A stretch of 44,449 bases of DNA from Chloroflexi bacterium bin125 (GTDB lineage Bacteria > Chloroflexota > Dehalococcoidia > Bin125), in contig MPNM01000024.1 in assembly GCA_002239025.1 (NCBI GenBank), positions 1-44,449 of the forward strand. Direction: 5' to 3'. The position numbers were made by a program, and so were the translations under genes. Shown here piece after piece: positions 1-44,449 of this stretch. Each line of letters opens with the position of its first letter. The stretch's first letter is position 1. Under the pieces are notes generated by a model that worked only from the letters and a program-made list of their open reading frames with translations, did not search any database and was not told where the DNA came from.

Positions 1-124
1 TCTTCGGACGGCTCAAGCGCTTCCGACGAATCGCCACCCGCTATGACAAACTCGACGTGATCTTCCTCAGCGGAATCTACCTGGCGCTGATCTACGATCT
101 GCTGCCATCGATGTGAACAGGCCC
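1..124 (+). mobile_element. Right end of an IS5-type insertion sequence (partial)
   Basis: The first ~120 bases hold the end of a transposase gene and then probably the end of the element. Read from base 124 leftwards on the minus strand, the sequence begins GGGCCTGTTCACA, which looks like an IS5-type terminus (seen; family judgement from memory). CTAG follows at 124-127 and fits the YTAR-type target of some IS5 elements. The left end lies outside the window, so neither the inverted repeat nor a target duplication can be confirmed. Confidence 0.55.
3..116 (+). CDS. IS5-family transposase, C-terminal fragment
   Basis: Frame 3 is open from the window edge to TGA at 114-116 and gives 37 residues. 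They contain the block RRIATRYDKL followed by a hydrophobic helix (IYLALIYDLL). This is the usual C-terminal signature of IS5-type DDE transposases, downstream of the last catalytic Glu. The rest of the gene lies upstream of the window. The fragment is too short for a subgroup assignment. Its 3' end overlaps the 3' end of the oppositely oriented ImmA-like gene, which suggests the element inserted into that gene. Confidence 0.7.
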   Translation, partial: FGRLKRFRRIATRYDKLDVIFLSGIYLALIYDLLPSM

Positions 125-991
125 TAGGATATTGACGTTCTCCTCTGACCAATCGGTGCCTGTAGGCAGACCCTTCGATTGGATTCGTTCCATTACGAGC
201 GATCGGGGCATTAGAGCTGCCGCAGCAACCCTATTGCAGAATCTCTCGACTTGCCTTGCGTCGCTGTTCTCATGTTCATCGCATATTCCTGACTCACGGC
301 GTAGCAAATGCACGAATTCATGCATCAAAGTGAAGCACTGCGCCTCTTTACTCTCATTAGCGTTCACTGCAATAGCAGGCAATAGGCCAGATGCGAAATT
401 GGAGAACCCGCGGCAATTCAGTCGCTCTTCCTCGGGGGGGGTCAGCTTGCGCAGAAAGACAAGAATGCCTAGGGCTTCGACTCGCCAGCGCCATTGGCGA
501 AATGCCTCAGCTGAATTACCCCATTCCTTCTGAAGAGAGTCTGATACTTCCAGAAGTCGCCGGATCGTCGTGCCTACGCTCTCTGCGTCTTGTTCTGCGG
601 TCACCTGCGGAATTCTCGGCGTGACTTCCAAACCTAGATCGACCGCGAGAGCAGTAGCCAACTCCTGGTCAACTACGGTCGTCGTGATTGCCTGTATCAG
701 TTCAGTCGTTCGGCGGGGTGACTGCCCGCCCACAGTCCGAAAATCAGTATCAACACCCCGTTCGTGTGGTGGGTTTCGCAAAATGAGGTTTGTGGCCGAA
801 AGCTGATAAGCTTTGGTCATCTTCTCCAGTAACTCGGGCTCTATAGCGTGGATTCCCGTCTCGTACTCGGCGAGCCTCTCATCCGCGAGGCCGAGAGCTT
901 TCGCTGCCTGCGCACGGTCCAGCCCCCAGCGCTCCCTTGCCCAGGCAAGCACCTCGCCATTAGCTAGGACTGGCTGCCGCGCAGTCGCCAT
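92..991 (-). CDS. XRE-family HTH and ImmA/IrrE metallopeptidase, truncated by an IS
   Basis: The 299-residue product has an N-terminal helix-turn-helix of XRE type (about residues 10-65) and an ImmA/IrrE-type zinc peptidase domain with HEFVH at 224-228. Proteins of this architecture usually bind DNA through the HTH and cleave a repressor or partner, in phage, ICE, toxin-antitoxin or stress control (family knowledge). The start is ATG at 989-991, preceded by a purine-rich GGGGAGAGG. Such proteins are usually about 350-400 residues. Here the family sequence stops just after a Trp-Ser-Glu-Glu motif, and the last ~10 residues are translated from the IS end. The gene is therefore probably 3'-truncated and may be non-functional. 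No partner toxin gene is visible beside it. Confidence 0.8.
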   Translation of the reverse strand: MATARQPVLANGEVLAWARERWGLDRAQAAKALGLADERLAEYETGIHAIEPELLEKMTKAYQLSATNLILRNPPHERGVDTDFRTVGGQSPRRTTELIQAITTTVVDQELATALAVDLGLEVTPRIPQVTAEQDAESVGTTIRRLLEVSDSLQKEWGNSAEAFRQWRWRVEALGILVFLRKLTPPEEERLNCRGFSNFASGLLPAIAVNANESKEAQCFTLMHEFVHLLRRESGICDEHENSDARQVERFCNRVAAAALMPRSLVMERIQSKGLPTGTDWSEENVNILGPVHIDGSRS

Positions 992-1218
992 TGCCTCTCC
1001 CCTCGCGGACTATCGTACCTGCTCTATCTTTCGTGGTTCGGGGCCCCGTTCTTCCTTTATGCATAGCATCATCTACGCCACCTTGAGGTCGGCGAAAACC
1101 AATTCCTGACGGAGGCGTTACCTCGTCCTCAGCCACTACCGAGCACTCGCCGCCAGCGACACCTCGGCCGTCATCGCCGAGCAACCCCAACCCCTTGATC
1201 TCTCTAGAATGAGAACAC

Positions 1219-1548
1219 ATGTCTCAGCGAGAGGTCGCTCCCATGCCCAATCCCTTCTACTTCCGAGCCGCTATGAACCGGCTTTCCCGACTCGCCGGAC
1301 CTCAGAATCCGCCTGCTGTCCGGCTGGCCGCCACGGTCAGGCTGGCCCGTGTGCTCTTGGTCGACACTCCCCGTGCCCGGTTGGCGCAGCAGTTGCTCCA
1401 GCAAGCCAACCCGTTCGAGTTCGCCCGACACAAGCTCCGCGAACTCTACGACCGCGCCGACTCACCCTGTCCGGAGCCCTGCGGCGGAGCCGACGCGCCC
1501 CGCCTCGCAGAGGAAGAACCTCTCGACGAACCCGAAGACCCCTTGTAA
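1219..1548 (+). CDS. Small hypothetical protein, Arg/Leu-rich with acidic tail
   Basis: I do not recognise this 109-residue protein. It has a basic, alanine/leucine/arginine-rich helical body (about residues 15-85) and a Pro/Glu/Asp-rich tail. No signal peptide, membrane segment or cysteine motif is visible except one CPEPC near the end. Two starts are possible. ATG 1219 has a TAGAAT box 8 nt upstream, like the leaderless genes here. ATG 1243 has a weak GAGAGG upstream. Codon use is GC-rich like the neighbours. The gene stands alone between the ImmA-like gene and the convergent TPR gene. Confidence 0.5.
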   Translation: MSQREVAPMPNPFYFRAAMNRLSRLAGPQNPPAVRLAATVRLARVLLVDTPRARLAQQLLQQANPFEFARHKLRELYDRADSPCPEPCGGADAPRLAEEEPLDEPEDPL

Positions 1549-1633
1549 TCCAGTGAGCCGAATCCGCCCCATTATTTTTTTCGCAGCCATTCAACAGACC
1601 CTGACTCCGCAGGGTCTGGCCAACCACGCCCGA

Positions 1634-3322
1634 CTAGTCGCAGCACTCCTCTTCGACATCGAGGCGACAGAAGCAGGAGGCTTGGACGGTGGTGTCGGCT
1701 CTTGCCTGGGCCAGGTTTAGGCGTTGCCTGGCGACTCCGGCTAGTTCTTCCTGACCGGTTCTTTCCAGGCACTCGACGTATCCGCTCAGGCTCCAGACGT
1801 TGTCGAGATGCTGTCTTGGACGGCTGACCTGTGAGTCGTAGCCGAGGTCGGCTCGGTAGACGTCAAGCGCCTGCTCAACCTGCCCCTGTTCCAGCAGCAG
1901 TGCGCCTAGCGCGTGGCGGACGGGCTGCATCCAGCCCCAGGGCTCGTCGTAGTGCAGGTGGTCGTCAAGCTCGACCGCGTGGCGCAGGTGCGCGAAGGCG
2001 GCGTCGAACTCGCCCTGTCGGTAGGCAATCTCGCCGCGCATCATCTCCTGCGCGATCTCGAGGATGTCACGAGAGGGGTTGTTGAACTGATACCGAGTCT
2101 CGGGAACCAGCGCATAGGCGCGATCGAACTCCGCCGCCTCGGCGACCGCCTCATCGGTGCGGCCCAGCGTCGCCAGGGCAATCGCGCGGGCGTAGCGCAT
2201 GGTTGCGGTGGTGACGCAATAGAGAGCGCGATCCTCGGGCAGGTCCTGCTCCAGGATCTCCTCCCACTTGCCGAAACGGACCAGCACATGCTGGTCGATC
2301 GGCACGAACGCCTCCAGCCAGTCGGCCATGTTGGGCGACTCCATCCTCAGCAGTTGCTCGGGAATGACCTCCTGCATGGCACGCGCCGTCTCGATCGCCG
2401 GCCCGAACTGGCCGAGGAACATCGCGCCGTAGATCTTGAAGTGATAGTTGTGACAGCGATACATCGTGTAGAAGTTGAATGGCCCACGCGCTTCGAGGTA
2501 CGGGCGGTCGGCCTGGATCGCCCGCTCATTCCAGTTGACGACGTTCAGATAATCGCCGCAGAGCACGTCGATGTGCGTCGCCATGTGCTGCAGGTGTCCG
2601 GAGTGCGGTGCAAACCCGCGCAACTGGTCGGCGGCCCGCAACGCCTGCTCGGGGAACGGCGACATCTCCATCAAGTGGATGTACATGTGCAGAATGCCGG
2701 GATGCGGCGGCTCACCGCAATGAGCGATGTGGTCCATCGCGCCCTCGAGCACCGCGCGCGCCTCGACCGTGTCGGCGCTGTCGGCCGGCTCGCCCAATGT
2801 CAGATCCCACAGAGACCAGGGAGTGCGGTTCATCAACGCTTCGGCAAACAGCGATGCGATGTCGGAATCGTCCGAATGTTCGCGGTAGACGTCACGCATG
2901 GCGTCGGCATAGTCGTCGACCCAGGGCATCATGTCGTCGAGCGGTTGCGTCTGTGGATATCGGCGCTGCAGAGCCGCAATCAGGTCGCGCTCGGCGCGCG
3001 TGCAACTGGAAGAAAGAGACACTGCGAGGTTGGTCTCCTCGAATGCCGTCTTCAGCGCATTGGCAACCTCTTTGCCGCCGAACGCCTCCCAGGGCTTGTT
3101 GTAGTTGGGCCCAATCGCATAGGCGATGCCCCAGTGAGCCATGGCGCAGTCGGGGTCGGCCTCGACCGCCTGTCGGAAGCAGTAGACCGCCTCGTCGTGG
3201 TTGAATCCATAGGTCCAGATCAAACCGCGATCAAACCAGAGCTGAGCTTCGCGAGAAGATGTCGTGATGGTCCGGCTGTAGGAGCCCAGGTCGTAGTCGT
3301 ATGACATGGTGCAGATCTTCAC
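1634..3322 (-). CDS. Tetratricopeptide-repeat protein
   Basis: This is a 562-residue soluble protein with several TPR-like helical pairs. The clearest are an N-terminal segment with the pattern W-F-DRGL..YGFNHDEA..CF..A...DP.CA.AHWGIAYA (about 30-70) and C-terminal units around residues 370-500. There is no signal peptide or membrane segment. The ORF opens at GTG 3322, but ATG at 3305-3307, five codons later, is equally possible and gives an N-terminus starting MSYDYDLG. TPR folds mediate protein-protein contacts, so no specific partner can be named. The gene is single and faces the small hypothetical gene; its promoter region is shared with the divergent HicBA module. Confidence 0.7.
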   Translation of the reverse strand: MKICTMSYDYDLGSYSRTITTSSREAQLWFDRGLIWTYGFNHDEAVYCFRQAVEADPDCAMAHWGIAYAIGPNYNKPWEAFGGKEVANALKTAFEETNLAVSLSSSCTRAERDLIAALQRRYPQTQPLDDMMPWVDDYADAMRDVYREHSDDSDIASLFAEALMNRTPWSLWDLTLGEPADSADTVEARAVLEGAMDHIAHCGEPPHPGILHMYIHLMEMSPFPEQALRAADQLRGFAPHSGHLQHMATHIDVLCGDYLNVVNWNERAIQADRPYLEARGPFNFYTMYRCHNYHFKIYGAMFLGQFGPAIETARAMQEVIPEQLLRMESPNMADWLEAFVPIDQHVLVRFGKWEEILEQDLPEDRALYCVTTATMRYARAIALATLGRTDEAVAEAAEFDRAYALVPETRYQFNNPSRDILEIAQEMMRGEIAYRQGEFDAAFAHLRHAVELDDHLHYDEPWGWMQPVRHALGALLLEQGQVEQALDVYRADLGYDSQVSRPRQHLDNVWSLSGYVECLERTGQEELAGVARQRLNLAQARADTTVQASCFCRLDVEEECCD

Positions 3323-3434
3323 ATTCCTGAGTCAAGGCGGCCGCTCTCTGGATCGTAGTGCGCGGCGCGGCGGAGAAACCTCAGCGTTCGTTCTCGAACC
3401 GACATCCTGATAATCTGATGTTCAGGAGATCACC

Positions 3435-3734
3435 GTGCAACGCCTAACCCTCACCGCTGACATCTACCTGCAGGACGGATGGTATATCTCGCGCTGCTCA
3501 GCATTGGGAATCGGCAGTCAGGGTGAGACGATCGAACACGCACGGGAGATGCTGATCGAGGCAGTGGAACTGACCCTGGAAGACATGGGTCAACGGGAAT
3601 ATGAGGGCCGTCTGAGCGGAGCCTATTTCTCCAATAGCGCCTTCACCGAAAAAGAAGTACTTGAGGGTTGTGAGTTCGTCGAAAGCTCCTCGATCACAGT
3701 CAATGCCGACTTGCCCTTCGTCCTGACGCGCTAA
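3435..3734 (+). CDS. hicB: HicB-type antitoxin
   Basis: The 99-residue protein has a HicB/UPF0150-type partial RNase H fold: an N-terminal strand, a W-Y-I-S-R-C segment, then G.GSQGETIEHAR.ML.EA, the family signature helix. HicB proteins neutralise the HicA mRNA interferase and often autoregulate (family knowledge). The start is GTG 3435, with AGGAG at 3424-3428. The hicA gene starts 2 bp after this stop, so the pair is co-transcribed, antitoxin first. No clear C-terminal DNA-binding helix-turn-helix can be assigned. A second HicBA pair lies at 20558-21074. Confidence 0.8.
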   Translation: MQRLTLTADIYLQDGWYISRCSALGIGSQGETIEHAREMLIEAVELTLEDMGQREYEGRLSGAYFSNSAFTEKEVLEGCEFVESSSITVNADLPFVLTR

Positions 3735-3736
3735 CG

Positions 3737-3946
3737 ATGCGCCCGCTTTCCTGGCGGCAAGTCTGCCGAATTCTGGAGCGACAGGGGTTTGTCTTTCGTC
3801 GGCAACGCGGCAGTCACATGAGATATCGGGGCATGGTCGACGGCAAAGTGAGAGATGTGAGCGTGCCACGTCACAGAACGCTGAAACCAGGCACATTGGC
3901 CGACGTCATTCGCCAGTCAGGACTCCCTCGCGACCTATTCCAGTAG
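3737..3946 (+). CDS. hicA: HicA-type mRNA interferase toxin
   Basis: The 69-residue protein has the HicA double-stranded-RNA-binding-like layout: an N-terminal block LSWRQVCRILERQGF, then RQRGSH with the catalytic His, a strand, and C-terminal VPRHRTLKPGTLADVIRQ. HicA cleaves mRNA in a translation-independent way and is held inactive by HicB (family knowledge). ATG 3737 is 2 bp after hicB. It ends 19 bp before the CaiB gene at 3966, which has its own leaderless-type promoter box. All conserved features are present, so the toxin looks intact. Confidence 0.82.
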   Translation: MRPLSWRQVCRILERQGFVFRRQRGSHMRYRGMVDGKVRDVSVPRHRTLKPGTLADVIRQSGLPRDLFQ

Positions 3947-3952
3947 CCCGCG

Positions 3953-3958
3953 TATCCT
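3953..3958 (+). promoter_or_regulatory. -10-like TATCCT box of a leaderless start (CaiB, 3966)
   Basis: TATCCT lies 7 nt before the ATG, and there is no Shine-Dalgarno sequence in between. Transcription would begin at or next to the start codon. The same arrangement recurs at many first genes in this window. Confidence 0.5.
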
Positions 3959-3965
3959 CCTCTGC

Positions 3966-5153
3966 ATGACTACTGACAACCACCTTCTCCCTCCTCTCGA
4001 CGGCATCGTCGTCATCAATGCTGGACAGATTCTCGCCGCGCCACATTGCGCCACGATGTTGGCCGAGTTTGGCGCCGACGTGATCAAGGTTGAGCGCCCT
4101 GGGACGGGTGAGCCCAACCACGGCACGATCTCCTATGTCCAGGAAAACCGCTCCCAGCGCGGGGTGACATGCAACCTGGCCGACCCTCGAGGCAAAGACC
4201 TGTTCCGACGACTCTGTGAGCGGGCCGATGTGCTGATTGAGAACTTTCGCCCGGGCACGCTGGAGAAGATGGACCTGGCGCCAGACTCGCTGCGTGAGCT
4301 GAATCCGGGGCTCGTAGTGACGCGTGTCTCGGGCTTCGGGCAAACCGGTCCGTATCGCGAGCGGGCTGGCTTCGACCGCGTCGCGCTGGGCTTTGCCGGC
4401 ATGACCTATACGACCGGCTGGGCCGATGGACCTCCGGTGCGTCCCGGCTACATGGTTGCCGACTACAGCGCCGGCGTCTTCGCTGCGATGGGCACGCTGA
4501 TGGCGCTGCGCGCTCGCGACGTCAACGGCGGCGCGGGACAAGACGTCGATGTCGCGCTCTACGAGGCGATCTGGAAGCAGTCGGGCACGCATGCGTCGCA
4601 ATTCTTCCTGACTGGAGAAAATCGCGAGCGCTCCGGCAACTACTGGCCCGGCGTCGTGCCGGCCGAGCAATGGCAAACCGCCGACGCTCACCACCTGATC
4701 ATCAACGCGACCACGCAGGGCACCTTCGTCCGCCTGGTCGAGGCGATGCAGCGTCCCGACCTGCTCACGGACGAGCGCTTCGAGGTCCACCGCGACCGTC
4801 GTCGCAACTACGAGTCGCTGCACGAGATCGTGGGCGAATGGATCGGGTCGATGACGCTGGAGCAGGTCCAGCACCTCTTGGACAAATGCGGTGTCCCGGC
4901 GACGAAGGTCTACGCGACCTCGGACGTGATGGGCGATGAGCACTACCAGGCGCGGGAGCAGATCGTAGATGTGCCGTCGGAGCAGCACGGAGATCTGCCT
5001 CAGCCAGGTATCACGCCGAGGCTGTCGAAGACGCCAGGCGCCGTCAAGCATCGCGCGCCGACACTGGGAGAGCACAATCGCGAAATCTACGGCGAGATGC
5101 TCGGTGTGAGCGACGAGGATCTCGTTGAGCTGTCGGCGGACGGTGTGATCTAG
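3966..5153 (+). CDS. CaiB/BaiF family CoA-transferase
   Basis: This 395-residue class III CoA-transferase has the typical start PLDGIVVINAG.ILAAP, the ...AEFGADVIKVERPGTGEP block, the LIENFRPGTLEKM segment and the C-terminal APTLGEHNREIY. These enzymes move CoA between carboxylic acids through an aspartyl anhydride, as interlocked dimers in the cytosol. At the position of the catalytic Asp of formyl-CoA transferase this protein has Glu200 (VDVALYEA), a change common in uncharacterised subgroups. The substrate cannot be inferred. The gene follows HicBA by 19 bp and precedes the Uma2 gene; the two MaoC-like genes downstream suggest a CoA-thioester pathway. Confidence 0.88.
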   Translation: MTTDNHLLPPLDGIVVINAGQILAAPHCATMLAEFGADVIKVERPGTGEPNHGTISYVQENRSQRGVTCNLADPRGKDLFRRLCERADVLIENFRPGTLEKMDLAPDSLRELNPGLVVTRVSGFGQTGPYRERAGFDRVALGFAGMTYTTGWADGPPVRPGYMVADYSAGVFAAMGTLMALRARDVNGGAGQDVDVALYEAIWKQSGTHASQFFLTGENRERSGNYWPGVVPAEQWQTADAHHLIINATTQGTFVRLVEAMQRPDLLTDERFEVHRDRRRNYESLHEIVGEWIGSMTLEQVQHLLDKCGVPATKVYATSDVMGDEHYQAREQIVDVPSEQHGDLPQPGITPRLSKTPGAVKHRAPTLGEHNREIYGEMLGVSDEDLVELSADGVI

Positions 5154-5196
5154 GGACTCACGCATTGCTACGATCTCGGCAAGCCTTGGAGATGGC

Positions 5197-5844
5197 ATGA
5201 TCACCACCGCTCCTGCCGACGCACCACCACTCCCCGGTCTGATCCGCATCGGTTGCGGCCTCGGATCGATCAGCGACGAGGAACTCGAACGCATATGTGA
5301 AGAGAACCCAGGATGGAAGTTCGAGCTCGACGAAGACGGGGAGTTGGTGATCAACGTGTACGCCGGTGACGAGAGTGCAGATGTGGGCTCGGAACTGGGC
5401 CGGCAAGTCGGCAACTGGCGAGTCGGCGGAGGCGGAGGGCGAGCTCGCGACGCGAGCGCTGGCTACCGCATGACCGATGCGGATGGACGTACTCGTTTGT
5501 TGGAGCCGGATGTCTCCTGGGTGAGTCCTGAACGGCTGGCCGCGGCCACACGCGAAGACGTGAAGGGCGCGATGTCGTTCAATCCAGACTTCGTCGTCGA
5601 AGTCCGCTCGCCCAGCGATAGTTTGAGCAATCAACAGACCAAGATGGAAATCTGGATGCACTTCGGCGTTCGCCTCGGCTGGCTTGTCGATCTGGATGCC
5701 TGCAACGTCTGGATCTACCGACCGGAGCAGGAACCGCAACTGCTAGAGCGTCCGTCGACGCTTGACGGCGAAGACGTGCTCGTCGGACTGGAAGTCGATT
5801 GCGCAGAAATCTGGCGGCTCGCCGACGATGCGAACGCTGACTGA
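5197..5844 (+). CDS. Uma2 family (DUF820) PD-(D/E)XK nuclease-like protein
   Basis: The 215-residue protein has the Uma2/DUF820 pattern: a central EPDVSWVS segment, then PDFVVEVRSPSDS and QQTKMEIWMHFGVRLGWLVD, which supply the Asp, Glu-x-x-(Ser) and Lys positions of a restriction-endonuclease-like core, and a C-terminal IYRPEQ..QLL. These proteins are abundant in cyanobacteria and Chloroflexota and have been linked to mobile DNA, but their role is unknown. ATG 5197 has GGAG 5 nt upstream. The gene sits between CaiB and MaoC-like genes in the same direction, with 43 and 18 bp gaps, but a metabolic link is unlikely. Confidence 0.8.
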   Translation: MITTAPADAPPLPGLIRIGCGLGSISDEELERICEENPGWKFELDEDGELVINVYAGDESADVGSELGRQVGNWRVGGGGGRARDASAGYRMTDADGRTRLLEPDVSWVSPERLAAATREDVKGAMSFNPDFVVEVRSPSDSLSNQQTKMEIWMHFGVRLGWLVDLDACNVWIYRPEQEPQLLERPSTLDGEDVLVGLEVDCAEIWRLADDANAD

Positions 5845-5862
5845 ACTCGAAGGACGACCAAC

Positions 5863-6678
5863 TTGACTACCGCGACTGTTGAACGAACCATTACCGCATT
5901 TCTCGACGGCGACGACTCGCTGGAGATTGGCAACATCATTCACTCGACCGAGGGCGCCGCTCGCTTTGGCTATACGGGTCCGCTGGTCGGCGGAACCACT
6001 GTCTACTCCTGGTCGGTGGCTGCGCTGGTCGAGGCTCTGGGCGACGCCTGGCTGGACGAGGGCTGGGTTGAGTTCCAGATTCGCAAACCCGTCTACCCGG
6101 ACGAGGTGATCACGACGCGTGTCACGCCCAATGACAATGATGTCGAGTTCATGATGATCAAGCACAGCGGCGATATCGCTGTTCGAGGTACGGCAGGGCT
6201 CGGGATCGCCGACTTCAACACCGAGATCACTTCAGCAACGAATCGGACGCCGCAGCCCGAACGACCAGAGCGGCCGTTCATCACTCGCGACGTCGCGCCG
6301 CTCGGTGAAGACCTGCCGGCGATGGCGATCGATCTGAGTGCCGCCGAAGCAGCACGGTATGCGGAAGAGAAGGCCAGCGACTTTGATCCGCTCTGGCACG
6401 AGGCGAACGCCCACGTCCATCCGGGTTGGATCGCCCAGCGAGCCAATGCGCTGCTCGCCCACACCTGGCGCTACACCGCGATTCATGCCTCCAGCCAGAT
6501 TCAGCACCTCGCACCGGTCCATCCCGACCAGCAACTCTTGGTCAGCGGACGGCTCGAATCGGGCTATCAGCGCAAGGGCCACGAGTATGCCGTCATCGAC
6601 CTGACAATCACCTCGGAGGATGGCCAAGAACTGGTGCGCATGCGCCAGCCGACCATCTATCAGGTGGGGGAACGCTAA
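5863..6678 (+). CDS. MaoC-like (hot-dog fold) protein, paralog 1
   Basis: The 271-residue protein begins at TTG 5863 with AAGGA about 9 nt upstream. The N-terminal half has a MaoC/hot-dog layout (IIHSTEGAARFGYTGPLVGG, then a helix, then KPVYPDEVITTRV). The C-terminal half is a second hot-dog-like unit (HPGWIAQRANALL...IHASSQIQHLAPVHPDQQLLVSGRL...GHEYAVIDLTITSEDG). Double-hot-dog MaoC proteins hydrate enoyl-CoA thioesters, and some act on mesaconyl-type acids. The classical hydratase-2 catalytic motif is not clear, so the activity is uncertain. It is a close paralog of the next gene, 5 bp downstream. Confidence 0.65.
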   Translation: MTTATVERTITAFLDGDDSLEIGNIIHSTEGAARFGYTGPLVGGTTVYSWSVAALVEALGDAWLDEGWVEFQIRKPVYPDEVITTRVTPNDNDVEFMMIKHSGDIAVRGTAGLGIADFNTEITSATNRTPQPERPERPFITRDVAPLGEDLPAMAIDLSAAEAARYAEEKASDFDPLWHEANAHVHPGWIAQRANALLAHTWRYTAIHASSQIQHLAPVHPDQQLLVSGRLESGYQRKGHEYAVIDLTITSEDGQELVRMRQPTIYQVGER

Positions 6679-6683
6679 ACATT

Positions 6684-7541
6684 ATGACCACCCCAACAAT
6701 CGAACGCTCGATCACAGCTTTCCTCGACGGCGAGGATTCGCTGGAGATCGACAACATCATCCACTCGACCGAGGGTGCGGCGCACTTTGGATTCGAAGGT
6801 GCGCTGGTAGGAGGCGTGACGGTCTACTCCTGGGCTGTGCCGGCGTTGATCGAGGGACTTGGCGAGGAGTGGCTGGACTCGGGCTGGATCGACTTCCGCC
6901 TGCGCCGGCCTGTCTATCCAGGCGACGAAATCACAACGCGCGTTTTCCCGCTTCCCCCCTCCGGGGGGAAGCTGCCGCAGGCTGAAGGGGGGTCCTCGAG
7001 CATCGAGTTCAGCATGTCCAAAGCCGACGGCGAAGTCTGCATCGCCGGAACGGCCGGGCTCGGCCGCGCCGAGTTCTACGCCGACCTCGCCGTCGCGCAG
7101 GACCGCAGCCCGGTTCCCCCTGCCGATCCTCCAACGCTGCTCACTCCGCAGAATCTGCCGATCGGCGAGGATCTGCCGGCGATGGCAGTTCCGATGTCGA
7201 TCGAGGATGCCGCCGACTACGCCGACCAGTTCGCGCGCGATCCTCATGCTCGCTGGCGGGGCGAGAACGCGCGTCTGCACCCTGGCTGGATCGCGGGGCG
7301 CTGCGTCCGCCTGACCAAACACATGTACAACTATCCGGCGGGCATCCACGCCGGCAGCCAGATTCAGATGCTTGCGCCCGCGAAGGCAGGCCAAACCCTC
7401 GTCGTCTCGGGCCACGTGACCGACGGCTACCGTCGCAAGTTGCACGAGTACTGCCTGCTTGACGTGACCATCAGCTCAGAGTCGGGCGAGGACCTGGCGA
7501 GGCTCCGGCATCGGACGATCTACCAGGTCGGCGGCGGCTAG
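6684..7541 (+). CDS. MaoC-like (hot-dog fold) protein, paralog 2, with an in-frame repeat insertion
   Basis: This 285-residue protein starts at ATG 6684 (MTTPTIERSITAF, aligning with the start of paralog 1). A longer upstream reading frame exists, but it runs through paralog 1. The two proteins align along their whole length. The exception is an extra ~15 residues here after ITTRV, reading PLPPSGGKLPQAEGGSS. These are the translation of a type A palindromic repeat at 6947-6997 that is absent from paralog 1. The insertion falls between two strands of the first hot-dog unit and keeps the frame. Function is as uncertain as for paralog 1; the two may form a heterodimer (inference). Confidence 0.68.
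   Translation: MTTPTIERSITAFLDGEDSLEIDNIIHSTEGAAHFGFEGALVGGVTVYSWAVPALIEGLGEEWLDSGWIDFRLRRPVYPGDEITTRVFPLPPSGGKLPQAEGGSSSIEFSMSKADGEVCIAGTAGLGRAEFYADLAVAQDRSPVPPADPPTLLTPQNLPIGEDLPAMAVPMSIEDAADYADQFARDPHARWRGENARLHPGWIAGRCVRLTKHMYNYPAGIHAGSQIQMLAPAKAGQTLVVSGHVTDGYRRKLHEYCLLDVTISSESGEDLARLRHRTIYQVGGG
6947..6997 (+). repeat. Type A palindromic repeat inside the MaoC-like paralog 2 gene
   Basis: A C-rich arm (CTTCCCCCCTCC) is followed by GGGGGGAAG, GCTGCCGCAGGCTGA and AGGGGGG. This matches the repeats at 11737, 12982, 17180 and 37164. It adds 15-16 codons without a stop. Confidence 0.8.
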
Positions 7542-7682
7542 TTGCAAAGCACCCCTCCGTCTCTGCCGCGCTCCGATGCGGCCATCTCGCTGCATGTGGC
7601 ACAGACAACCGGGCTCGAATCAGCGAGATACCCAAGGATGTTTCGTGGGGCGTGGTACTGCTGAGCGAAGCTGGACTGCGCT

Positions 7683-8270
7683 CTAACTCAGCCAGCGGCG
7701 CCAGACGATCCAACAGATTGCGAACACGACTCCGAACGCACCGGCGATGTAGATGAATAGTCGAACAATGTCGACCAACGGCTGGTGATAGGTAATCCTC
7801 ACCTGCAGTGGGCTCATGTAGAGCCAGTCCTCGCTTTGAAACTCTTCCATCGTGATCGGTTCAGGTCGGGGGAAGCGGGTGCTGTCCCAGGTACGATTCG
7901 GCTTGATCACGCGCAGGCCGAGCTTGATCTCGTCATCCGAGAGACCCCGGATTGTGATCCGCACCTTGCTTGGCGCGTTCTCGCGATCGTTCGAAAGTGT
8001 GATCGGCTCGCTGTAGATCGAGCGCGGACGATTGACCAGGGAGAAGTCGAGATCGGGACCGTCCGCTTCATAGAACCGCTCAACGCCCACGTGGTCGGTC
8101 TCGAGCACGCCCAGCTCGGCGCGGTGCTCATCGATGTTGCGGATGGCGATCTGCACCTGGGTCACGCGACTCGGCTTGTCGACGCCAAACGCCCAGATGC
8201 CAGCGCCGATGATGGCACCGACAATCGCTACCAGCACCCAGGCCGCCAAGTTAAGGTCGGGAATCTTCAT
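7683..8270 (-). CDS. Membrane-anchored hypothetical protein with two terminal TM helices
   Basis: I do not recognise this 195-residue protein. It has an N-terminal membrane helix (about residues 9-28), an extracytoplasmic-type beta-rich middle of ~130 residues with no cysteines, and a C-terminal membrane helix (about 168-190) ending in a basic tail. Both ends would be cytoplasmic and the middle outside. The start ATG 8270 has a TAAGCT box exactly 6 nt upstream and no Shine-Dalgarno, like other first genes here. It converges with the MaoC genes and diverges from the MFS gene across a 300-bp repeat-bearing gap. Confidence 0.6.
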   Translation of the reverse strand: MKIPDLNLAAWVLVAIVGAIIGAGIWAFGVDKPSRVTQVQIAIRNIDEHRAELGVLETDHVGVERFYEADGPDLDFSLVNRPRSIYSEPITLSNDRENAPSKVRITIRGLSDDEIKLGLRVIKPNRTWDSTRFPRPEPITMEEFQSEDWLYMSPLQVRITYHQPLVDIVRLFIYIAGAFGVVFAICWIVWRRWLS

Positions 8271-8276
8271 CGAGTC

Positions 8277-8282
8277 AGCTTA
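8277..8282 (-). promoter_or_regulatory. -10-like TAAGCT box of a leaderless start (8270)
   Basis: On the minus strand TAAGCT is followed by 6 nt and then the ATG, with no ribosome-binding site. Confidence 0.45.
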
Positions 8283-8330
8283 TCGAGGGATCGCGTGGGC
8301 GCTAGGGCATTTCTGAGCAGCAAGGAAGCT

Positions 8331-8477
8331 GTCATTCCCGCGCTCCGGGGCGGGAATGAAGTCATCTGCTCGACTGGCGCTCCGAGATGTCCTCCGTCCG
8401 CGGCAAACTGTTTGGCGACCTCTGTCCGCCGACTAGCGCGCTGCGAGATACCCGCGACGGAGCGCAGGTATGACGGA
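8331..8477. repeat. Pair of type C REP-like palindromes, inverted
   Basis: The first copy (8331-8365) reads GTCATTCCCGCGCTCC and then GGGCGGGAATGAA. The second (8442-8477) is in the opposite sense: GAGATACCCGCGACGG, then AGCGCAGGTATGAC. Each can form a hairpin. The pair fills most of the 300-bp gap 8271-8570, where no gene is visible. Equivalent pairs occur at 9987-10136 and 15808-15906. Confidence 0.7.
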
Positions 8478-8558
8478 AGTGAAAGAAATGCCGATCTGAA
8501 GCAATCTCACAAGCCCAACGCGCGTTCGTGGCGATACCTGATCCGCCGGCGCCAACCG

Positions 8559-8564
8559 TAAACT
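8559..8564 (+). promoter_or_regulatory. -10-like TAAACT box of a leaderless start (8571)
   Basis: TAAACT is followed by 6 nt and the ATG of the first MFS gene. No Shine-Dalgarno lies between them. Confidence 0.5.
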
Positions 8565-8570
8565 GTTCGC

Positions 8571-9962
8571 ATGACACGAAGTATTTCCGCCTTTGCCACA
8601 TGGCGAGGGAACACCTTCGCCGCGCTCAATGACCGGCACTTCCGGATCCTCTTCGTGGGCACACTGTTCGCCACCGTTGCCTACATGATGATGTTCGTGG
8701 CGATGTCGATCGTCTCGTACGACCTGTCGGGGACGAACACGGCGGTCGGGGTAATCGGCACGGGCGTCGGACTGTCAATGCTGCTCGCTCCGTTTGGCGG
8801 CGTGATTGCCGACCGGGTGAATCGCAAGTGGGTGATCGTCATCGGCCAGGGTGGCGGCGCTGTGATGCTGACGGTTACCGGGGTGTTGTTGCTCTTCGAT
8901 GCAATGACGCTTCCCTTGATGTTCGTGCTGATGATGTTGCTGGGCTTCACCTTCGTTGTAATGGGACCGGCACGCAATGCCTTCACCGCCGATCTGGTTG
9001 GTCCTCGACTGATCGGCAACGCCATGGTCCTGAGCCAGCTCGCGCACACGGTGGGCCAGCCATTCTCGCCGTTCATCGCAGCGATGGTAATCGAGTCTGC
9101 TGCCGGTACCGGCGGGACCTACATGTTGATGGGCGTACTGGTGTCGTTGGGCGTCGTCACGGTTGCGATGATGCCCAATCGACGGAGTCAGGCCGTTCCG
9201 GCTGCCGGAGAGGACGCGTCGGCGCCTAAGCGATCCGTTCTCGCCGACATCGCCGACGGCGCGCGCTACGTCTGGCGGCGGCCTTCCTTGCGACTGATGC
9301 TGCTGATGTTCGTCAGCGCGGTCGTGATCGGCTTCCTCTTCCGCATCCTCACGCCGGCGCTGCTTGACCAGCACCTGAACCGACCGACGACCGACATCGG
9401 CATGCTCTTCCTGGTCAACGGGGTCGCAGCCATGGTCGTCGCGTTCCTCGTCGCCGGCGCGGCCACGACGCGTTGGGCCTGGCCGATCGTGCTCGTTCTG
9501 ATTGCCGTCATGGGCATTGGTTACCTCGTCCTGGCGGCGTCGCAAAGCCTGGGTCAGGCCATGATCGGGATGGCGTTGCTGGGGCCCGGACTGCAGGGAC
9601 CCGTGATGATCCTGCAGGCGCGGATCATGATGAACACCGAATCGGCCTACTACGGCCGGGTCATGTCGTTCACGATGATGGCATGGGGCGTGCAGATGGT
9701 CTTCGGCGCGCCGGCGGGCATCCTGGCCGATATCATCGGCGAGCGCGAAGTCTTCGCGCTGATGGGTCTGCTCGCCTTTGCCGTGACCGTACTGGGAACG
9801 TTCGGCTGGCTGGCAATCCGCAAGGACGACCGACCCGCCCTGCCCTCGTTGATGCCAGTCGCAGCGGCCGCTTCGAGCAATGGAAACGGCGCTGGATCGG
9901 TCGCCCTACCCCCAATGCTGCGCCCGGTCGCATTGATGTCGGGTCAGAAGATCGACAACTGA
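8571..9962 (+). CDS. MFS transporter (MFS_3 / EntS-like exporter group), paralog 1
   Basis: The 463-residue protein has about 12 predicted membrane helices. The MFS motif A between TM2 and TM3 reads GGVIADRVNRK. A central cytoplasmic loop of ~30 residues (about 205-235) separates the two six-helix halves, and the C-terminal tail is Ala/Ser/Asn-rich. The N-terminal FAALNDRHFRILFVGTLFAT block is typical of the MFS_3 group, which includes the enterobactin exporter and macrolide effluxers. The substrate is unknown. It is a tandem paralog of the gene at 10193; both have leaderless-type starts, so each has its own promoter. Confidence 0.85.
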   Translation: MTRSISAFATWRGNTFAALNDRHFRILFVGTLFATVAYMMMFVAMSIVSYDLSGTNTAVGVIGTGVGLSMLLAPFGGVIADRVNRKWVIVIGQGGGAVMLTVTGVLLLFDAMTLPLMFVLMMLLGFTFVVMGPARNAFTADLVGPRLIGNAMVLSQLAHTVGQPFSPFIAAMVIESAAGTGGTYMLMGVLVSLGVVTVAMMPNRRSQAVPAAGEDASAPKRSVLADIADGARYVWRRPSLRLMLLMFVSAVVIGFLFRILTPALLDQHLNRPTTDIGMLFLVNGVAAMVVAFLVAGAATTRWAWPIVLVLIAVMGIGYLVLAASQSLGQAMIGMALLGPGLQGPVMILQARIMMNTESAYYGRVMSFTMMAWGVQMVFGAPAGILADIIGEREVFALMGLLAFAVTVLGTFGWLAIRKDDRPALPSLMPVAAAASSNGNGAGSVALPPMLRPVALMSGQKIDN

Positions 9963-9986
9963 GCCTCGTGCCCTCCATGTAGCATT

Positions 9987-10136
9987 CGTCATTCCCGCGC
10001 TCCGTCGCGGGAATCTCGCCGCCTGTCGCACCTTCGCTAGAGACGGTCGACTCTGTTCGCTTGCATGGATCAATCCCTCCCAGACTCTGTTGCTGTGCAC
10101 ATCGAGATACCCGCCACGGAGCGCGGGTATGACGTA
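9987..10136. repeat. Pair of type C REP-like palindromes, inverted
   Basis: Copy one (9987-10020) reads CGTCATTCCCGCGCTCC then GTCGCGGGAATCTCG. Copy two (10101-10136) reads ATCGAGATACCCGCC, then ACGGAGCGCGGGTATGACG, in the opposite sense. They occupy the 230-bp gap between the two MFS genes. No gene is visible in the gap. Confidence 0.7.
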
Positions 10137-10180
10137 GACACCGACAACGCCCAACGCCGACTACTCCCTTTGCCCGCTCA

Positions 10181-10186
10181 TAGACT
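10181..10186 (+). promoter_or_regulatory. -10-like TAGACT box of a leaderless start (10193)
   Basis: TAGACT is followed by 6 nt and the ATG of the second MFS gene. The same hexamer with the same spacing precedes the CaiB gene that starts at 22326. Confidence 0.5.
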
Positions 10187-10192
10187 GCTCGT

Positions 10193-11590
10193 ATGAGGCG
10201 AAGTATTCAGGGCTGGAAGTCGAATACCTTCCTCGCCCTTGAGCATCCGCAGTTCCGCATCCTGTTTGCTGGCACGCTCTTCGCGACGCTCGCGTACATG
10301 ATGATGTTTGTCGCTCAGTCGGTCGTCTCCTTCGATCTGGGCGGGACGAACTCGGCTGTGGGGCTGGTCTCGATGGGCACCGGCATTTCGATGCTGATCG
10401 GCTCGCCCTGGGGCGGGGTGATCGCGGACCGGGTGAATCGCAAGTATCTGATCGTGCTCGGCCAGGGCGCGGGTGCTGTCATGCTGGCGCTGACGGGCGT
10501 GCTGCTCTTGCTCGATCTCGTCAACCTGCCGTTGATGTTCATCCTGACCCTGATCCTCGGCGCCACGTTCGTGTTTATGGGACCGGCCCGCAACGCCTTC
10601 ACCGCCGACATCGTCGGACCACGGCTGATCGGCAATGCCGTTGCACTGAACCAGCTCGCGCATAGCTGGGGCATGCCGGTCGCGCCAATGATTGCGGCGC
10701 TGCTGCTCGAGTCATCGGTCGGCGGCGGCGGTACCTACGTCGTGATGGGCATCCTGGTCTCGGTTGGCGTGCTCTCGATGGCCGTGATGCCGAACAAAGG
10801 CAAGCCAGAGCAGTCGGGTAAACGCAGTCCGCTGCAGGATTTGTTGGATGGCGTCCGCTATGTCGCGCAACGGCCTCCGCTGCGCCTGATGATCCTGCTG
10901 TTCATGGCCACGGTCGTGATCGGCTTCATGTTCCGTGTCTTGACGCCGGCGTTGCTGGAACACCATCTCGACCGACCGTCGACCGATATGGGTCTGATGA
11001 TGACTGTCAACGGGATCGCCAGCGCGGTGCTGGCGATTGGCGTCGCCGGCCTCGCCACCTCGCGCTGGTCGTGGCCGTTGATCTTCATCCTCATGGGAGT
11101 CATGGGACTCGGTTACCTGATCATGTCGCAAGCGCAGACCTATGGTGTCGCGGTTGCCTCGATGGCGCTGCTCGGACCGGGACTCCAAGGTCCGACCTTG
11201 TTGCTCCAGGCCAAGATCGTGATGAACACGGAATCAGCCTACCTGGGCCGAGTCACCGCATTCACAATGATGTCCTGGGGCGTGTCATCGGTCAGCGGCG
11301 GCCCGGCCGGTATCATCGCCGACTGGCTGGGCGAACGAGAGGTGTTGACGGGCGTCGCGCTGGGAACGTTCGTGGCGGTCGGCATCGGCATACTGGGCTG
11401 GCTGGCGATTCGAAAGTACGAAGCGAGGGCGCCAAAGATTCGTCTCACGCCCGAGACGGACATCCGCGGAGCGCAGCTCGCCGTCGCAGAGGACGCGAAC
11501 GGTGATGCAGTCGTCGCAACCCCGACGATGCCGCCACCGCCGATGCTGCGTCCTGTGGCCTTGATGTCGGGCCAAAAGCTCCGGAACTGA
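10193..11590 (+). CDS. MFS transporter (MFS_3 / EntS-like exporter group), paralog 2
   Basis: This 465-residue protein aligns end to end with paralog 1. The motif GGVIADRVNRK, the MGPARNAFTAD segment, the RVLTPALLEHHLDRP loop and the C-terminal PPMLRPVALMSGQK are shared. About 12 membrane helices are predicted. The pair arose by local duplication, with two REP-like palindromes now between them. Differences lie mostly in the periplasmic half of TM5-6 and in the tail. The substrate is unknown; a heterodimer is not expected for MFS proteins, so divergence in substrate is the simpler reading (inference). Confidence 0.85.
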   Translation: MRRSIQGWKSNTFLALEHPQFRILFAGTLFATLAYMMMFVAQSVVSFDLGGTNSAVGLVSMGTGISMLIGSPWGGVIADRVNRKYLIVLGQGAGAVMLALTGVLLLLDLVNLPLMFILTLILGATFVFMGPARNAFTADIVGPRLIGNAVALNQLAHSWGMPVAPMIAALLLESSVGGGGTYVVMGILVSVGVLSMAVMPNKGKPEQSGKRSPLQDLLDGVRYVAQRPPLRLMILLFMATVVIGFMFRVLTPALLEHHLDRPSTDMGLMMTVNGIASAVLAIGVAGLATSRWSWPLIFILMGVMGLGYLIMSQAQTYGVAVASMALLGPGLQGPTLLLQAKIVMNTESAYLGRVTAFTMMSWGVSSVSGGPAGIIADWLGEREVLTGVALGTFVAVGIGILGWLAIRKYEARAPKIRLTPETDIRGAQLAVAEDANGDAVVATPTMPPPPMLRPVALMSGQKLRN

Positions 11591-11657
11591 CACCTGGCGT
11601 ATGTCCTCTGGCGTCTGAAGGCAGAGCCTGAGCACAAACAGCAACGCCGCTCACTTC

Positions 11658-11690
11658 CGATGCCCCGCGTCGGAGCGCGGGGCATCGGAT
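11658..11690. repeat. Type C-like palindrome
   Basis: CGATGCCCCGCG, then TCGGAGCGCGGGGCATCG forms a near-perfect hairpin 70 bp after the second MFS gene. It could also act as its terminator, but there is no T-run. Confidence 0.5.
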
Positions 11691-11736
11691 TCTTGTGATC
11701 TCGACGCTTACGTGATGGGCCTCTTGGCCTACTTTG

Positions 11737-11880
11737 CTCCCCCTCGCAGGGGGAGCTGTCGCGAAGCGACTGAGGGGGTCCCTTCGGCGCTCTTCAGGCA
11801 GCTTCGCGCTGAGGACCCCCTCTGCCCCCGGGTCAGGCCCGGGGCAGGCTTTTGGCATTTCCCCCCGCAGGGGGAGAGAT
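11737..11880. repeat. Two type A repeats in inverted orientation around a further palindrome
   Basis: The left copy (from 11737) reads CTCCCCCTCGCAGGGGGAG and then GCTGTCGCGAAGCGACTGAGGGGGTCC. The right part starts GGACCCCCTCTGCC at 11813, holds the palindrome CCCCGGGTCAGGCCCGGGG, and ends with CCCCCCGCAGGGGGAGAG at 11880. No gene is visible between the MFS stop at 11590 and the amidase stop at 11886, and the two are convergent. Confidence 0.65.
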
Positions 11881-11885
11881 TGAAC

Positions 11886-12590
11886 TTACGCGCCGAGCAC
11901 CGGAGTGCCGTGGGTGTGACGCTCGAGGGCCGATAGCCTTCTTTCAATCTCCGCGAGGCTTCCGCGGTCGTCAGAGCTCAACTCACTCACCCGATCCAGC
12001 AGCGCTTCCCAGGGAAAGTCCCGACCGGGATCTCCCTTCTGACGGCTCAGTTCGCTGTGGGCGATGTGATGCGTTCGATCGATTGGAATGCCGTACTTCT
12101 TGCAGACGAAGGCCGACCAGGCAGCTACGGTCTCGAACTGACGGCTGCCGACGAGGAACGTCTCGCCAATCTTGTGCGCGTAGCCCTCGATCTCGATCGA
12201 CAACATGCACGTGTTGTAGCTGACGTACTCGTCGCGCCACCAGGCCGGACGCGGCCTCACCCGATCCTTGCGACGGACTCCTTGCGCCCAGGCGAAGTCC
12301 TCGTCTCGCACCATCTGGTAGAGGTCACCGTCCGAGTCCGCGTAGTAGTTGGTGCTCGCATTGGCTCGCGGGTCTTCGAACCAGGCCGGGGTGACTTCGT
12401 TGTCATCCCACGGCTCCTCGGGCGTGTGGTAACAGATTGCGACGAACCGGCGCTGAGCGCCGGAGTACGGCTTCGACGCTGCGGTCGAGAAATTCGACGA
12501 GTGCGCCGGTCTCCAAACTGTTCGCGCACCTTCGGGCATGCCGCGAATGCCGCCGAGATCGGGAGGCGAGTAGATACTGGCGGTTGTCAC
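11886..12590 (-). CDS. N-acetylmuramoyl-L-alanine amidase (Amidase_2/PGRP type), endolysin-like
   Basis: The 234-residue protein carries an Amidase_2-type zinc domain: CYHTPEE (first His ligand), a central YNTCMLSIEIEGY strand, then HIAHSELSRQKGDPGRDFPW with the second His and the D-P-G site. This domain cleaves the amide between MurNAc and the stem peptide. The C-terminal ~40 residues form a helix that may oligomerise. The start is GTG 12590, overlapping the stop of the preceding small membrane gene (GTGA). It is the last gene of the head-lysis operon 15604-11886, so a phage-type lysis role is likely. There is no signal peptide, so export would depend on the holin-like proteins upstream. Confidence 0.82.
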   Translation of the reverse strand: MTTASIYSPPDLGGIRGMPEGARTVWRPAHSSNFSTAASKPYSGAQRRFVAICYHTPEEPWDDNEVTPAWFEDPRANASTNYYADSDGDLYQMVRDEDFAWAQGVRRKDRVRPRPAWWRDEYVSYNTCMLSIEIEGYAHKIGETFLVGSRQFETVAAWSAFVCKKYGIPIDRTHHIAHSELSRQKGDPGRDFPWEALLDRVSELSSDDRGSLAEIERRLSALERHTHGTPVLGA

Positions 12591-12844
12591 TCTGCGCCTC
12601 CCGTCCGCTGCTCGCGACTGCGCAGTATGCCGTAGCCGGCGGCCACGCCGACGGCGATTGAGCGCACGGCGTCGGAGGCCGGAATACCAACGACGCCAGT
12701 CTCGAGCGCAGCCCAGACGGCGATCATGCCAAGCGCGATTAAGGCGCGCACGCTGCCTCGAGGCAACCAGAGCGGATTGGGCAAAGGTGTGTCGCCGGCC
12801 ACTTCTGCATCGGGCGGATCAGATGGGTTCGTTTCCTGGATCAT
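12587..12844 (-). CDS. Small membrane protein, holin candidate
   Basis: The 85-residue protein starts at ATG 12844 (MIQETNPSDPPD) with AAGGAA 6 nt upstream. A longer frame upstream reads through a repeat and is less likely. After a polar, Pro/Asp-rich N-terminus there are two hydrophobic stretches (about residues 37-57 and 60-75), then a short basic tail. The stop overlaps the amidase start. Size, topology and position directly before an endolysin fit a holin, but the sequence itself is not diagnostic. Confidence 0.55.
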   Translation of the reverse strand: MIQETNPSDPPDAEVAGDTPLPNPLWLPRGSVRALIALGMIAVWAALETGVVGIPASDAVRSIAVGVAAGYGILRSREQRTGGAE

Positions 12845-12954
12845 GGTCGTTCCTTTCTTGTTTCTTTCTCCCTCCGCCCAGCGGGGGAGATGCCGCTTCA
12901 GGCAACTGGATCGAGAGGGTGTCTCAAGAGTCACCTTGGCTGTTTGCATCCCAG

Positions 12955-13162
12955 TCCCCGCTTTACGGAGACCTTTGAAAAACTCCCCTTCTCCCCCCTT
13001 GCGGGGGAGATGCCGAAGGCAGAGGGGGGTCCGATGTTCGGGAGCCCTATCTGGTCATCATCAGCCGACCCTCCCTCTGTCACTCCGTGACATCTCCCCC
13101 CGCAAGGGGGGGAGAGGGGATTTCGGAGTCTCTCAAAGGTCTCCGTAAAGCAGGGATCGGGG
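12955..13162. mobile_element. Fold-back MITE-like element with 18-bp perfect core of terminal inverted repeats
   Basis: The left arm holds CTTTACGGAGACCTTTGA (12961-12978), and the right arm holds its exact reverse complement at 13133-13150. Inside each arm lies a type A repeat (12982-13033 and, inverted, 13068-13120). The element is about 200 bp, cannot encode a transposase, and sits between two small membrane genes of the head-lysis operon. It fills most of the gap 12845-13185, where no gene is seen. The remainder (12862-12937) holds a degraded type A copy and a GGGTGTCTCA motif like the ends of the element at 31755. Confidence 0.65.
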
Positions 13163-13185
13163 AAAGTCGATGGGGTTCGGCTCAA

Positions 13186-13440
13186 TCAACCTCCTCTGAC
13201 GATGAATGCCGATCCCAGGCCGATTGCCGCCAGCAGGACGGTTCCGCCGCCGAGCGCGACGTAGAGCCGGTCGATCCGAGCGTCAATCTGGTCGAGGCCG
13301 CTCTCGATCCGTCGCAGGTATTGCCAGAGCGCGTCGGTGTGGTCGGTGGAGTGGTTGGGAGCGGGGCAGCCGCCCGGCCCCGGACAGGAGCCAGGGTCGG
13401 GCGGCTGCGACGTTTTTCGGGTGAAGTTTGGTCGTGACAT
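13186..13440 (-). CDS. Small coiled-coil plus TM protein, XhlA/holin-like
   Basis: The 84-residue protein has a Pro/Cys-rich N-terminus (SCPGPGGCPAP), a heptad-like helix (YLRRIESGLDQIDARIDRLY) and a C-terminal membrane helix (LGGGTVLLAAIGLGSAFIV). This is the layout of XhlA-type accessory holins and many phage lysis-module proteins. It lies between a small tail- or head-type gene and the holin candidate, in the same direction. ATG 13440 is the only good start. The phage assignment rests on position and topology and is moderately sure. Confidence 0.55.
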   Translation of the reverse strand: MSRPNFTRKTSQPPDPGSCPGPGGCPAPNHSTDHTDALWQYLRRIESGLDQIDARIDRLYVALGGGTVLLAAIGLGSAFIVRGG

Positions 13441-13491
13441 CGTTGCCTCTCATTCGTCTCGATGTTTCTGCGGCGGCCTGGTCAGCCGAGG

Positions 13492-13818
13492 TCAGGCGGA
13501 GTCGGGGAAGAGCGTTCTGCTCTTGTCCGACGGTCGCCACTGTTCGGGCAGTTCCTCCAGCGATTCGGCCTCGCGCCAGCCGGTCGCTCGATGCTTGAGG
13601 TACTTGTCGGCGCGGACCAGTTGCCAACGCTCCCCTTCCGCGACCTGTTCGCCCGGCGCGTCGTCCTCGTCAGGCTGGCGCATGAGGATGTCGTAGTCCT
13701 CCAGGCCCTTGCCGACCTTGCGAGCCAGTCGATACTCGAAGTGGCTGAGCAGCACGGCTCGCTCTCCGGGGTGGACCATGACAGCCCCCTGTTCGTTCGT
13801 TGGTTTCGTTGCAGCCAT
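13492..13818 (-). CDS. Hypothetical protein of the phage head block
   Basis: I do not recognise this 108-residue soluble protein. It is acidic, with a central GEDY-like segment and several Trp residues. Its N-terminal part (VMVHPGERAVLLSHFEYRLA) resembles the short beta-strand starts of small virion or neck proteins, but nothing is diagnostic. It lies 44 bp downstream of the 105-residue gene and is read in the same direction as the capsid gene, so it is likely part of the particle or its assembly (inference). Confidence 0.5.
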   Translation of the reverse strand: MAATKPTNEQGAVMVHPGERAVLLSHFEYRLARKVGKGLEDYDILMRQPDEDDAPGEQVAEGERWQLVRADKYLKHRATGWREAESLEELPEQWRPSDKSRTLFPDSA

Positions 13819-13862
13819 TGCTTCGTTCCTCTCTTGTTCAGATTCGGTGGTGGTTTCGTTGA

Positions 13863-14180
13863 TCAGCTCGGACCGAGACCGGCGTTGATCTCGGTTTCGA
13901 GCCAGGGCTGCGCCTCAATCGAGACCGCCTCATGCGGCAGTCCCTGCTCGTTGGCGGCGTCGAGCAGCAAGCGCTCGGCCTCGCGGACGTCGTGGAAGCC
14001 GTTGCCGAGCAGCGTGTGATTGCGGCCCAGGTACTCCCGTCCGTGCTGGTCACGCTTGGGCTCGCGCAGGTGAGCTCGTTGTGCGCGGAGGCCGCGTCCC
14101 AGCCGCGGCGCCGAGAAGGTCTCGGACCGCAGCTGGGAGAAGTCGGCCGGCGACCAGAGGCCGCGGTCGTCCAGGGGCAT
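13863..14180 (-). CDS. Hypothetical protein directly downstream of the capsid gene
   Basis: The 105-residue protein starts at ATG 14180 (MPLDDRGLWSPADF), 2 bp after the capsid stop, so translation is probably coupled. It is rich in Arg and Leu, with two conserved-looking segments (AHLREPKRDQHGREYLGRN and DVREAERLLLDAANEQG). I cannot name a family. Genes in this position in tailed phages often encode a head decoration or a head-tail connector protein, but the sequence does not show which. Confidence 0.5.
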   Translation of the reverse strand: MPLDDRGLWSPADFSQLRSETFSAPRLGRGLRAQRAHLREPKRDQHGREYLGRNHTLLGNGFHDVREAERLLLDAANEQGLPHEAVSIEAQPWLETEINAGLGPS

Positions 14181-14182
14181 GG

Positions 14183-15064
14183 CTAGCCCCCGTCCGCGGT
14201 GATCTGGCAACCGTGGTGATTGAAGCCCGCGATACCGGCGTTGTAGTCGGCCAGCGAGCGCAAGGTCACGCCGGGCCACTCGGCTTCTTCGAAGACGGAC
14301 ATTTCCCAGTCCATCGAGCAGGCCCAGACCAGCGCCTCGGTGCCGAACATCGAGCAGATGTAGTCGCCCGAGCCGTCGGCTCCCATGTATCCGTCGACGA
14401 ACACGGCCGTGCCCATTAGCGGAATCTCCGAAACATGGAAGCGCCGGATGAGCTGCTCGGATATGCCAGCCGGGATCCAGTTGGATCCCGAACCGACGCC
14501 GCCAGCGCCCAAATCTTCCAGCAGGTGCTCGGCCACGACCGGCGAGAGCACCGTGACGATGTCGCCGCGCGGAGGTCCGCCCTTCGACCGTGGCACGGTC
14601 TGCAGGACGCGACGCGCGGTGCGCAACTTGGCCAGGGTCAACGTCTCACCGGTCGCGCCGATGTCGTTGTCGGTGTGCCAGTTACCGAACTCGCCGGTCA
14701 GGTCCGTGTCGATGTCCTGACCCTGCGAGAGCGCCATCTCGTCCGACACCAAGCGGATCAGGTCGTCTTGCGAGTAGTTCAGCGCCCGCACGTGGATGCG
14801 CACGTAGATCGCGCGGAAGGTGGGCGAGATGGTATTGCTGGCCAGCGTGAACCGGGAGGTTGTGCTCAGCTCAGAGCTCTCGTTGGGCGTCTGTACAGTC
14901 GAGACGCTGGCGACTCGCGGGATCTGCGCGCTGTTCGATCCCTTGGGCACGATCAGCTTGCGCGCCAGAGACAGCATCGGCGCGGTCTGCGGCATCTGCG
15001 CGATGGTCCGCTCGACCATCGCGGCGTAAGACGACGAAATGTTCGCCGAAAGAGTGTCAGCCAT
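14183..15064 (-). CDS. Phage major capsid protein (probable)
   Basis: The 293-residue protein has the layout of small phage major capsid proteins: an N-terminal helix, an S..IPRVASV..VQ.PNE strand pair, the ...IYVRIHVRALNYSQDDLIRLVSDEMA spine-helix region, a PPRGDIVTVLSP segment and a C-terminal WEMSVFEEAEWPGVTLRSLADYNAGIAG. HK97-type coat proteins show such a spine helix and C-terminal A-domain strands. It is preceded by a scaffold-like gene and followed by lysis-type genes, which supports the call. ATG 15064 is the start. Residues are intact; there is no repeat insertion. Confidence 0.68.
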   Translation of the reverse strand: MADTLSANISSSYAAMVERTIAQMPQTAPMLSLARKLIVPKGSNSAQIPRVASVSTVQTPNESSELSTTSRFTLASNTISPTFRAIYVRIHVRALNYSQDDLIRLVSDEMALSQGQDIDTDLTGEFGNWHTDNDIGATGETLTLAKLRTARRVLQTVPRSKGGPPRGDIVTVLSPVVAEHLLEDLGAGGVGSGSNWIPAGISEQLIRRFHVSEIPLMGTAVFVDGYMGADGSGDYICSMFGTEALVWACSMDWEMSVFEEAEWPGVTLRSLADYNAGIAGFNHHGCQITADGG

Positions 15065-15080
15065 TCTGTGTTCCTTTCCT

Positions 15081-15120
15081 TCTGTCCCCTCTCCTCCTGG
15101 GAGAGGGTGAGGGTGAGGGC
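15081..15120. repeat. G/C-rich hairpin between scaffold-like and capsid genes
   Basis: CCCCTCTCCTCC and GGGAGAGGGTGAGGGTGAGGG form an imperfect hairpin in the 60-bp gap. It may attenuate transcription or protect the mRNA end. It resembles the type A repeats but lacks their GCTGCCGAAGGCTG middle. Confidence 0.45.
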
Positions 15121-15124
15121 TTCC

Positions 15125-15604
15125 TTATGCCTCGGGATGTGCAGCGAGCCAGTCGGCAAACTGCGCCCGTCGCTGTTGCCTGAGCGGCTGTGCGTCGGTC
15201 GACCGAATGAAGTCGGTCCACTCGGACACCGTGCCCGGTTGAGGCGCCGGCGGTCCGCCTCGCAATCCGCTAGTAGGTCGAGGCTGAGCAGCGCGGGTTC
15301 GCGACTCAAACTCCCGGGTCAACTCGGTGCGAACGGTGGCCTCGCGCTCCTGCGCGGCGCGTTCCGCAATCAGGTCGCGCCAGGCCTGAGCGACTTCGTC
15401 GGGCTGCTCGGCAGAACCGAGTCGCTCACGCTCCTCGTCCGACAGATCGCCAATCGCACTGAGCATTGCCTCGCGAATCGAAGTCGCGTCTCCCGCCATG
15501 CGAATCGAGGTCGCGTCACCCGTGGTGCGAATCGACGTCGCGTCGTTCGAGTCCGACTCCGGCGGCCCGCCGTCGAGCACCTGTGTGGGTTGTGTAGATT
15601 CCAT
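15125..15604 (-). CDS. Phage scaffold-like protein with 9-residue tandem repeats
   Basis: This 159-residue protein (ATG 15604, GGAGG 5 nt upstream) is hydrophilic and mostly helical. It has a Gly/Pro-rich start, then three tandem DATSIR-type repeats (27 bp each, 15473-15553), a Glu/Arg-rich central helix and a Pro-rich segment before the final WTDFIRSTDAQ...FADWLAAHPEA. Size, composition and position before the capsid gene fit a phage scaffolding protein. It has no protease motif, so it is not a fused protease-scaffold. The family assignment is by context. Confidence 0.55.
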   Translation of the reverse strand: MESTQPTQVLDGGPPESDSNDATSIRTTGDATSIRMAGDATSIREAMLSAIGDLSDEERERLGSAEQPDEVAQAWRDLIAERAAQEREATVRTELTREFESRTRAAQPRPTSGLRGGPPAPQPGTVSEWTDFIRSTDAQPLRQQRRAQFADWLAAHPEA

Positions 15605-15800
15605 CTGCGCCTCCAACAAAACTGAGCGCCGACGGCAATCATCCGTTCGGCGCTCGGAGGCGCGCAGTCCGTCGGGCTAGGTGGTCGAAGATATGTGGTT
15701 TCGATAAGGAACACAAGTTCTATGTATTACTTAAGTGACATCGGTCCTGATGACTTGAAACCGTATAGGTATAGCAAACAAGCGTTGTTCTCGATAGCAT
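15605..15800. other. AT-rich gap upstream of the capsid operon
   Basis: This stretch has no gene. Around 15690-15780 it is clearly AT-richer than its surroundings, with several TATA- and TAAG-like hexamers on the minus strand. It probably carries the promoter of the head-lysis operon, but no single -35/-10 pair is convincing. Confidence 0.35.
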
Positions 15801-15807
15801 CCCTACT

Positions 15808-15906
15808 CCGTCATACCCGCGCTACGTCGCGGGTATCTCGCTGCGCGCACTGACTTTGGTGGTGAACCCCGCGAGATTGCCGCGGCAGAGCGCGGCAATG
15901 ACGGAG
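15808..15906. repeat. Pair of type C REP-like palindromes, inverted
   Basis: Copy one (15808-15847) reads CGTCATACCCGCGCTACG, then TCGCGGGTATCTCG. Copy two (15873-15906) reads GCGAGATTGCCGCGG, then CAGAGCGCGGCAATGACGG. They are 25 bp apart, the tightest of the three pairs, and lie upstream of the fused CaiB gene. Confidence 0.72.
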
Positions 15907-15996
15907 TGTGGCAAGGACGGATCGCGGTAATGACGGAGCGTTGGCTCTCGGAACGGCCTTCAAGTCCGGAGAATCAGGACTCCCCACAACGCCCAC

Positions 15997-16002
15997 TATT
16001 CT
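15997..16002 (+). promoter_or_regulatory. -10-like TATTCT box of a leaderless start (16009)
   Basis: TATTCT is followed by GTGGCA and then ATG 16009. The 6-nt spacing seen at other genes favours ATG 16009 over GTG 16003 as the real start. Confidence 0.5.
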
Positions 16003-16008
16003 GTGGCA

Positions 16009-18474
16009 ATGCTCAACGAAACCAGAATTCTCGACCTGACCGATGAACCACTCGCCTTCGGCGCGCGGCTGCTGGCCGACCTTGGTGCTGAAGTGATCCG
16101 CGTTGAAGATGCCCGCGGCGATCACTTGCGCATGCGCGAACCGGCGATTGAAGGCGACGCCCCGCGCCATGAGCGTGGTTGGGCGCATCTGCTCTATAAC
16201 GGCGGCAAACGATCTGTCGCGGTAGACGTCAATGACCCGGACACCTGGAGCCGGATTGAGGCGATGCTGCCGCAGTTCGACGCGGTCCTGGCCCCGCTGG
16301 AGTCGAGTGGCGAACTTGCCGCGTGGCTTGATCGGGGACGCAACGGCGAGTGGTCGTCGGAGATTCCGATCGTCGACGCCGTTTTCCGTCGCGGCGCAAA
16401 CGAGCCGATGACCGACATCACGGCGATGGCCGCCGGCGGACACGTCGTTCTCAATGGTCATCCCGAGGATCCGCCGGTCTGGCCGGCGGGCAACCTTTCG
16501 CACAAGCAGGGCTCAATCGCGATGGCCGAGGCGGCCATGGCACTGATCATGCAGCGCCGTCGCGGTGGCGGAGTGGGACGAATCACCGTGTCGCTGCAGG
16601 AGGCGGTCACGTTCACCACGCTGCAGACCGCGAGCGGCAACTTCTGGAGCTGGCACGGCATCTCGCCCGACCGACACATCCCAATCGGCTCAGGCGTCAC
16701 ATTCCAGGCCAAGGATGGTCACTGGCTGTCATTCACGATTCATCCGCCGCACTGGTACCGATTCGTCAACTGGGTTGACGAAGTGCTGGGGCTGAAAGAG
16801 GGCGAGCTGCGCGGCGAGGACTGGGACGACGAGTTCTGGCGGGAGCAACATCAGGACGAGATCAAGCCCTGGATCGATCGGCTCTGCAAATCGCTGACGG
16901 TCACCGAGCTACACGACAGAGGTCAGGAACTCGGACTGCTGGTATTGCCGATCAACACGGTCGAAGAAGTCGCCGTAGACCCACACCTCAAGGCTCGCGG
17001 ATACTTCCAGGAAGTTGATCATCCACAACTCGGCACATCTCTCACATTGCCACGCTCAGCCGTCCGAACCCGAGGCGAACAGCCCCAGGCCAAACGAGCT
17101 CCCACGCTCGGCGAACACACTGATGAAGTCCTGAGCGGCTCTGTCCCGTCCCCGCCTCCGAGCGGGGACCCGCTTGGTTCCCGCTCCCCCTCGCAGGGGG
17201 AGCTGCCGAAGGCTGAGGGGGTCCCCTTCCCACACTCCGCGCTCTTCAACGGATCGCCACCACCTCCCAGGCGACCCCTCGACGGCATCCGCGTCCTCGA
17301 CTTCACCTGGGCGATCGCCGGTTCGCTCGGAACTCGTCTCCTGGCTGATCTCGGCGCGGAAGTGCTCAAGATCGAGTCGGAGTCGCGAATCGATCCGATC
17401 CGCTATCGAGGCGTCCAACCACCCGACCACTTCTCGATCAACACCAACGGCACATTCAACGATTGCTCAGGCGGGAAAAAGTCGGTCACGCTCAATCTCA
17501 AGACCGAGGAAGGCATCGATGCCGTCCGCGAACTCGCGCGCGAAGCCGATCTCGTCACCTCGAACTACACCCCATACCGGCTCGACCGCTGGGGCATCGG
17601 CTACGACGATCTGCGCAAGATCAACGAAGACATCATCGTCTGCAACGTCGCCGTCATGGGTATCGAGGGCCCACGCGCGGAGTGGCGCTCCTACGGCAAC
17701 GGCATCGTCGCGATGTGCGGCCTGGCGCATCGCTCCGGCTTCCCCGGCAAAGCGCCGATCGGTCTGGGCACATTGCACACCGACTTCACTGTCCCGTACT
17801 ACCTGGCCACCTCAGTCATGGCCGCCCTCGATCATCGCGAGCGCACCGGCGAAGGCCGCTACCTCGAGATTGCTCAGTACGAGACGGCCGTCCAGTTGCT
17901 CGACACCGAACTGATCGAGGCGCTCAACGGCGCCGGCGAGCGCCCCCGCATGGGCAACCGCTCGCCGTTCATGTCGCCGCACGGAATCTTTCCGGCCGCC
18001 GGTGAGGAACGTTGGGTTGCCATCGCCTGCCGCGACGACGCAGATTGGCGCAACCTCTGCCGAGTCATGGCTCGCGCCGACCTCGCGTCACGCGAAGAGT
18101 TGGCCGATGTTGACGGTCGCAAGGCGCATGAAGACGAGCTGGAAGCAGCCATATCGGCATGGACGCGGACTCAGGACGAGTGGACTTCCGCGCGGCTGCT
18201 CGTTAACGCCGGTGTACCCGCCAGCCCGGTCGAACGACTCGAAGATTTCTTCCTGGGACAAGACGTAGCGATGCGGGCCAACTACAACCCGGCCGAGTCG
18301 CCGGAGGGCCCCATTTTCCAGATCCAGCAAGAGCCAATCCTCTGGGACGGCGAACGTCTCCCGGCGCGTCGAGCGCCGACCTGGGGAGAGCACACCGAGG
18401 AAGTCCTGCAAGGAATCCTCAACTACAGCGACGAAGACATGGTCCGTCTCGCCGCCGCTGGCACGCTTGGCTGA
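16009..18474 (+). CDS. Fused double CaiB/BaiF CoA-transferase
   Basis: The 821-residue protein joins two whole class III CoA-transferase domains. The N-terminal one (about 1-365) is shortened and diverged, ending in APTLGEHTDEVL. The C-terminal one (about 420-820) starts PLDGIRVLDFTWAIAGSLGTRLLADLGAEV and ends APTWGEHTEEVL. The ~50-residue linker is translated from a type B and a type A palindromic repeat (17145-17230). At the catalytic-Asp position the first domain has Glu (VSLQEAV) and the second Glu (IAQYETA). A dimer is the normal unit, so the fusion may make an internal pair (inference). GTG 16003 is an alternative start. Confidence 0.85.
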   Translation: MLNETRILDLTDEPLAFGARLLADLGAEVIRVEDARGDHLRMREPAIEGDAPRHERGWAHLLYNGGKRSVAVDVNDPDTWSRIEAMLPQFDAVLAPLESSGELAAWLDRGRNGEWSSEIPIVDAVFRRGANEPMTDITAMAAGGHVVLNGHPEDPPVWPAGNLSHKQGSIAMAEAAMALIMQRRRGGGVGRITVSLQEAVTFTTLQTASGNFWSWHGISPDRHIPIGSGVTFQAKDGHWLSFTIHPPHWYRFVNWVDEVLGLKEGELRGEDWDDEFWREQHQDEIKPWIDRLCKSLTVTELHDRGQELGLLVLPINTVEEVAVDPHLKARGYFQEVDHPQLGTSLTLPRSAVRTRGEQPQAKRAPTLGEHTDEVLSGSVPSPPPSGDPLGSRSPSQGELPKAEGVPFPHSALFNGSPPPPRRPLDGIRVLDFTWAIAGSLGTRLLADLGAEVLKIESESRIDPIRYRGVQPPDHFSINTNGTFNDCSGGKKSVTLNLKTEEGIDAVRELAREADLVTSNYTPYRLDRWGIGYDDLRKINEDIIVCNVAVMGIEGPRAEWRSYGNGIVAMCGLAHRSGFPGKAPIGLGTLHTDFTVPYYLATSVMAALDHRERTGEGRYLEIAQYETAVQLLDTELIEALNGAGERPRMGNRSPFMSPHGIFPAAGEERWVAIACRDDADWRNLCRVMARADLASREELADVDGRKAHEDELEAAISAWTRTQDEWTSARLLVNAGVPASPVERLEDFFLGQDVAMRANYNPAESPEGPIFQIQQEPILWDGERLPARRAPTWGEHTEEVLQGILNYSDEDMVRLAAAGTLG
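17145..17230 (+). repeat. Type B plus type A repeats forming the linker of the CaiB fusion
   Basis: Type B at 17145-17175 reads GTCCCCGCCTCCG, then AGCGGGGACCCGC. Type A at 17180-17230 reads CTCCCCCTCGCAGGGGGAG, GCTGCCGAAGGCTGA, GGGGGTCC. Both are read in frame. Type A is in the same phase as in MaoC-like paralog 2, giving LPxAEG in each. Confidence 0.82.
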
Positions 18475-18481
18475 GTAAGAA

Positions 18482-18502
18482 GGGCGCCCACAAGGGGCGC
18501 CC
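18482..18502. terminator. Hairpin between convergent genes
   Basis: GGGCGCCC, a short ACAAG loop and GGGCGCCC lie 8 bp after the stop of the fused CaiB gene and before the convergent gene at 18529. There is no T-run, so it is a weak terminator or a repeat. Confidence 0.45.
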
Positions 18503-18528
18503 CTACAGGAATCGTCAGGAACTGAAAT

Positions 18529-19080
18529 TCAGTTGGTCTCGACGTTTCCACCTAGTCCATGACCGTGACCGCGCCAGCGACCCTTGCCCCAGCCACGCAG
18601 GTTCTCCTTGTTGAAGCCGTCATTGACGAGGGTTTCGATCTTCGTTGCGGCCTCCGACTTCCTGGTCTCGGCCTCTTCCTCGGTGAGCTTGCCGGCCTCA
18701 ACCCATTCGTCGATGCGATCATTCGCGTCTGCCACGAGGCCGTCGATCACCGTCTGTGGCTCCACGTCGTTCGACTCAGCGATTTCGGCCAGCGTCTGGC
18801 CTTCGCCGAGAGCAGTCTTGAGTCCGTCAAGGTCCGTGCCGACCAATTCCGCAATGCGCGTCCAGCGCGTGCTGCGCTTGCCGTCGTAGTCACAGTCGCC
18901 ATCCTGTTCCTCGTCCTCGGTTCCCTCCGACCAGCGCTGAGGCTCGCCGTGACCACCACGATCCGACCCAGCCGAGATCACGGTGACCGCAGCCACGCTG
19001 ATCGCCGCGACGAGCGCAACCGGCATCAGCCACCGGTATGCAAGCTGAAACCAGCTTCGTCCAGAAGTCGTTTCATCCAT
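18529..19080 (-). CDS. Secreted or membrane-anchored helical-repeat protein
   Basis: The 183-residue protein starts at ATG 19080 (MDETTSGRSW). The frame is open further upstream, but that part is less likely. A membrane helix (about 17-37: LMPVALVAAISVAAVTVI) anchors or exports it. After an acidic linker with a CDYD patch comes a helical domain (about 70-165) with the pattern LAEIAESNDVEPQTVIDGLVADANDRIDE..EAGKLTEEEAE, a motif often repeated in secreted actinobacterial and Chloroflexota proteins. The tail is Gly/His/Arg-rich. Function unknown. Confidence 0.6.
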   Translation of the reverse strand: MDETTSGRSWFQLAYRWLMPVALVAAISVAAVTVISAGSDRGGHGEPQRWSEGTEDEEQDGDCDYDGKRSTRWTRIAELVGTDLDGLKTALGEGQTLAEIAESNDVEPQTVIDGLVADANDRIDEWVEAGKLTEEEAETRKSEAATKIETLVNDGFNKENLRGWGKGRWRGHGHGLGGNVETN

Positions 19081-19214
19081 CGTCAATGCCCTTCCCAGTC
19101 CGAGGAACGCCCTCGATGCCAGAAACATACGCATGGCATGTAAGGGAATGCGGTTCGTTCGGTATGCGTCGCGTCAACTCGCGGTCAAGAATCGATGATG
19201 ATGTCTTGAGAGAT

Positions 19215-20540
19215 TTACGGAATCTCTGGGTCGTAATCCATACCAATGTGACCACGCTCCCGCAGGCCTTCGATCTCGGTGTTCGAGTAGCCCAGCACGT
19301 CGAGATAGACATACTCGTTGTCCTCGCCCAACGCGACTGGCGGTTTACGAATACGGAGCGGCGTTTCCGAGTAGCGCAGAAACGGTCTGTTGTAGCGGAA
19401 GGTTCCAACATCGTCATACAGATCGAGCGGTTCATTGAGGTCGCGATGCTGAACATGTGGATCGTCATGAACGCGGGATGAGTCCAGCACCGGCGCCGCC
19501 GGAACGCCGTGCGATTGCAACAGGTGCATCAACTCGTAGTCGTCCTGAGACGATGTCCATTCCGAGATGTGACCGTCCAACTCATCGTGCCGCTCGAGCC
19601 GGCCCGCTTCGTTTCGCAAGCCTGGATCTCGAGCCCATTCCGGATCACCCATCGCTTCGCGCAGACCCAGCCATTGGTCGTCGTCCATCACCGAGATCGA
19701 GATCCAGCGATCGCCAGCATCGGAGCCATCGCCCTCTGATCGCGCCGGATACAGGCCGTATGGGGCGCGTCCATCGAGCGACCTGTTGCCGATTCGTTCC
19801 TGCACCACGCCATTCATCGAGTAGTCCATGAACGCCTGAGCCAGCATCCCGCCCGCGCACTCGGCCTGCGCCAGTTCGATGAACTGGCCCTCGCCGGTCC
19901 GTCGCCGATGGCGCAGAGCCGACATGATGGCAAACGCGGCGTGTGCGCCTGCGACATAGTCGCCTGAGAAGATGGAAGTGATGTACGACGGGTCCAGATC
20001 GGGATAACCGCGCAGCAACGTGTGCCCCATGACCGACTCAAGGTGCACGCCGAGTGCGCGTGCAAACCGATACGGGCCATTCGAACCGTAGGCCGGCATT
20101 CGTAGGACAACGATGTCTTCTCGAGCCTCGCGTAGGAAATCGGGGCCAATGCCCAGCTTCTCCAATGTCCCAGACGCGTTGTTTTCGACCAGGGCATCCG
20201 ACTTTGAAACCAGATTCGCGAAGATCTCGCGTCCCTCGTCCGACAGCAGATCGACGGTCATTGAGTGCTTGTTGCGAAACTGCTGGACGAATGTTGGCGC
20301 ATAGTTCCACGGACGCGGCCCAGGCTCGGCGTTCGGATATCCAACGGCCCAGCCGGCGCCGGCCTTGACCACCTCGGCCGACGGACGCGCCTGTCCACCG
20401 CGAGTCATCGGTTGCCAGACGTGGACATTCTCAACCTTGATCACCTCAGCGCCAAGGTCGGCTAGCAGGGTCGTGCCGAACGTCCCCGCCCAAACAACGG
20501 TGAGATCAAGGACACGGAAGCCTTCAAGCGGGAGAGCCAT
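19215..20540 (-). CDS. CaiB/BaiF family CoA-transferase
   Basis: The 441-residue protein begins at ATG 20540 (MALPLEGFRVLDLTVVWAG), with a TAGCAT box 7 nt upstream. An upstream extension of 70 residues is only an open frame that overlaps HicA. Class III CoA-transferase features are ADLGAEVIKVENVH, the ALVENNASGTLEKLG segment and a long helix with IELAQAECAGGML, where Glu-Cys replaces the catalytic Asp region. The substrate is unknown. It is adjacent to, and in the same direction as, HicA/HicB and the next CaiB gene. Confidence 0.85.
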   Translation of the reverse strand: MALPLEGFRVLDLTVVWAGTFGTTLLADLGAEVIKVENVHVWQPMTRGGQARPSAEVVKAGAGWAVGYPNAEPGPRPWNYAPTFVQQFRNKHSMTVDLLSDEGREIFANLVSKSDALVENNASGTLEKLGIGPDFLREAREDIVVLRMPAYGSNGPYRFARALGVHLESVMGHTLLRGYPDLDPSYITSIFSGDYVAGAHAAFAIMSALRHRRRTGEGQFIELAQAECAGGMLAQAFMDYSMNGVVQERIGNRSLDGRAPYGLYPARSEGDGSDAGDRWISISVMDDDQWLGLREAMGDPEWARDPGLRNEAGRLERHDELDGHISEWTSSQDDYELMHLLQSHGVPAAPVLDSSRVHDDPHVQHRDLNEPLDLYDDVGTFRYNRPFLRYSETPLRIRKPPVALGEDNEYVYLDVLGYSNTEIEGLRERGHIGMDYDPEIP

Positions 20541-20547
20541 GAAGGGA

Positions 20548-20553
20548 ATGCTA
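20548..20553 (-). promoter_or_regulatory. -10-like TAGCAT box of a leaderless start (20540)
   Basis: On the minus strand TAGCAT is followed by 7 nt and the ATG. It lies just before the HicA stop at 20558, so the CaiB gene may have its own promoter within the module. Confidence 0.4.
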
Positions 20554-20557
20554 CTCG

Positions 20558-20776
20558 TTACTCGAACAACGACCGGGGCAACCCCGAGCGCCGGATGATC
20601 GCAGCGAGTGTGCCTCGGCGTAACGTTCGATGCAAGGGAACGGTGAGCGGCCTGTCGAGATCGCCGTCTGGCGGCATGTGATTCACATGGCTGCCGCGCT
20701 GGCTCATTTCTTCGATACCATTCCGTGAGAGAATCTCGCACACCTGCCAACTCGATAGCGGCCGCAGCTTAGCCAA
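20558..20776 (-). CDS. hicA: HicA-type mRNA interferase toxin
   Basis: The 72-residue protein has the HicA layout: LRPLSSWQVCEILSRNGI, then SQRGSH with the catalytic His, and a C-terminal VPLHRTLRRGTLAAIIRRSGL. The start chosen is TTG 20776, which overlaps the stop of hicB by 8 bp and gives a family-length N-terminus. An upstream ATG at 20800 would lie within hicB. It is one of two HicA genes here; the other, at 3737, is similar in its C-terminal half. Confidence 0.75.
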   Translation of the reverse strand: MAKLRPLSSWQVCEILSRNGIEEMSQRGSHVNHMPPDGDLDRPLTVPLHRTLRRGTLAAIIRRSGLPRSLFE

Positions 20777-21074
20777 GGGTGCTCTCGATCGCAGGAGCAT
20801 CTACTGCAAACGTGAAGCGGCCAACTTCAACAATCGATATCTCATCAAACTCCGCAAAGGACTCCTCCAGAGACGACAGTGGCCCACTCAAGCGCCGTTC
20901 AATCTCCTCAGCCGACAAGATCTCGAGCACACCTTCCACCGCGTCTTGAATCATCGCTCGTGCGTGTTCAATCGAGTCCCCCTGCGTCAACACATCCAAC
21001 TGCGGGCAATAGACGAGGAGACCCGGAGGCGGCTCGCCATTGTCGTACAAGATTCCACTTAATCCGTACGCCAT
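20769..21074 (-). CDS. hicB: HicB-type antitoxin
   Basis: The 101-residue protein has the HicB partial RNase H fold: an N-terminal strand, YCPQLDVLTQGDSIEHARAMIQDAVEGVLE, then EEIERRLSGPLSS. ATG 21074 has GAGG 5 nt upstream. It is more acidic at the C-terminus than the first HicB. It comes first in transcription, followed by overlapping hicA, so translation is coupled. It lies 35 bp downstream of the CaiB gene that ends at 21109. Confidence 0.75.
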   Translation of the reverse strand: MAYGLSGILYDNGEPPPGLLVYCPQLDVLTQGDSIEHARAMIQDAVEGVLEILSAEEIERRLSGPLSSLEESFAEFDEISIVEVGRFTFAVDAPAIESTLG

Positions 21075-21108
21075 ACGATCCTCACATCCACGCCCGTTCT
21101 GCTCCTGT

Positions 21109-22326
21109 TCAGCCTATCAATTCGGAACGCCGCATCGCTTCGATCTCCGACGCCTCGAACCCGCACTCCGACAACACGTCATCTGTATGCTCACCGAGCA
21201 GCGGTGGTGGACGCCTCAAGCTCCAGGGCGATGCGGGCATGATCAGTGGACGGCCGGGGAGCTGTACGTCTCCCAGCTCTGAGTGATTTGCGGTCGCCCA
21301 GAAACCTCGATCACTGAAGTGCGTGTCCTCGAACAATTCATCAACCGAGAACAACGGTCCGCAGAGCACTTTTGCCTCACGCGCTTCTGCCCAGATTTCT
21401 CGCTTGGTTCGCTCCAGCGCCCAGGGCAGGAAATGTGCGTTGAACTCTTCAACGAGCTCCGGGATGACGCCGGCGCCCGGCCGCCACCATTTCTCTTCCT
21501 GCAGCCAATCGGGACGACCCAGCATGTCATTCAATCGAGGGATGCGAATCGCTGCGCCGGAGAACTCGACGTAGCCGTCGGCACAGGGATAGACGCCCGA
21601 AAGCATGCCCGCCGCCGGACCGGGAGCGCGCAGCGACTTTCGGCCTGCGAACTCCCAGCCCATCGTCGCGGCATGTCGACGGTCAACGCCATTGAACTGC
21701 GCATCGGCCATTGCAAAGTCGACCTGCTGACCGATGCCCTGCAACTCGGCTGCTGTCAATGCGCCCATGGTGGCGGTCGCCGCAGCGGCGCCGCACTCAA
21801 CGAGTGAAGCAGTACCAAACATCTTGACCGGCTCACGGTCCTGCACGCCGATCGAGTACATCTCGCCGGCGAAGCCATACAGCACCAGATCCGAGATCCG
21901 GTAGTCGCGATACGGCGAGTCCAATCCAAAGGGAGAAATCGAGACCAGCGGTAGGTCGTCGCGCAGCGAGGAGATCCGTTCCCAACCCAGTCCGAGCGAG
22001 TCCAACCGACCCACAGGCTGCGACTCGATCACGATGTCGGCCCGCTGGATCAGCCGTTCAATCACCGTGCCGGCGCCATCGTGCTCCAGGTCGAGGACGA
22101 GCGAGCGTTTGTTGGTGTTGAAGTAGAAGAACGTCCCCGAGCGCTCTACGCCAGGCATGCCCTGATACCAGGGCCCTACCGAGCGCGACGGGTCACCGCC
22201 AGGCGGCTCAACCTTGATGACATCAGCGCCAAAGTCGGCAAACAGCTTGGTGCAATAGGGCCCGGCGATGTGCTCGGTCAGGTCGAGAACGGTCACACCT
22301 TCAAGTGGCCCATGTTGGTCGGTCAT
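21109..22326 (-). CDS. CaiB/BaiF family CoA-transferase (catalytic Asp conserved)
   Basis: The 405-residue protein is a complete class III CoA-transferase: HIAGPYCTKLFADFGADVIKVEPPGGD at the N-terminus, ADIVIESQPVGRLDSLG, a central VDFAMADAQFNG with Asp at the catalytic position, and a C-terminal PPPLLGEHTDDVL. It is the only CaiB domain of the five in this window with Asp there; the others have Glu or Glu-Cys. ATG 22326 has a TAGACT box exactly 6 nt upstream. It is followed by hicB, hicA and another CaiB gene in the same direction. Confidence 0.88.
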   Translation of the reverse strand: MTDQHGPLEGVTVLDLTEHIAGPYCTKLFADFGADVIKVEPPGGDPSRSVGPWYQGMPGVERSGTFFYFNTNKRSLVLDLEHDGAGTVIERLIQRADIVIESQPVGRLDSLGLGWERISSLRDDLPLVSISPFGLDSPYRDYRISDLVLYGFAGEMYSIGVQDREPVKMFGTASLVECGAAAATATMGALTAAELQGIGQQVDFAMADAQFNGVDRRHAATMGWEFAGRKSLRAPGPAAGMLSGVYPCADGYVEFSGAAIRIPRLNDMLGRPDWLQEEKWWRPGAGVIPELVEEFNAHFLPWALERTKREIWAEAREAKVLCGPLFSVDELFEDTHFSDRGFWATANHSELGDVQLPGRPLIMPASPWSLRRPPPLLGEHTDDVLSECGFEASEIEAMRRSELIG

Positions 22327-22332
22327 GGAGCG

Positions 22333-22338
22333 AGTCTA
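22333..22338 (-). promoter_or_regulatory. -10-like TAGACT box of a leaderless start (22326)
   Basis: On the minus strand TAGACT is followed by 6 nt and ATG, identical in hexamer and spacing to the MFS gene at 10193. Confidence 0.5.
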
Positions 22339-22481
22339 TCCTGCGGCCCGATAGTCATGAGCCTGAACATGATGTTGGGAAGCGGTCTGGGCTGATCGTT
22401 ATCGAGAACGGGGAGCGTATTTAACCTAGAACAGATAGGCGGTATGTCAGGTATATTGGTATCGGGGAAAGGCAGGGCGCG

Positions 22482-22709
22482 ATGTCGAGAATGAACCCGA
22501 TCCTGCGATTGCGACGCTTGTTTCGCCAGGTCGGGGCCCAGCCTCGAGAGGCGGATGAACTGTCGACGGTGCTTGACGAAATCTATCTGAGTCGCCAGGA
22601 GTTTGAGGAACGGATCGCTCGGCTCATGGCCGAGAATCGCAATCAATCTCTGCTTGGAGTACTGATCATTGTTGGGATTGGCGTTGGCGTCCTTGCTTTG
22701 GTCAATTGA
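22482..22709 (+). CDS. Small coiled-coil/TM protein, tandem paralog 1 of 3
   Basis: The 75-residue protein has a basic N-terminal NPILRLRRLFRQ motif, an acidic helical middle with an YLSRQEFEERIARLMAE segment and a C-terminal membrane helix (LLGVLIIVGIGVGVLALVN). It is the first of three paralogs in a row. A TATATT hexamer at 22452-22457 may be its promoter's -10. The orientation suggests an N-in anchor with a cytoplasmic coiled coil. No known family is certain. Confidence 0.55.
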   Translation: MSRMNPILRLRRLFRQVGAQPREADELSTVLDEIYLSRQEFEERIARLMAENRNQSLLGVLIIVGIGVGVLALVN

Positions 22710-22721
22710 AGAGGGTCGATC

Positions 22722-22973
22722 GTGGCAGCGATGAATCCGATCTTGCGCCTGCGTCGAGCATTTCGCTCGATAGGGGCCGATGCGAAACAAGCAGACGACG
22801 CCGCTGGCGCGGTCGACGATTATTCCTATAGCCGCCGTGAGGCCGATCTGCGTCATGCGCAGATGATGGCCGAGATGCGTGAGCATATGGCCGATCAGAC
22901 CAACCGGATCCTGCTTGGCATGTTCGTCCTGCTTAGTATCGCCGTTGGGGTGATTCTTGCATTCGTGGCCTGA
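22722..22973 (+). CDS. Small coiled-coil/TM protein, tandem paralog 2 of 3
   Basis: The 83-residue protein (GTG 22722) shares the N-terminal AMNPILRLRRAFR motif with its neighbours. It then has a YSRREADLRHAQMMAEMREHM helix and a membrane helix near the C-terminus (ILLGMFVLLSIAVGVILAFVA). It is 12 bp after paralog 1, so the three are an operon. Function unknown. Confidence 0.55.
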   Translation: MAAMNPILRLRRAFRSIGADAKQADDAAGAVDDYSYSRREADLRHAQMMAEMREHMADQTNRILLGMFVLLSIAVGVILAFVA

Positions 22974-22991
22974 GAGAGGGGCACGAACCAC

Positions 22992-23306
22992 ATGGCAGCG
23001 ATGAGTCCGATCTTGCGACTGCAACGGGCGTTTCGCGCTTTGGGACTGCGCCTGGCATTGACCGACGTTGGGGCGGACGATCTGGCAGAAGAGGCGGCCG
23101 ACGCGATCAGCGAATACGGCTACGACCGTCACGAATCGGATCTGCGCTTTAGTCGCATGATGGCTGAAATGCGGTGGCAAATCGCCGAGATGCACCACTA
23201 CGTGGCAGAGATGGCAGAGATTCGCAACCAGATTGTGCTTGCCATCATGCTTGCGGCCGGACTGATCATCGGCGCTGTGGGACTTCTGGTGGCCTTCGTC
23301 GATTGA
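22992..23306 (+). CDS. Small coiled-coil/TM protein, tandem paralog 3 of 3
   Basis: The 104-residue protein carries AMSPILRLQRAFRAL, a longer coiled-coil part (ESDLRFSRMMAEMRWQIAEM and HHYVAEMAEIRNQI) and a C-terminal membrane helix. It is the longest of the three. Its stop is 11 bp from the convergent terminase gene's stop. Similar small helix-plus-TM proteins occur at 35670-35897 and 38619-38906. Confidence 0.55.
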   Translation: MAAMSPILRLQRAFRALGLRLALTDVGADDLAEEAADAISEYGYDRHESDLRFSRMMAEMRWQIAEMHHYVAEMAEIRNQIVLAIMLAAGLIIGAVGLLVAFVD

Positions 23307-23317
23307 ATCGCAGAAGT

Positions 23318-24880
23318 TCATCGATCACTCCAGCGAGCGTCCCGGCCTCTGGACGGAGTGCTGAGCTTGAACGGTGTCCGTTTGGCTCGCTCCGAAGTTG
23401 CTAACTCGTGCATGTAGCGGTCGGCGTCGACCAGGTCGTCGTTTCGTTTCTTTGGTTTGGGGCTGTGGTCGGTGCTTGACTGGTCCCACTGGTACTCGCG
23501 CATCCGCGACGGGAACACGGACATTGACGGCGCGTAGTAGGAGCTGGGCGGATCTCCGTTGAGTCGCTGTTGGACCAGGGCGATGCCCCAGTTGACGGAG
23601 TCGGGGCCGCCTTTGCTGGGCACGACGTGATGGCCCTGCCGGCGTTGATGGTCGATCCAGGCCGACTGTGAACGGTCGGCGCACCACTGGATGGCGCCCA
23701 GCTTGCGCTGCCAGGATTGTTGCCATTGTTCGAGCCGCTGGGTGACGCCGGGTCCGCGCTCCTCGAACTCGCCGAGGCGAATCAGGATGTTGGGGGGAAC
23801 CCCCCCTCTGCCTGTCGGCATCTCCCCTCGCAAGGGGGGGAGAGGAGAGCGGGTATCTGCCGGCATCCTTCCCCGCAAAGGGGGGAGAGGAGAGTGGGTA
23901 TCTATCGGCATCTTTCCCGGCAAGGGGGGGAGAGGAGAGTGGGTGCCTGTCCGCATCTCGCCCTGCGAGGGAAGGAGATTGGAGCCAGCTGTCAGTCCTG
24001 CGACAATACCCGCGGTGTAGTGGTCCTTGGGCGACTGACCGCCGAAGTCGAGTCCTCCGATGTATCGAGCGAAGCTGGGCAGAGGCGCGTCCCAGCGGTG
24101 CGTGTCGGGGCCGAAGTGCTGGTAGATCTGACCCTCGAACGCATCGAAGCTGCCCTCGATGAAGCGCTGCACCCATTCGCCCGGCTGGAGCGCTCGTTGC
24201 TGGGCGGCGTAGTTTGAGGGGAGGTGCGGATTGTCGGGGATCTTCGCCGGGATGTAGACGATCCGGCCGTCGGCGTCGGCGAAGGCCGACTCATCGAGCT
24301 CGCGTCGGGCAAACCAGCGCTCGAACCAGCCAGGCCAGGGATTGGAGGCTGCGACGAACCATCGTTGCGGCTGGGCTGGATGTCGCAGTCGGGTGAGGAG
24401 CATCTGCGCGGCTTCTTCTGCGACCTCGCCGGCTTCGTCGACGAACACCGCGCCGTACTGCTCCGAGCCCAGACCCGACCACTCGGTCAGATGACGAAAG
24501 TGAATCGTCGACCGAACGCCGTACGGCCAGGAGGCGTCGCGGATCGCGACCCACTGCGGGGATGATCGATGCCGTTCAACGATCAGGCGCTCGGGCAGAC
24601 ACTCGAAGAACTCCCGCATCGTCGTCGTCTGCAGGTTGGAGTAGTGCTGTCTCGCAATCAGGATGTTGGTGCCCGGGAATGCGAGTGCTGTATCGATTGC
24701 CAGCTCAGCGATGGCGCGGGTCTTGCCGCCACCCATCGCCCCGCCGTAGCCAATCAGCGTCATCCCGCCGATGGGCGTCTGGCGGAGCGCGTCGTAGACA
24801 GCGAGCTGCCGCTCGGTCGGTGTGAATCGCTGATCGGAAGGCAGCATCGGAAGTGCGGTTGGAATGCTATTCGTCGTCAT
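23318..24880 (-). CDS. Phage terminase large subunit with tandem 45-bp insertion repeats
   Basis: The 520-residue protein (ATG 24880, GGAGG 6 nt upstream) has an N-terminal ATPase with Walker A GGAMGGGKT (46-54) and Walker B VFVDEA (145-150), then an RNase H-like nuclease with GLDFGG (Asp278) and a C-terminal DDLVDADRY. These are the motor and cutting parts of phage DNA packaging. Between GIVAGLTAG and PPNILIRLGEFEERG it carries ~60 extra residues encoded by repeats (unit of 15 residues, SPLPPLRG type). This is a loop between two strands of the nuclease, so activity may survive. The small-terminase-like gene precedes it with a 14-bp overlap. Confidence 0.82.
   Translation of the reverse strand: MTTNSIPTALPMLPSDQRFTPTERQLAVYDALRQTPIGGMTLIGYGGAMGGGKTRAIAELAIDTALAFPGTNILIARQHYSNLQTTTMREFFECLPERLIVERHRSSPQWVAIRDASWPYGVRSTIHFRHLTEWSGLGSEQYGAVFVDEAGEVAEEAAQMLLTRLRHPAQPQRWFVAASNPWPGWFERWFARRELDESAFADADGRIVYIPAKIPDNPHLPSNYAAQQRALQPGEWVQRFIEGSFDAFEGQIYQHFGPDTHRWDAPLPSFARYIGGLDFGGQSPKDHYTAGIVAGLTAGSNLLPSQGEMRTGTHSPLPPLPGKMPIDTHSPLPPLRGRMPADTRSPLPPLRGEMPTGRGGVPPNILIRLGEFEERGPGVTQRLEQWQQSWQRKLGAIQWCADRSQSAWIDHQRRQGHHVVPSKGGPDSVNWGIALVQQRLNGDPPSSYYAPSMSVFPSRMREYQWDQSSTDHSPKPKKRNDDLVDADRYMHELATSERAKRTPFKLSTPSRGRDARWSDR
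23816..23982 (-). repeat. 45-bp tandem repeats derived from type A palindromes, in the terminase gene
   Basis: Copies begin at 23816, 23861, 23906 and, partly, 23951, each 45 bp apart. Each contains CGGCATC, a C-rich arm, GGGGGGAGAGG and an AGAG-GGGTATCT tail. The length of 15 codons keeps the frame. Confidence 0.85.
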
Positions 24881-25136
24881 TGCCGGCCTCCACTTCATCC
24901 CTTACAGCAGGAGCAGGCAGTCGGCTGAGCTCAGGCGTCAGCCGCACGACCGGCGCCCCACCGTCGGTGGGGCTGTCCTTGAACAACGCGATCGTCCGGC
25001 CTAGCAACTCCCAGGCACGCAATCTCGTGGTGTCGGCGGTTTCGCCGTAGGCCATGCGTCGAATGCCGGCGATCACTTCAGTCTTGGTGATCGGGCCATC
25101 GGGTATCTCGACTGGTTCGGCTTCCGATTTGGGCAT
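24867..25136 (-). CDS. Terminase small-subunit-like protein
   Basis: The 89-residue protein starts at ATG 25136 (MPKSEAEPVEIPDG). Its central helix has TADTTRLRAWELLGRTIALF, the pattern of the C-terminal helix of small terminases of the Terminase_2 type. No DNA-binding helix-turn-helix is evident, so the protein may be shortened. The stop lies 14 bp inside the large-subunit gene, so the two are translationally coupled. The long open frame upstream (to 26522) is antisense to the DUF885 gene and is not real. Confidence 0.6.
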   Translation of the reverse strand: MPKSEAEPVEIPDGPITKTEVIAGIRRMAYGETADTTRLRAWELLGRTIALFKDSPTDGGAPVVRLTPELSRLPAPAVRDEVEAGNDDE

Positions 25137-25267
25137 GGTGATCCTCGTGTCGGGATGCAAGGCGCCTTCGCCAGGCGGCTCGCGTTGTACTGTTCTGGTG
25201 GATGTGGTCGATAGTATATGAACGTATGTACTCATATCAAACAGGCGCGTAACATGCGAATCACGAG

Positions 25268-25325
25268 CGGGCTGGGCGGCCCCCTCAGTCACTTCGTGAC
25301 AGCTCCCCCAAGGGGGGAGCTCCTG
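25268..25325 (+). repeat. Type A repeat at the DUF885 gene's 5' end
   Basis: GGCCCCCTCAG, TCACTTCGTGAC, AGCTCCCCC and AGGGGGGAGC form a palindromic unit. It is in frame if translation starts at ATG 25218, but may be in the 5' leader if it starts at GTG 25338. Confidence 0.7.
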
Positions 25326-25337
25326 GGAAAGAGCTTT

Positions 25338-27053
25338 GTGGTGAGTGCTGAACTGAATACTGTTTCTGCGATTTCTGACTGGTATGTCGATGCTTTGGCG
25401 GCGGCTTCTCCGAATATGGCGACTTCTCTGGGGATTCCGGGTCGGGAGACGGAGTTGACGGACTACTCTCCGTATGGGCATGCGGAGCGGTCGGCGATTC
25501 GGCGGCAGGCGGAGGCGGCTCTTCGACTGCTGAATGTGGAGTCTGAGCGCGACCGGGTGGCTCGGGATGTGATGCTGGAGCGGTTTGACTATGAGGCGGA
25601 GCTTGAGGCTCAGCAGGAGCATTTGCGCTCGCTGAACATCCTCGCGTCTCCGTTGCAGAATACTCGACAAGTGTTTGATTTGATGCCTCGCGAGACGGAG
25701 GAGGATCAGGCGAACATTGTTGAGCGAATGGGCGCGGTGCCGGAGGCGTTGGAGCGGTATCGGTCCTCGCTGGCGGCGGGGATGGACGAAGGGATCGTGG
25801 TGGCTCAGCGTCAGGTGCTGGGTGGGATAGAGCAGTGTCGCGTGTGGGCTGGGGCGGGACCCCCCTTCAGTCGCTCCGCGACAGCTTCCCCCGCAAGGGG
25901 GGAAGCGGGAGCCAAGGGATTCTTCTCGAATCTCGTAGACAGCCTGGGGATTGATGGTGGGTCGAATGTGACGGCGGCGGAGCAGGGCTATGCGGCGTTG
26001 GCTGAGTGGTTGCAGACGGAGTACTTGCCTCGCGCGAATCCTCATGATCCCGTTGGGCGGGAGCGATACCAGGCTGCTTCCCGGGGATTCAACGGGATTG
26101 AGTTGGACCTTGAGGAGACGTACCAGTGGGGCTGGGAAGAGGTCTGGCGGATTCAGTCGGAGATGGCTGAGACGGCGGAGCGGATCTCGCCGGGCGCGTC
26201 GGCGGCTGAGGCGATTGCGATCCTGGAGTCGGACGACTCGCGCGCGATTACCGGGGAGGATGCGTTCCGCGAATGGATGCAGCACACGCAGGACGACACG
26301 ATGCAGTCGCTGCTGGGCACGCACTTCGATATCGCTGAGCCGGTGCAGCAGATCGAGGCGATGATCGCGCCACCGGGCGGAGCGCTGGCGATGTACTACA
26401 CGGGTCCGTCGGAGGACTTCTCGCGGCCCGGCCGGACCTGGTATCCGACGGGCGGCGAGACTCGCTTCCCGCTCTGGCGGGAGCTCTCGGTCTGCTATCA
26501 CGAGGGCGTCCCGGGGCATCATCTACAGATTGGCACAACTCGGTATCTGGGTGATCAGTTAACGCGGTATCAGCGGCTGCTGGCGGGGACATCAGGTTAT
26601 GTCGAGGGCTGGGCGCTGTACGCCGAGCGTCTGATGGCCGAGCTGGGCTACCTCGAGGATCCGGCGTTCTACATGGGACTGCTCAGCAGCCAGGCGTTGC
26701 GTGCGGTGCGCGTAGTGATCGATATCGGGATGCACCTCGAGCTGCCGATCCCAGAGCGCGAGGAGTACCACGGCGGTGAGACCTGGACGTCGGAAATGGC
26801 GCTGCCGTTCCTGATCGAGCGCTCATTCTTCCCCGAAAAGATGCTGGCCAGCGAGGTCGATCGCTACCTGGGCTGGCCGGGTCAGGCGATCTCGTACAAG
26901 GTCGGAGAGCGAGAGTGGCTAGCGGCGAGGGAGTCGGCCAGGGAATCGTTGGGCGGCGCCTTCGATCTGAAGGGATTCCACAAGGCGGCGTTGGACCTTG
27001 GGCCAATGGGTTTGCAGCAGCTCAGAGATGAGATGTCGCGGCTGCGGGGCTAG
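25338..27053 (+). CDS. DUF885 family predicted metallopeptidase with an in-frame repeat
   Basis: The protein is about 571 residues if it starts at GTG 25338, just before AELNTVSAISDWYVDALAAASPNMATSLGIPG, the usual family N-terminus. ATG 25218 would add 40 residues encoded partly by a repeat. The catalytic motif CYHEGVPGHHLQ (about 385-397) and the downstream VEGWALYAERLMAELG with the likely third ligand are intact. DUF885 proteins resemble zinc carboxypeptidase-like enzymes; substrates are unknown. A type A repeat at 25858-25912 adds ~18 residues (GPPFSRSATASPARGE) in a surface region. Confidence 0.8.
   Translation: MVSAELNTVSAISDWYVDALAAASPNMATSLGIPGRETELTDYSPYGHAERSAIRRQAEAALRLLNVESERDRVARDVMLERFDYEAELEAQQEHLRSLNILASPLQNTRQVFDLMPRETEEDQANIVERMGAVPEALERYRSSLAAGMDEGIVVAQRQVLGGIEQCRVWAGAGPPFSRSATASPARGEAGAKGFFSNLVDSLGIDGGSNVTAAEQGYAALAEWLQTEYLPRANPHDPVGRERYQAASRGFNGIELDLEETYQWGWEEVWRIQSEMAETAERISPGASAAEAIAILESDDSRAITGEDAFREWMQHTQDDTMQSLLGTHFDIAEPVQQIEAMIAPPGGALAMYYTGPSEDFSRPGRTWYPTGGETRFPLWRELSVCYHEGVPGHHLQIGTTRYLGDQLTRYQRLLAGTSGYVEGWALYAERLMAELGYLEDPAFYMGLLSSQALRAVRVVIDIGMHLELPIPEREEYHGGETWTSEMALPFLIERSFFPEKMLASEVDRYLGWPGQAISYKVGEREWLAARESARESLGGAFDLKGFHKAALDLGPMGLQQLRDEMSRLRG
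25858..25912 (+). repeat. Type A repeat inside the DUF885 gene
   Basis: GACCCCCCTTCAG, TCGCTCCGCGAC, AGCTTCCCCC, GCAAGGGGGGAAGC. It is read in the opposite sense to the copy in MaoC-like paralog 2 and in the same phase as the copy at 25268. Confidence 0.8.
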
Positions 27054-27064
27054 GCAATCGGCAA

Positions 27065-27766
27065 CTACCAACCCGACGGCTTCGTAATGACGCCTTGGCT
27101 GTCGGCCAACTTGTCGGGAAATTTGCTGGCGGTCAATGGGCCGCGTCGTAGGCGCCGATACCAGGACGCAGCCTGTGACAACTGAAAACTGCGCCTGCGG
27201 CTGGGATCGAACACACCGACCACTTTGCTGAGCTGCTCTCTCGCCATGCTGATTGGAAGCTGAAGATCGGAATCGTTAGAGACCACGACAGCCAGCTCAT
27301 AGTCGTTCTCGAAGCCGTCCAGCAAGAGATACGAGGCCAAGTTGACATCAGAGCCCTTCTCCTCGGTATCCAGGATTTCCACCATTCTCGAACCCGAAAC
27401 GGGAGGCCCCGCCAACGGCCTTCGCTTCCGCTTCGAAAGCAGATGACCATAGTGGATACTGAGGTTGGGAACAGTGCTGAGCGCTCGGATGTAGGCCTGT
27501 TGGCGTTGCGCTTGAGTCGGGTCGCCAGGGCGATTCGATACTCGCGCCGTGAAATAGCGAACTCGGTTGACCTCATGGTTGGGAAGGAGGAGCCGTCCCA
27601 GCTGTCCAAGATCTAGCCAGCGATCAGGTGTACCGCGCAGGGCTCGGTAGTAGAGATTGAAACCGTCAATGTATAGGTTCGCGCGGATGACGTGATCCCG
27701 GAAATAGCTGAGGCTGCCTGACGGCAGCCTCGCGCCCTGCAGCCGAGGCGTACAGGGGGTGTACAC
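27065..27766 (-). CDS. NYN-domain (PIN-like) nuclease-type protein
   Basis: The 233-residue protein has a NYN/LabA-type fold: NLYIDGFNLYYRAL with the first acidic residue (about 30-43), a KGSDVNLASYLLLDGF segment and VVVSNDSDLQLPI with further acidic residues. NYN proteins are predicted RNases. The start is the GTG at 27766, the only usable start before the domain. The first ~25 residues include a 22-bp perfect palindrome (27710-27731) and are not conserved-looking. It is divergent from the first selenoprotein gene, 63 bp away. Confidence 0.78.
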   Translation of the reverse strand: MYTPCTPRLQGARLPSGSLSYFRDHVIRANLYIDGFNLYYRALRGTPDRWLDLGQLGRLLLPNHEVNRVRYFTARVSNRPGDPTQAQRQQAYIRALSTVPNLSIHYGHLLSKRKRRPLAGPPVSGSRMVEILDTEEKGSDVNLASYLLLDGFENDYELAVVVSNDSDLQLPISMAREQLSKVVGVFDPSRRRSFQLSQAASWYRRLRRGPLTASKFPDKLADSQGVITKPSGW

Positions 27767-27817
27767 CCCAAGATAAATGCGCCCTCCGATCTCGTCAAAC
27801 GATCAGCACTCAGCCGA

Positions 27818-27823
27818 TAGGCT
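27818..27823 (+). promoter_or_regulatory. -10-like TAGGCT box of a leaderless start (27830)
   Basis: TAGGCT is followed by 6 nt and the ATG of the first selenoprotein gene. No Shine-Dalgarno is seen. Confidence 0.45.
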
Positions 27824-27829
27824 GACGTT

Positions 27830-28696
27830 ATGCAACGCCTGCTCATTGCCCTGGTTGCTTTGGCGCTCCTGATTGTGGCTTGTGGCTCGGGCGATGCTGA
27901 GCCGCAACCGGCTGCGACCGAGACGGCTTCCTCTCAGCGTGCCGAACGGCAGGCGACGGTGTTGGAACAAGAACAAGAGCAGGAGGCAGAGGTCGCGGTT
28001 GCGGACGACCAGGCGGAGCCCGAGCAACAGGTCGAGCAAGTTCAGGTCCAGCAAGTTGAGAGTGAAGAGGCTCAAGCCGAACAGGATCAAGCCGAGCAGC
28101 AGGTCGAGGTTCCACAGGAGACCCCCGACGACCAGCAGGTCGTTGTCCTGCCCGAAGATGTCGTCGGCGAACACAAGGGTGTTCGCTCGGAGCGCAATGT
28201 GCTCGGCGACCCTGACGCTTCCGTCGAGATTCTGTACTACGGGGACTTCACTTGAGGCGGCTGTCAATGGTTTGCGGCTCAGGTTGAGCCGCTGATTCTG
28301 GAGCAGCTGGTCTCGACAGGTACGGCCCGCTTCGTCTTCCGTCACTTCCCGATCCGCGGCGATCAGGCGGTCTTTGCGGCTGTCGTCGTCGAGTGCGCAG
28401 CCAACCAGGGCGCGTTCTGGCCGCTGCACGACCGCTTCATGGCCGGTGATGAGACCCTATTCACCGAAGCCGGACTGCGGCGACAGATCACGTTTGAGGG
28501 CCTGAACTATGAAGAGTTCGTCACTTGCGTGACCGAGGGTCATACCTTCCCGCAGGTCAGCGCTTCATATGACGAAGGACTCGCTCGCGGCGTGCTAGGC
28601 ACTCCGGCGGCATTCGTCAACGGTGAATCTGTCGATCCCACCTATGAAGCAATCGAAGCAGCGGTCAAGCAGGCGGCAGAGGAGAGCGGGGAGTGA
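27830..28696 (+). CDS. DsbA-like selenolipoprotein 1 (UGGC active site, in-frame TGA)
   Basis: One reading frame of 289 codons is broken only by TGA at 28253-28255. Residues 1-18 are a lipoprotein signal (LLIVAC, Cys18). A long Gln/Glu/Ala linker follows (about 20-120). Then comes a thioredoxin-like domain starting NVLGDPDASVEILYYGDFT, TGA, GGC. The TGA stands for the first Cys of CXXC, giving Sec142-Gly-Gly-Cys145. After it run QWFAAQVEPLI, FVFRHFPI, a helical insert and the cis-Pro loop GTPAAFVNG. Thiol-disulfide exchange outside the membrane is expected. Conventional gene calling would end at 28255 and restart at 28439. Confidence 0.88.
28253..28292 (+). promoter_or_regulatory. Sec codon and SECIS-like hairpin of selenoprotein 1
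   Basis: TGA 28253-28255. Arms GCGGCTCA (28274-28281) and TGAGCCGC (28285-28292) are exact complements around loop GGT. The loop begins 27 nt after the TGA. Loop size, its first G and the distance fit bacterial SECIS rules. Confidence 0.82.
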
Positions 28697-28743
28697 TGCG
28701 TATCGCGAACGCGATCCGTTCCCGACAGGAGTACAGTCGATTC

Positions 28744-29574
28744 ATGGGCGTGGGCACTCGACGATCGACGTGGTTGTGGGCGTTGGCGGCTCTGGCAGTG
28801 GGAGTCAGCTTGCTCGTATCAGCCTGCGGATCGGGCGGCGAGTCTGGCGATCAGAGCGACGAGCCAACCGCTACCGGCACCGAGCGCAGCGAACGCGCCG
28901 ACCGCCAGGCCTCGATCATGCAGCAGCAGGACCAACAGGCGGCTGCCGAATCCGAACAGACCGATCAGGTTGATGCATCCGACGACACGTCGGAGTTGCA
29001 AGCGAACGAGCTGGGCGAGATTGACTTTGGCCACCGCGAGGGACTGCCCTTCATTCGCAATGTCGTGGGCGATCCCGAAGCGCCGGTCGTGATTGTTGAG
29101 TATTCCGACTTCCAGTGACCGAGCTGTCGAAGTTTCGCGGCTCAGTTTGAGCCGCAGATTATGGAGGAACTGATCAGCACCGGGGTGGCTCGATATGAGT
29201 ATCGGCACTTCATCATCTTTGGCTCAGCCTCGCAGTTTGCGGCGATGGCGACCGAGTGCGCGGGCGACCAGGGCGCCTGGTGGGAGTTCCACGACGCCTA
29301 CCTGCTCAAGGCGCAAGCGCGCACGTTCACTCGCGCCGGAGCGATTGAGCTGGCCCGCGACGAGGGACTCAATGTGGCGCAATTCACTCAGTGCGTCGAC
29401 AACGAGGAGCACCACGATCGAATCTTGCAGATGCAACAGCAGGCGATCGCGGACGGTGTGAGCGGGACGCCGACGTTCCGGATCAACGGTCAGCCTGGGG
29501 CTCGGTCATTGAGTGGGATCATCGAGCAGGTGCACGCGGCCGCTGAGGCGGCGCAGAACGAGGAGGGAAGCTGA
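28744..29574 (+). CDS. DsbA-like selenolipoprotein 2 (UPSC active site, in-frame TGA)
   Basis: The frame runs from ATG 28744, with AGGAG 12 nt upstream, to TGA 29572-29574. ATG 28696, overlapping the previous stop, is an alternative. The only in-frame stop is TGA 29116-29118. A lipoprotein signal (LLVSAC, Cys at about 28), an acidic, Gln-rich linker and a thioredoxin-like domain (NVVGDPEAPVVIVEYSDFQ) precede it. Sec125-Pro-Ser-Cys128 is followed by RSFAAQFEPQIMEELISTG, YEYRHFIIF, the helical insert with ECAGDQGAWWEFHD and the cis-Pro loop GTPTFRING. The protein is 276 residues. The next gene overlaps by one base (TGATG). Confidence 0.88.
29116..29155 (+). promoter_or_regulatory. Sec codon and SECIS-like hairpin of selenoprotein 2
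   Basis: TGA 29116-29118. Arms GCGGCTCA (29137-29144) and TGAGCCGC (29148-29155) surround loop GTT, starting 27 nt after the TGA. Confidence 0.8.
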
Positions 29575-30590
29575 TGTTGCTGAGGATGGGACTGGTCCTT
29601 GTCAGCGCCTCGTTGTTGTTGGCGGCGTGTACGTCGGAGTCTGACGAGCCGCCGCCGTCGTCGGCTCAGATGGCGGAAGGGCAACAGGAGGAGTCGGCGA
29701 TGGCGTATGAGGCCGGCGAGAGCGAATCGGCGGAGCAGGAGTCGGAGGTAGAGGCAGAGCAGTCGGGCGAGGCTCTGCAAGAGGAAGCAGAGCGGGTCCC
29801 CGCTCAAGGCGGGGACGGGCAAGGGGACACTGACGCGGTCGTCGCTCAAAGCGGGGACGGTGAGGGCGCCGAGCAAGCAGTACAGGAATCGCAGGCTGAG
29901 GATGGGCAAGAGGAGCAGGAGCGGGTCCCCGCTCAAGGCGGGGACGGGGAAGGGGAAACGGAGCAAGTAGTCTCTCAAGGCGGGGACGAGGAGGATGTTG
30001 CCGCTCAGGGCGGCGACGGAGGCGAAGCGGAGGCGATGGTCGGGATGATCATCGAGTCGGGTCACCGCGCCGGACTGATCGCGAATCGCAATGTGGTTGG
30101 CAATCCCGACGCGCCGATCGTGATCACCGAGTACTCCGATTTCCTTTGACCGAACTGCCGCAGATTCGCGGCTCAGGTTGAGCCGCGCGTGATCGAGGAA
30201 CTGGTTCGCACCGGCGTGGCCCGGTTCGAGTACTCGCACATCATCAATCATGGTCGGCCGTCGATGCTCGGCGCGCTGGCCACGGAATGCGGCGGCGACC
30301 AGGGCGCGTGGTGGAGTTTTCACGACCACTACATGAGTCAGTGGGACTTCTCGCGTGAGGGTGCGATCGCCTACGCAGCATCGCTGTCACTGGATACCGA
30401 GGAATTCACCCAGTGCCTGGACAGCGAAAAGTACCTCGAGCTGGTCGAGGGACAACATCGACAGGCAGTTGCGGACGGCGCGAACCGAACTCCCACCGTG
30501 CGAATCAACGGCGAAGGCGCCGCCATCGTTGCCGATGCTCTGATCGAGCAAGTGCTCACGCTGGCGGCAGAACTGGAAGCGGAAGGCTAG
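29574..30590 (+). CDS. DsbA-like selenolipoprotein 3 (UPNC active site, in-frame TGA)
   Basis: The frame has 339 codons with one internal stop, TGA 30147-30149. ATG 29574 overlaps the preceding TGA. The lipoprotein signal has LLLAAC (Cys at about 19). The linker is the longest of the four and is built partly from type B repeats (RVPAQGGDG and VVSQGGD units, 29791-29990). After NVVGNPDAPIVITEYSDFL comes Sec192-Pro-Asn-Cys195, then RRFAAQVEPRVIEELVRTG, FEYSHIINHG, ECGGDQGAWWSFHD and the cis-Pro loop RTPTVRING. Product 338 residues. Selenoprotein 4 begins 2 bp after the TAG stop. Confidence 0.88.
29791..29990 (+). repeat. Type B-derived repeats in the linker of selenoprotein 3
   Basis: GCGGGTCCCCGCTC-AAGGCGGGGACGGG appears at 29791-29820 and again at 29921-29948, with shorter GGCGGGGAC remnants near 29855 and 29980. 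The type B palindrome is here on the opposite strand from its copy in the CaiB fusion. All copies keep the frame. Confidence 0.7.
30147..30186 (+). promoter_or_regulatory. Sec codon and SECIS-like hairpin of selenoprotein 3
   Basis: TGA 30147-30149. Arms GCGGCTCA (30168-30175) and TGAGCCGC (30179-30186) surround loop GGT, starting 27 nt after the TGA. Confidence 0.82.
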
Positions 30591-30592
30591 AC

Positions 30593-31294
30593 ATGAATCG
30601 AATACGAATCCTGGCCGGAACGCTGGCCGTCGCGTTCATTGCACTATTGCTGACGTCCTGCGGCGACGCTGACGGAGACCAACAGTCTGCATCACAAGCT
30701 CAGTCGGCTATTCAAGCGGAGCAAGCTGATCAGCCTGCGCAGATTGAACAGACCCAGCAGGCCGAACCAGAAGCGCGGGTGCAGGTCATCCGCGATCGCG
30801 CGTTCCTCGGTAGCCCCGACGCTCCTGTCGTGATCCAGGAGTATTCCGACTTCCTTTGAGGCGGCTGCCGACAGTTCGCGACCCAGGTTGGGCCGCGCAT
30901 CGAAGAGGAACTGATCGCCACCGGACTGGCTCGGTTTGAGTACCGGCACATCATCAATCACGGCCTGTCGTCAGAGATGGCCTCGCTGGCAACCGAGTGC
31001 GCCGGCGACCAGGGCGCCTGGTGGGAGTTCCACGACTACTACTTCGAGGGCCCCGGACGCGACGCCTACACGCGCGACGGCGCCGTCGCGGTCGCTGCGG
31101 AGTTCGGTCTCGACACCGACCAGTTCGGCCAGTGCATGGACGACCAGGCACACCTCGACCTGATCTACGACCAGCACACCGACGCGGTGTCTCGGGGCCT
31201 CTCCAGCACTCCGACCATCCTGGTCAACGGAGAACGAGGCCCCACCTCGGCCGACGCGTTGATCGAGCTGGTCAAGGAGCTCGCCGAGGGCTAG
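30593..31294 (+). CDS. DsbA-like selenolipoprotein 4 (UGGC active site, in-frame TGA)
   Basis: The frame has 234 codons with one internal stop, TGA 30857-30859. A lipoprotein signal (LLLTSC, Cys at about 22) is followed by a short Gln/Ala/Glu linker. The thioredoxin-like domain starts FLGSPDAPVVIQEYSDFL, then Sec89-Gly-Gly-Cys92, RQFATQVGPRIEEELIATG, FEYRHIINHG, ECAGDQGAWWEFHDYYF and the cis-Pro loop STPTILVNG. At 233 residues it is the shortest of the four. It ends the array; a repeat-rich gap of 888 bp follows. Confidence 0.88.
30857..30896 (+). promoter_or_regulatory. Sec codon and SECIS-like hairpin of selenoprotein 4 (with paired change)
   Basis: TGA 30857-30859. Arms GCGACCCA (30878-30885) and TGGGCCGC (30889-30896) surround loop GGT, 27 nt after the TGA. 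Compared with the other three, T-A at the sixth pair is C-G here (both sides changed), and the fourth pair is an A-C mismatch. Confidence 0.8.
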
Positions 31295-31334
31295 GCTCGC
31301 GGCTGCTGGGAGGTAACACAGCGGAACGAGGCAG

Positions 31335-31372
31335 TCGCTCCCTTCCCCCCTGCAGGTGGAGAAGGGGAGTCA
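31335..31372 (+). repeat. Degenerate type A repeat
   Basis: CGCTCCCTTCCCCCCTGCAG, GTGGAGAAGGGGAG. It lies 40 bp after selenoprotein 4 and could also be its transcript end. Confidence 0.5.
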
Positions 31373-31417
31373 TGTATCGGCCTTTGCGAGCGCGAAAGTA
31401 GGTCTGCGATCTGCGAT

Positions 31418-31457
31418 GTATAGCGACTTTAGCCACGTATAGGCCAAATCGCTATAC
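31418..31457. promoter_or_regulatory. 9-bp inverted repeat around an AT-rich spacer
   Basis: GTATAGCGA (31418-31426) and TCGCTATAC (31449-31457) are exact complements 22 bp apart, with another TATAG between them. It could be an operator for a dimeric regulator. No regulator gene is nearby. Confidence 0.35.
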
Positions 31458-31620
31458 GCGACCATCCTTCGTTGATCGAGTGAACATCGAGGTTCGGACC
31501 GCGAACCAGAGGCTCTTGAGCTAGCAACCAGGGAGCCAGACCCACTCAGCCTTTCTTCAAGCCGAGGTCCCGCTCTTCGTCTGCTCCCCCCGCTAAGAGG
31601 CTGATGCACGACTCACATTC

Positions 31621-31650
31621 CCGTCCCCGCCCCCGAGCGGGGACCCGCTT
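31621..31650 (+). repeat. Type B palindromic repeat
   Basis: CCGTCCCCGCCCCCG, then AGCGGGGACCCGCTT. Intergenic copy of the unit in the CaiB linker. Confidence 0.75.
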
Positions 31651-31754
31651 TGGCTTGGCCGAGGCCGTTCTCGATGGTTCGTGCTGACCAAGTGTCAGCA
31701 GCAAGAATGGCCGCCGTGCGGAAGCCGGGGATTGTGCAGGCCCCCGCTCGGACA

Positions 31755-31913
31755 GGATGTCTCAGAAGTAAATTTTTCAGTCCCCGCTTCACGCGGGGAC
31801 CCGCTCGGGCGGTGCGGGCCATCTGGTGGTGGGTAACTCAACGGGGAAGGAGCAGGTCCCCGCGAGAAGCGGGGACTGAGATTCATCCAACTGGGTTGAC
31901 TGCTGAGACACCC
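31755..31913. mobile_element. 159-bp MITE-like element with GGRTGTCTCAG ends
   Basis: The left end GGATGTCTCAGAAGT (31755-31769) and the right end ACTGCTGAGACACCC (31899-31913) are inverted repeats with two mismatches. Inside lie two type B-like palindromes (31780-31806 and 31854-31881). There is no coding capacity. Flanking target duplication is unclear. A single GGGTGTCTCA end also occurs near 12918. Confidence 0.6.
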
Positions 31914-32042
31914 GATCGGAGGCGGGGGCGATTGAGAGATTATGCATCGGTCTTCCCCAAAGAACGCGGGGCGCGCCGCCACGCTTGCCTCGTGATTTGT
32001 GCTTCCATCTGAACGAGCTACATCAGCCATGACGGCCGAAGG

Positions 32043-32071
32043 TTATCCACTTTGTCCACAATTTATCCACA
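32043..32071 (+). promoter_or_regulatory. Three tandem DnaA-box-like nonamers
   Basis: TTATCCACT (32043-32051), TTGTCCACA (32052-32060) and TTATCCACA (32063-32071). The last is a perfect DnaA box and the other two differ at one base. All have the same direction. An AT-rich stretch follows to about 32160. The gap 31295-32182 holds no gene. Confidence 0.65.
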
Positions 32072-32107
32072 GAGCACGACTCCGAATGTAGATAAATCTT
32101 TCTGATC

Positions 32108-32137
32108 TTGACAAACCCGAACATATCTTCTCATAAT
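32108..32137 (+). promoter_or_regulatory. Sigma-70-type promoter for the portal gene
   Basis: TTGACA (32108-32113), an 18-bp spacer and CATAAT (32132-32137) precede AAGGAGG at 32171-32177 and the TTG start at 32183. This is the most canonical promoter in the window, in contrast to the leaderless genes. Confidence 0.6.
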
Positions 32138-32182
32138 CGATTCCATCTATTCGCACTGACATTCTGAGTAAAGGAGGGCGTC

Positions 32183-34219
32183 TTGCCCGCACTTGCACAA
32201 CCGACTGAAGCGCAACCTCAGGAATCGACGCCGGCGATTCTTGTCCGGTCCCTGTCGGAGGCCGACCTCAACCACATGCTGGACCAGCTTGGCGGCGGGC
32301 GATCAGCAGTTCGCGGCGCATTGAGCCGATTCTCGGCGTTGCATGAACGGATTCGGCATCGCGAGACTCACCTCTACAACACTCGCGAAGCCGATCCCCG
32401 ATTCTCGGCGCCGCACCTCGACGCCGAACCCTGGCAGACCGATTTGCCCAGACGGACGTGGTCGCAATTGCGACAGCGACTGACCGAGCATCCATTGCGG
32501 GTCCACGTCGAGCCGCCAGACAACTCGCCGACCGCTCGTCAGGCCGCCGACAATCTTGAGCACGTGCTTGAGCAGGGCTTACGGCAGGTCGAGGAGCGCT
32601 CGCAACTGTCCTTGCAGGCCGACCTCGGCTATGGCCAGGTTTGCCTCTGCTTCGGCGTCCTGCACTGGCAGCGCGCCGCCGACCGCTTGCCATCGCTGCC
32701 CGCTCGCGAGCAACGCGGCGCTCGACCCGACGATCCCGAGGAGCGTCGCCGCTTCCGACGGGCGCGTTCCGAGGACGGGCCGTCATTGCCCTGGATCGAG
32801 ACCGAGGAGAGCAGGCGCGACCGCGATCGACAACGACAGGCCGCCGCCGGATTCCCCTGGGACGTGGAGGTCATCCGGCCCGACCAGTTCGCCTTTGTCG
32901 AGGACCACGGTTCGGGCAATGGACTGGGCATCGCCGTCGTACTGCGCGAGGTCGGACTGTTCGAATATCGCGACCGGCTGCGCGATCAGGACGGACTCAA
33001 GCTGAGCATGTCCGTGATTGGTGGTGATGCGTCGTTGGGTGTCTCGCGAGCGGTCGATGCGCCGCTGCGACACGAGCCGTCCGGCGCCGGCTGGGGCGAC
33101 CGGGTGCGCGTCGCATCGGTCTGGACGCGGCACGAGTACTACGAACTGGCGGCGGTCGACCGCAACGCGCTCAAGACAACACAATCGACGAAGTCGAACC
33201 CGCGTCACGAATGGACGCTGATCAAGTCGCATCCGCATCCGTACGAGATGCCGCCGTTCGCCATCGCCGATGCGGACACGAACGATCATCCCGACATGGT
33301 CCGGCGCTGGGAGCCGACGATGGAGGGCATCTATCGGGCCAAGCCGGGTTACGACTACGAGCGATCGCTGGGCCGGTTCCTGGCCGAACAGACGGCAATC
33401 CCGCTCTACTGGATCCAGCTCGCGGACGGCTCCTGGCAGACCGATGATGACGGCAATCGCGTCGAACTGACCCCCGACGCCGCCTCAGCGCAAGCGCTGC
33501 CGCCCGGCGCCTCGCTACATCGGGTCGAGTTCCGCATTGATCCGGCGTTTGTCGAGTTTCTGCGCATGTCGCACGACGAGCTGATTGCCGCAGCGCCCGA
33601 TTCAGGGTCGGTGGAGCGCGGTGAGATTGGTCCAAACACGCAACCGCACACGCTAAACCTGCTGCTCGGCTCGCGCAATCTCCAGGTCCAGCAGCTCAAG
33701 CGCGCGCAGACCCTGGCCGTGCGCACCATGCTGCGCAACATGGCGCTGGTGATGTCGAAGCCGCTGGCCGAAGGCGGCTTCGGCGCACCGATCTGGGTGT
33801 TCGCCAAGGGCCATAACGGACGCGTCCAGCGTCGCGAGACGGTCTGCGTCGAGCCGTCGCGGATTCCTTCGCTGGACATTGATGTCTGGATCGATCCCTA
33901 CTCCTCCGCTCAGCGGATCGCCGTGCAGGAACACGGTCGGGCGCGACTCAACGATCCACTCGATCCACTGGACCAACGCGCCTATCTCGAGCAGTACATC
34001 GGCGAGGAACATGCCGACCAGGTGCTCGCGCGGCATCGTCAATGGCGTCTGGAACAGGCGCGATTCGAGCAGGAGGTTGCCCAACTCACGGGAGATCAAC
34101 CGCAGCCATCGTCGTCCAATGGCGGCCGCAGTGTGCCGGCGTCGAGCCGGCTGACAGGACATCTCAGTCCCCTGGGTTCCCTGACGGCGTCGGACGACGA
34201 CCGGACGGTCCGTCCCTAG
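32183..34219 (+). CDS. Phage portal protein
   Basis: The 678-residue protein starts at TTG 32183 with AAGGAGG 5 nt upstream. The N-terminal part has the portal-type pattern (a helix, HLYNTREADPRFSAPHLDAEPWQTDLP and a Q..L...P.RVHVEP strand). The central part contains the VIRPDQFAF.ED segment and a long helical stretch, and a C-terminal SVERGEIGPNTQPHTLNLLLG...QVQQLKRAQTLAVRTMLRNMALV. Portals form the ring at one capsid vertex. It is isolated from terminase and capsid genes, with selenoprotein and recF genes on either side. No tail genes follow. Confidence 0.72.
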   Translation: MPALAQPTEAQPQESTPAILVRSLSEADLNHMLDQLGGGRSAVRGALSRFSALHERIRHRETHLYNTREADPRFSAPHLDAEPWQTDLPRRTWSQLRQRLTEHPLRVHVEPPDNSPTARQAADNLEHVLEQGLRQVEERSQLSLQADLGYGQVCLCFGVLHWQRAADRLPSLPAREQRGARPDDPEERRRFRRARSEDGPSLPWIETEESRRDRDRQRQAAAGFPWDVEVIRPDQFAFVEDHGSGNGLGIAVVLREVGLFEYRDRLRDQDGLKLSMSVIGGDASLGVSRAVDAPLRHEPSGAGWGDRVRVASVWTRHEYYELAAVDRNALKTTQSTKSNPRHEWTLIKSHPHPYEMPPFAIADADTNDHPDMVRRWEPTMEGIYRAKPGYDYERSLGRFLAEQTAIPLYWIQLADGSWQTDDDGNRVELTPDAASAQALPPGASLHRVEFRIDPAFVEFLRMSHDELIAAAPDSGSVERGEIGPNTQPHTLNLLLGSRNLQVQQLKRAQTLAVRTMLRNMALVMSKPLAEGGFGAPIWVFAKGHNGRVQRRETVCVEPSRIPSLDIDVWIDPYSSAQRIAVQEHGRARLNDPLDPLDQRAYLEQYIGEEHADQVLARHRQWRLEQARFEQEVAQLTGDQPQPSSSNGGRSVPASSRLTGHLSPLGSLTASDDDRTVRP

Positions 34220-34274
34220 TCGAATTTCGCAGCTCACAGCTTGCAGGGAGTCCATCAACGAACAGGAGCTACCC

Positions 34275-34442
34275 GTGACGTCAACACACGACATCCGTTG
34301 CAACAACCCCAACTGCCCAAGCCGCCGGCACGCCGAACGCGGAGCGCTGGCCTGCCAGGTCGAGGACCACGAACAGTACATGACCATCGTCTGGAAGTGT
34401 CGTCGATGCAAGCAAGGCCAGCGAACGCCGCTGCCTCGGTGA
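34275..34442 (+). CDS. Small zinc-ribbon protein (Com-like)
   Basis: This 55-residue gene is too short for a usual gene list. GTG 34275 has AGGAG 7 nt upstream. The protein has RCNNPNC near the start and WKCRRCKQ near the end, which is a C-x4-C and C-x2-C pair, spacing about 30 residues. Small phage and host zinc ribbons such as Com of Mu have similar layouts. It lies 55 bp after the portal gene in the same direction, so it may belong to the same transcript. DNA or RNA binding is only inferred. Confidence 0.6.
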   Translation: MTSTHDIRCNNPNCPSRRHAERGALACQVEDHEQYMTIVWKCRRCKQGQRTPLPR

Positions 34443-34477
34443 AGCCGGCCGACCAGGGAGACCATGGCTTGAGCTCC

Positions 34478-34515
34478 AACTCCCTTCTCCCCCCTTGCGG
34501 GGGAGACGGGAGGGT
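34478..34515 (-). repeat. Type A-like repeat at the recF stop
   Basis: AACTCCCTTCTCCCCCCTT, GCGGGGGAGACGGGAGGGTT. It ends exactly at the stop codon of recF and may help to end that transcript. Confidence 0.6.
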
Positions 34516-35648
34516 TACTGCTCGTGAATCGTGCCATCTGTGATCATTAACGACGCGGTGAGGTCGGTGTGCGCGAACGGCACCACGCTGGCATCGGCCG
34601 TGGTCAGGATGACTTGCTCAGCGGTCGAAACCGCGTCGGCCGTCCGAGACCGGCGGGGCGGATCGAGCTCGCTGAACACGTCGTCGAGCAGCAGAATCGG
34701 AGTATCGCCGCCCTGCGCCTCAAGATAGTCAGCCTCGGCCAGCCTCATGCTCAGCGCAACCGCTCGCTGCTGGGCGCGAGAGGCGAAATTGGCGGCCGGA
34801 CGACCATCGAGGTCGATGAGCAGGTCGTCGCGATGCGGCCCGACGCTGGTCGATCCGCGCGCCAGGTCGCGCCGGCGCGACTCTTGCAGCGTCTGCTCGC
34901 GAGCAGGCGCATACGTCAGTTGCAGGATTTCGGCGGGATCTTCGGGAGAGCGCAGCGACAGATGCCGCTCGGCGGCATCGCTCGACAATGCGGACGCTGC
35001 ATCGGAACGGGCTCGCCAAATCGGCTCAGCGGCTGCGATCAGCAAGTCGTCCCATTGTTGAAGCTCCGATTGCGCCGCGCTTCCCTCGGCAATTCGTTTC
35101 AACAGCGCATTGCGTTGGGTCAGCGCTCGCTGATAGCGGCTCAAGTTCGAAGCATGCGACGGCATCAATTGGCCGATCGCGACATCGAGATAGCGCCGGC
35201 GCATCGCCGCCGGACCGGTCAACAGATCGAGATCAAGCGTGGTGAACTGTACGGCCCGAATCGCGCCGAGAGCGTCCGAGGCGCGACGCGCAACGCCATT
35301 CACGCGGATGCGCTTCGTCGTCAGCGGCGCCCCGCTGCGTTGTCGGGCGCTGCTTGCCGACCCACCGACACGCGCTGCCAACGCAACTTCGACCTCAGCC
35401 TGTCCATCAACGGTCTGCGCGGTCCCTGCGACGCGCATCACCTGCGGCTCAGGTGCATCCCAGCGGATCAACTCGCCCTCGGTTTGCGCCCGAGTCGAAC
35501 GCAACGCGGCGAGCATGTAGATCGCCTCGACCAGGTTGGATTTTCCCGCCGCATTTGCGCCGCTGATCAGCGTGATTCCGGGATCAAGCTCAAGCTCAAG
35601 CTCTGACCAGGAACGGAGGTTGGAGAGTTGCAGTCGAGTCAGGTACAC
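34515..35648 (-). CDS. recF: DNA repair and replication protein RecF
   Basis: The 377-residue protein has the SMC/ABC-type RecF layout: N-terminal YLTRLQLSNLRSWSELEL, Walker A GANAAGKS (30-37), the signature STSVGPHRDDLL and C-terminal ILLLDDVFSELD (Walker B and D loop). RecF loads RecA at gaps with RecO and RecR. GTG 35648 with a TACACT box 7 nt upstream is a leaderless-type start. The usual dnaA-dnaN-gyrB neighbours are absent. It is followed by a small type A repeat; DnaA-box-like nonamers lie about 2.5 kb away. Confidence 0.93.
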   Translation of the reverse strand: MYLTRLQLSNLRSWSELELELDPGITLISGANAAGKSNLVEAIYMLAALRSTRAQTEGELIRWDAPEPQVMRVAGTAQTVDGQAEVEVALAARVGGSASSARQRSGAPLTTKRIRVNGVARRASDALGAIRAVQFTTLDLDLLTGPAAMRRRYLDVAIGQLMPSHASNLSRYQRALTQRNALLKRIAEGSAAQSELQQWDDLLIAAAEPIWRARSDAASALSSDAAERHLSLRSPEDPAEILQLTYAPAREQTLQESRRRDLARGSTSVGPHRDDLLIDLDGRPAANFASRAQQRAVALSMRLAEADYLEAQGGDTPILLLDDVFSELDPPRRSRTADAVSTAEQVILTTADASVVPFAHTDLTASLMITDGTIHEQ

Positions 35649-35655
35649 ACGTCGG

Positions 35656-35661
35656 AGTGTA
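35656..35661 (-). promoter_or_regulatory. -10-like TACACT box of a leaderless start (recF)
   Basis: On the minus strand TACACT is followed by 7 nt and GTG 35648. Confidence 0.45.
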
Positions 35662-35669
35662 TGGGTCGG

Positions 35670-35897
35670 TCAGAGCACCACGATCAGAACCGCCACTACA
35701 CCGATAATGATCGCCGAAAACGCCACCCCTACGCGCCAGTTGTGCTCCTTGAGCCTGGCTTCCATGGCAAGCAAATCTGCAGTGGTCGGCAAACCATCGC
35801 GAGCCATTTCAGATGTCTGAGTAATCGCCCTGGCTTCAGCTTCGCCAAAGCCAGCGTTGCGCAAGTTGTCGAATGCGGCCAGAGGGTTGAACGCCAT
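35670..35897 (-). CDS. Small coiled-coil plus TM protein (DUF1640/CCDC90-like)
   Basis: The 75-residue protein starts at ATG 35897 (MAFNPLAAFDNLRNAGF). The part GFGEAEARAITQTSEMARDGLPTTADLLAMEARLKEH resembles the small DUF1640/MCU-regulator-like coiled-coil proteins, which end in one membrane helix, here GVAFSAIIIGVVAVLIVVL. The longer frame upstream is not likely. TACATT lies exactly 6 nt before the ATG. It lies 21 bp upstream of recF, in the same direction. Confidence 0.6.
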   Translation of the reverse strand: MAFNPLAAFDNLRNAGFGEAEARAITQTSEMARDGLPTTADLLAMEARLKEHNWRVGVAFSAIIIGVVAVLIVVL

Positions 35898-35903
35898 ATC
35901 CAC

Positions 35904-35909
35904 AATGTA
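35904..35909 (-). promoter_or_regulatory. -10-like TACATT box of a leaderless start (35897)
   Basis: On the minus strand TACATT, 6 nt, ATG. An ATATCCACA (35897-35905), close to a DnaA box, overlaps it, and an inverted TGTGGATAT lies at about 35938-35946. Confidence 0.45.
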
Positions 35910-36106
35910 TCGACCTCGTGAGACCGCGGGCAAACAATTGTGGATATCCGTTCTGCATAAGAAACGTGAGTAGTACCCCAAAGGGAACTTGTACCCCTCG
36001 TCGTTCCAGCACCGCCGCCACACTGGCGGCCTGCACAGATGGGGCTGAGCGTGTACCATGTTCCAAATTCACTTGCGGACGCCCCGCCAACCACTGGAGT
36101 GCATCC

Positions 36107-37153
36107 ATGGCCACCATTCAGCACGATGTTCCTGGAATCAACCTTGATTGGCTCAACGTTGATACCGACCAGGGCATGGAGATCGAGACCGGTCGCAAAG
36201 GCCTGACGCTGGAGACGATCAACCAGCTCACCTACGGCGTTGACGACCGCGACGAGGCACGCCAGCGTCAGTGGGCGCCGCGCGGCGCCGCCGCCGACCC
36301 CCGCTCTCCTTCGAACAGCGTCCAGCACCTGAACAAGGCCGACGTCTGGACCGAGTCCGCGATGCTGCTCTACGAAGAGGCGCTGCAGCGCCAGTGGTCG
36401 TCCGCTCGGGACATTCCCTGGGACACCATTGAAGAGCTGCCTCCCGATCTTGAGCACGCAATGTGTACGCTCTGCACGTTCCTGACCCAGGTCGAGTTCA
36501 TCGCCGGTGACGTGCCGGGTCGATTCATGGAGCAGATTCACCCCGAGTTCTTCGAGTCGCAGCTCTTCCTCGGCACGCAGTTGATGGACGAAGCGCGTCA
36601 CCTCGACGTGTTCCGCAAGCGCACGCTGATCAACGGCGGCGGCATGTCCGGTGCAGGCCTGGGCGCAGTCCAACTGCTCGGCTCCGATGACTTCACTGAG
36701 ATGACCGCGCTGCTCCACCTCGTCGGTGAGGGCTTCGTGCAGACGCTCTTCCGCATGGGTGAGCTGATTTCGCAGAACGAAGCTGAGAAGCGGATGTTCC
36801 GACTCTCCGCGCAGGACGAGTCGCGTCACCTCGCATTCGGTGTCACGCATCTCAAGTACACCGTCGAGACCGAGCCCTGGCGCAAGGAAGAACTGCACCA
36901 CATCCTCGACATGCAGGAAGCGCTGCTGACGCAGTCGCAGCAGACCTCGCTGACCACCAACCCGCTGACGGGTGAGGCGCTCGCCATCCTTTCCGGTGGC
37001 GGCATCGAGCACCTCGACGAGGGCTACAACATGGTCATGCTGATGCGTCGCAAGCAGTTCATTGAGTACGCTCACCGACTGGAAGTGATCGGGCTCGACC
37101 GCCACGACCGCTTCGCGCCGGAAGTGCTCTCCTTGCTTGGCGAAGACAACTAG
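36107..37153 (+). CDS. R2-like diiron protein, intact ligand set
   Basis: The 348-residue protein starts at ATG 36107, with GGAG 7 nt upstream. It has the six-ligand ferritin-like pattern of the ribonucleotide reductase R2 / diiron oxygenase superfamily: Glu130, Glu162-A-R-His165, Glu208, Glu238-S-R-His241 (seen). The spacing between Glu130 and the ExxH (32) is as in R2 proteins. No R1 gene is visible, and the sequence does not look like classical NrdB. It could be an R2-like ligand-binding oxidase or a hydroxylase component. The degenerate paralog follows 158 bp later. Confidence 0.75.
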   Translation: MATIQHDVPGINLDWLNVDTDQGMEIETGRKGLTLETINQLTYGVDDRDEARQRQWAPRGAAADPRSPSNSVQHLNKADVWTESAMLLYEEALQRQWSSARDIPWDTIEELPPDLEHAMCTLCTFLTQVEFIAGDVPGRFMEQIHPEFFESQLFLGTQLMDEARHLDVFRKRTLINGGGMSGAGLGAVQLLGSDDFTEMTALLHLVGEGFVQTLFRMGELISQNEAEKRMFRLSAQDESRHLAFGVTHLKYTVETEPWRKEELHHILDMQEALLTQSQQTSLTTNPLTGEALAILSGGGIEHLDEGYNMVMLMRRKQFIEYAHRLEVIGLDRHDRFAPEVLSLLGEDN

Positions 37154-37163
37154 ATTCATCGAT

Positions 37164-37208
37164 TCCCCTTTCTCCCCCTGTGGGGGAGATGCCGAAGGCA
37201 GAGGGGGC
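37164..37208 (+). repeat. Type A palindromic repeat between the two diiron-family genes
   Basis: CCCCTTTCTCCCCCTG, TGGGGGAGAT, GCCGAAGGCAGAGGGGGCC. It lies 11 bp after the stop of the first gene. Confidence 0.7.
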
Positions 37209-37311
37209 CTGGCGCGCGAACCAATGGGGTGATCGGTCGCGATGAGCGTCGGTCACCCCATTTTGCAATTGCCCAACTGGCACCACAATTCAGCAGGCAG
37301 AAGGTTTTGAC

Positions 37312-38550
37312 ATGGAACTGTCGACGATGACCAAAGTGCGCGCCAAGAAGGCGGGCTGGTCGGAAGATCTGATCGAGCGGATTGAAGCCTCGGCCGCCAC
37401 CGACCAACAGGTCGAGAATCTGGCCCGCGGCGAACTCAGCGAAGCCAAGATCAGCGGCTGGCTGGAGTTCATGGAGAACCACCCTGACAACCCGTTCAGC
37501 AGCGCGCCGTTCAACATCTTCAAGACCCCGGCCGAGATCGGCCTCAAGGCGACGCCCGGCCCCGACGGTCTGCGACTGCGCGACATTAACATCGGCAGCT
37601 ACGGTGTCGTGCCCGATCAGTGGGCTCTGCCAAACGACGCGCCTCGCGGCACCGAGTCGACCGGTCAGATCATGGCCGCCGGCTACTCGATCTTCGATAA
37701 GGCCGAAGTCTGGTCCGAAAACGCCGTCGACCTGTACGAAGACGCAATCAAGGACCGCTGGATCCCTGCGACAGAACTCGACTGGGAGAACGGCCTGGCT
37801 GAGCTACCGGAAGAGATGGAGCGCTCTGTCGGGCAGATCTGCACCATCTACTCCAACAACGGGCTCGTCGAGCAGAAGATCATCGGGCGCTGGCTCGAGG
37901 AAATCTCCTACGGCTTCCACGAAGTCAAGCTCTTCCTGGCGACGCAGGTCTACGACGCCGGCCGCAAAGTCGAGGTGCTGCGCAAGCGCGCCCTGATCAA
38001 CGGCGGCGGACTTGGCCAGGCGCCGCTGGGCCAGATCTATCGCGGGTGGTACCAGGGCCTCACCTTTACCGACATGATCATCGCGCTCGACGTGGTCTAC
38101 AAGAGTTACGAAGTCACGCTATTCGAGTCGGCCTCGGAGTGGGCGCAGACAGATGTCGAGCGTGACATCTTCGCCCTGATTGCGAAGGATTCGCGACGAC
38201 ACCTCGACTACGGTATCGCCCACCTCGATTGGTACACGCGCTACAAGCCCGAGGCGGACAAGCGGCTCAACATCCAGTTCCTTCGCGCCGAAGCCGCGAT
38301 GGTGCAGGAAATGCGGCTCTCAACCACCGAGCGCGAGGCGCTGATCGTCCTGTTGGCAGGTGGCGTCGAGAATCTCCAGGCCGGCGTCGACAAGTTGAAG
38401 ACGCTGCGTCAGCGGCAGTACGACTCCTACATGGAGAACCTCGCCTCAATCAACTTCGATCGACCTGCCGCACATCCAGGCCTCGTCGGCCAGATCAAGG
38501 ATCCGCTGGAAGGCGGCATCGTCGCCGTGCGGGCGGTGGCACAGAACTAG
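37312..38550 (+). CDS. R2-like paralog that has lost the diiron ligands
   Basis: The 412-residue protein has an N-terminal extension of ~60 residues and then aligns with the gene before it (KAEVWSENAVDLYEDAIKDRW, RKRALINGGG). At the six ligand positions it has Gly184, Ala216, Lys219, Lys264, Ser294 and His297. Only the last His is kept. The fold is probably the same, but iron cannot be held in the usual way. A loss-of-ligand partner is known for yeast Rnr4, which stabilises its R2 partner. A heterodimer is therefore an attractive but unproven idea. Confidence 0.72.
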   Translation: MELSTMTKVRAKKAGWSEDLIERIEASAATDQQVENLARGELSEAKISGWLEFMENHPDNPFSSAPFNIFKTPAEIGLKATPGPDGLRLRDINIGSYGVVPDQWALPNDAPRGTESTGQIMAAGYSIFDKAEVWSENAVDLYEDAIKDRWIPATELDWENGLAELPEEMERSVGQICTIYSNNGLVEQKIIGRWLEEISYGFHEVKLFLATQVYDAGRKVEVLRKRALINGGGLGQAPLGQIYRGWYQGLTFTDMIIALDVVYKSYEVTLFESASEWAQTDVERDIFALIAKDSRRHLDYGIAHLDWYTRYKPEADKRLNIQFLRAEAAMVQEMRLSTTEREALIVLLAGGVENLQAGVDKLKTLRQRQYDSYMENLASINFDRPAAHPGLVGQIKDPLEGGIVAVRAVAQN

Positions 38551-38618
38551 GCTCCGGACGCCCACGGCAATCAGGCGATACGGTCCTTTCTGTACACTCC
38601 AAGTAGAAGGAGTGGACA

Positions 38619-38906
38619 GTGGCGCAGATCTCGCTTCCCGAAGGACGCACAGTCGATCGGATGACGCTGGTGAAAGCGTTGATCCGGGGCAAGTTCGACG
38701 AGGATGCTGCCGAAGAGACCGCCAATGTCGTTACGACGATGGTGACTGAATCGACGCAGGGTCATGCCACGAATGAGGCTCTCGCAGGAGTTGAATCTCG
38801 GCTGGCGGCGCTGATTGCGCAGTCGGAGGCTCGCCAGATGCGTTGGATGATGACCGTCGGCGCGTTTGTGATCGCAGCGATCACAATCATCGACAAAGTG
38901 CTGTGA
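38619..38906 (+). CDS. Small coiled-coil plus TM protein
   Basis: The 95-residue protein has GTG 38619 with AAGGAG 9 nt upstream. It has a helical N-terminus (TLVKALIRGKFDEDAAEETANVV), an E-rich coiled segment (ALAGVESRLAALIAQSEARQ) and a C-terminal membrane helix (MMTVGAFVIAAITIIDKVL). The layout matches the gene at 35670-35897 and more loosely the three tandem genes at 22482-23306. A DUF1640-like role is possible. Confidence 0.55.
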   Translation: MAQISLPEGRTVDRMTLVKALIRGKFDEDAAEETANVVTTMVTESTQGHATNEALAGVESRLAALIAQSEARQMRWMMTVGAFVIAAITIIDKVL

Positions 38907-38939
38907 AACGATTGCCGCGTCCGCACTCTTGAATCAGCG

Positions 38940-39923
38940 CTAGCCGCCGAGCACCTCGGATGTTGGCACGGGACACAGCGCCAGCAACGCTTGCGGCTCC
39001 ACATCGACGGCGTAGGCAGTTGGCGGTCCCGGATCGCCGTCGACCTGTGTTGGCATTGGATTGCCGAGCATGGCGATCTCCAGGTGCTGGAAGCGTAGAT
39101 TCCTGACGCCTGGTCCCTGAGGCAGCCAGCCGTAACGGGCCAGAGGCGACAACGCCAGCGCCTTCCATGGCGCTCCCTCGACGAGCAGCATGTCCAATTC
39201 ACCGTCGACGACATTGGCTTTCGGGTTGACTTCGAGCCACGTGCCCAGCATTCGCGTGTTGCCAACCGTCAGCATGGCGGCGTCGACCTGGAACGGCTCA
39301 CCGCCGTCGACGCTGATCGCGATTGGCCAGGCTTGGCGACCGATCGCCTCTTGCACCGCCGACAGAAAGTACGCCGGTTCACCCAACATCCGCTTCATCC
39401 TGCTCCGACGATCGCTACCAACGATCCCGCTCACCGCCGCAGCGTCCAGCCCCCAGCTAGCCATCAGGAGGAATCGTTGCTGGCCAATCGAGCCATCAGG
39501 ATTGGTCGACCAGACTCGTCCCGTGTCGACCCAGGCCACCTCACCGCTGATGCCATCGAGGGCGGCCAGTTGCGCCGACACCGCGGCGAACGGCGTTGTC
39601 GGCAGATTGGTTTCGTAGGCCCAGACGTTCGCCGTCCCCAGTGGAACGGCGCCTAGCGCCGTTTGCGAACCGACGGGTAGACCCTGCAACAGCGCCGACA
39701 ATGTGCCGTCGCCGCCGCAACCGAAGATCGCCGCAGCCCCGGATTCATGCGCGGCACGCGCGGTCTCCGCAGCCTCAAGCGGATTGCGCGTCGCGACCAC
39801 GTGCGCGCGGTGGCCGGCTTCGTTGCATGCCGCATGACACATCGCCGTCAGCGTCCGAGGATGAAGGGCGTTGCCGGAGTTTGGATTAAGGACGAAGACA
39901 ATGTCGTCTGGCTGGATCTGCAT
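38940..39923 (-). CDS. Diacylglycerol kinase family protein (YegS/DgkB-like lipid kinase)
   Basis: The 327-residue protein has the DAGK catalytic fold: FVLNPNSGN at the N-terminus, the nucleotide motif GGDGT (70-74), LGAVPLGTANVWAYE and a C-terminal lobe with QVDGDPGPP. These enzymes phosphorylate diacylglycerol or related lipids, and in bacteria recycle or modify membrane lipids. ATG 39923 has a TATCGT box exactly 6 nt upstream. The gene is single, and convergent with the small coiled-coil gene. Confidence 0.85.
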   Translation of the reverse strand: MQIQPDDIVFVLNPNSGNALHPRTLTAMCHAACNEAGHRAHVVATRNPLEAAETARAAHESGAAAIFGCGGDGTLSALLQGLPVGSQTALGAVPLGTANVWAYETNLPTTPFAAVSAQLAALDGISGEVAWVDTGRVWSTNPDGSIGQQRFLLMASWGLDAAAVSGIVGSDRRSRMKRMLGEPAYFLSAVQEAIGRQAWPIAISVDGGEPFQVDAAMLTVGNTRMLGTWLEVNPKANVVDGELDMLLVEGAPWKALALSPLARYGWLPQGPGVRNLRFQHLEIAMLGNPMPTQVDGDPGPPTAYAVDVEPQALLALCPVPTSEVLGG

Positions 39924-39929
39924 CTATGA

Positions 39930-39935
39930 ACGATA
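39930..39935 (-). promoter_or_regulatory. -10-like TATCGT box of a leaderless start (39923)
   Basis: On the minus strand TATCGT is followed by 6 nt and ATG. Confidence 0.4.
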
Positions 39936-40015
39936 TGCTCATTCGCTGCTAAACGGGCTGACATATGGCGGAGTCAAGCGTGGGATAAGATTGTCTCGAT
40001 TGGAGCATCAGCGAC

Positions 40016-40471
40016 ATGTCCAACAAAAAGGGCCTGGGTTGGGTGAGGCTGGACCACGTCGCGATCGCGGCAGAAGATCCGAAGGCCGCCTCGAACTTCT
40101 GGGGCCGGCTGTTCGGGCTTGAGTTGGACCACTGGACAATCTCCCACGACGGCGGCTTCCGCGTTGCGCAGTTCCATCTGCCCAATCGACAATCGGGACT
40201 GGAACTGATCGCACCGTTCGATGAGTCATCGTTCGTGCAGAAGTTCATCGACGAACGCGGGCCCGGGATGCACCACATCACAGTCGAGGTGGAGGATGCC
40301 GACGCCGCCTGCGAGTACATCCGCGAGGAACTGGGCATCGAACCGCTCGGCGAACCGTACGAAGACTATGAGTGGAAACAGTTCTTCATCCACCCTCGCG
40401 ACACCGGTGGCGTGCTTGTACAGCTTTACTCCTGGTTACCTGGACGTCGACCGGCCGACTGGCCCGATTGA
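40016..40471 (+). CDS. VOC-family protein, methylmalonyl-CoA epimerase-like
   Basis: The 151-residue protein has the vicinal-oxygen-chelate layout of methylmalonyl-CoA epimerases: LDHVAIAAEDP (His14), SGLELIAP (Glu63), GMHHITVEV (His87) and GGVLVQLYSW (Gln136). Epimerases have His, Gln, His and Glu at these four positions. Here the second and fourth look exchanged, so the metal site may still be complete. GGAG 11 nt upstream of ATG 40016 is the ribosome-binding site. The stop is 5 bp before the next gene. Confidence 0.72.
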   Translation: MSNKKGLGWVRLDHVAIAAEDPKAASNFWGRLFGLELDHWTISHDGGFRVAQFHLPNRQSGLELIAPFDESSFVQKFIDERGPGMHHITVEVEDADAACEYIREELGIEPLGEPYEDYEWKQFFIHPRDTGGVLVQLYSWLPGRRPADWPD

Positions 40472-40476
40472 CGCCG

Positions 40477-41013
40477 ATGGCTACCAGCGCAGCGTCCGGG
40501 ATTCCCCAACCGACCTACCAGGACGGCGACTTCGTCCCGACCCACGACGTGCCATTCTCATCGGAACTGGATGAGCTGATCGCCGAGATCCGAGCTGGCC
40601 AGGCGCCCAACATCGGACGCTTCTGCGGTTACTGTTCTGCGCCGCTGGGGCAGAAAGAGACGTGCCTGGTCTGTGGGGAAACCACGGATGTGACGCCTGC
40701 CGTCGACAAGATCGATCGCGAACTTGCTCAGATTTACCAGGCCAAACGCAAGCGCGAAGGCCTTTACGTACATCTGGCTGCCTGGTCAGGGATTCTGCTG
40801 GCAACGGCGCTCTCGATCCTGATGATCCTGCTGTTGCCCGGCTGGACCAAGGTCTTCGCGATTGTGTTCCTGGTACTCGGCGGATACTTCGCCGGCGTCT
40901 TCTTCGGCAATGTGCTGATCCAGGGTTTCGCCTATCGAGCCGGACTGAACATGTTCGCCAAGCGCTGGGCTCAATGGCGGGCATCGAGCGGAGCGACACG
41001 GAGCGCAGGCTGA
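40477..41013 (+). CDS. Zinc-ribbon membrane protein
   Basis: The 178-residue protein begins at ATG 40477. A CGYC and CLVC pair (about residues 49-52 and 62-65) forms a zinc ribbon. A basic helix follows, then two membrane helices (about 97-120 and 124-148) and a basic tail. Zinc-ribbon plus TM proteins often sense or scaffold membrane processes, but no role is known here. It is 5 bp after the VOC gene, so they are co-transcribed. Confidence 0.6.
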   Translation: MATSAASGIPQPTYQDGDFVPTHDVPFSSELDELIAEIRAGQAPNIGRFCGYCSAPLGQKETCLVCGETTDVTPAVDKIDRELAQIYQAKRKREGLYVHLAAWSGILLATALSILMILLLPGWTKVFAIVFLVLGGYFAGVFFGNVLIQGFAYRAGLNMFAKRWAQWRASSGATRSAG

Positions 41014-41148
41014 TCAGCGGAGTGTTGCGCACATCGACGGTGGCTTGCGTCCTCTATTGTCGCTTGCCCTGTTTCCAGCCGCTGCGTATCGTGCAGTCGC
41101 ACTGCGCAGGCGCATCGACCCCGTGCAGCCACGCGCGAGGAGTATGAG

Positions 41149-41883
41149 TTGCTGCGTTTCGCGCTGGCAATGGTGAAGCGGGTGCTGGGCGCCTTTCGAG
41201 ATCTGCTCCCGATCTTCGCCGTGATCGTCTTGTTCCAGGTGGTGGTGATCCGTCAGCCGTTTCCCGATGTGGTCAGCGTGGCGGTCGGACTGGTGTGCGT
41301 CGTCGTCGGGCTTGCACTGTTCATTCAGGGCCTGGAGAGCGGGCTGTTCCCGCTGGGCGAAGCGCTGGCGCAGGGCATGGCGCACAAGGGAAGCACAACG
41401 GCGTTGCTGGCGCTGGCTTTCAGTCTCGGCTTCGGCACGACGGTCGCAGAGCCGGCGCTGATCGCCGTGGCGTCCGAGGCGGCTGAAGTGGCGGCGGAGG
41501 CGAGGTTCATCGGCTACAGCGATGCCGCCCAGGATCGGTACGCGCTTGAGTTGCGCCTGGTCGTGGCGGTCGCCGTCGGCCTCGCCATCGTCCTGGGGGT
41601 GCTGCGCATTCTGAAGGGTTGGCCGATTCACCGCTTTATCATCGGCGGCTACGTCGTGATCATGGTGATGACCGTGTTCGCGCCCGAGGAGATTGTCGGC
41701 GTCGCCTATGACTCCGGCGGGGTAACCACCAGCACTATCACGGTGCCGTTGATCACGGCGCTGGGGGTCGGACTGGCTTCTTCGATCCGCGGGCGCAACC
41801 CGATGATCGACGGTTTCGGTCTGATCGCGTTCGCCAGTCTCACGCCGATGATCTGCGTGCTGGGTTACGGGATGGTGACCTGA
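41149..41883 (+). CDS. DUF1538 family membrane protein 1
   Basis: The 244-residue protein has about 6-7 membrane helices and the family signatures [15 protein letters not shown] and [19 protein letters not shown]1538 proteins are uncharacterised and resemble transporters. TTG 41149 has GAGGAG upstream. The stop overlaps the next start (TGATG). The paired genes, a P-II protein and a CBS protein form a four-gene operon. Confidence 0.82.
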
Positions 41884-42665
41884 TGCTGGAGTCTCTCGAG
41901 CTCTTCGGGGAAACCCTGATGTACACGCTCCGCGACGTGTCGCCGATCATTGTGATCCTCCTGGTCTTCCAGGCGGCGGTACTGCGGCGCAAGCCCGCAA
42001 ACGTCTGGGGCATCGTCACGGGATCGGTGATGGTGCTGCTGGGGCTGGCGCTGTTTTTGATCGGACTGGACCAGGCATTGTTCCCGATTGGGGAAACGAT
42101 GGCGCGCCAGCTCACGGAGGAGGCACGGTCGGTGGCGGGCACCGTGCGTTGGGAGGACTACTGGCTGGTGTATCTGTTCGCGGCGGCGATCGGATTTGCG
42201 ACAACCGTGGCCGAGCCGTCGCTGATCGCGGTGGGTCTGAAGGCGGAGGAGGTATCCGGTGGCGCGGTGAATGCCTGGGGGCTGCGGATCGCCGTGGCGA
42301 TTGGGGTGGCCGTAGGCGTGTCCCTGGGCTGTTTCCGAATCGTGACAGGCACTGCGCTGCCGTGGTACATCATGGGCGCCTACATCATCGTCATCGTGCA
42401 GACGATCCTGAGCAGTCGCATGATTATCCCCTTGGCCTACGACAGCGGAGGCGTCACAACCTCGACCGTGACGGTGCCGGTGGTGGCTGCCCTGGGGCTT
42501 GGATTGGCCGCCAACGTGCCTGGACGCAGCCCGCTGATCGACGGCTTCGGGCTGATCGCGTTTGCCAGTGTCTTCCCGATAATCTCCGTACTAGGCTATG
42601 CAATCACTGCCGATTGGGTCGGGCGCTGGCGCAGGCGGAAGCAGCATCAGGAGATGGAATCATGA
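41883..42665 (+). CDS. DUF1538 family membrane protein 2
   Basis: The 260-residue protein is a paralog of the preceding one, with AAAIGFATTVAEPSLIAVGLKAEEVSG and [25 protein letters not shown]. It has 6-7 membrane helices. The two probably make one unit. It overlaps both neighbours (TGATG at the start, ATGA at the end), so translation is strictly coupled. Confidence 0.82.
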   Translation: MLESLELFGETLMYTLRDVSPIIVILLVFQAAVLRRKPANVWGIVTGSVMVLLGLALFLIGLDQALFPIGETMARQLTEEARSVAGTVRWEDYWLVYLFAAAIGFATTVAEPSLIAVGLKAEEVSGGAVNAWGLRIAVAIGVAVGVSLGCFRIVTGTALPWYIMGAYIIVIVQTILSSRMIIPLAYDSGGVTTSTVTVPVVAALGLGLAANVPGRSPLIDGFGLIAFASVFPIISVLGYAITADWVGRWRRRKQHQEMES

Positions 42666-43012
42666 AGATGTCGCTGGTCGTCGCGCTGGTGAGCGACGAG
42701 AAGACAAACGATGTGATCGATGCAGCGCGGGCAGGCGGCGCCACGGGCGACACGATCATCAGCGGCGTGCGCGGCGAGGGATTGCAACCAGAAAAGACCT
42801 TTCTGGGGCTGGACCTGACGTCGCAGCGGAACATGGTGCTGTTCCTGGTGGCGGAGCAGCGGGCGAGGGACATCCTCGAGCGCATCGCAGAGGCAGGCGG
42901 CATGGAACGCGAGCATGGCGACGGCGTCGCATTTCAAATCACGATCGAGGACGCGGTCGGCCTCTCGACCCAGTTGCCCAAACTGAAGAAAGAGTTGGAG
43001 GACACCCTATGA
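42662..43012 (+). CDS. P-II-like regulatory protein
   Basis: The 116-residue protein has the ferredoxin-like P-II fold: MKMSLVVALVSDEKTNDVIDAARAGGATGDTIISGVRGEG, then VLFLVAEQRARDILERIAEAGG and a C-terminal strand. The T-loop has no Tyr51-like uridylylation site in the expected spot. P-II-like proteins sense nucleotides or metabolites and bind membrane transporters. Its position between the DUF1538 genes and a CBS gene makes it a likely regulator of that transporter. Confidence 0.75.
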   Translation: MKMSLVVALVSDEKTNDVIDAARAGGATGDTIISGVRGEGLQPEKTFLGLDLTSQRNMVLFLVAEQRARDILERIAEAGGMEREHGDGVAFQITIEDAVGLSTQLPKLKKELEDTL

Positions 43013-43419
43013 CCGATCAGAGCGACTCCGCGGCGTTACGCGTGTTCGACGTGATGGGGTCTGAACTGCACACAATCGACGGGCTGGCGACAGTGGCCGA
43101 GGCAATGGCGTCGATGAAGCAGTTTCAGATTAGTTCGCTGGTGGTGAACCGGCGGCACGCCGACGATGAGCCGGGGATCGTCACCGTGGGCGACATCGCG
43201 CGTGAGGTGATCTCGCATAACCGCGCCCCTGAGCGGATCAATGTCTACGAGATCATGTCGAAGCCGGCGCTAACGGTGCGCTCGGGGATGCTGGCGCGCT
43301 ACGCAGTGCGGCTGCTGACCCAGTTTCGAGTGTCACGCGCCCTGGTGGTCGACGATGAGGGAACACCACTGGGTCTGGTCACGCTGCGAGACCTGGTGCT
43401 GGGGCTGTCCGCAGCGTAG
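43009..43419 (+). CDS. CBS-domain pair protein
   Basis: The 136-residue protein starts at ATG 43009, overlapping the P-II stop by 4 bp (ATGA). It has two CBS units: VFDVMGSELHTIDGLATVAEAMASM and VYEIMSKPALTVRSGMLARYAVRLLTQFRVSRALVVDDEGTPLGLVTLRDLVLGL. Such pairs bind adenine nucleotides. In this operon it would link transport to energy state (inference). Confidence 0.82.
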   Translation: MTDQSDSAALRVFDVMGSELHTIDGLATVAEAMASMKQFQISSLVVNRRHADDEPGIVTVGDIAREVISHNRAPERINVYEIMSKPALTVRSGMLARYAVRLLTQFRVSRALVVDDEGTPLGLVTLRDLVLGLSAA

Positions 43420-43451
43420 ACGTCGCGCCCGCTGCACCCGGCACACCATGT

Positions 43452-43495
43452 CAGGACCCAGGCAGGACCCAGTCAGGACAAGGTCAGGACCGTGT
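43452..43495 (+). repeat. Four 11-bp direct repeats (CAGGAC-based) between convergent genes
   Basis: CAGGAC begins at 43452, 43463, 43474 and 43485, each 11 bp apart, with partly similar tails (CCAGG, CCAGT, AAGGT, CGTGT). The last unit overlaps the stop of the VWA gene. The spacing of one helical turn suggests a protein-binding array, or simple slippage. Confidence 0.6.
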
Positions 43496-44449
43496 CAGCG
43501 TCTTTCGCCGATTCGTGACGAAGTCGTGCAGGACGTACTCACCCAGTTCGTCCGGCTGGCTGTAGAAGACGCGGCCACCGTTGATCCTCGCGACCCGGTC
43601 GACAAACTCCTTGAGGTAGTAACTGCGGTCGAGCATGAAGACATTGATCACAATGTCCTTCTTGGTGCAGTGCCGGACCTCTTTGAGCGTCTCGCGAATC
43701 GTGAGCGGCGAGGGTGGATAGGCGAAGTACGAGCGTCCCTGCTCGAGGTGCGCCGTCGGCTCGCCGTCGGTGATCATGATGATCTGCCGCGTGCCCACCT
43801 TGTGCTTGGCCAACAGTTGCTGGGCGATCAGCAGTGCATGGTGCATGTTCGTGCCCAGCACCGTCTCGTCCCAGCGTACGTAGGGCAGTTGGTCGGCCTT
43901 GAGCTCTCGCGCGTAGGCGCTGAAGCCGATTAGGTAGAGCGAGTCGCGCGGGTACTGCATGCGGATCAGGTTGTTCAGCGCCATCGCGACCTTCTTGGCC
44001 GCCTGGAACGATCCGCGTAGCGCCATCGACCAGGACAGGTCGAGCATCACGACGGTCGCCGTCTGGGTCAGCGTCTCCGAGCGGTAGACCTCGAAGTCGT
44101 CGGGTGTGAGATTGACCGGCACCTGCGGTCCGCCCTCGGGCGCAGTGCGCAGGATGGCGTTCGAGATCGTGTCTTTGAGGTTCAGGTGGAAGGGGTCGCC
44201 GAACTCGTAGGCCTTGGTGTCGTCGGCGCGATCGCCGTAGCGACCGGTCTCGGGCACATTGTGCTTGCCGAAGTTCTGACGCTTGAGGTTGGCGTAGATC
44301 TCGGCCAGCGCCTTCTCGCCGATCCGCCGGTTGCCTCGCGGGGTCAACTCGTACGAGTTGCCCTTCTTCTCGAGGTAGCCCGCCTCCTCCAACAGCTCCA
44401 GTAACTGCTTGAGCTGCTCGAGGATCTCGCGAGCCTCCTCGCCCATCAG
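43484..44449 (-). CDS. VWA-domain protein (partial, 5' end outside the window)
   Basis: The frame is open to the window edge. The first internal Met is at 44446, but the codon before it is also coding, and relatives are longer, so the 5' end is probably missing. The visible part (~320 residues) has a helical N-terminus (EQLKQLLELLEEAGYLEKKG), then a von Willebrand A domain with a MIDAS site DLSWSM and an ITDGEPTAHL loop. Such proteins often partner MoxR-type AAA ATPases. The partner may lie upstream of the window. Confidence 0.75.
   Translation of the reverse strand: MMGEEAREILEQLKQLLELLEEAGYLEKKGNSYELTPRGNRRIGEKALAEIYANLKRQNFGKHNVPETGRYGDRADDTKAYEFGDPFHLNLKDTISNAILRTAPEGGPQVPVNLTPDDFEVYRSETLTQTATVVMLDLSWSMALRGSFQAAKKVAMALNNLIRMQYPRDSLYLIGFSAYARELKADQLPYVRWDETVLGTNMHHALLIAQQLLAKHKVGTRQIIMITDGEPTAHLEQGRSYFAYPPSPLTIRETLKEVRHCTKKDIVINVFMLDRSYYLKEFVDRVARINGGRVFYSQPDELGEYVLHDFVTNRRKTLTRS

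Follow-up and report, generated by a model that had tools for sequence, protein, structure and literature searches.

Four tandem DsbA-like genes with an in-frame TGA

The window analysed here comprises positions 1 to 44,449 of contig MPNM01000024.1 of Chloroflexi bacterium bin125. On its plus strand four genes (A to D) follow one another, each with one internal TGA which, when translated as U, stands at the first position of a CxxC motif (Table 1). The domain half 3' of the TGA is in frame in all four. A first-pass annotation, made from the letters alone, had described four tandem genes with a single in-frame TGA at the CxxC and the expected domain continuing after it; we confirmed the coordinates, frames and motifs, and Pfam searches confirmed the domain. 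All four products matched PF13462 (Thioredoxin_4, E 3e-24 to 4e-31) and also, with a poorer fit, PF01323 (DSBA), again above the cut-off. Profile scores above the curated cut-off, a UxxC motif, a (G/S/R)TP cis-Pro loop and a DsbA fold place them among the DsbA/Thioredoxin_4 proteins.

A lipobox signal was found by regular-expression match at the N-terminus of all four products and of most orthologues, and low-complexity linkers of 66–173 residues separate the lipobox from the UGA in the window genes. Genes A and B overlap, or are separated by 47 nt if the later start of B is taken; B and C overlap or lie 11 nt apart, the first ATG of C overlapping the stop of B; and D begins 2 nt past C. With overlaps or gaps of no more than about 50 nt between neighbours, the genes are likely to belong to one operon.

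Table 1. Features of the array and its upstream neighbour (window coordinates)
Feature	Position	Strand	Remarks
DUF885 gene (PF05960)	25218..27053	+	codirectional, upstream of array
Gene A	27830..28696	+	Sec DsbA-like lipoprotein, UGGC; lipobox IVAC; stop TGA
Sec codon TGA, gene A	28253..28255	+	
bSECIS hairpin, gene A	28274..28292	+	GCGGCTCA-GGT-TGAGCCGC
Gene B	28696..29574	+	Sec DsbA-like lipoprotein, UPSC; start likely 28744; lipobox LVSAC; stop TGA
Sec codon TGA, gene B	29116..29118	+	
bSECIS hairpin, gene B	29137..29155	+	GCGGCTCA-GTT-TGAGCCGC
Gene C	29574..30590	+	Sec DsbA-like lipoprotein, UPNC; lipobox LAAC; long repetitive linker; stop TAG
Sec codon TGA, gene C	30147..30149	+	
bSECIS hairpin, gene C	30168..30186	+	GCGGCTCA-GGT-TGAGCCGC
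Gene D	30593..31294	+	Sec DsbA-like lipoprotein, UGGC; lipobox LTSC; stop TAG
Sec codon TGA, gene D	30857..30859	+	
bSECIS hairpin, gene D	30878..30896	+	GCGACCCA-GGT-TGGGCCGC; compensatory T-A to C-G pair

The TGA is conserved across the genus

In 14 of the 15 genomes of the genus, three or four Sec genes form an array of constant order; no array was found in the remaining one (G003), which is 89% complete and in about 470 contigs. Five genomes (G000, G006, G009, G011 and G014) carry A-B-C-D, G013 carries A-B-D and the other eight carry A-B-C. In 13 of the 14 array genomes there is also a fifth Sec-DsbA gene at a separate locus (class E), which has an N-terminal extension. In two sister genera, three Sec copies lie within 5 kb in G017 and two single copies occur in G016. 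Over the array, the fifth locus and both sister genera the active-site codon is TGA in 65/65 copies (63 extracted by script plus two fifth-locus copies that the script's filter had missed). Some matches at first appeared to hold two TGAs, or a TGA and a TAG; we considered and rejected UxxU motifs or pseudogenes here, as the additional codons were terminal stops lying inside the match.

In the bin125 genome itself all five PF13462 matches carry TGA, and the same search found no Cys form of Thioredoxin_4. Outside the family, homologues have TGC, TGT or TGA at this place and their frames continue through it, which answers the earlier question of whether homologues would stop there. The annotation had also called a row of four unusual; among the matches listed for the class (393 genomes), only this genus has arrays of three or four, and one sister genus has a looser trio. 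The isolate names of related Dehalococcoidia and Chloroflexota MAG contigs are ones that we take to denote mostly sponge and coral samples, and the bacterium is probably sponge- or coral-associated.

A covarying hairpin follows each Sec TGA

In genes A–D a hairpin starts 19 nt after the TGA and places its apical loop 26 nt after it. Published criteria for a bSECIS are a loop of 3–9 nt with G in its first two positions, a stem of 4–16 bp, a distance of 16–37 nt from the UGA and an MFE of at most -7.5 (PMC13188914). All four elements have a 3-nt GGT or GTT loop, an 8-bp stem and the 26-nt spacing, and the 54 nt past the TGA fold with an MFE of -17.6 to -25.5 kcal/mol. The upper stem of the gene D element consists of 4 bp over one A-C mismatch. 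With RNAfold on single sequences (57–91 nt) the z-scores of genes C and D were not significant, and comparative evidence was needed.

The form GCGGCTCA-GGT-TGAGCCGC recurs among the 63 aligned copies, of which 36 pair at 8/8 positions, 23 at 7/8, three at 6/8 and one at 3/8; the last is the UPGC copy of G017, in which the standard hairpin is missing at its usual place. The loops are GGT (43 copies), GTT (9), GGC (7) and GTC (4). Hairpin cells were paired in 94% of cases, compared with 27–39% when the partner was slid by 1–3 columns, and 13 double-sided pair changes were counted against 1.2 in shuffles, although both controls are inflated by the relatedness of the sequences and the constraints on hairpin and protein overlap. 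The two-sided changes include T-A to C-G in class D, T-A to G-C in class C of G007 and G008, and A-T to G-C in some B and E hairpins. Several of them come with amino-acid changes (FAAQVEP to FATQVGP), which means that pairing is kept at the expense of residues. Codon choice is extremely skewed: the Val codon within the hairpin is GTT in 43/43 cases and the Ala codon at position 8 is GCT in 39/43, compared with third-position T in 10% and 7% of such codons elsewhere in the same genes, and the Pro codon is CCG in 62/63 compared with 58% elsewhere. Cys homologues, taken both from other Chloroflexota and from further phyla, form 0–5 of the 8 pairs at the same place. The annotation had proposed a search for SECIS elements in the four regions; a covarying bSECIS-type hairpin follows every one of the four TGAs.

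TGA is also the terminal codon of 35/63 of these same genes, where it is not followed by the hairpin: mean pairing is 2.7/8 after the terminal TGA and 7.46/8 after the Sec TGA. A single codon thus has two meanings inside one gene, distinguished by the hairpin. When the bin125 genome was searched with a covariance model of the hairpin (R1), only the five Sec-DsbA genes rose above noise; weaker matches (E about 0.1 and above) resembled chance on a brief look.

Selenocysteine machinery and selection

The genome (3.68 Mb, 96.7% complete) encodes a tRNA-Sec with anticodon TCA, SelB (TIGR00475, 347 bits against a cut-off of 242), SelA and SelD, so that the set of genes for which a search had been proposed is present in full. 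The SelD gene has a TGA of its own within GGUGSK, the known Sec site of this protein. In a search of 61 genomes TGA forms were confined to those with SelB; the matches in the SelB-less genomes G049 and G051 were Cys forms.

Median dN/dS 3' of the TGA was 0.28 for A, 0.18 for B, 0.21 for C, 0.14 for D and 0.19 for E, values that are rough since synonymous sites have diverged. The sequences show purifying selection both before and after the UGA. In the tree the classes were recovered with high support (A 100/100, B 100/99, C+D 100/99, E 100/98) and class D (100/100) was nested in C, while the deeper order and the root were weak. We read this as A, B, C and E having diverged before the radiation of the genus and D having come later from C; array copies A–C would have arisen by duplication before that radiation. 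On the same reading, Sec appears never to have been swapped for Cys among the copies seen.

Alternatives to selenocysteine decoding

Pseudogenes, or assembly and sequencing errors with TGA replacing TGC or TGT, would be the simplest alternative, as TGA is one substitution away from either Cys codon and a standard ORF list splits each array gene in two at the TGA. However, 65 copies from separately assembled genomes all have TGA at this codon, selection is purifying downstream of it, the hairpin is under selection as well and the four genes carry no further disabling change. We regard this explanation as exceedingly improbable, and conservation across the genus has already refuted it; as for the sequence error that the first-pass annotation had kept in view, the TGAs recur in thirteen further genomes of the genus. 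That TGA is clearly read through could also reflect its genome-wide reassignment (code 4 or 25) or a suppressor tRNA, with no Sec involved, but the codon still terminates more than half of these genes, a full Sec system is present, the TGA occupies a redox-active position that is Cys in homologues, and a SECIS-type hairpin comes after it. We give this reading next to no credence, and the earlier view that TGA is not reassigned here holds. A further variant accepts the selenoproteins and adds a selenium-responsive switch, in which, under scarce Se, termination at the UGA would give short lipoproteins that consist of the tether alone and serve a separate role. The halves before the UGA, being long lipid-anchored linkers, could exist alone; yet they are low-complexity and variable in length, the catalytic domain is the conserved part and no independent element speaks for the switch, which we consider very improbable.

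With the Sec machinery, the conserved TGA and the covarying hairpin all supporting the proposed Sec reading of the four TGAs, it is almost certain, as far as sequence can tell, that genes A–D form one operon of selenoproteins. Following the known pathway, the hairpin would act through SelB, which would deliver Sec-tRNA-Sec to the ribosome where a hairpin is present; a hairpin-bearing UGA would then be read as Sec, and the UGA at the end of some of these genes, which has no hairpin, would terminate translation.

Fold and possible redox partners

An AlphaFold model from a four-row alignment had a pLDDT of 90.6 and a pTM of 0.85. Its best Foldseek match was BdbD (TM 0.83), then came actinobacterial DsbA/TsdA and Wolbachia alpha-DsbA1. 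Two more cysteines, numbered 80 and 125 in the first sequence, are invariant. Because they align with C97/C146 of alpha-DsbA1 (the two residues mutated in entry 3f4t), the array proteins are likely to have a second disulfide. After export, the products would receive a lipid at the Cys of the lipobox and remain tethered outside the membrane by flexible linkers of about 60–170 residues. There the DsbA fold with its UxxC, cis-Pro loop and probable second disulfide may carry out thiol/selenol-disulfide exchange.

Domain searches of the bin125 genome, in which misses are possible, found neither DsbB (PF02600) nor VKOR (PF07884), and one CcdA/DsbD-like membrane protein was present. A classical oxidase system of DsbA type, whose quinone-linked partner would have gone unrecognised, would fit the DsbA/BdbD fold, the second Cys pair shared with alpha-DsbA1 and the extracytoplasmic location. 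With no DsbB or VKOR found, however, the classical oxidase cycle is left without a partner, and the CcdA/DsbD-like protein, which belongs to the reductant side, adds to the case against it; such a system is a possibility to which we give the smaller weight. We somewhat favour a reductase or isomerase supplied by CcdA, or else an exchange protein that oxidants re-oxidise directly. A more far-reaching and rather doubtful idea is that the whole Thioredoxin_4/DsbA complement of the genus has moved to Sec, forming a selenium-dependent envelope redox system in symbionts; a membrane oxidase would perhaps be dispensable, since selenenylsulfides readily re-oxidise.

Of Thioredoxin_4 proteins the bin125 genome has five, all of them Sec forms that would be lipid-tethered or exported; the searches found no Cys form, DsbB or VKOR.

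Neighbouring genes

The DUF885 gene, whose product carries HEGVPGHH, is the codirectional upstream neighbour in 13/13 genomes with enough flank. Its distance to gene A ranges from -26 nt to 2 kb, and in some genomes the two are possibly in the same transcription unit; in G000, G011 and G014 an antisense NYN-domain gene lies between them. The gene downstream of the array (32183–34219) is conserved, and some genomes have it on the opposite side. It had no family match in PHROGs or Pfam, and these searches likewise returned nothing for a phage origin, which we had considered. As the downstream gene has no family and shifts side, DUF885 is the sole candidate partner among the neighbours.

Relation to known selenoproteins

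The best NCBIfam match of all four proteins was NF041057 (E 3.7e-31 to 3.3e-43), at 109–148 bits, below its 190-bit equivalog cut-off, which makes them related to this family without being filed in it. NF041057 describes the Rcas_1661 family thioredoxin-like (seleno)lipoprotein, DsbG-like and with UxxC (PMC13188914). The array proteins share the lipoprotein character and the UxxC, and differ in their long low-complexity linkers and in forming four tandem paralogues. A search for 'Rcas1661' in open-licence full text found no paper. Sec-containing DsbA proteins with UxxC are known from marine metagenomes as 'DsbA 1' of the GOS data (PMC2398784) and appear as 'DsbA-like protein form 1' in a 2026 review (PMC13188914). 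The array proteins resemble this family (PF01323) in the UxxC and the match above cut-off, but fit PF13462 better. We found a tandem DsbA selenoprotein array mentioned in neither of these two papers, and the open-licence full text searched yielded no other description of one. Operons with several Sec genes are also known, namely SAO with six, Tso with three and frhA-hdrA-frhD-glpC (PMC13188914); their genes, however, belong to different families serving one pathway, whereas those of the array are paralogues of one family. In the open-licence full-text literature we found no conserved tandem operon of one-family Sec paralogues, and a description outside it may exist.

In fold the array proteins resemble Bacillus subtilis BdbD and Wolbachia alpha-DsbA1 (TM 0.83 and 0.79), and they share the second Cys pair with the latter, but both of these have Cys rather than Sec and 21–23% identity to the array proteins. 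BdbD has a DsbB-type partner, whereas our search of this genome found none.

In the array a known selenoprotein family has undergone a lineage-specific expansion into a tandem operon, and the 0/65 Cys reversions make it a clear example, from uncultured Dehalococcoidia, of selenoproteins multiplying by tandem duplication. When ORFs are called in the standard way, such genes break up into truncated lipoproteins and orphan pieces, and an envelope redox system is hidden. The 60 distinct aligned bSECIS elements, together with the terminal TGAs of the same genes, form a natural test set for how SelB tells Sec from stop. Finally, the array may link host-associated life to selenium supply, because SelA and SelB are reported to be present in most sponge-symbiont bins and missing from most of the close references of these bins (PMC5649159).

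Further predicted selenoproteins of the source genome

Besides genes A-D, the four tandem Sec DsbA-like lipoprotein genes, the genome of the source organism (G000) carries a fifth Sec DsbA-like gene at a separate locus, in which the TGA is followed by the same bSECIS-type hairpin as in genes A-D. Its N-terminal extension contains repeated RIIAR...EFGLR...FFP units, and the gene is kept across most of the genus (orthologues L139-L150). In addition, SelD of this genome (L011, contig C5) has the motif GGUGSK and is thus itself a predicted selenoprotein, which independently supports the reading of TGA as Sec in G000.

Further features (window positions unless a contig is given)
Feature	Position	Strand	Remarks
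Fifth Sec DsbA-like gene (L138)	G000:C1:45190-45711		EYGDPFUPNC at active site
Terminase large subunit gene	23318-24898	-	phrog_2, Terminase_3
Gene C linker repeat	29790-29827, 29919-29956		inverted copies 31613-31652, 31780-31806
DUF885 gene insertion	25858-25909		further copy 13067-13118; inverted 6946-6978
Neighbouring genes	35918-37153, 37312-38550		one shared repeated stretch
Direct repeats	5863-7541, 8571-11590		179-300 nt, 71-73% identity

Repeats and a terminase gene in the window

The linker of gene C contains copies of GGGTCCCCGCTC..GCGGGGAC, with inverted copies further downstream, and this coding linker seems to have incorporated an interspersed palindromic repeat. The codirectional upstream DUF885 gene has an in-frame insertion of ∼16 residues (GPPFSRSATASPARGE) that is missing from the orthologue in the related genome G005. 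The insertion is encoded by a palindromic repeat with further copies in the window and resembles an in-frame palindromic element insertion.

Several relatives have genes related to the terminase gene in the same region, and no other phage genes were recognised among the genes tested; the terminase gene is possibly a domesticated phage remnant. Neither of the two neighbouring genes at 35918-37153 and 37312-38550 had a Pfam or PHROGs match, and the first shows 90-97% identity between genomes of the genus. The direct repeats indicate two pairs of genes duplicated in tandem.
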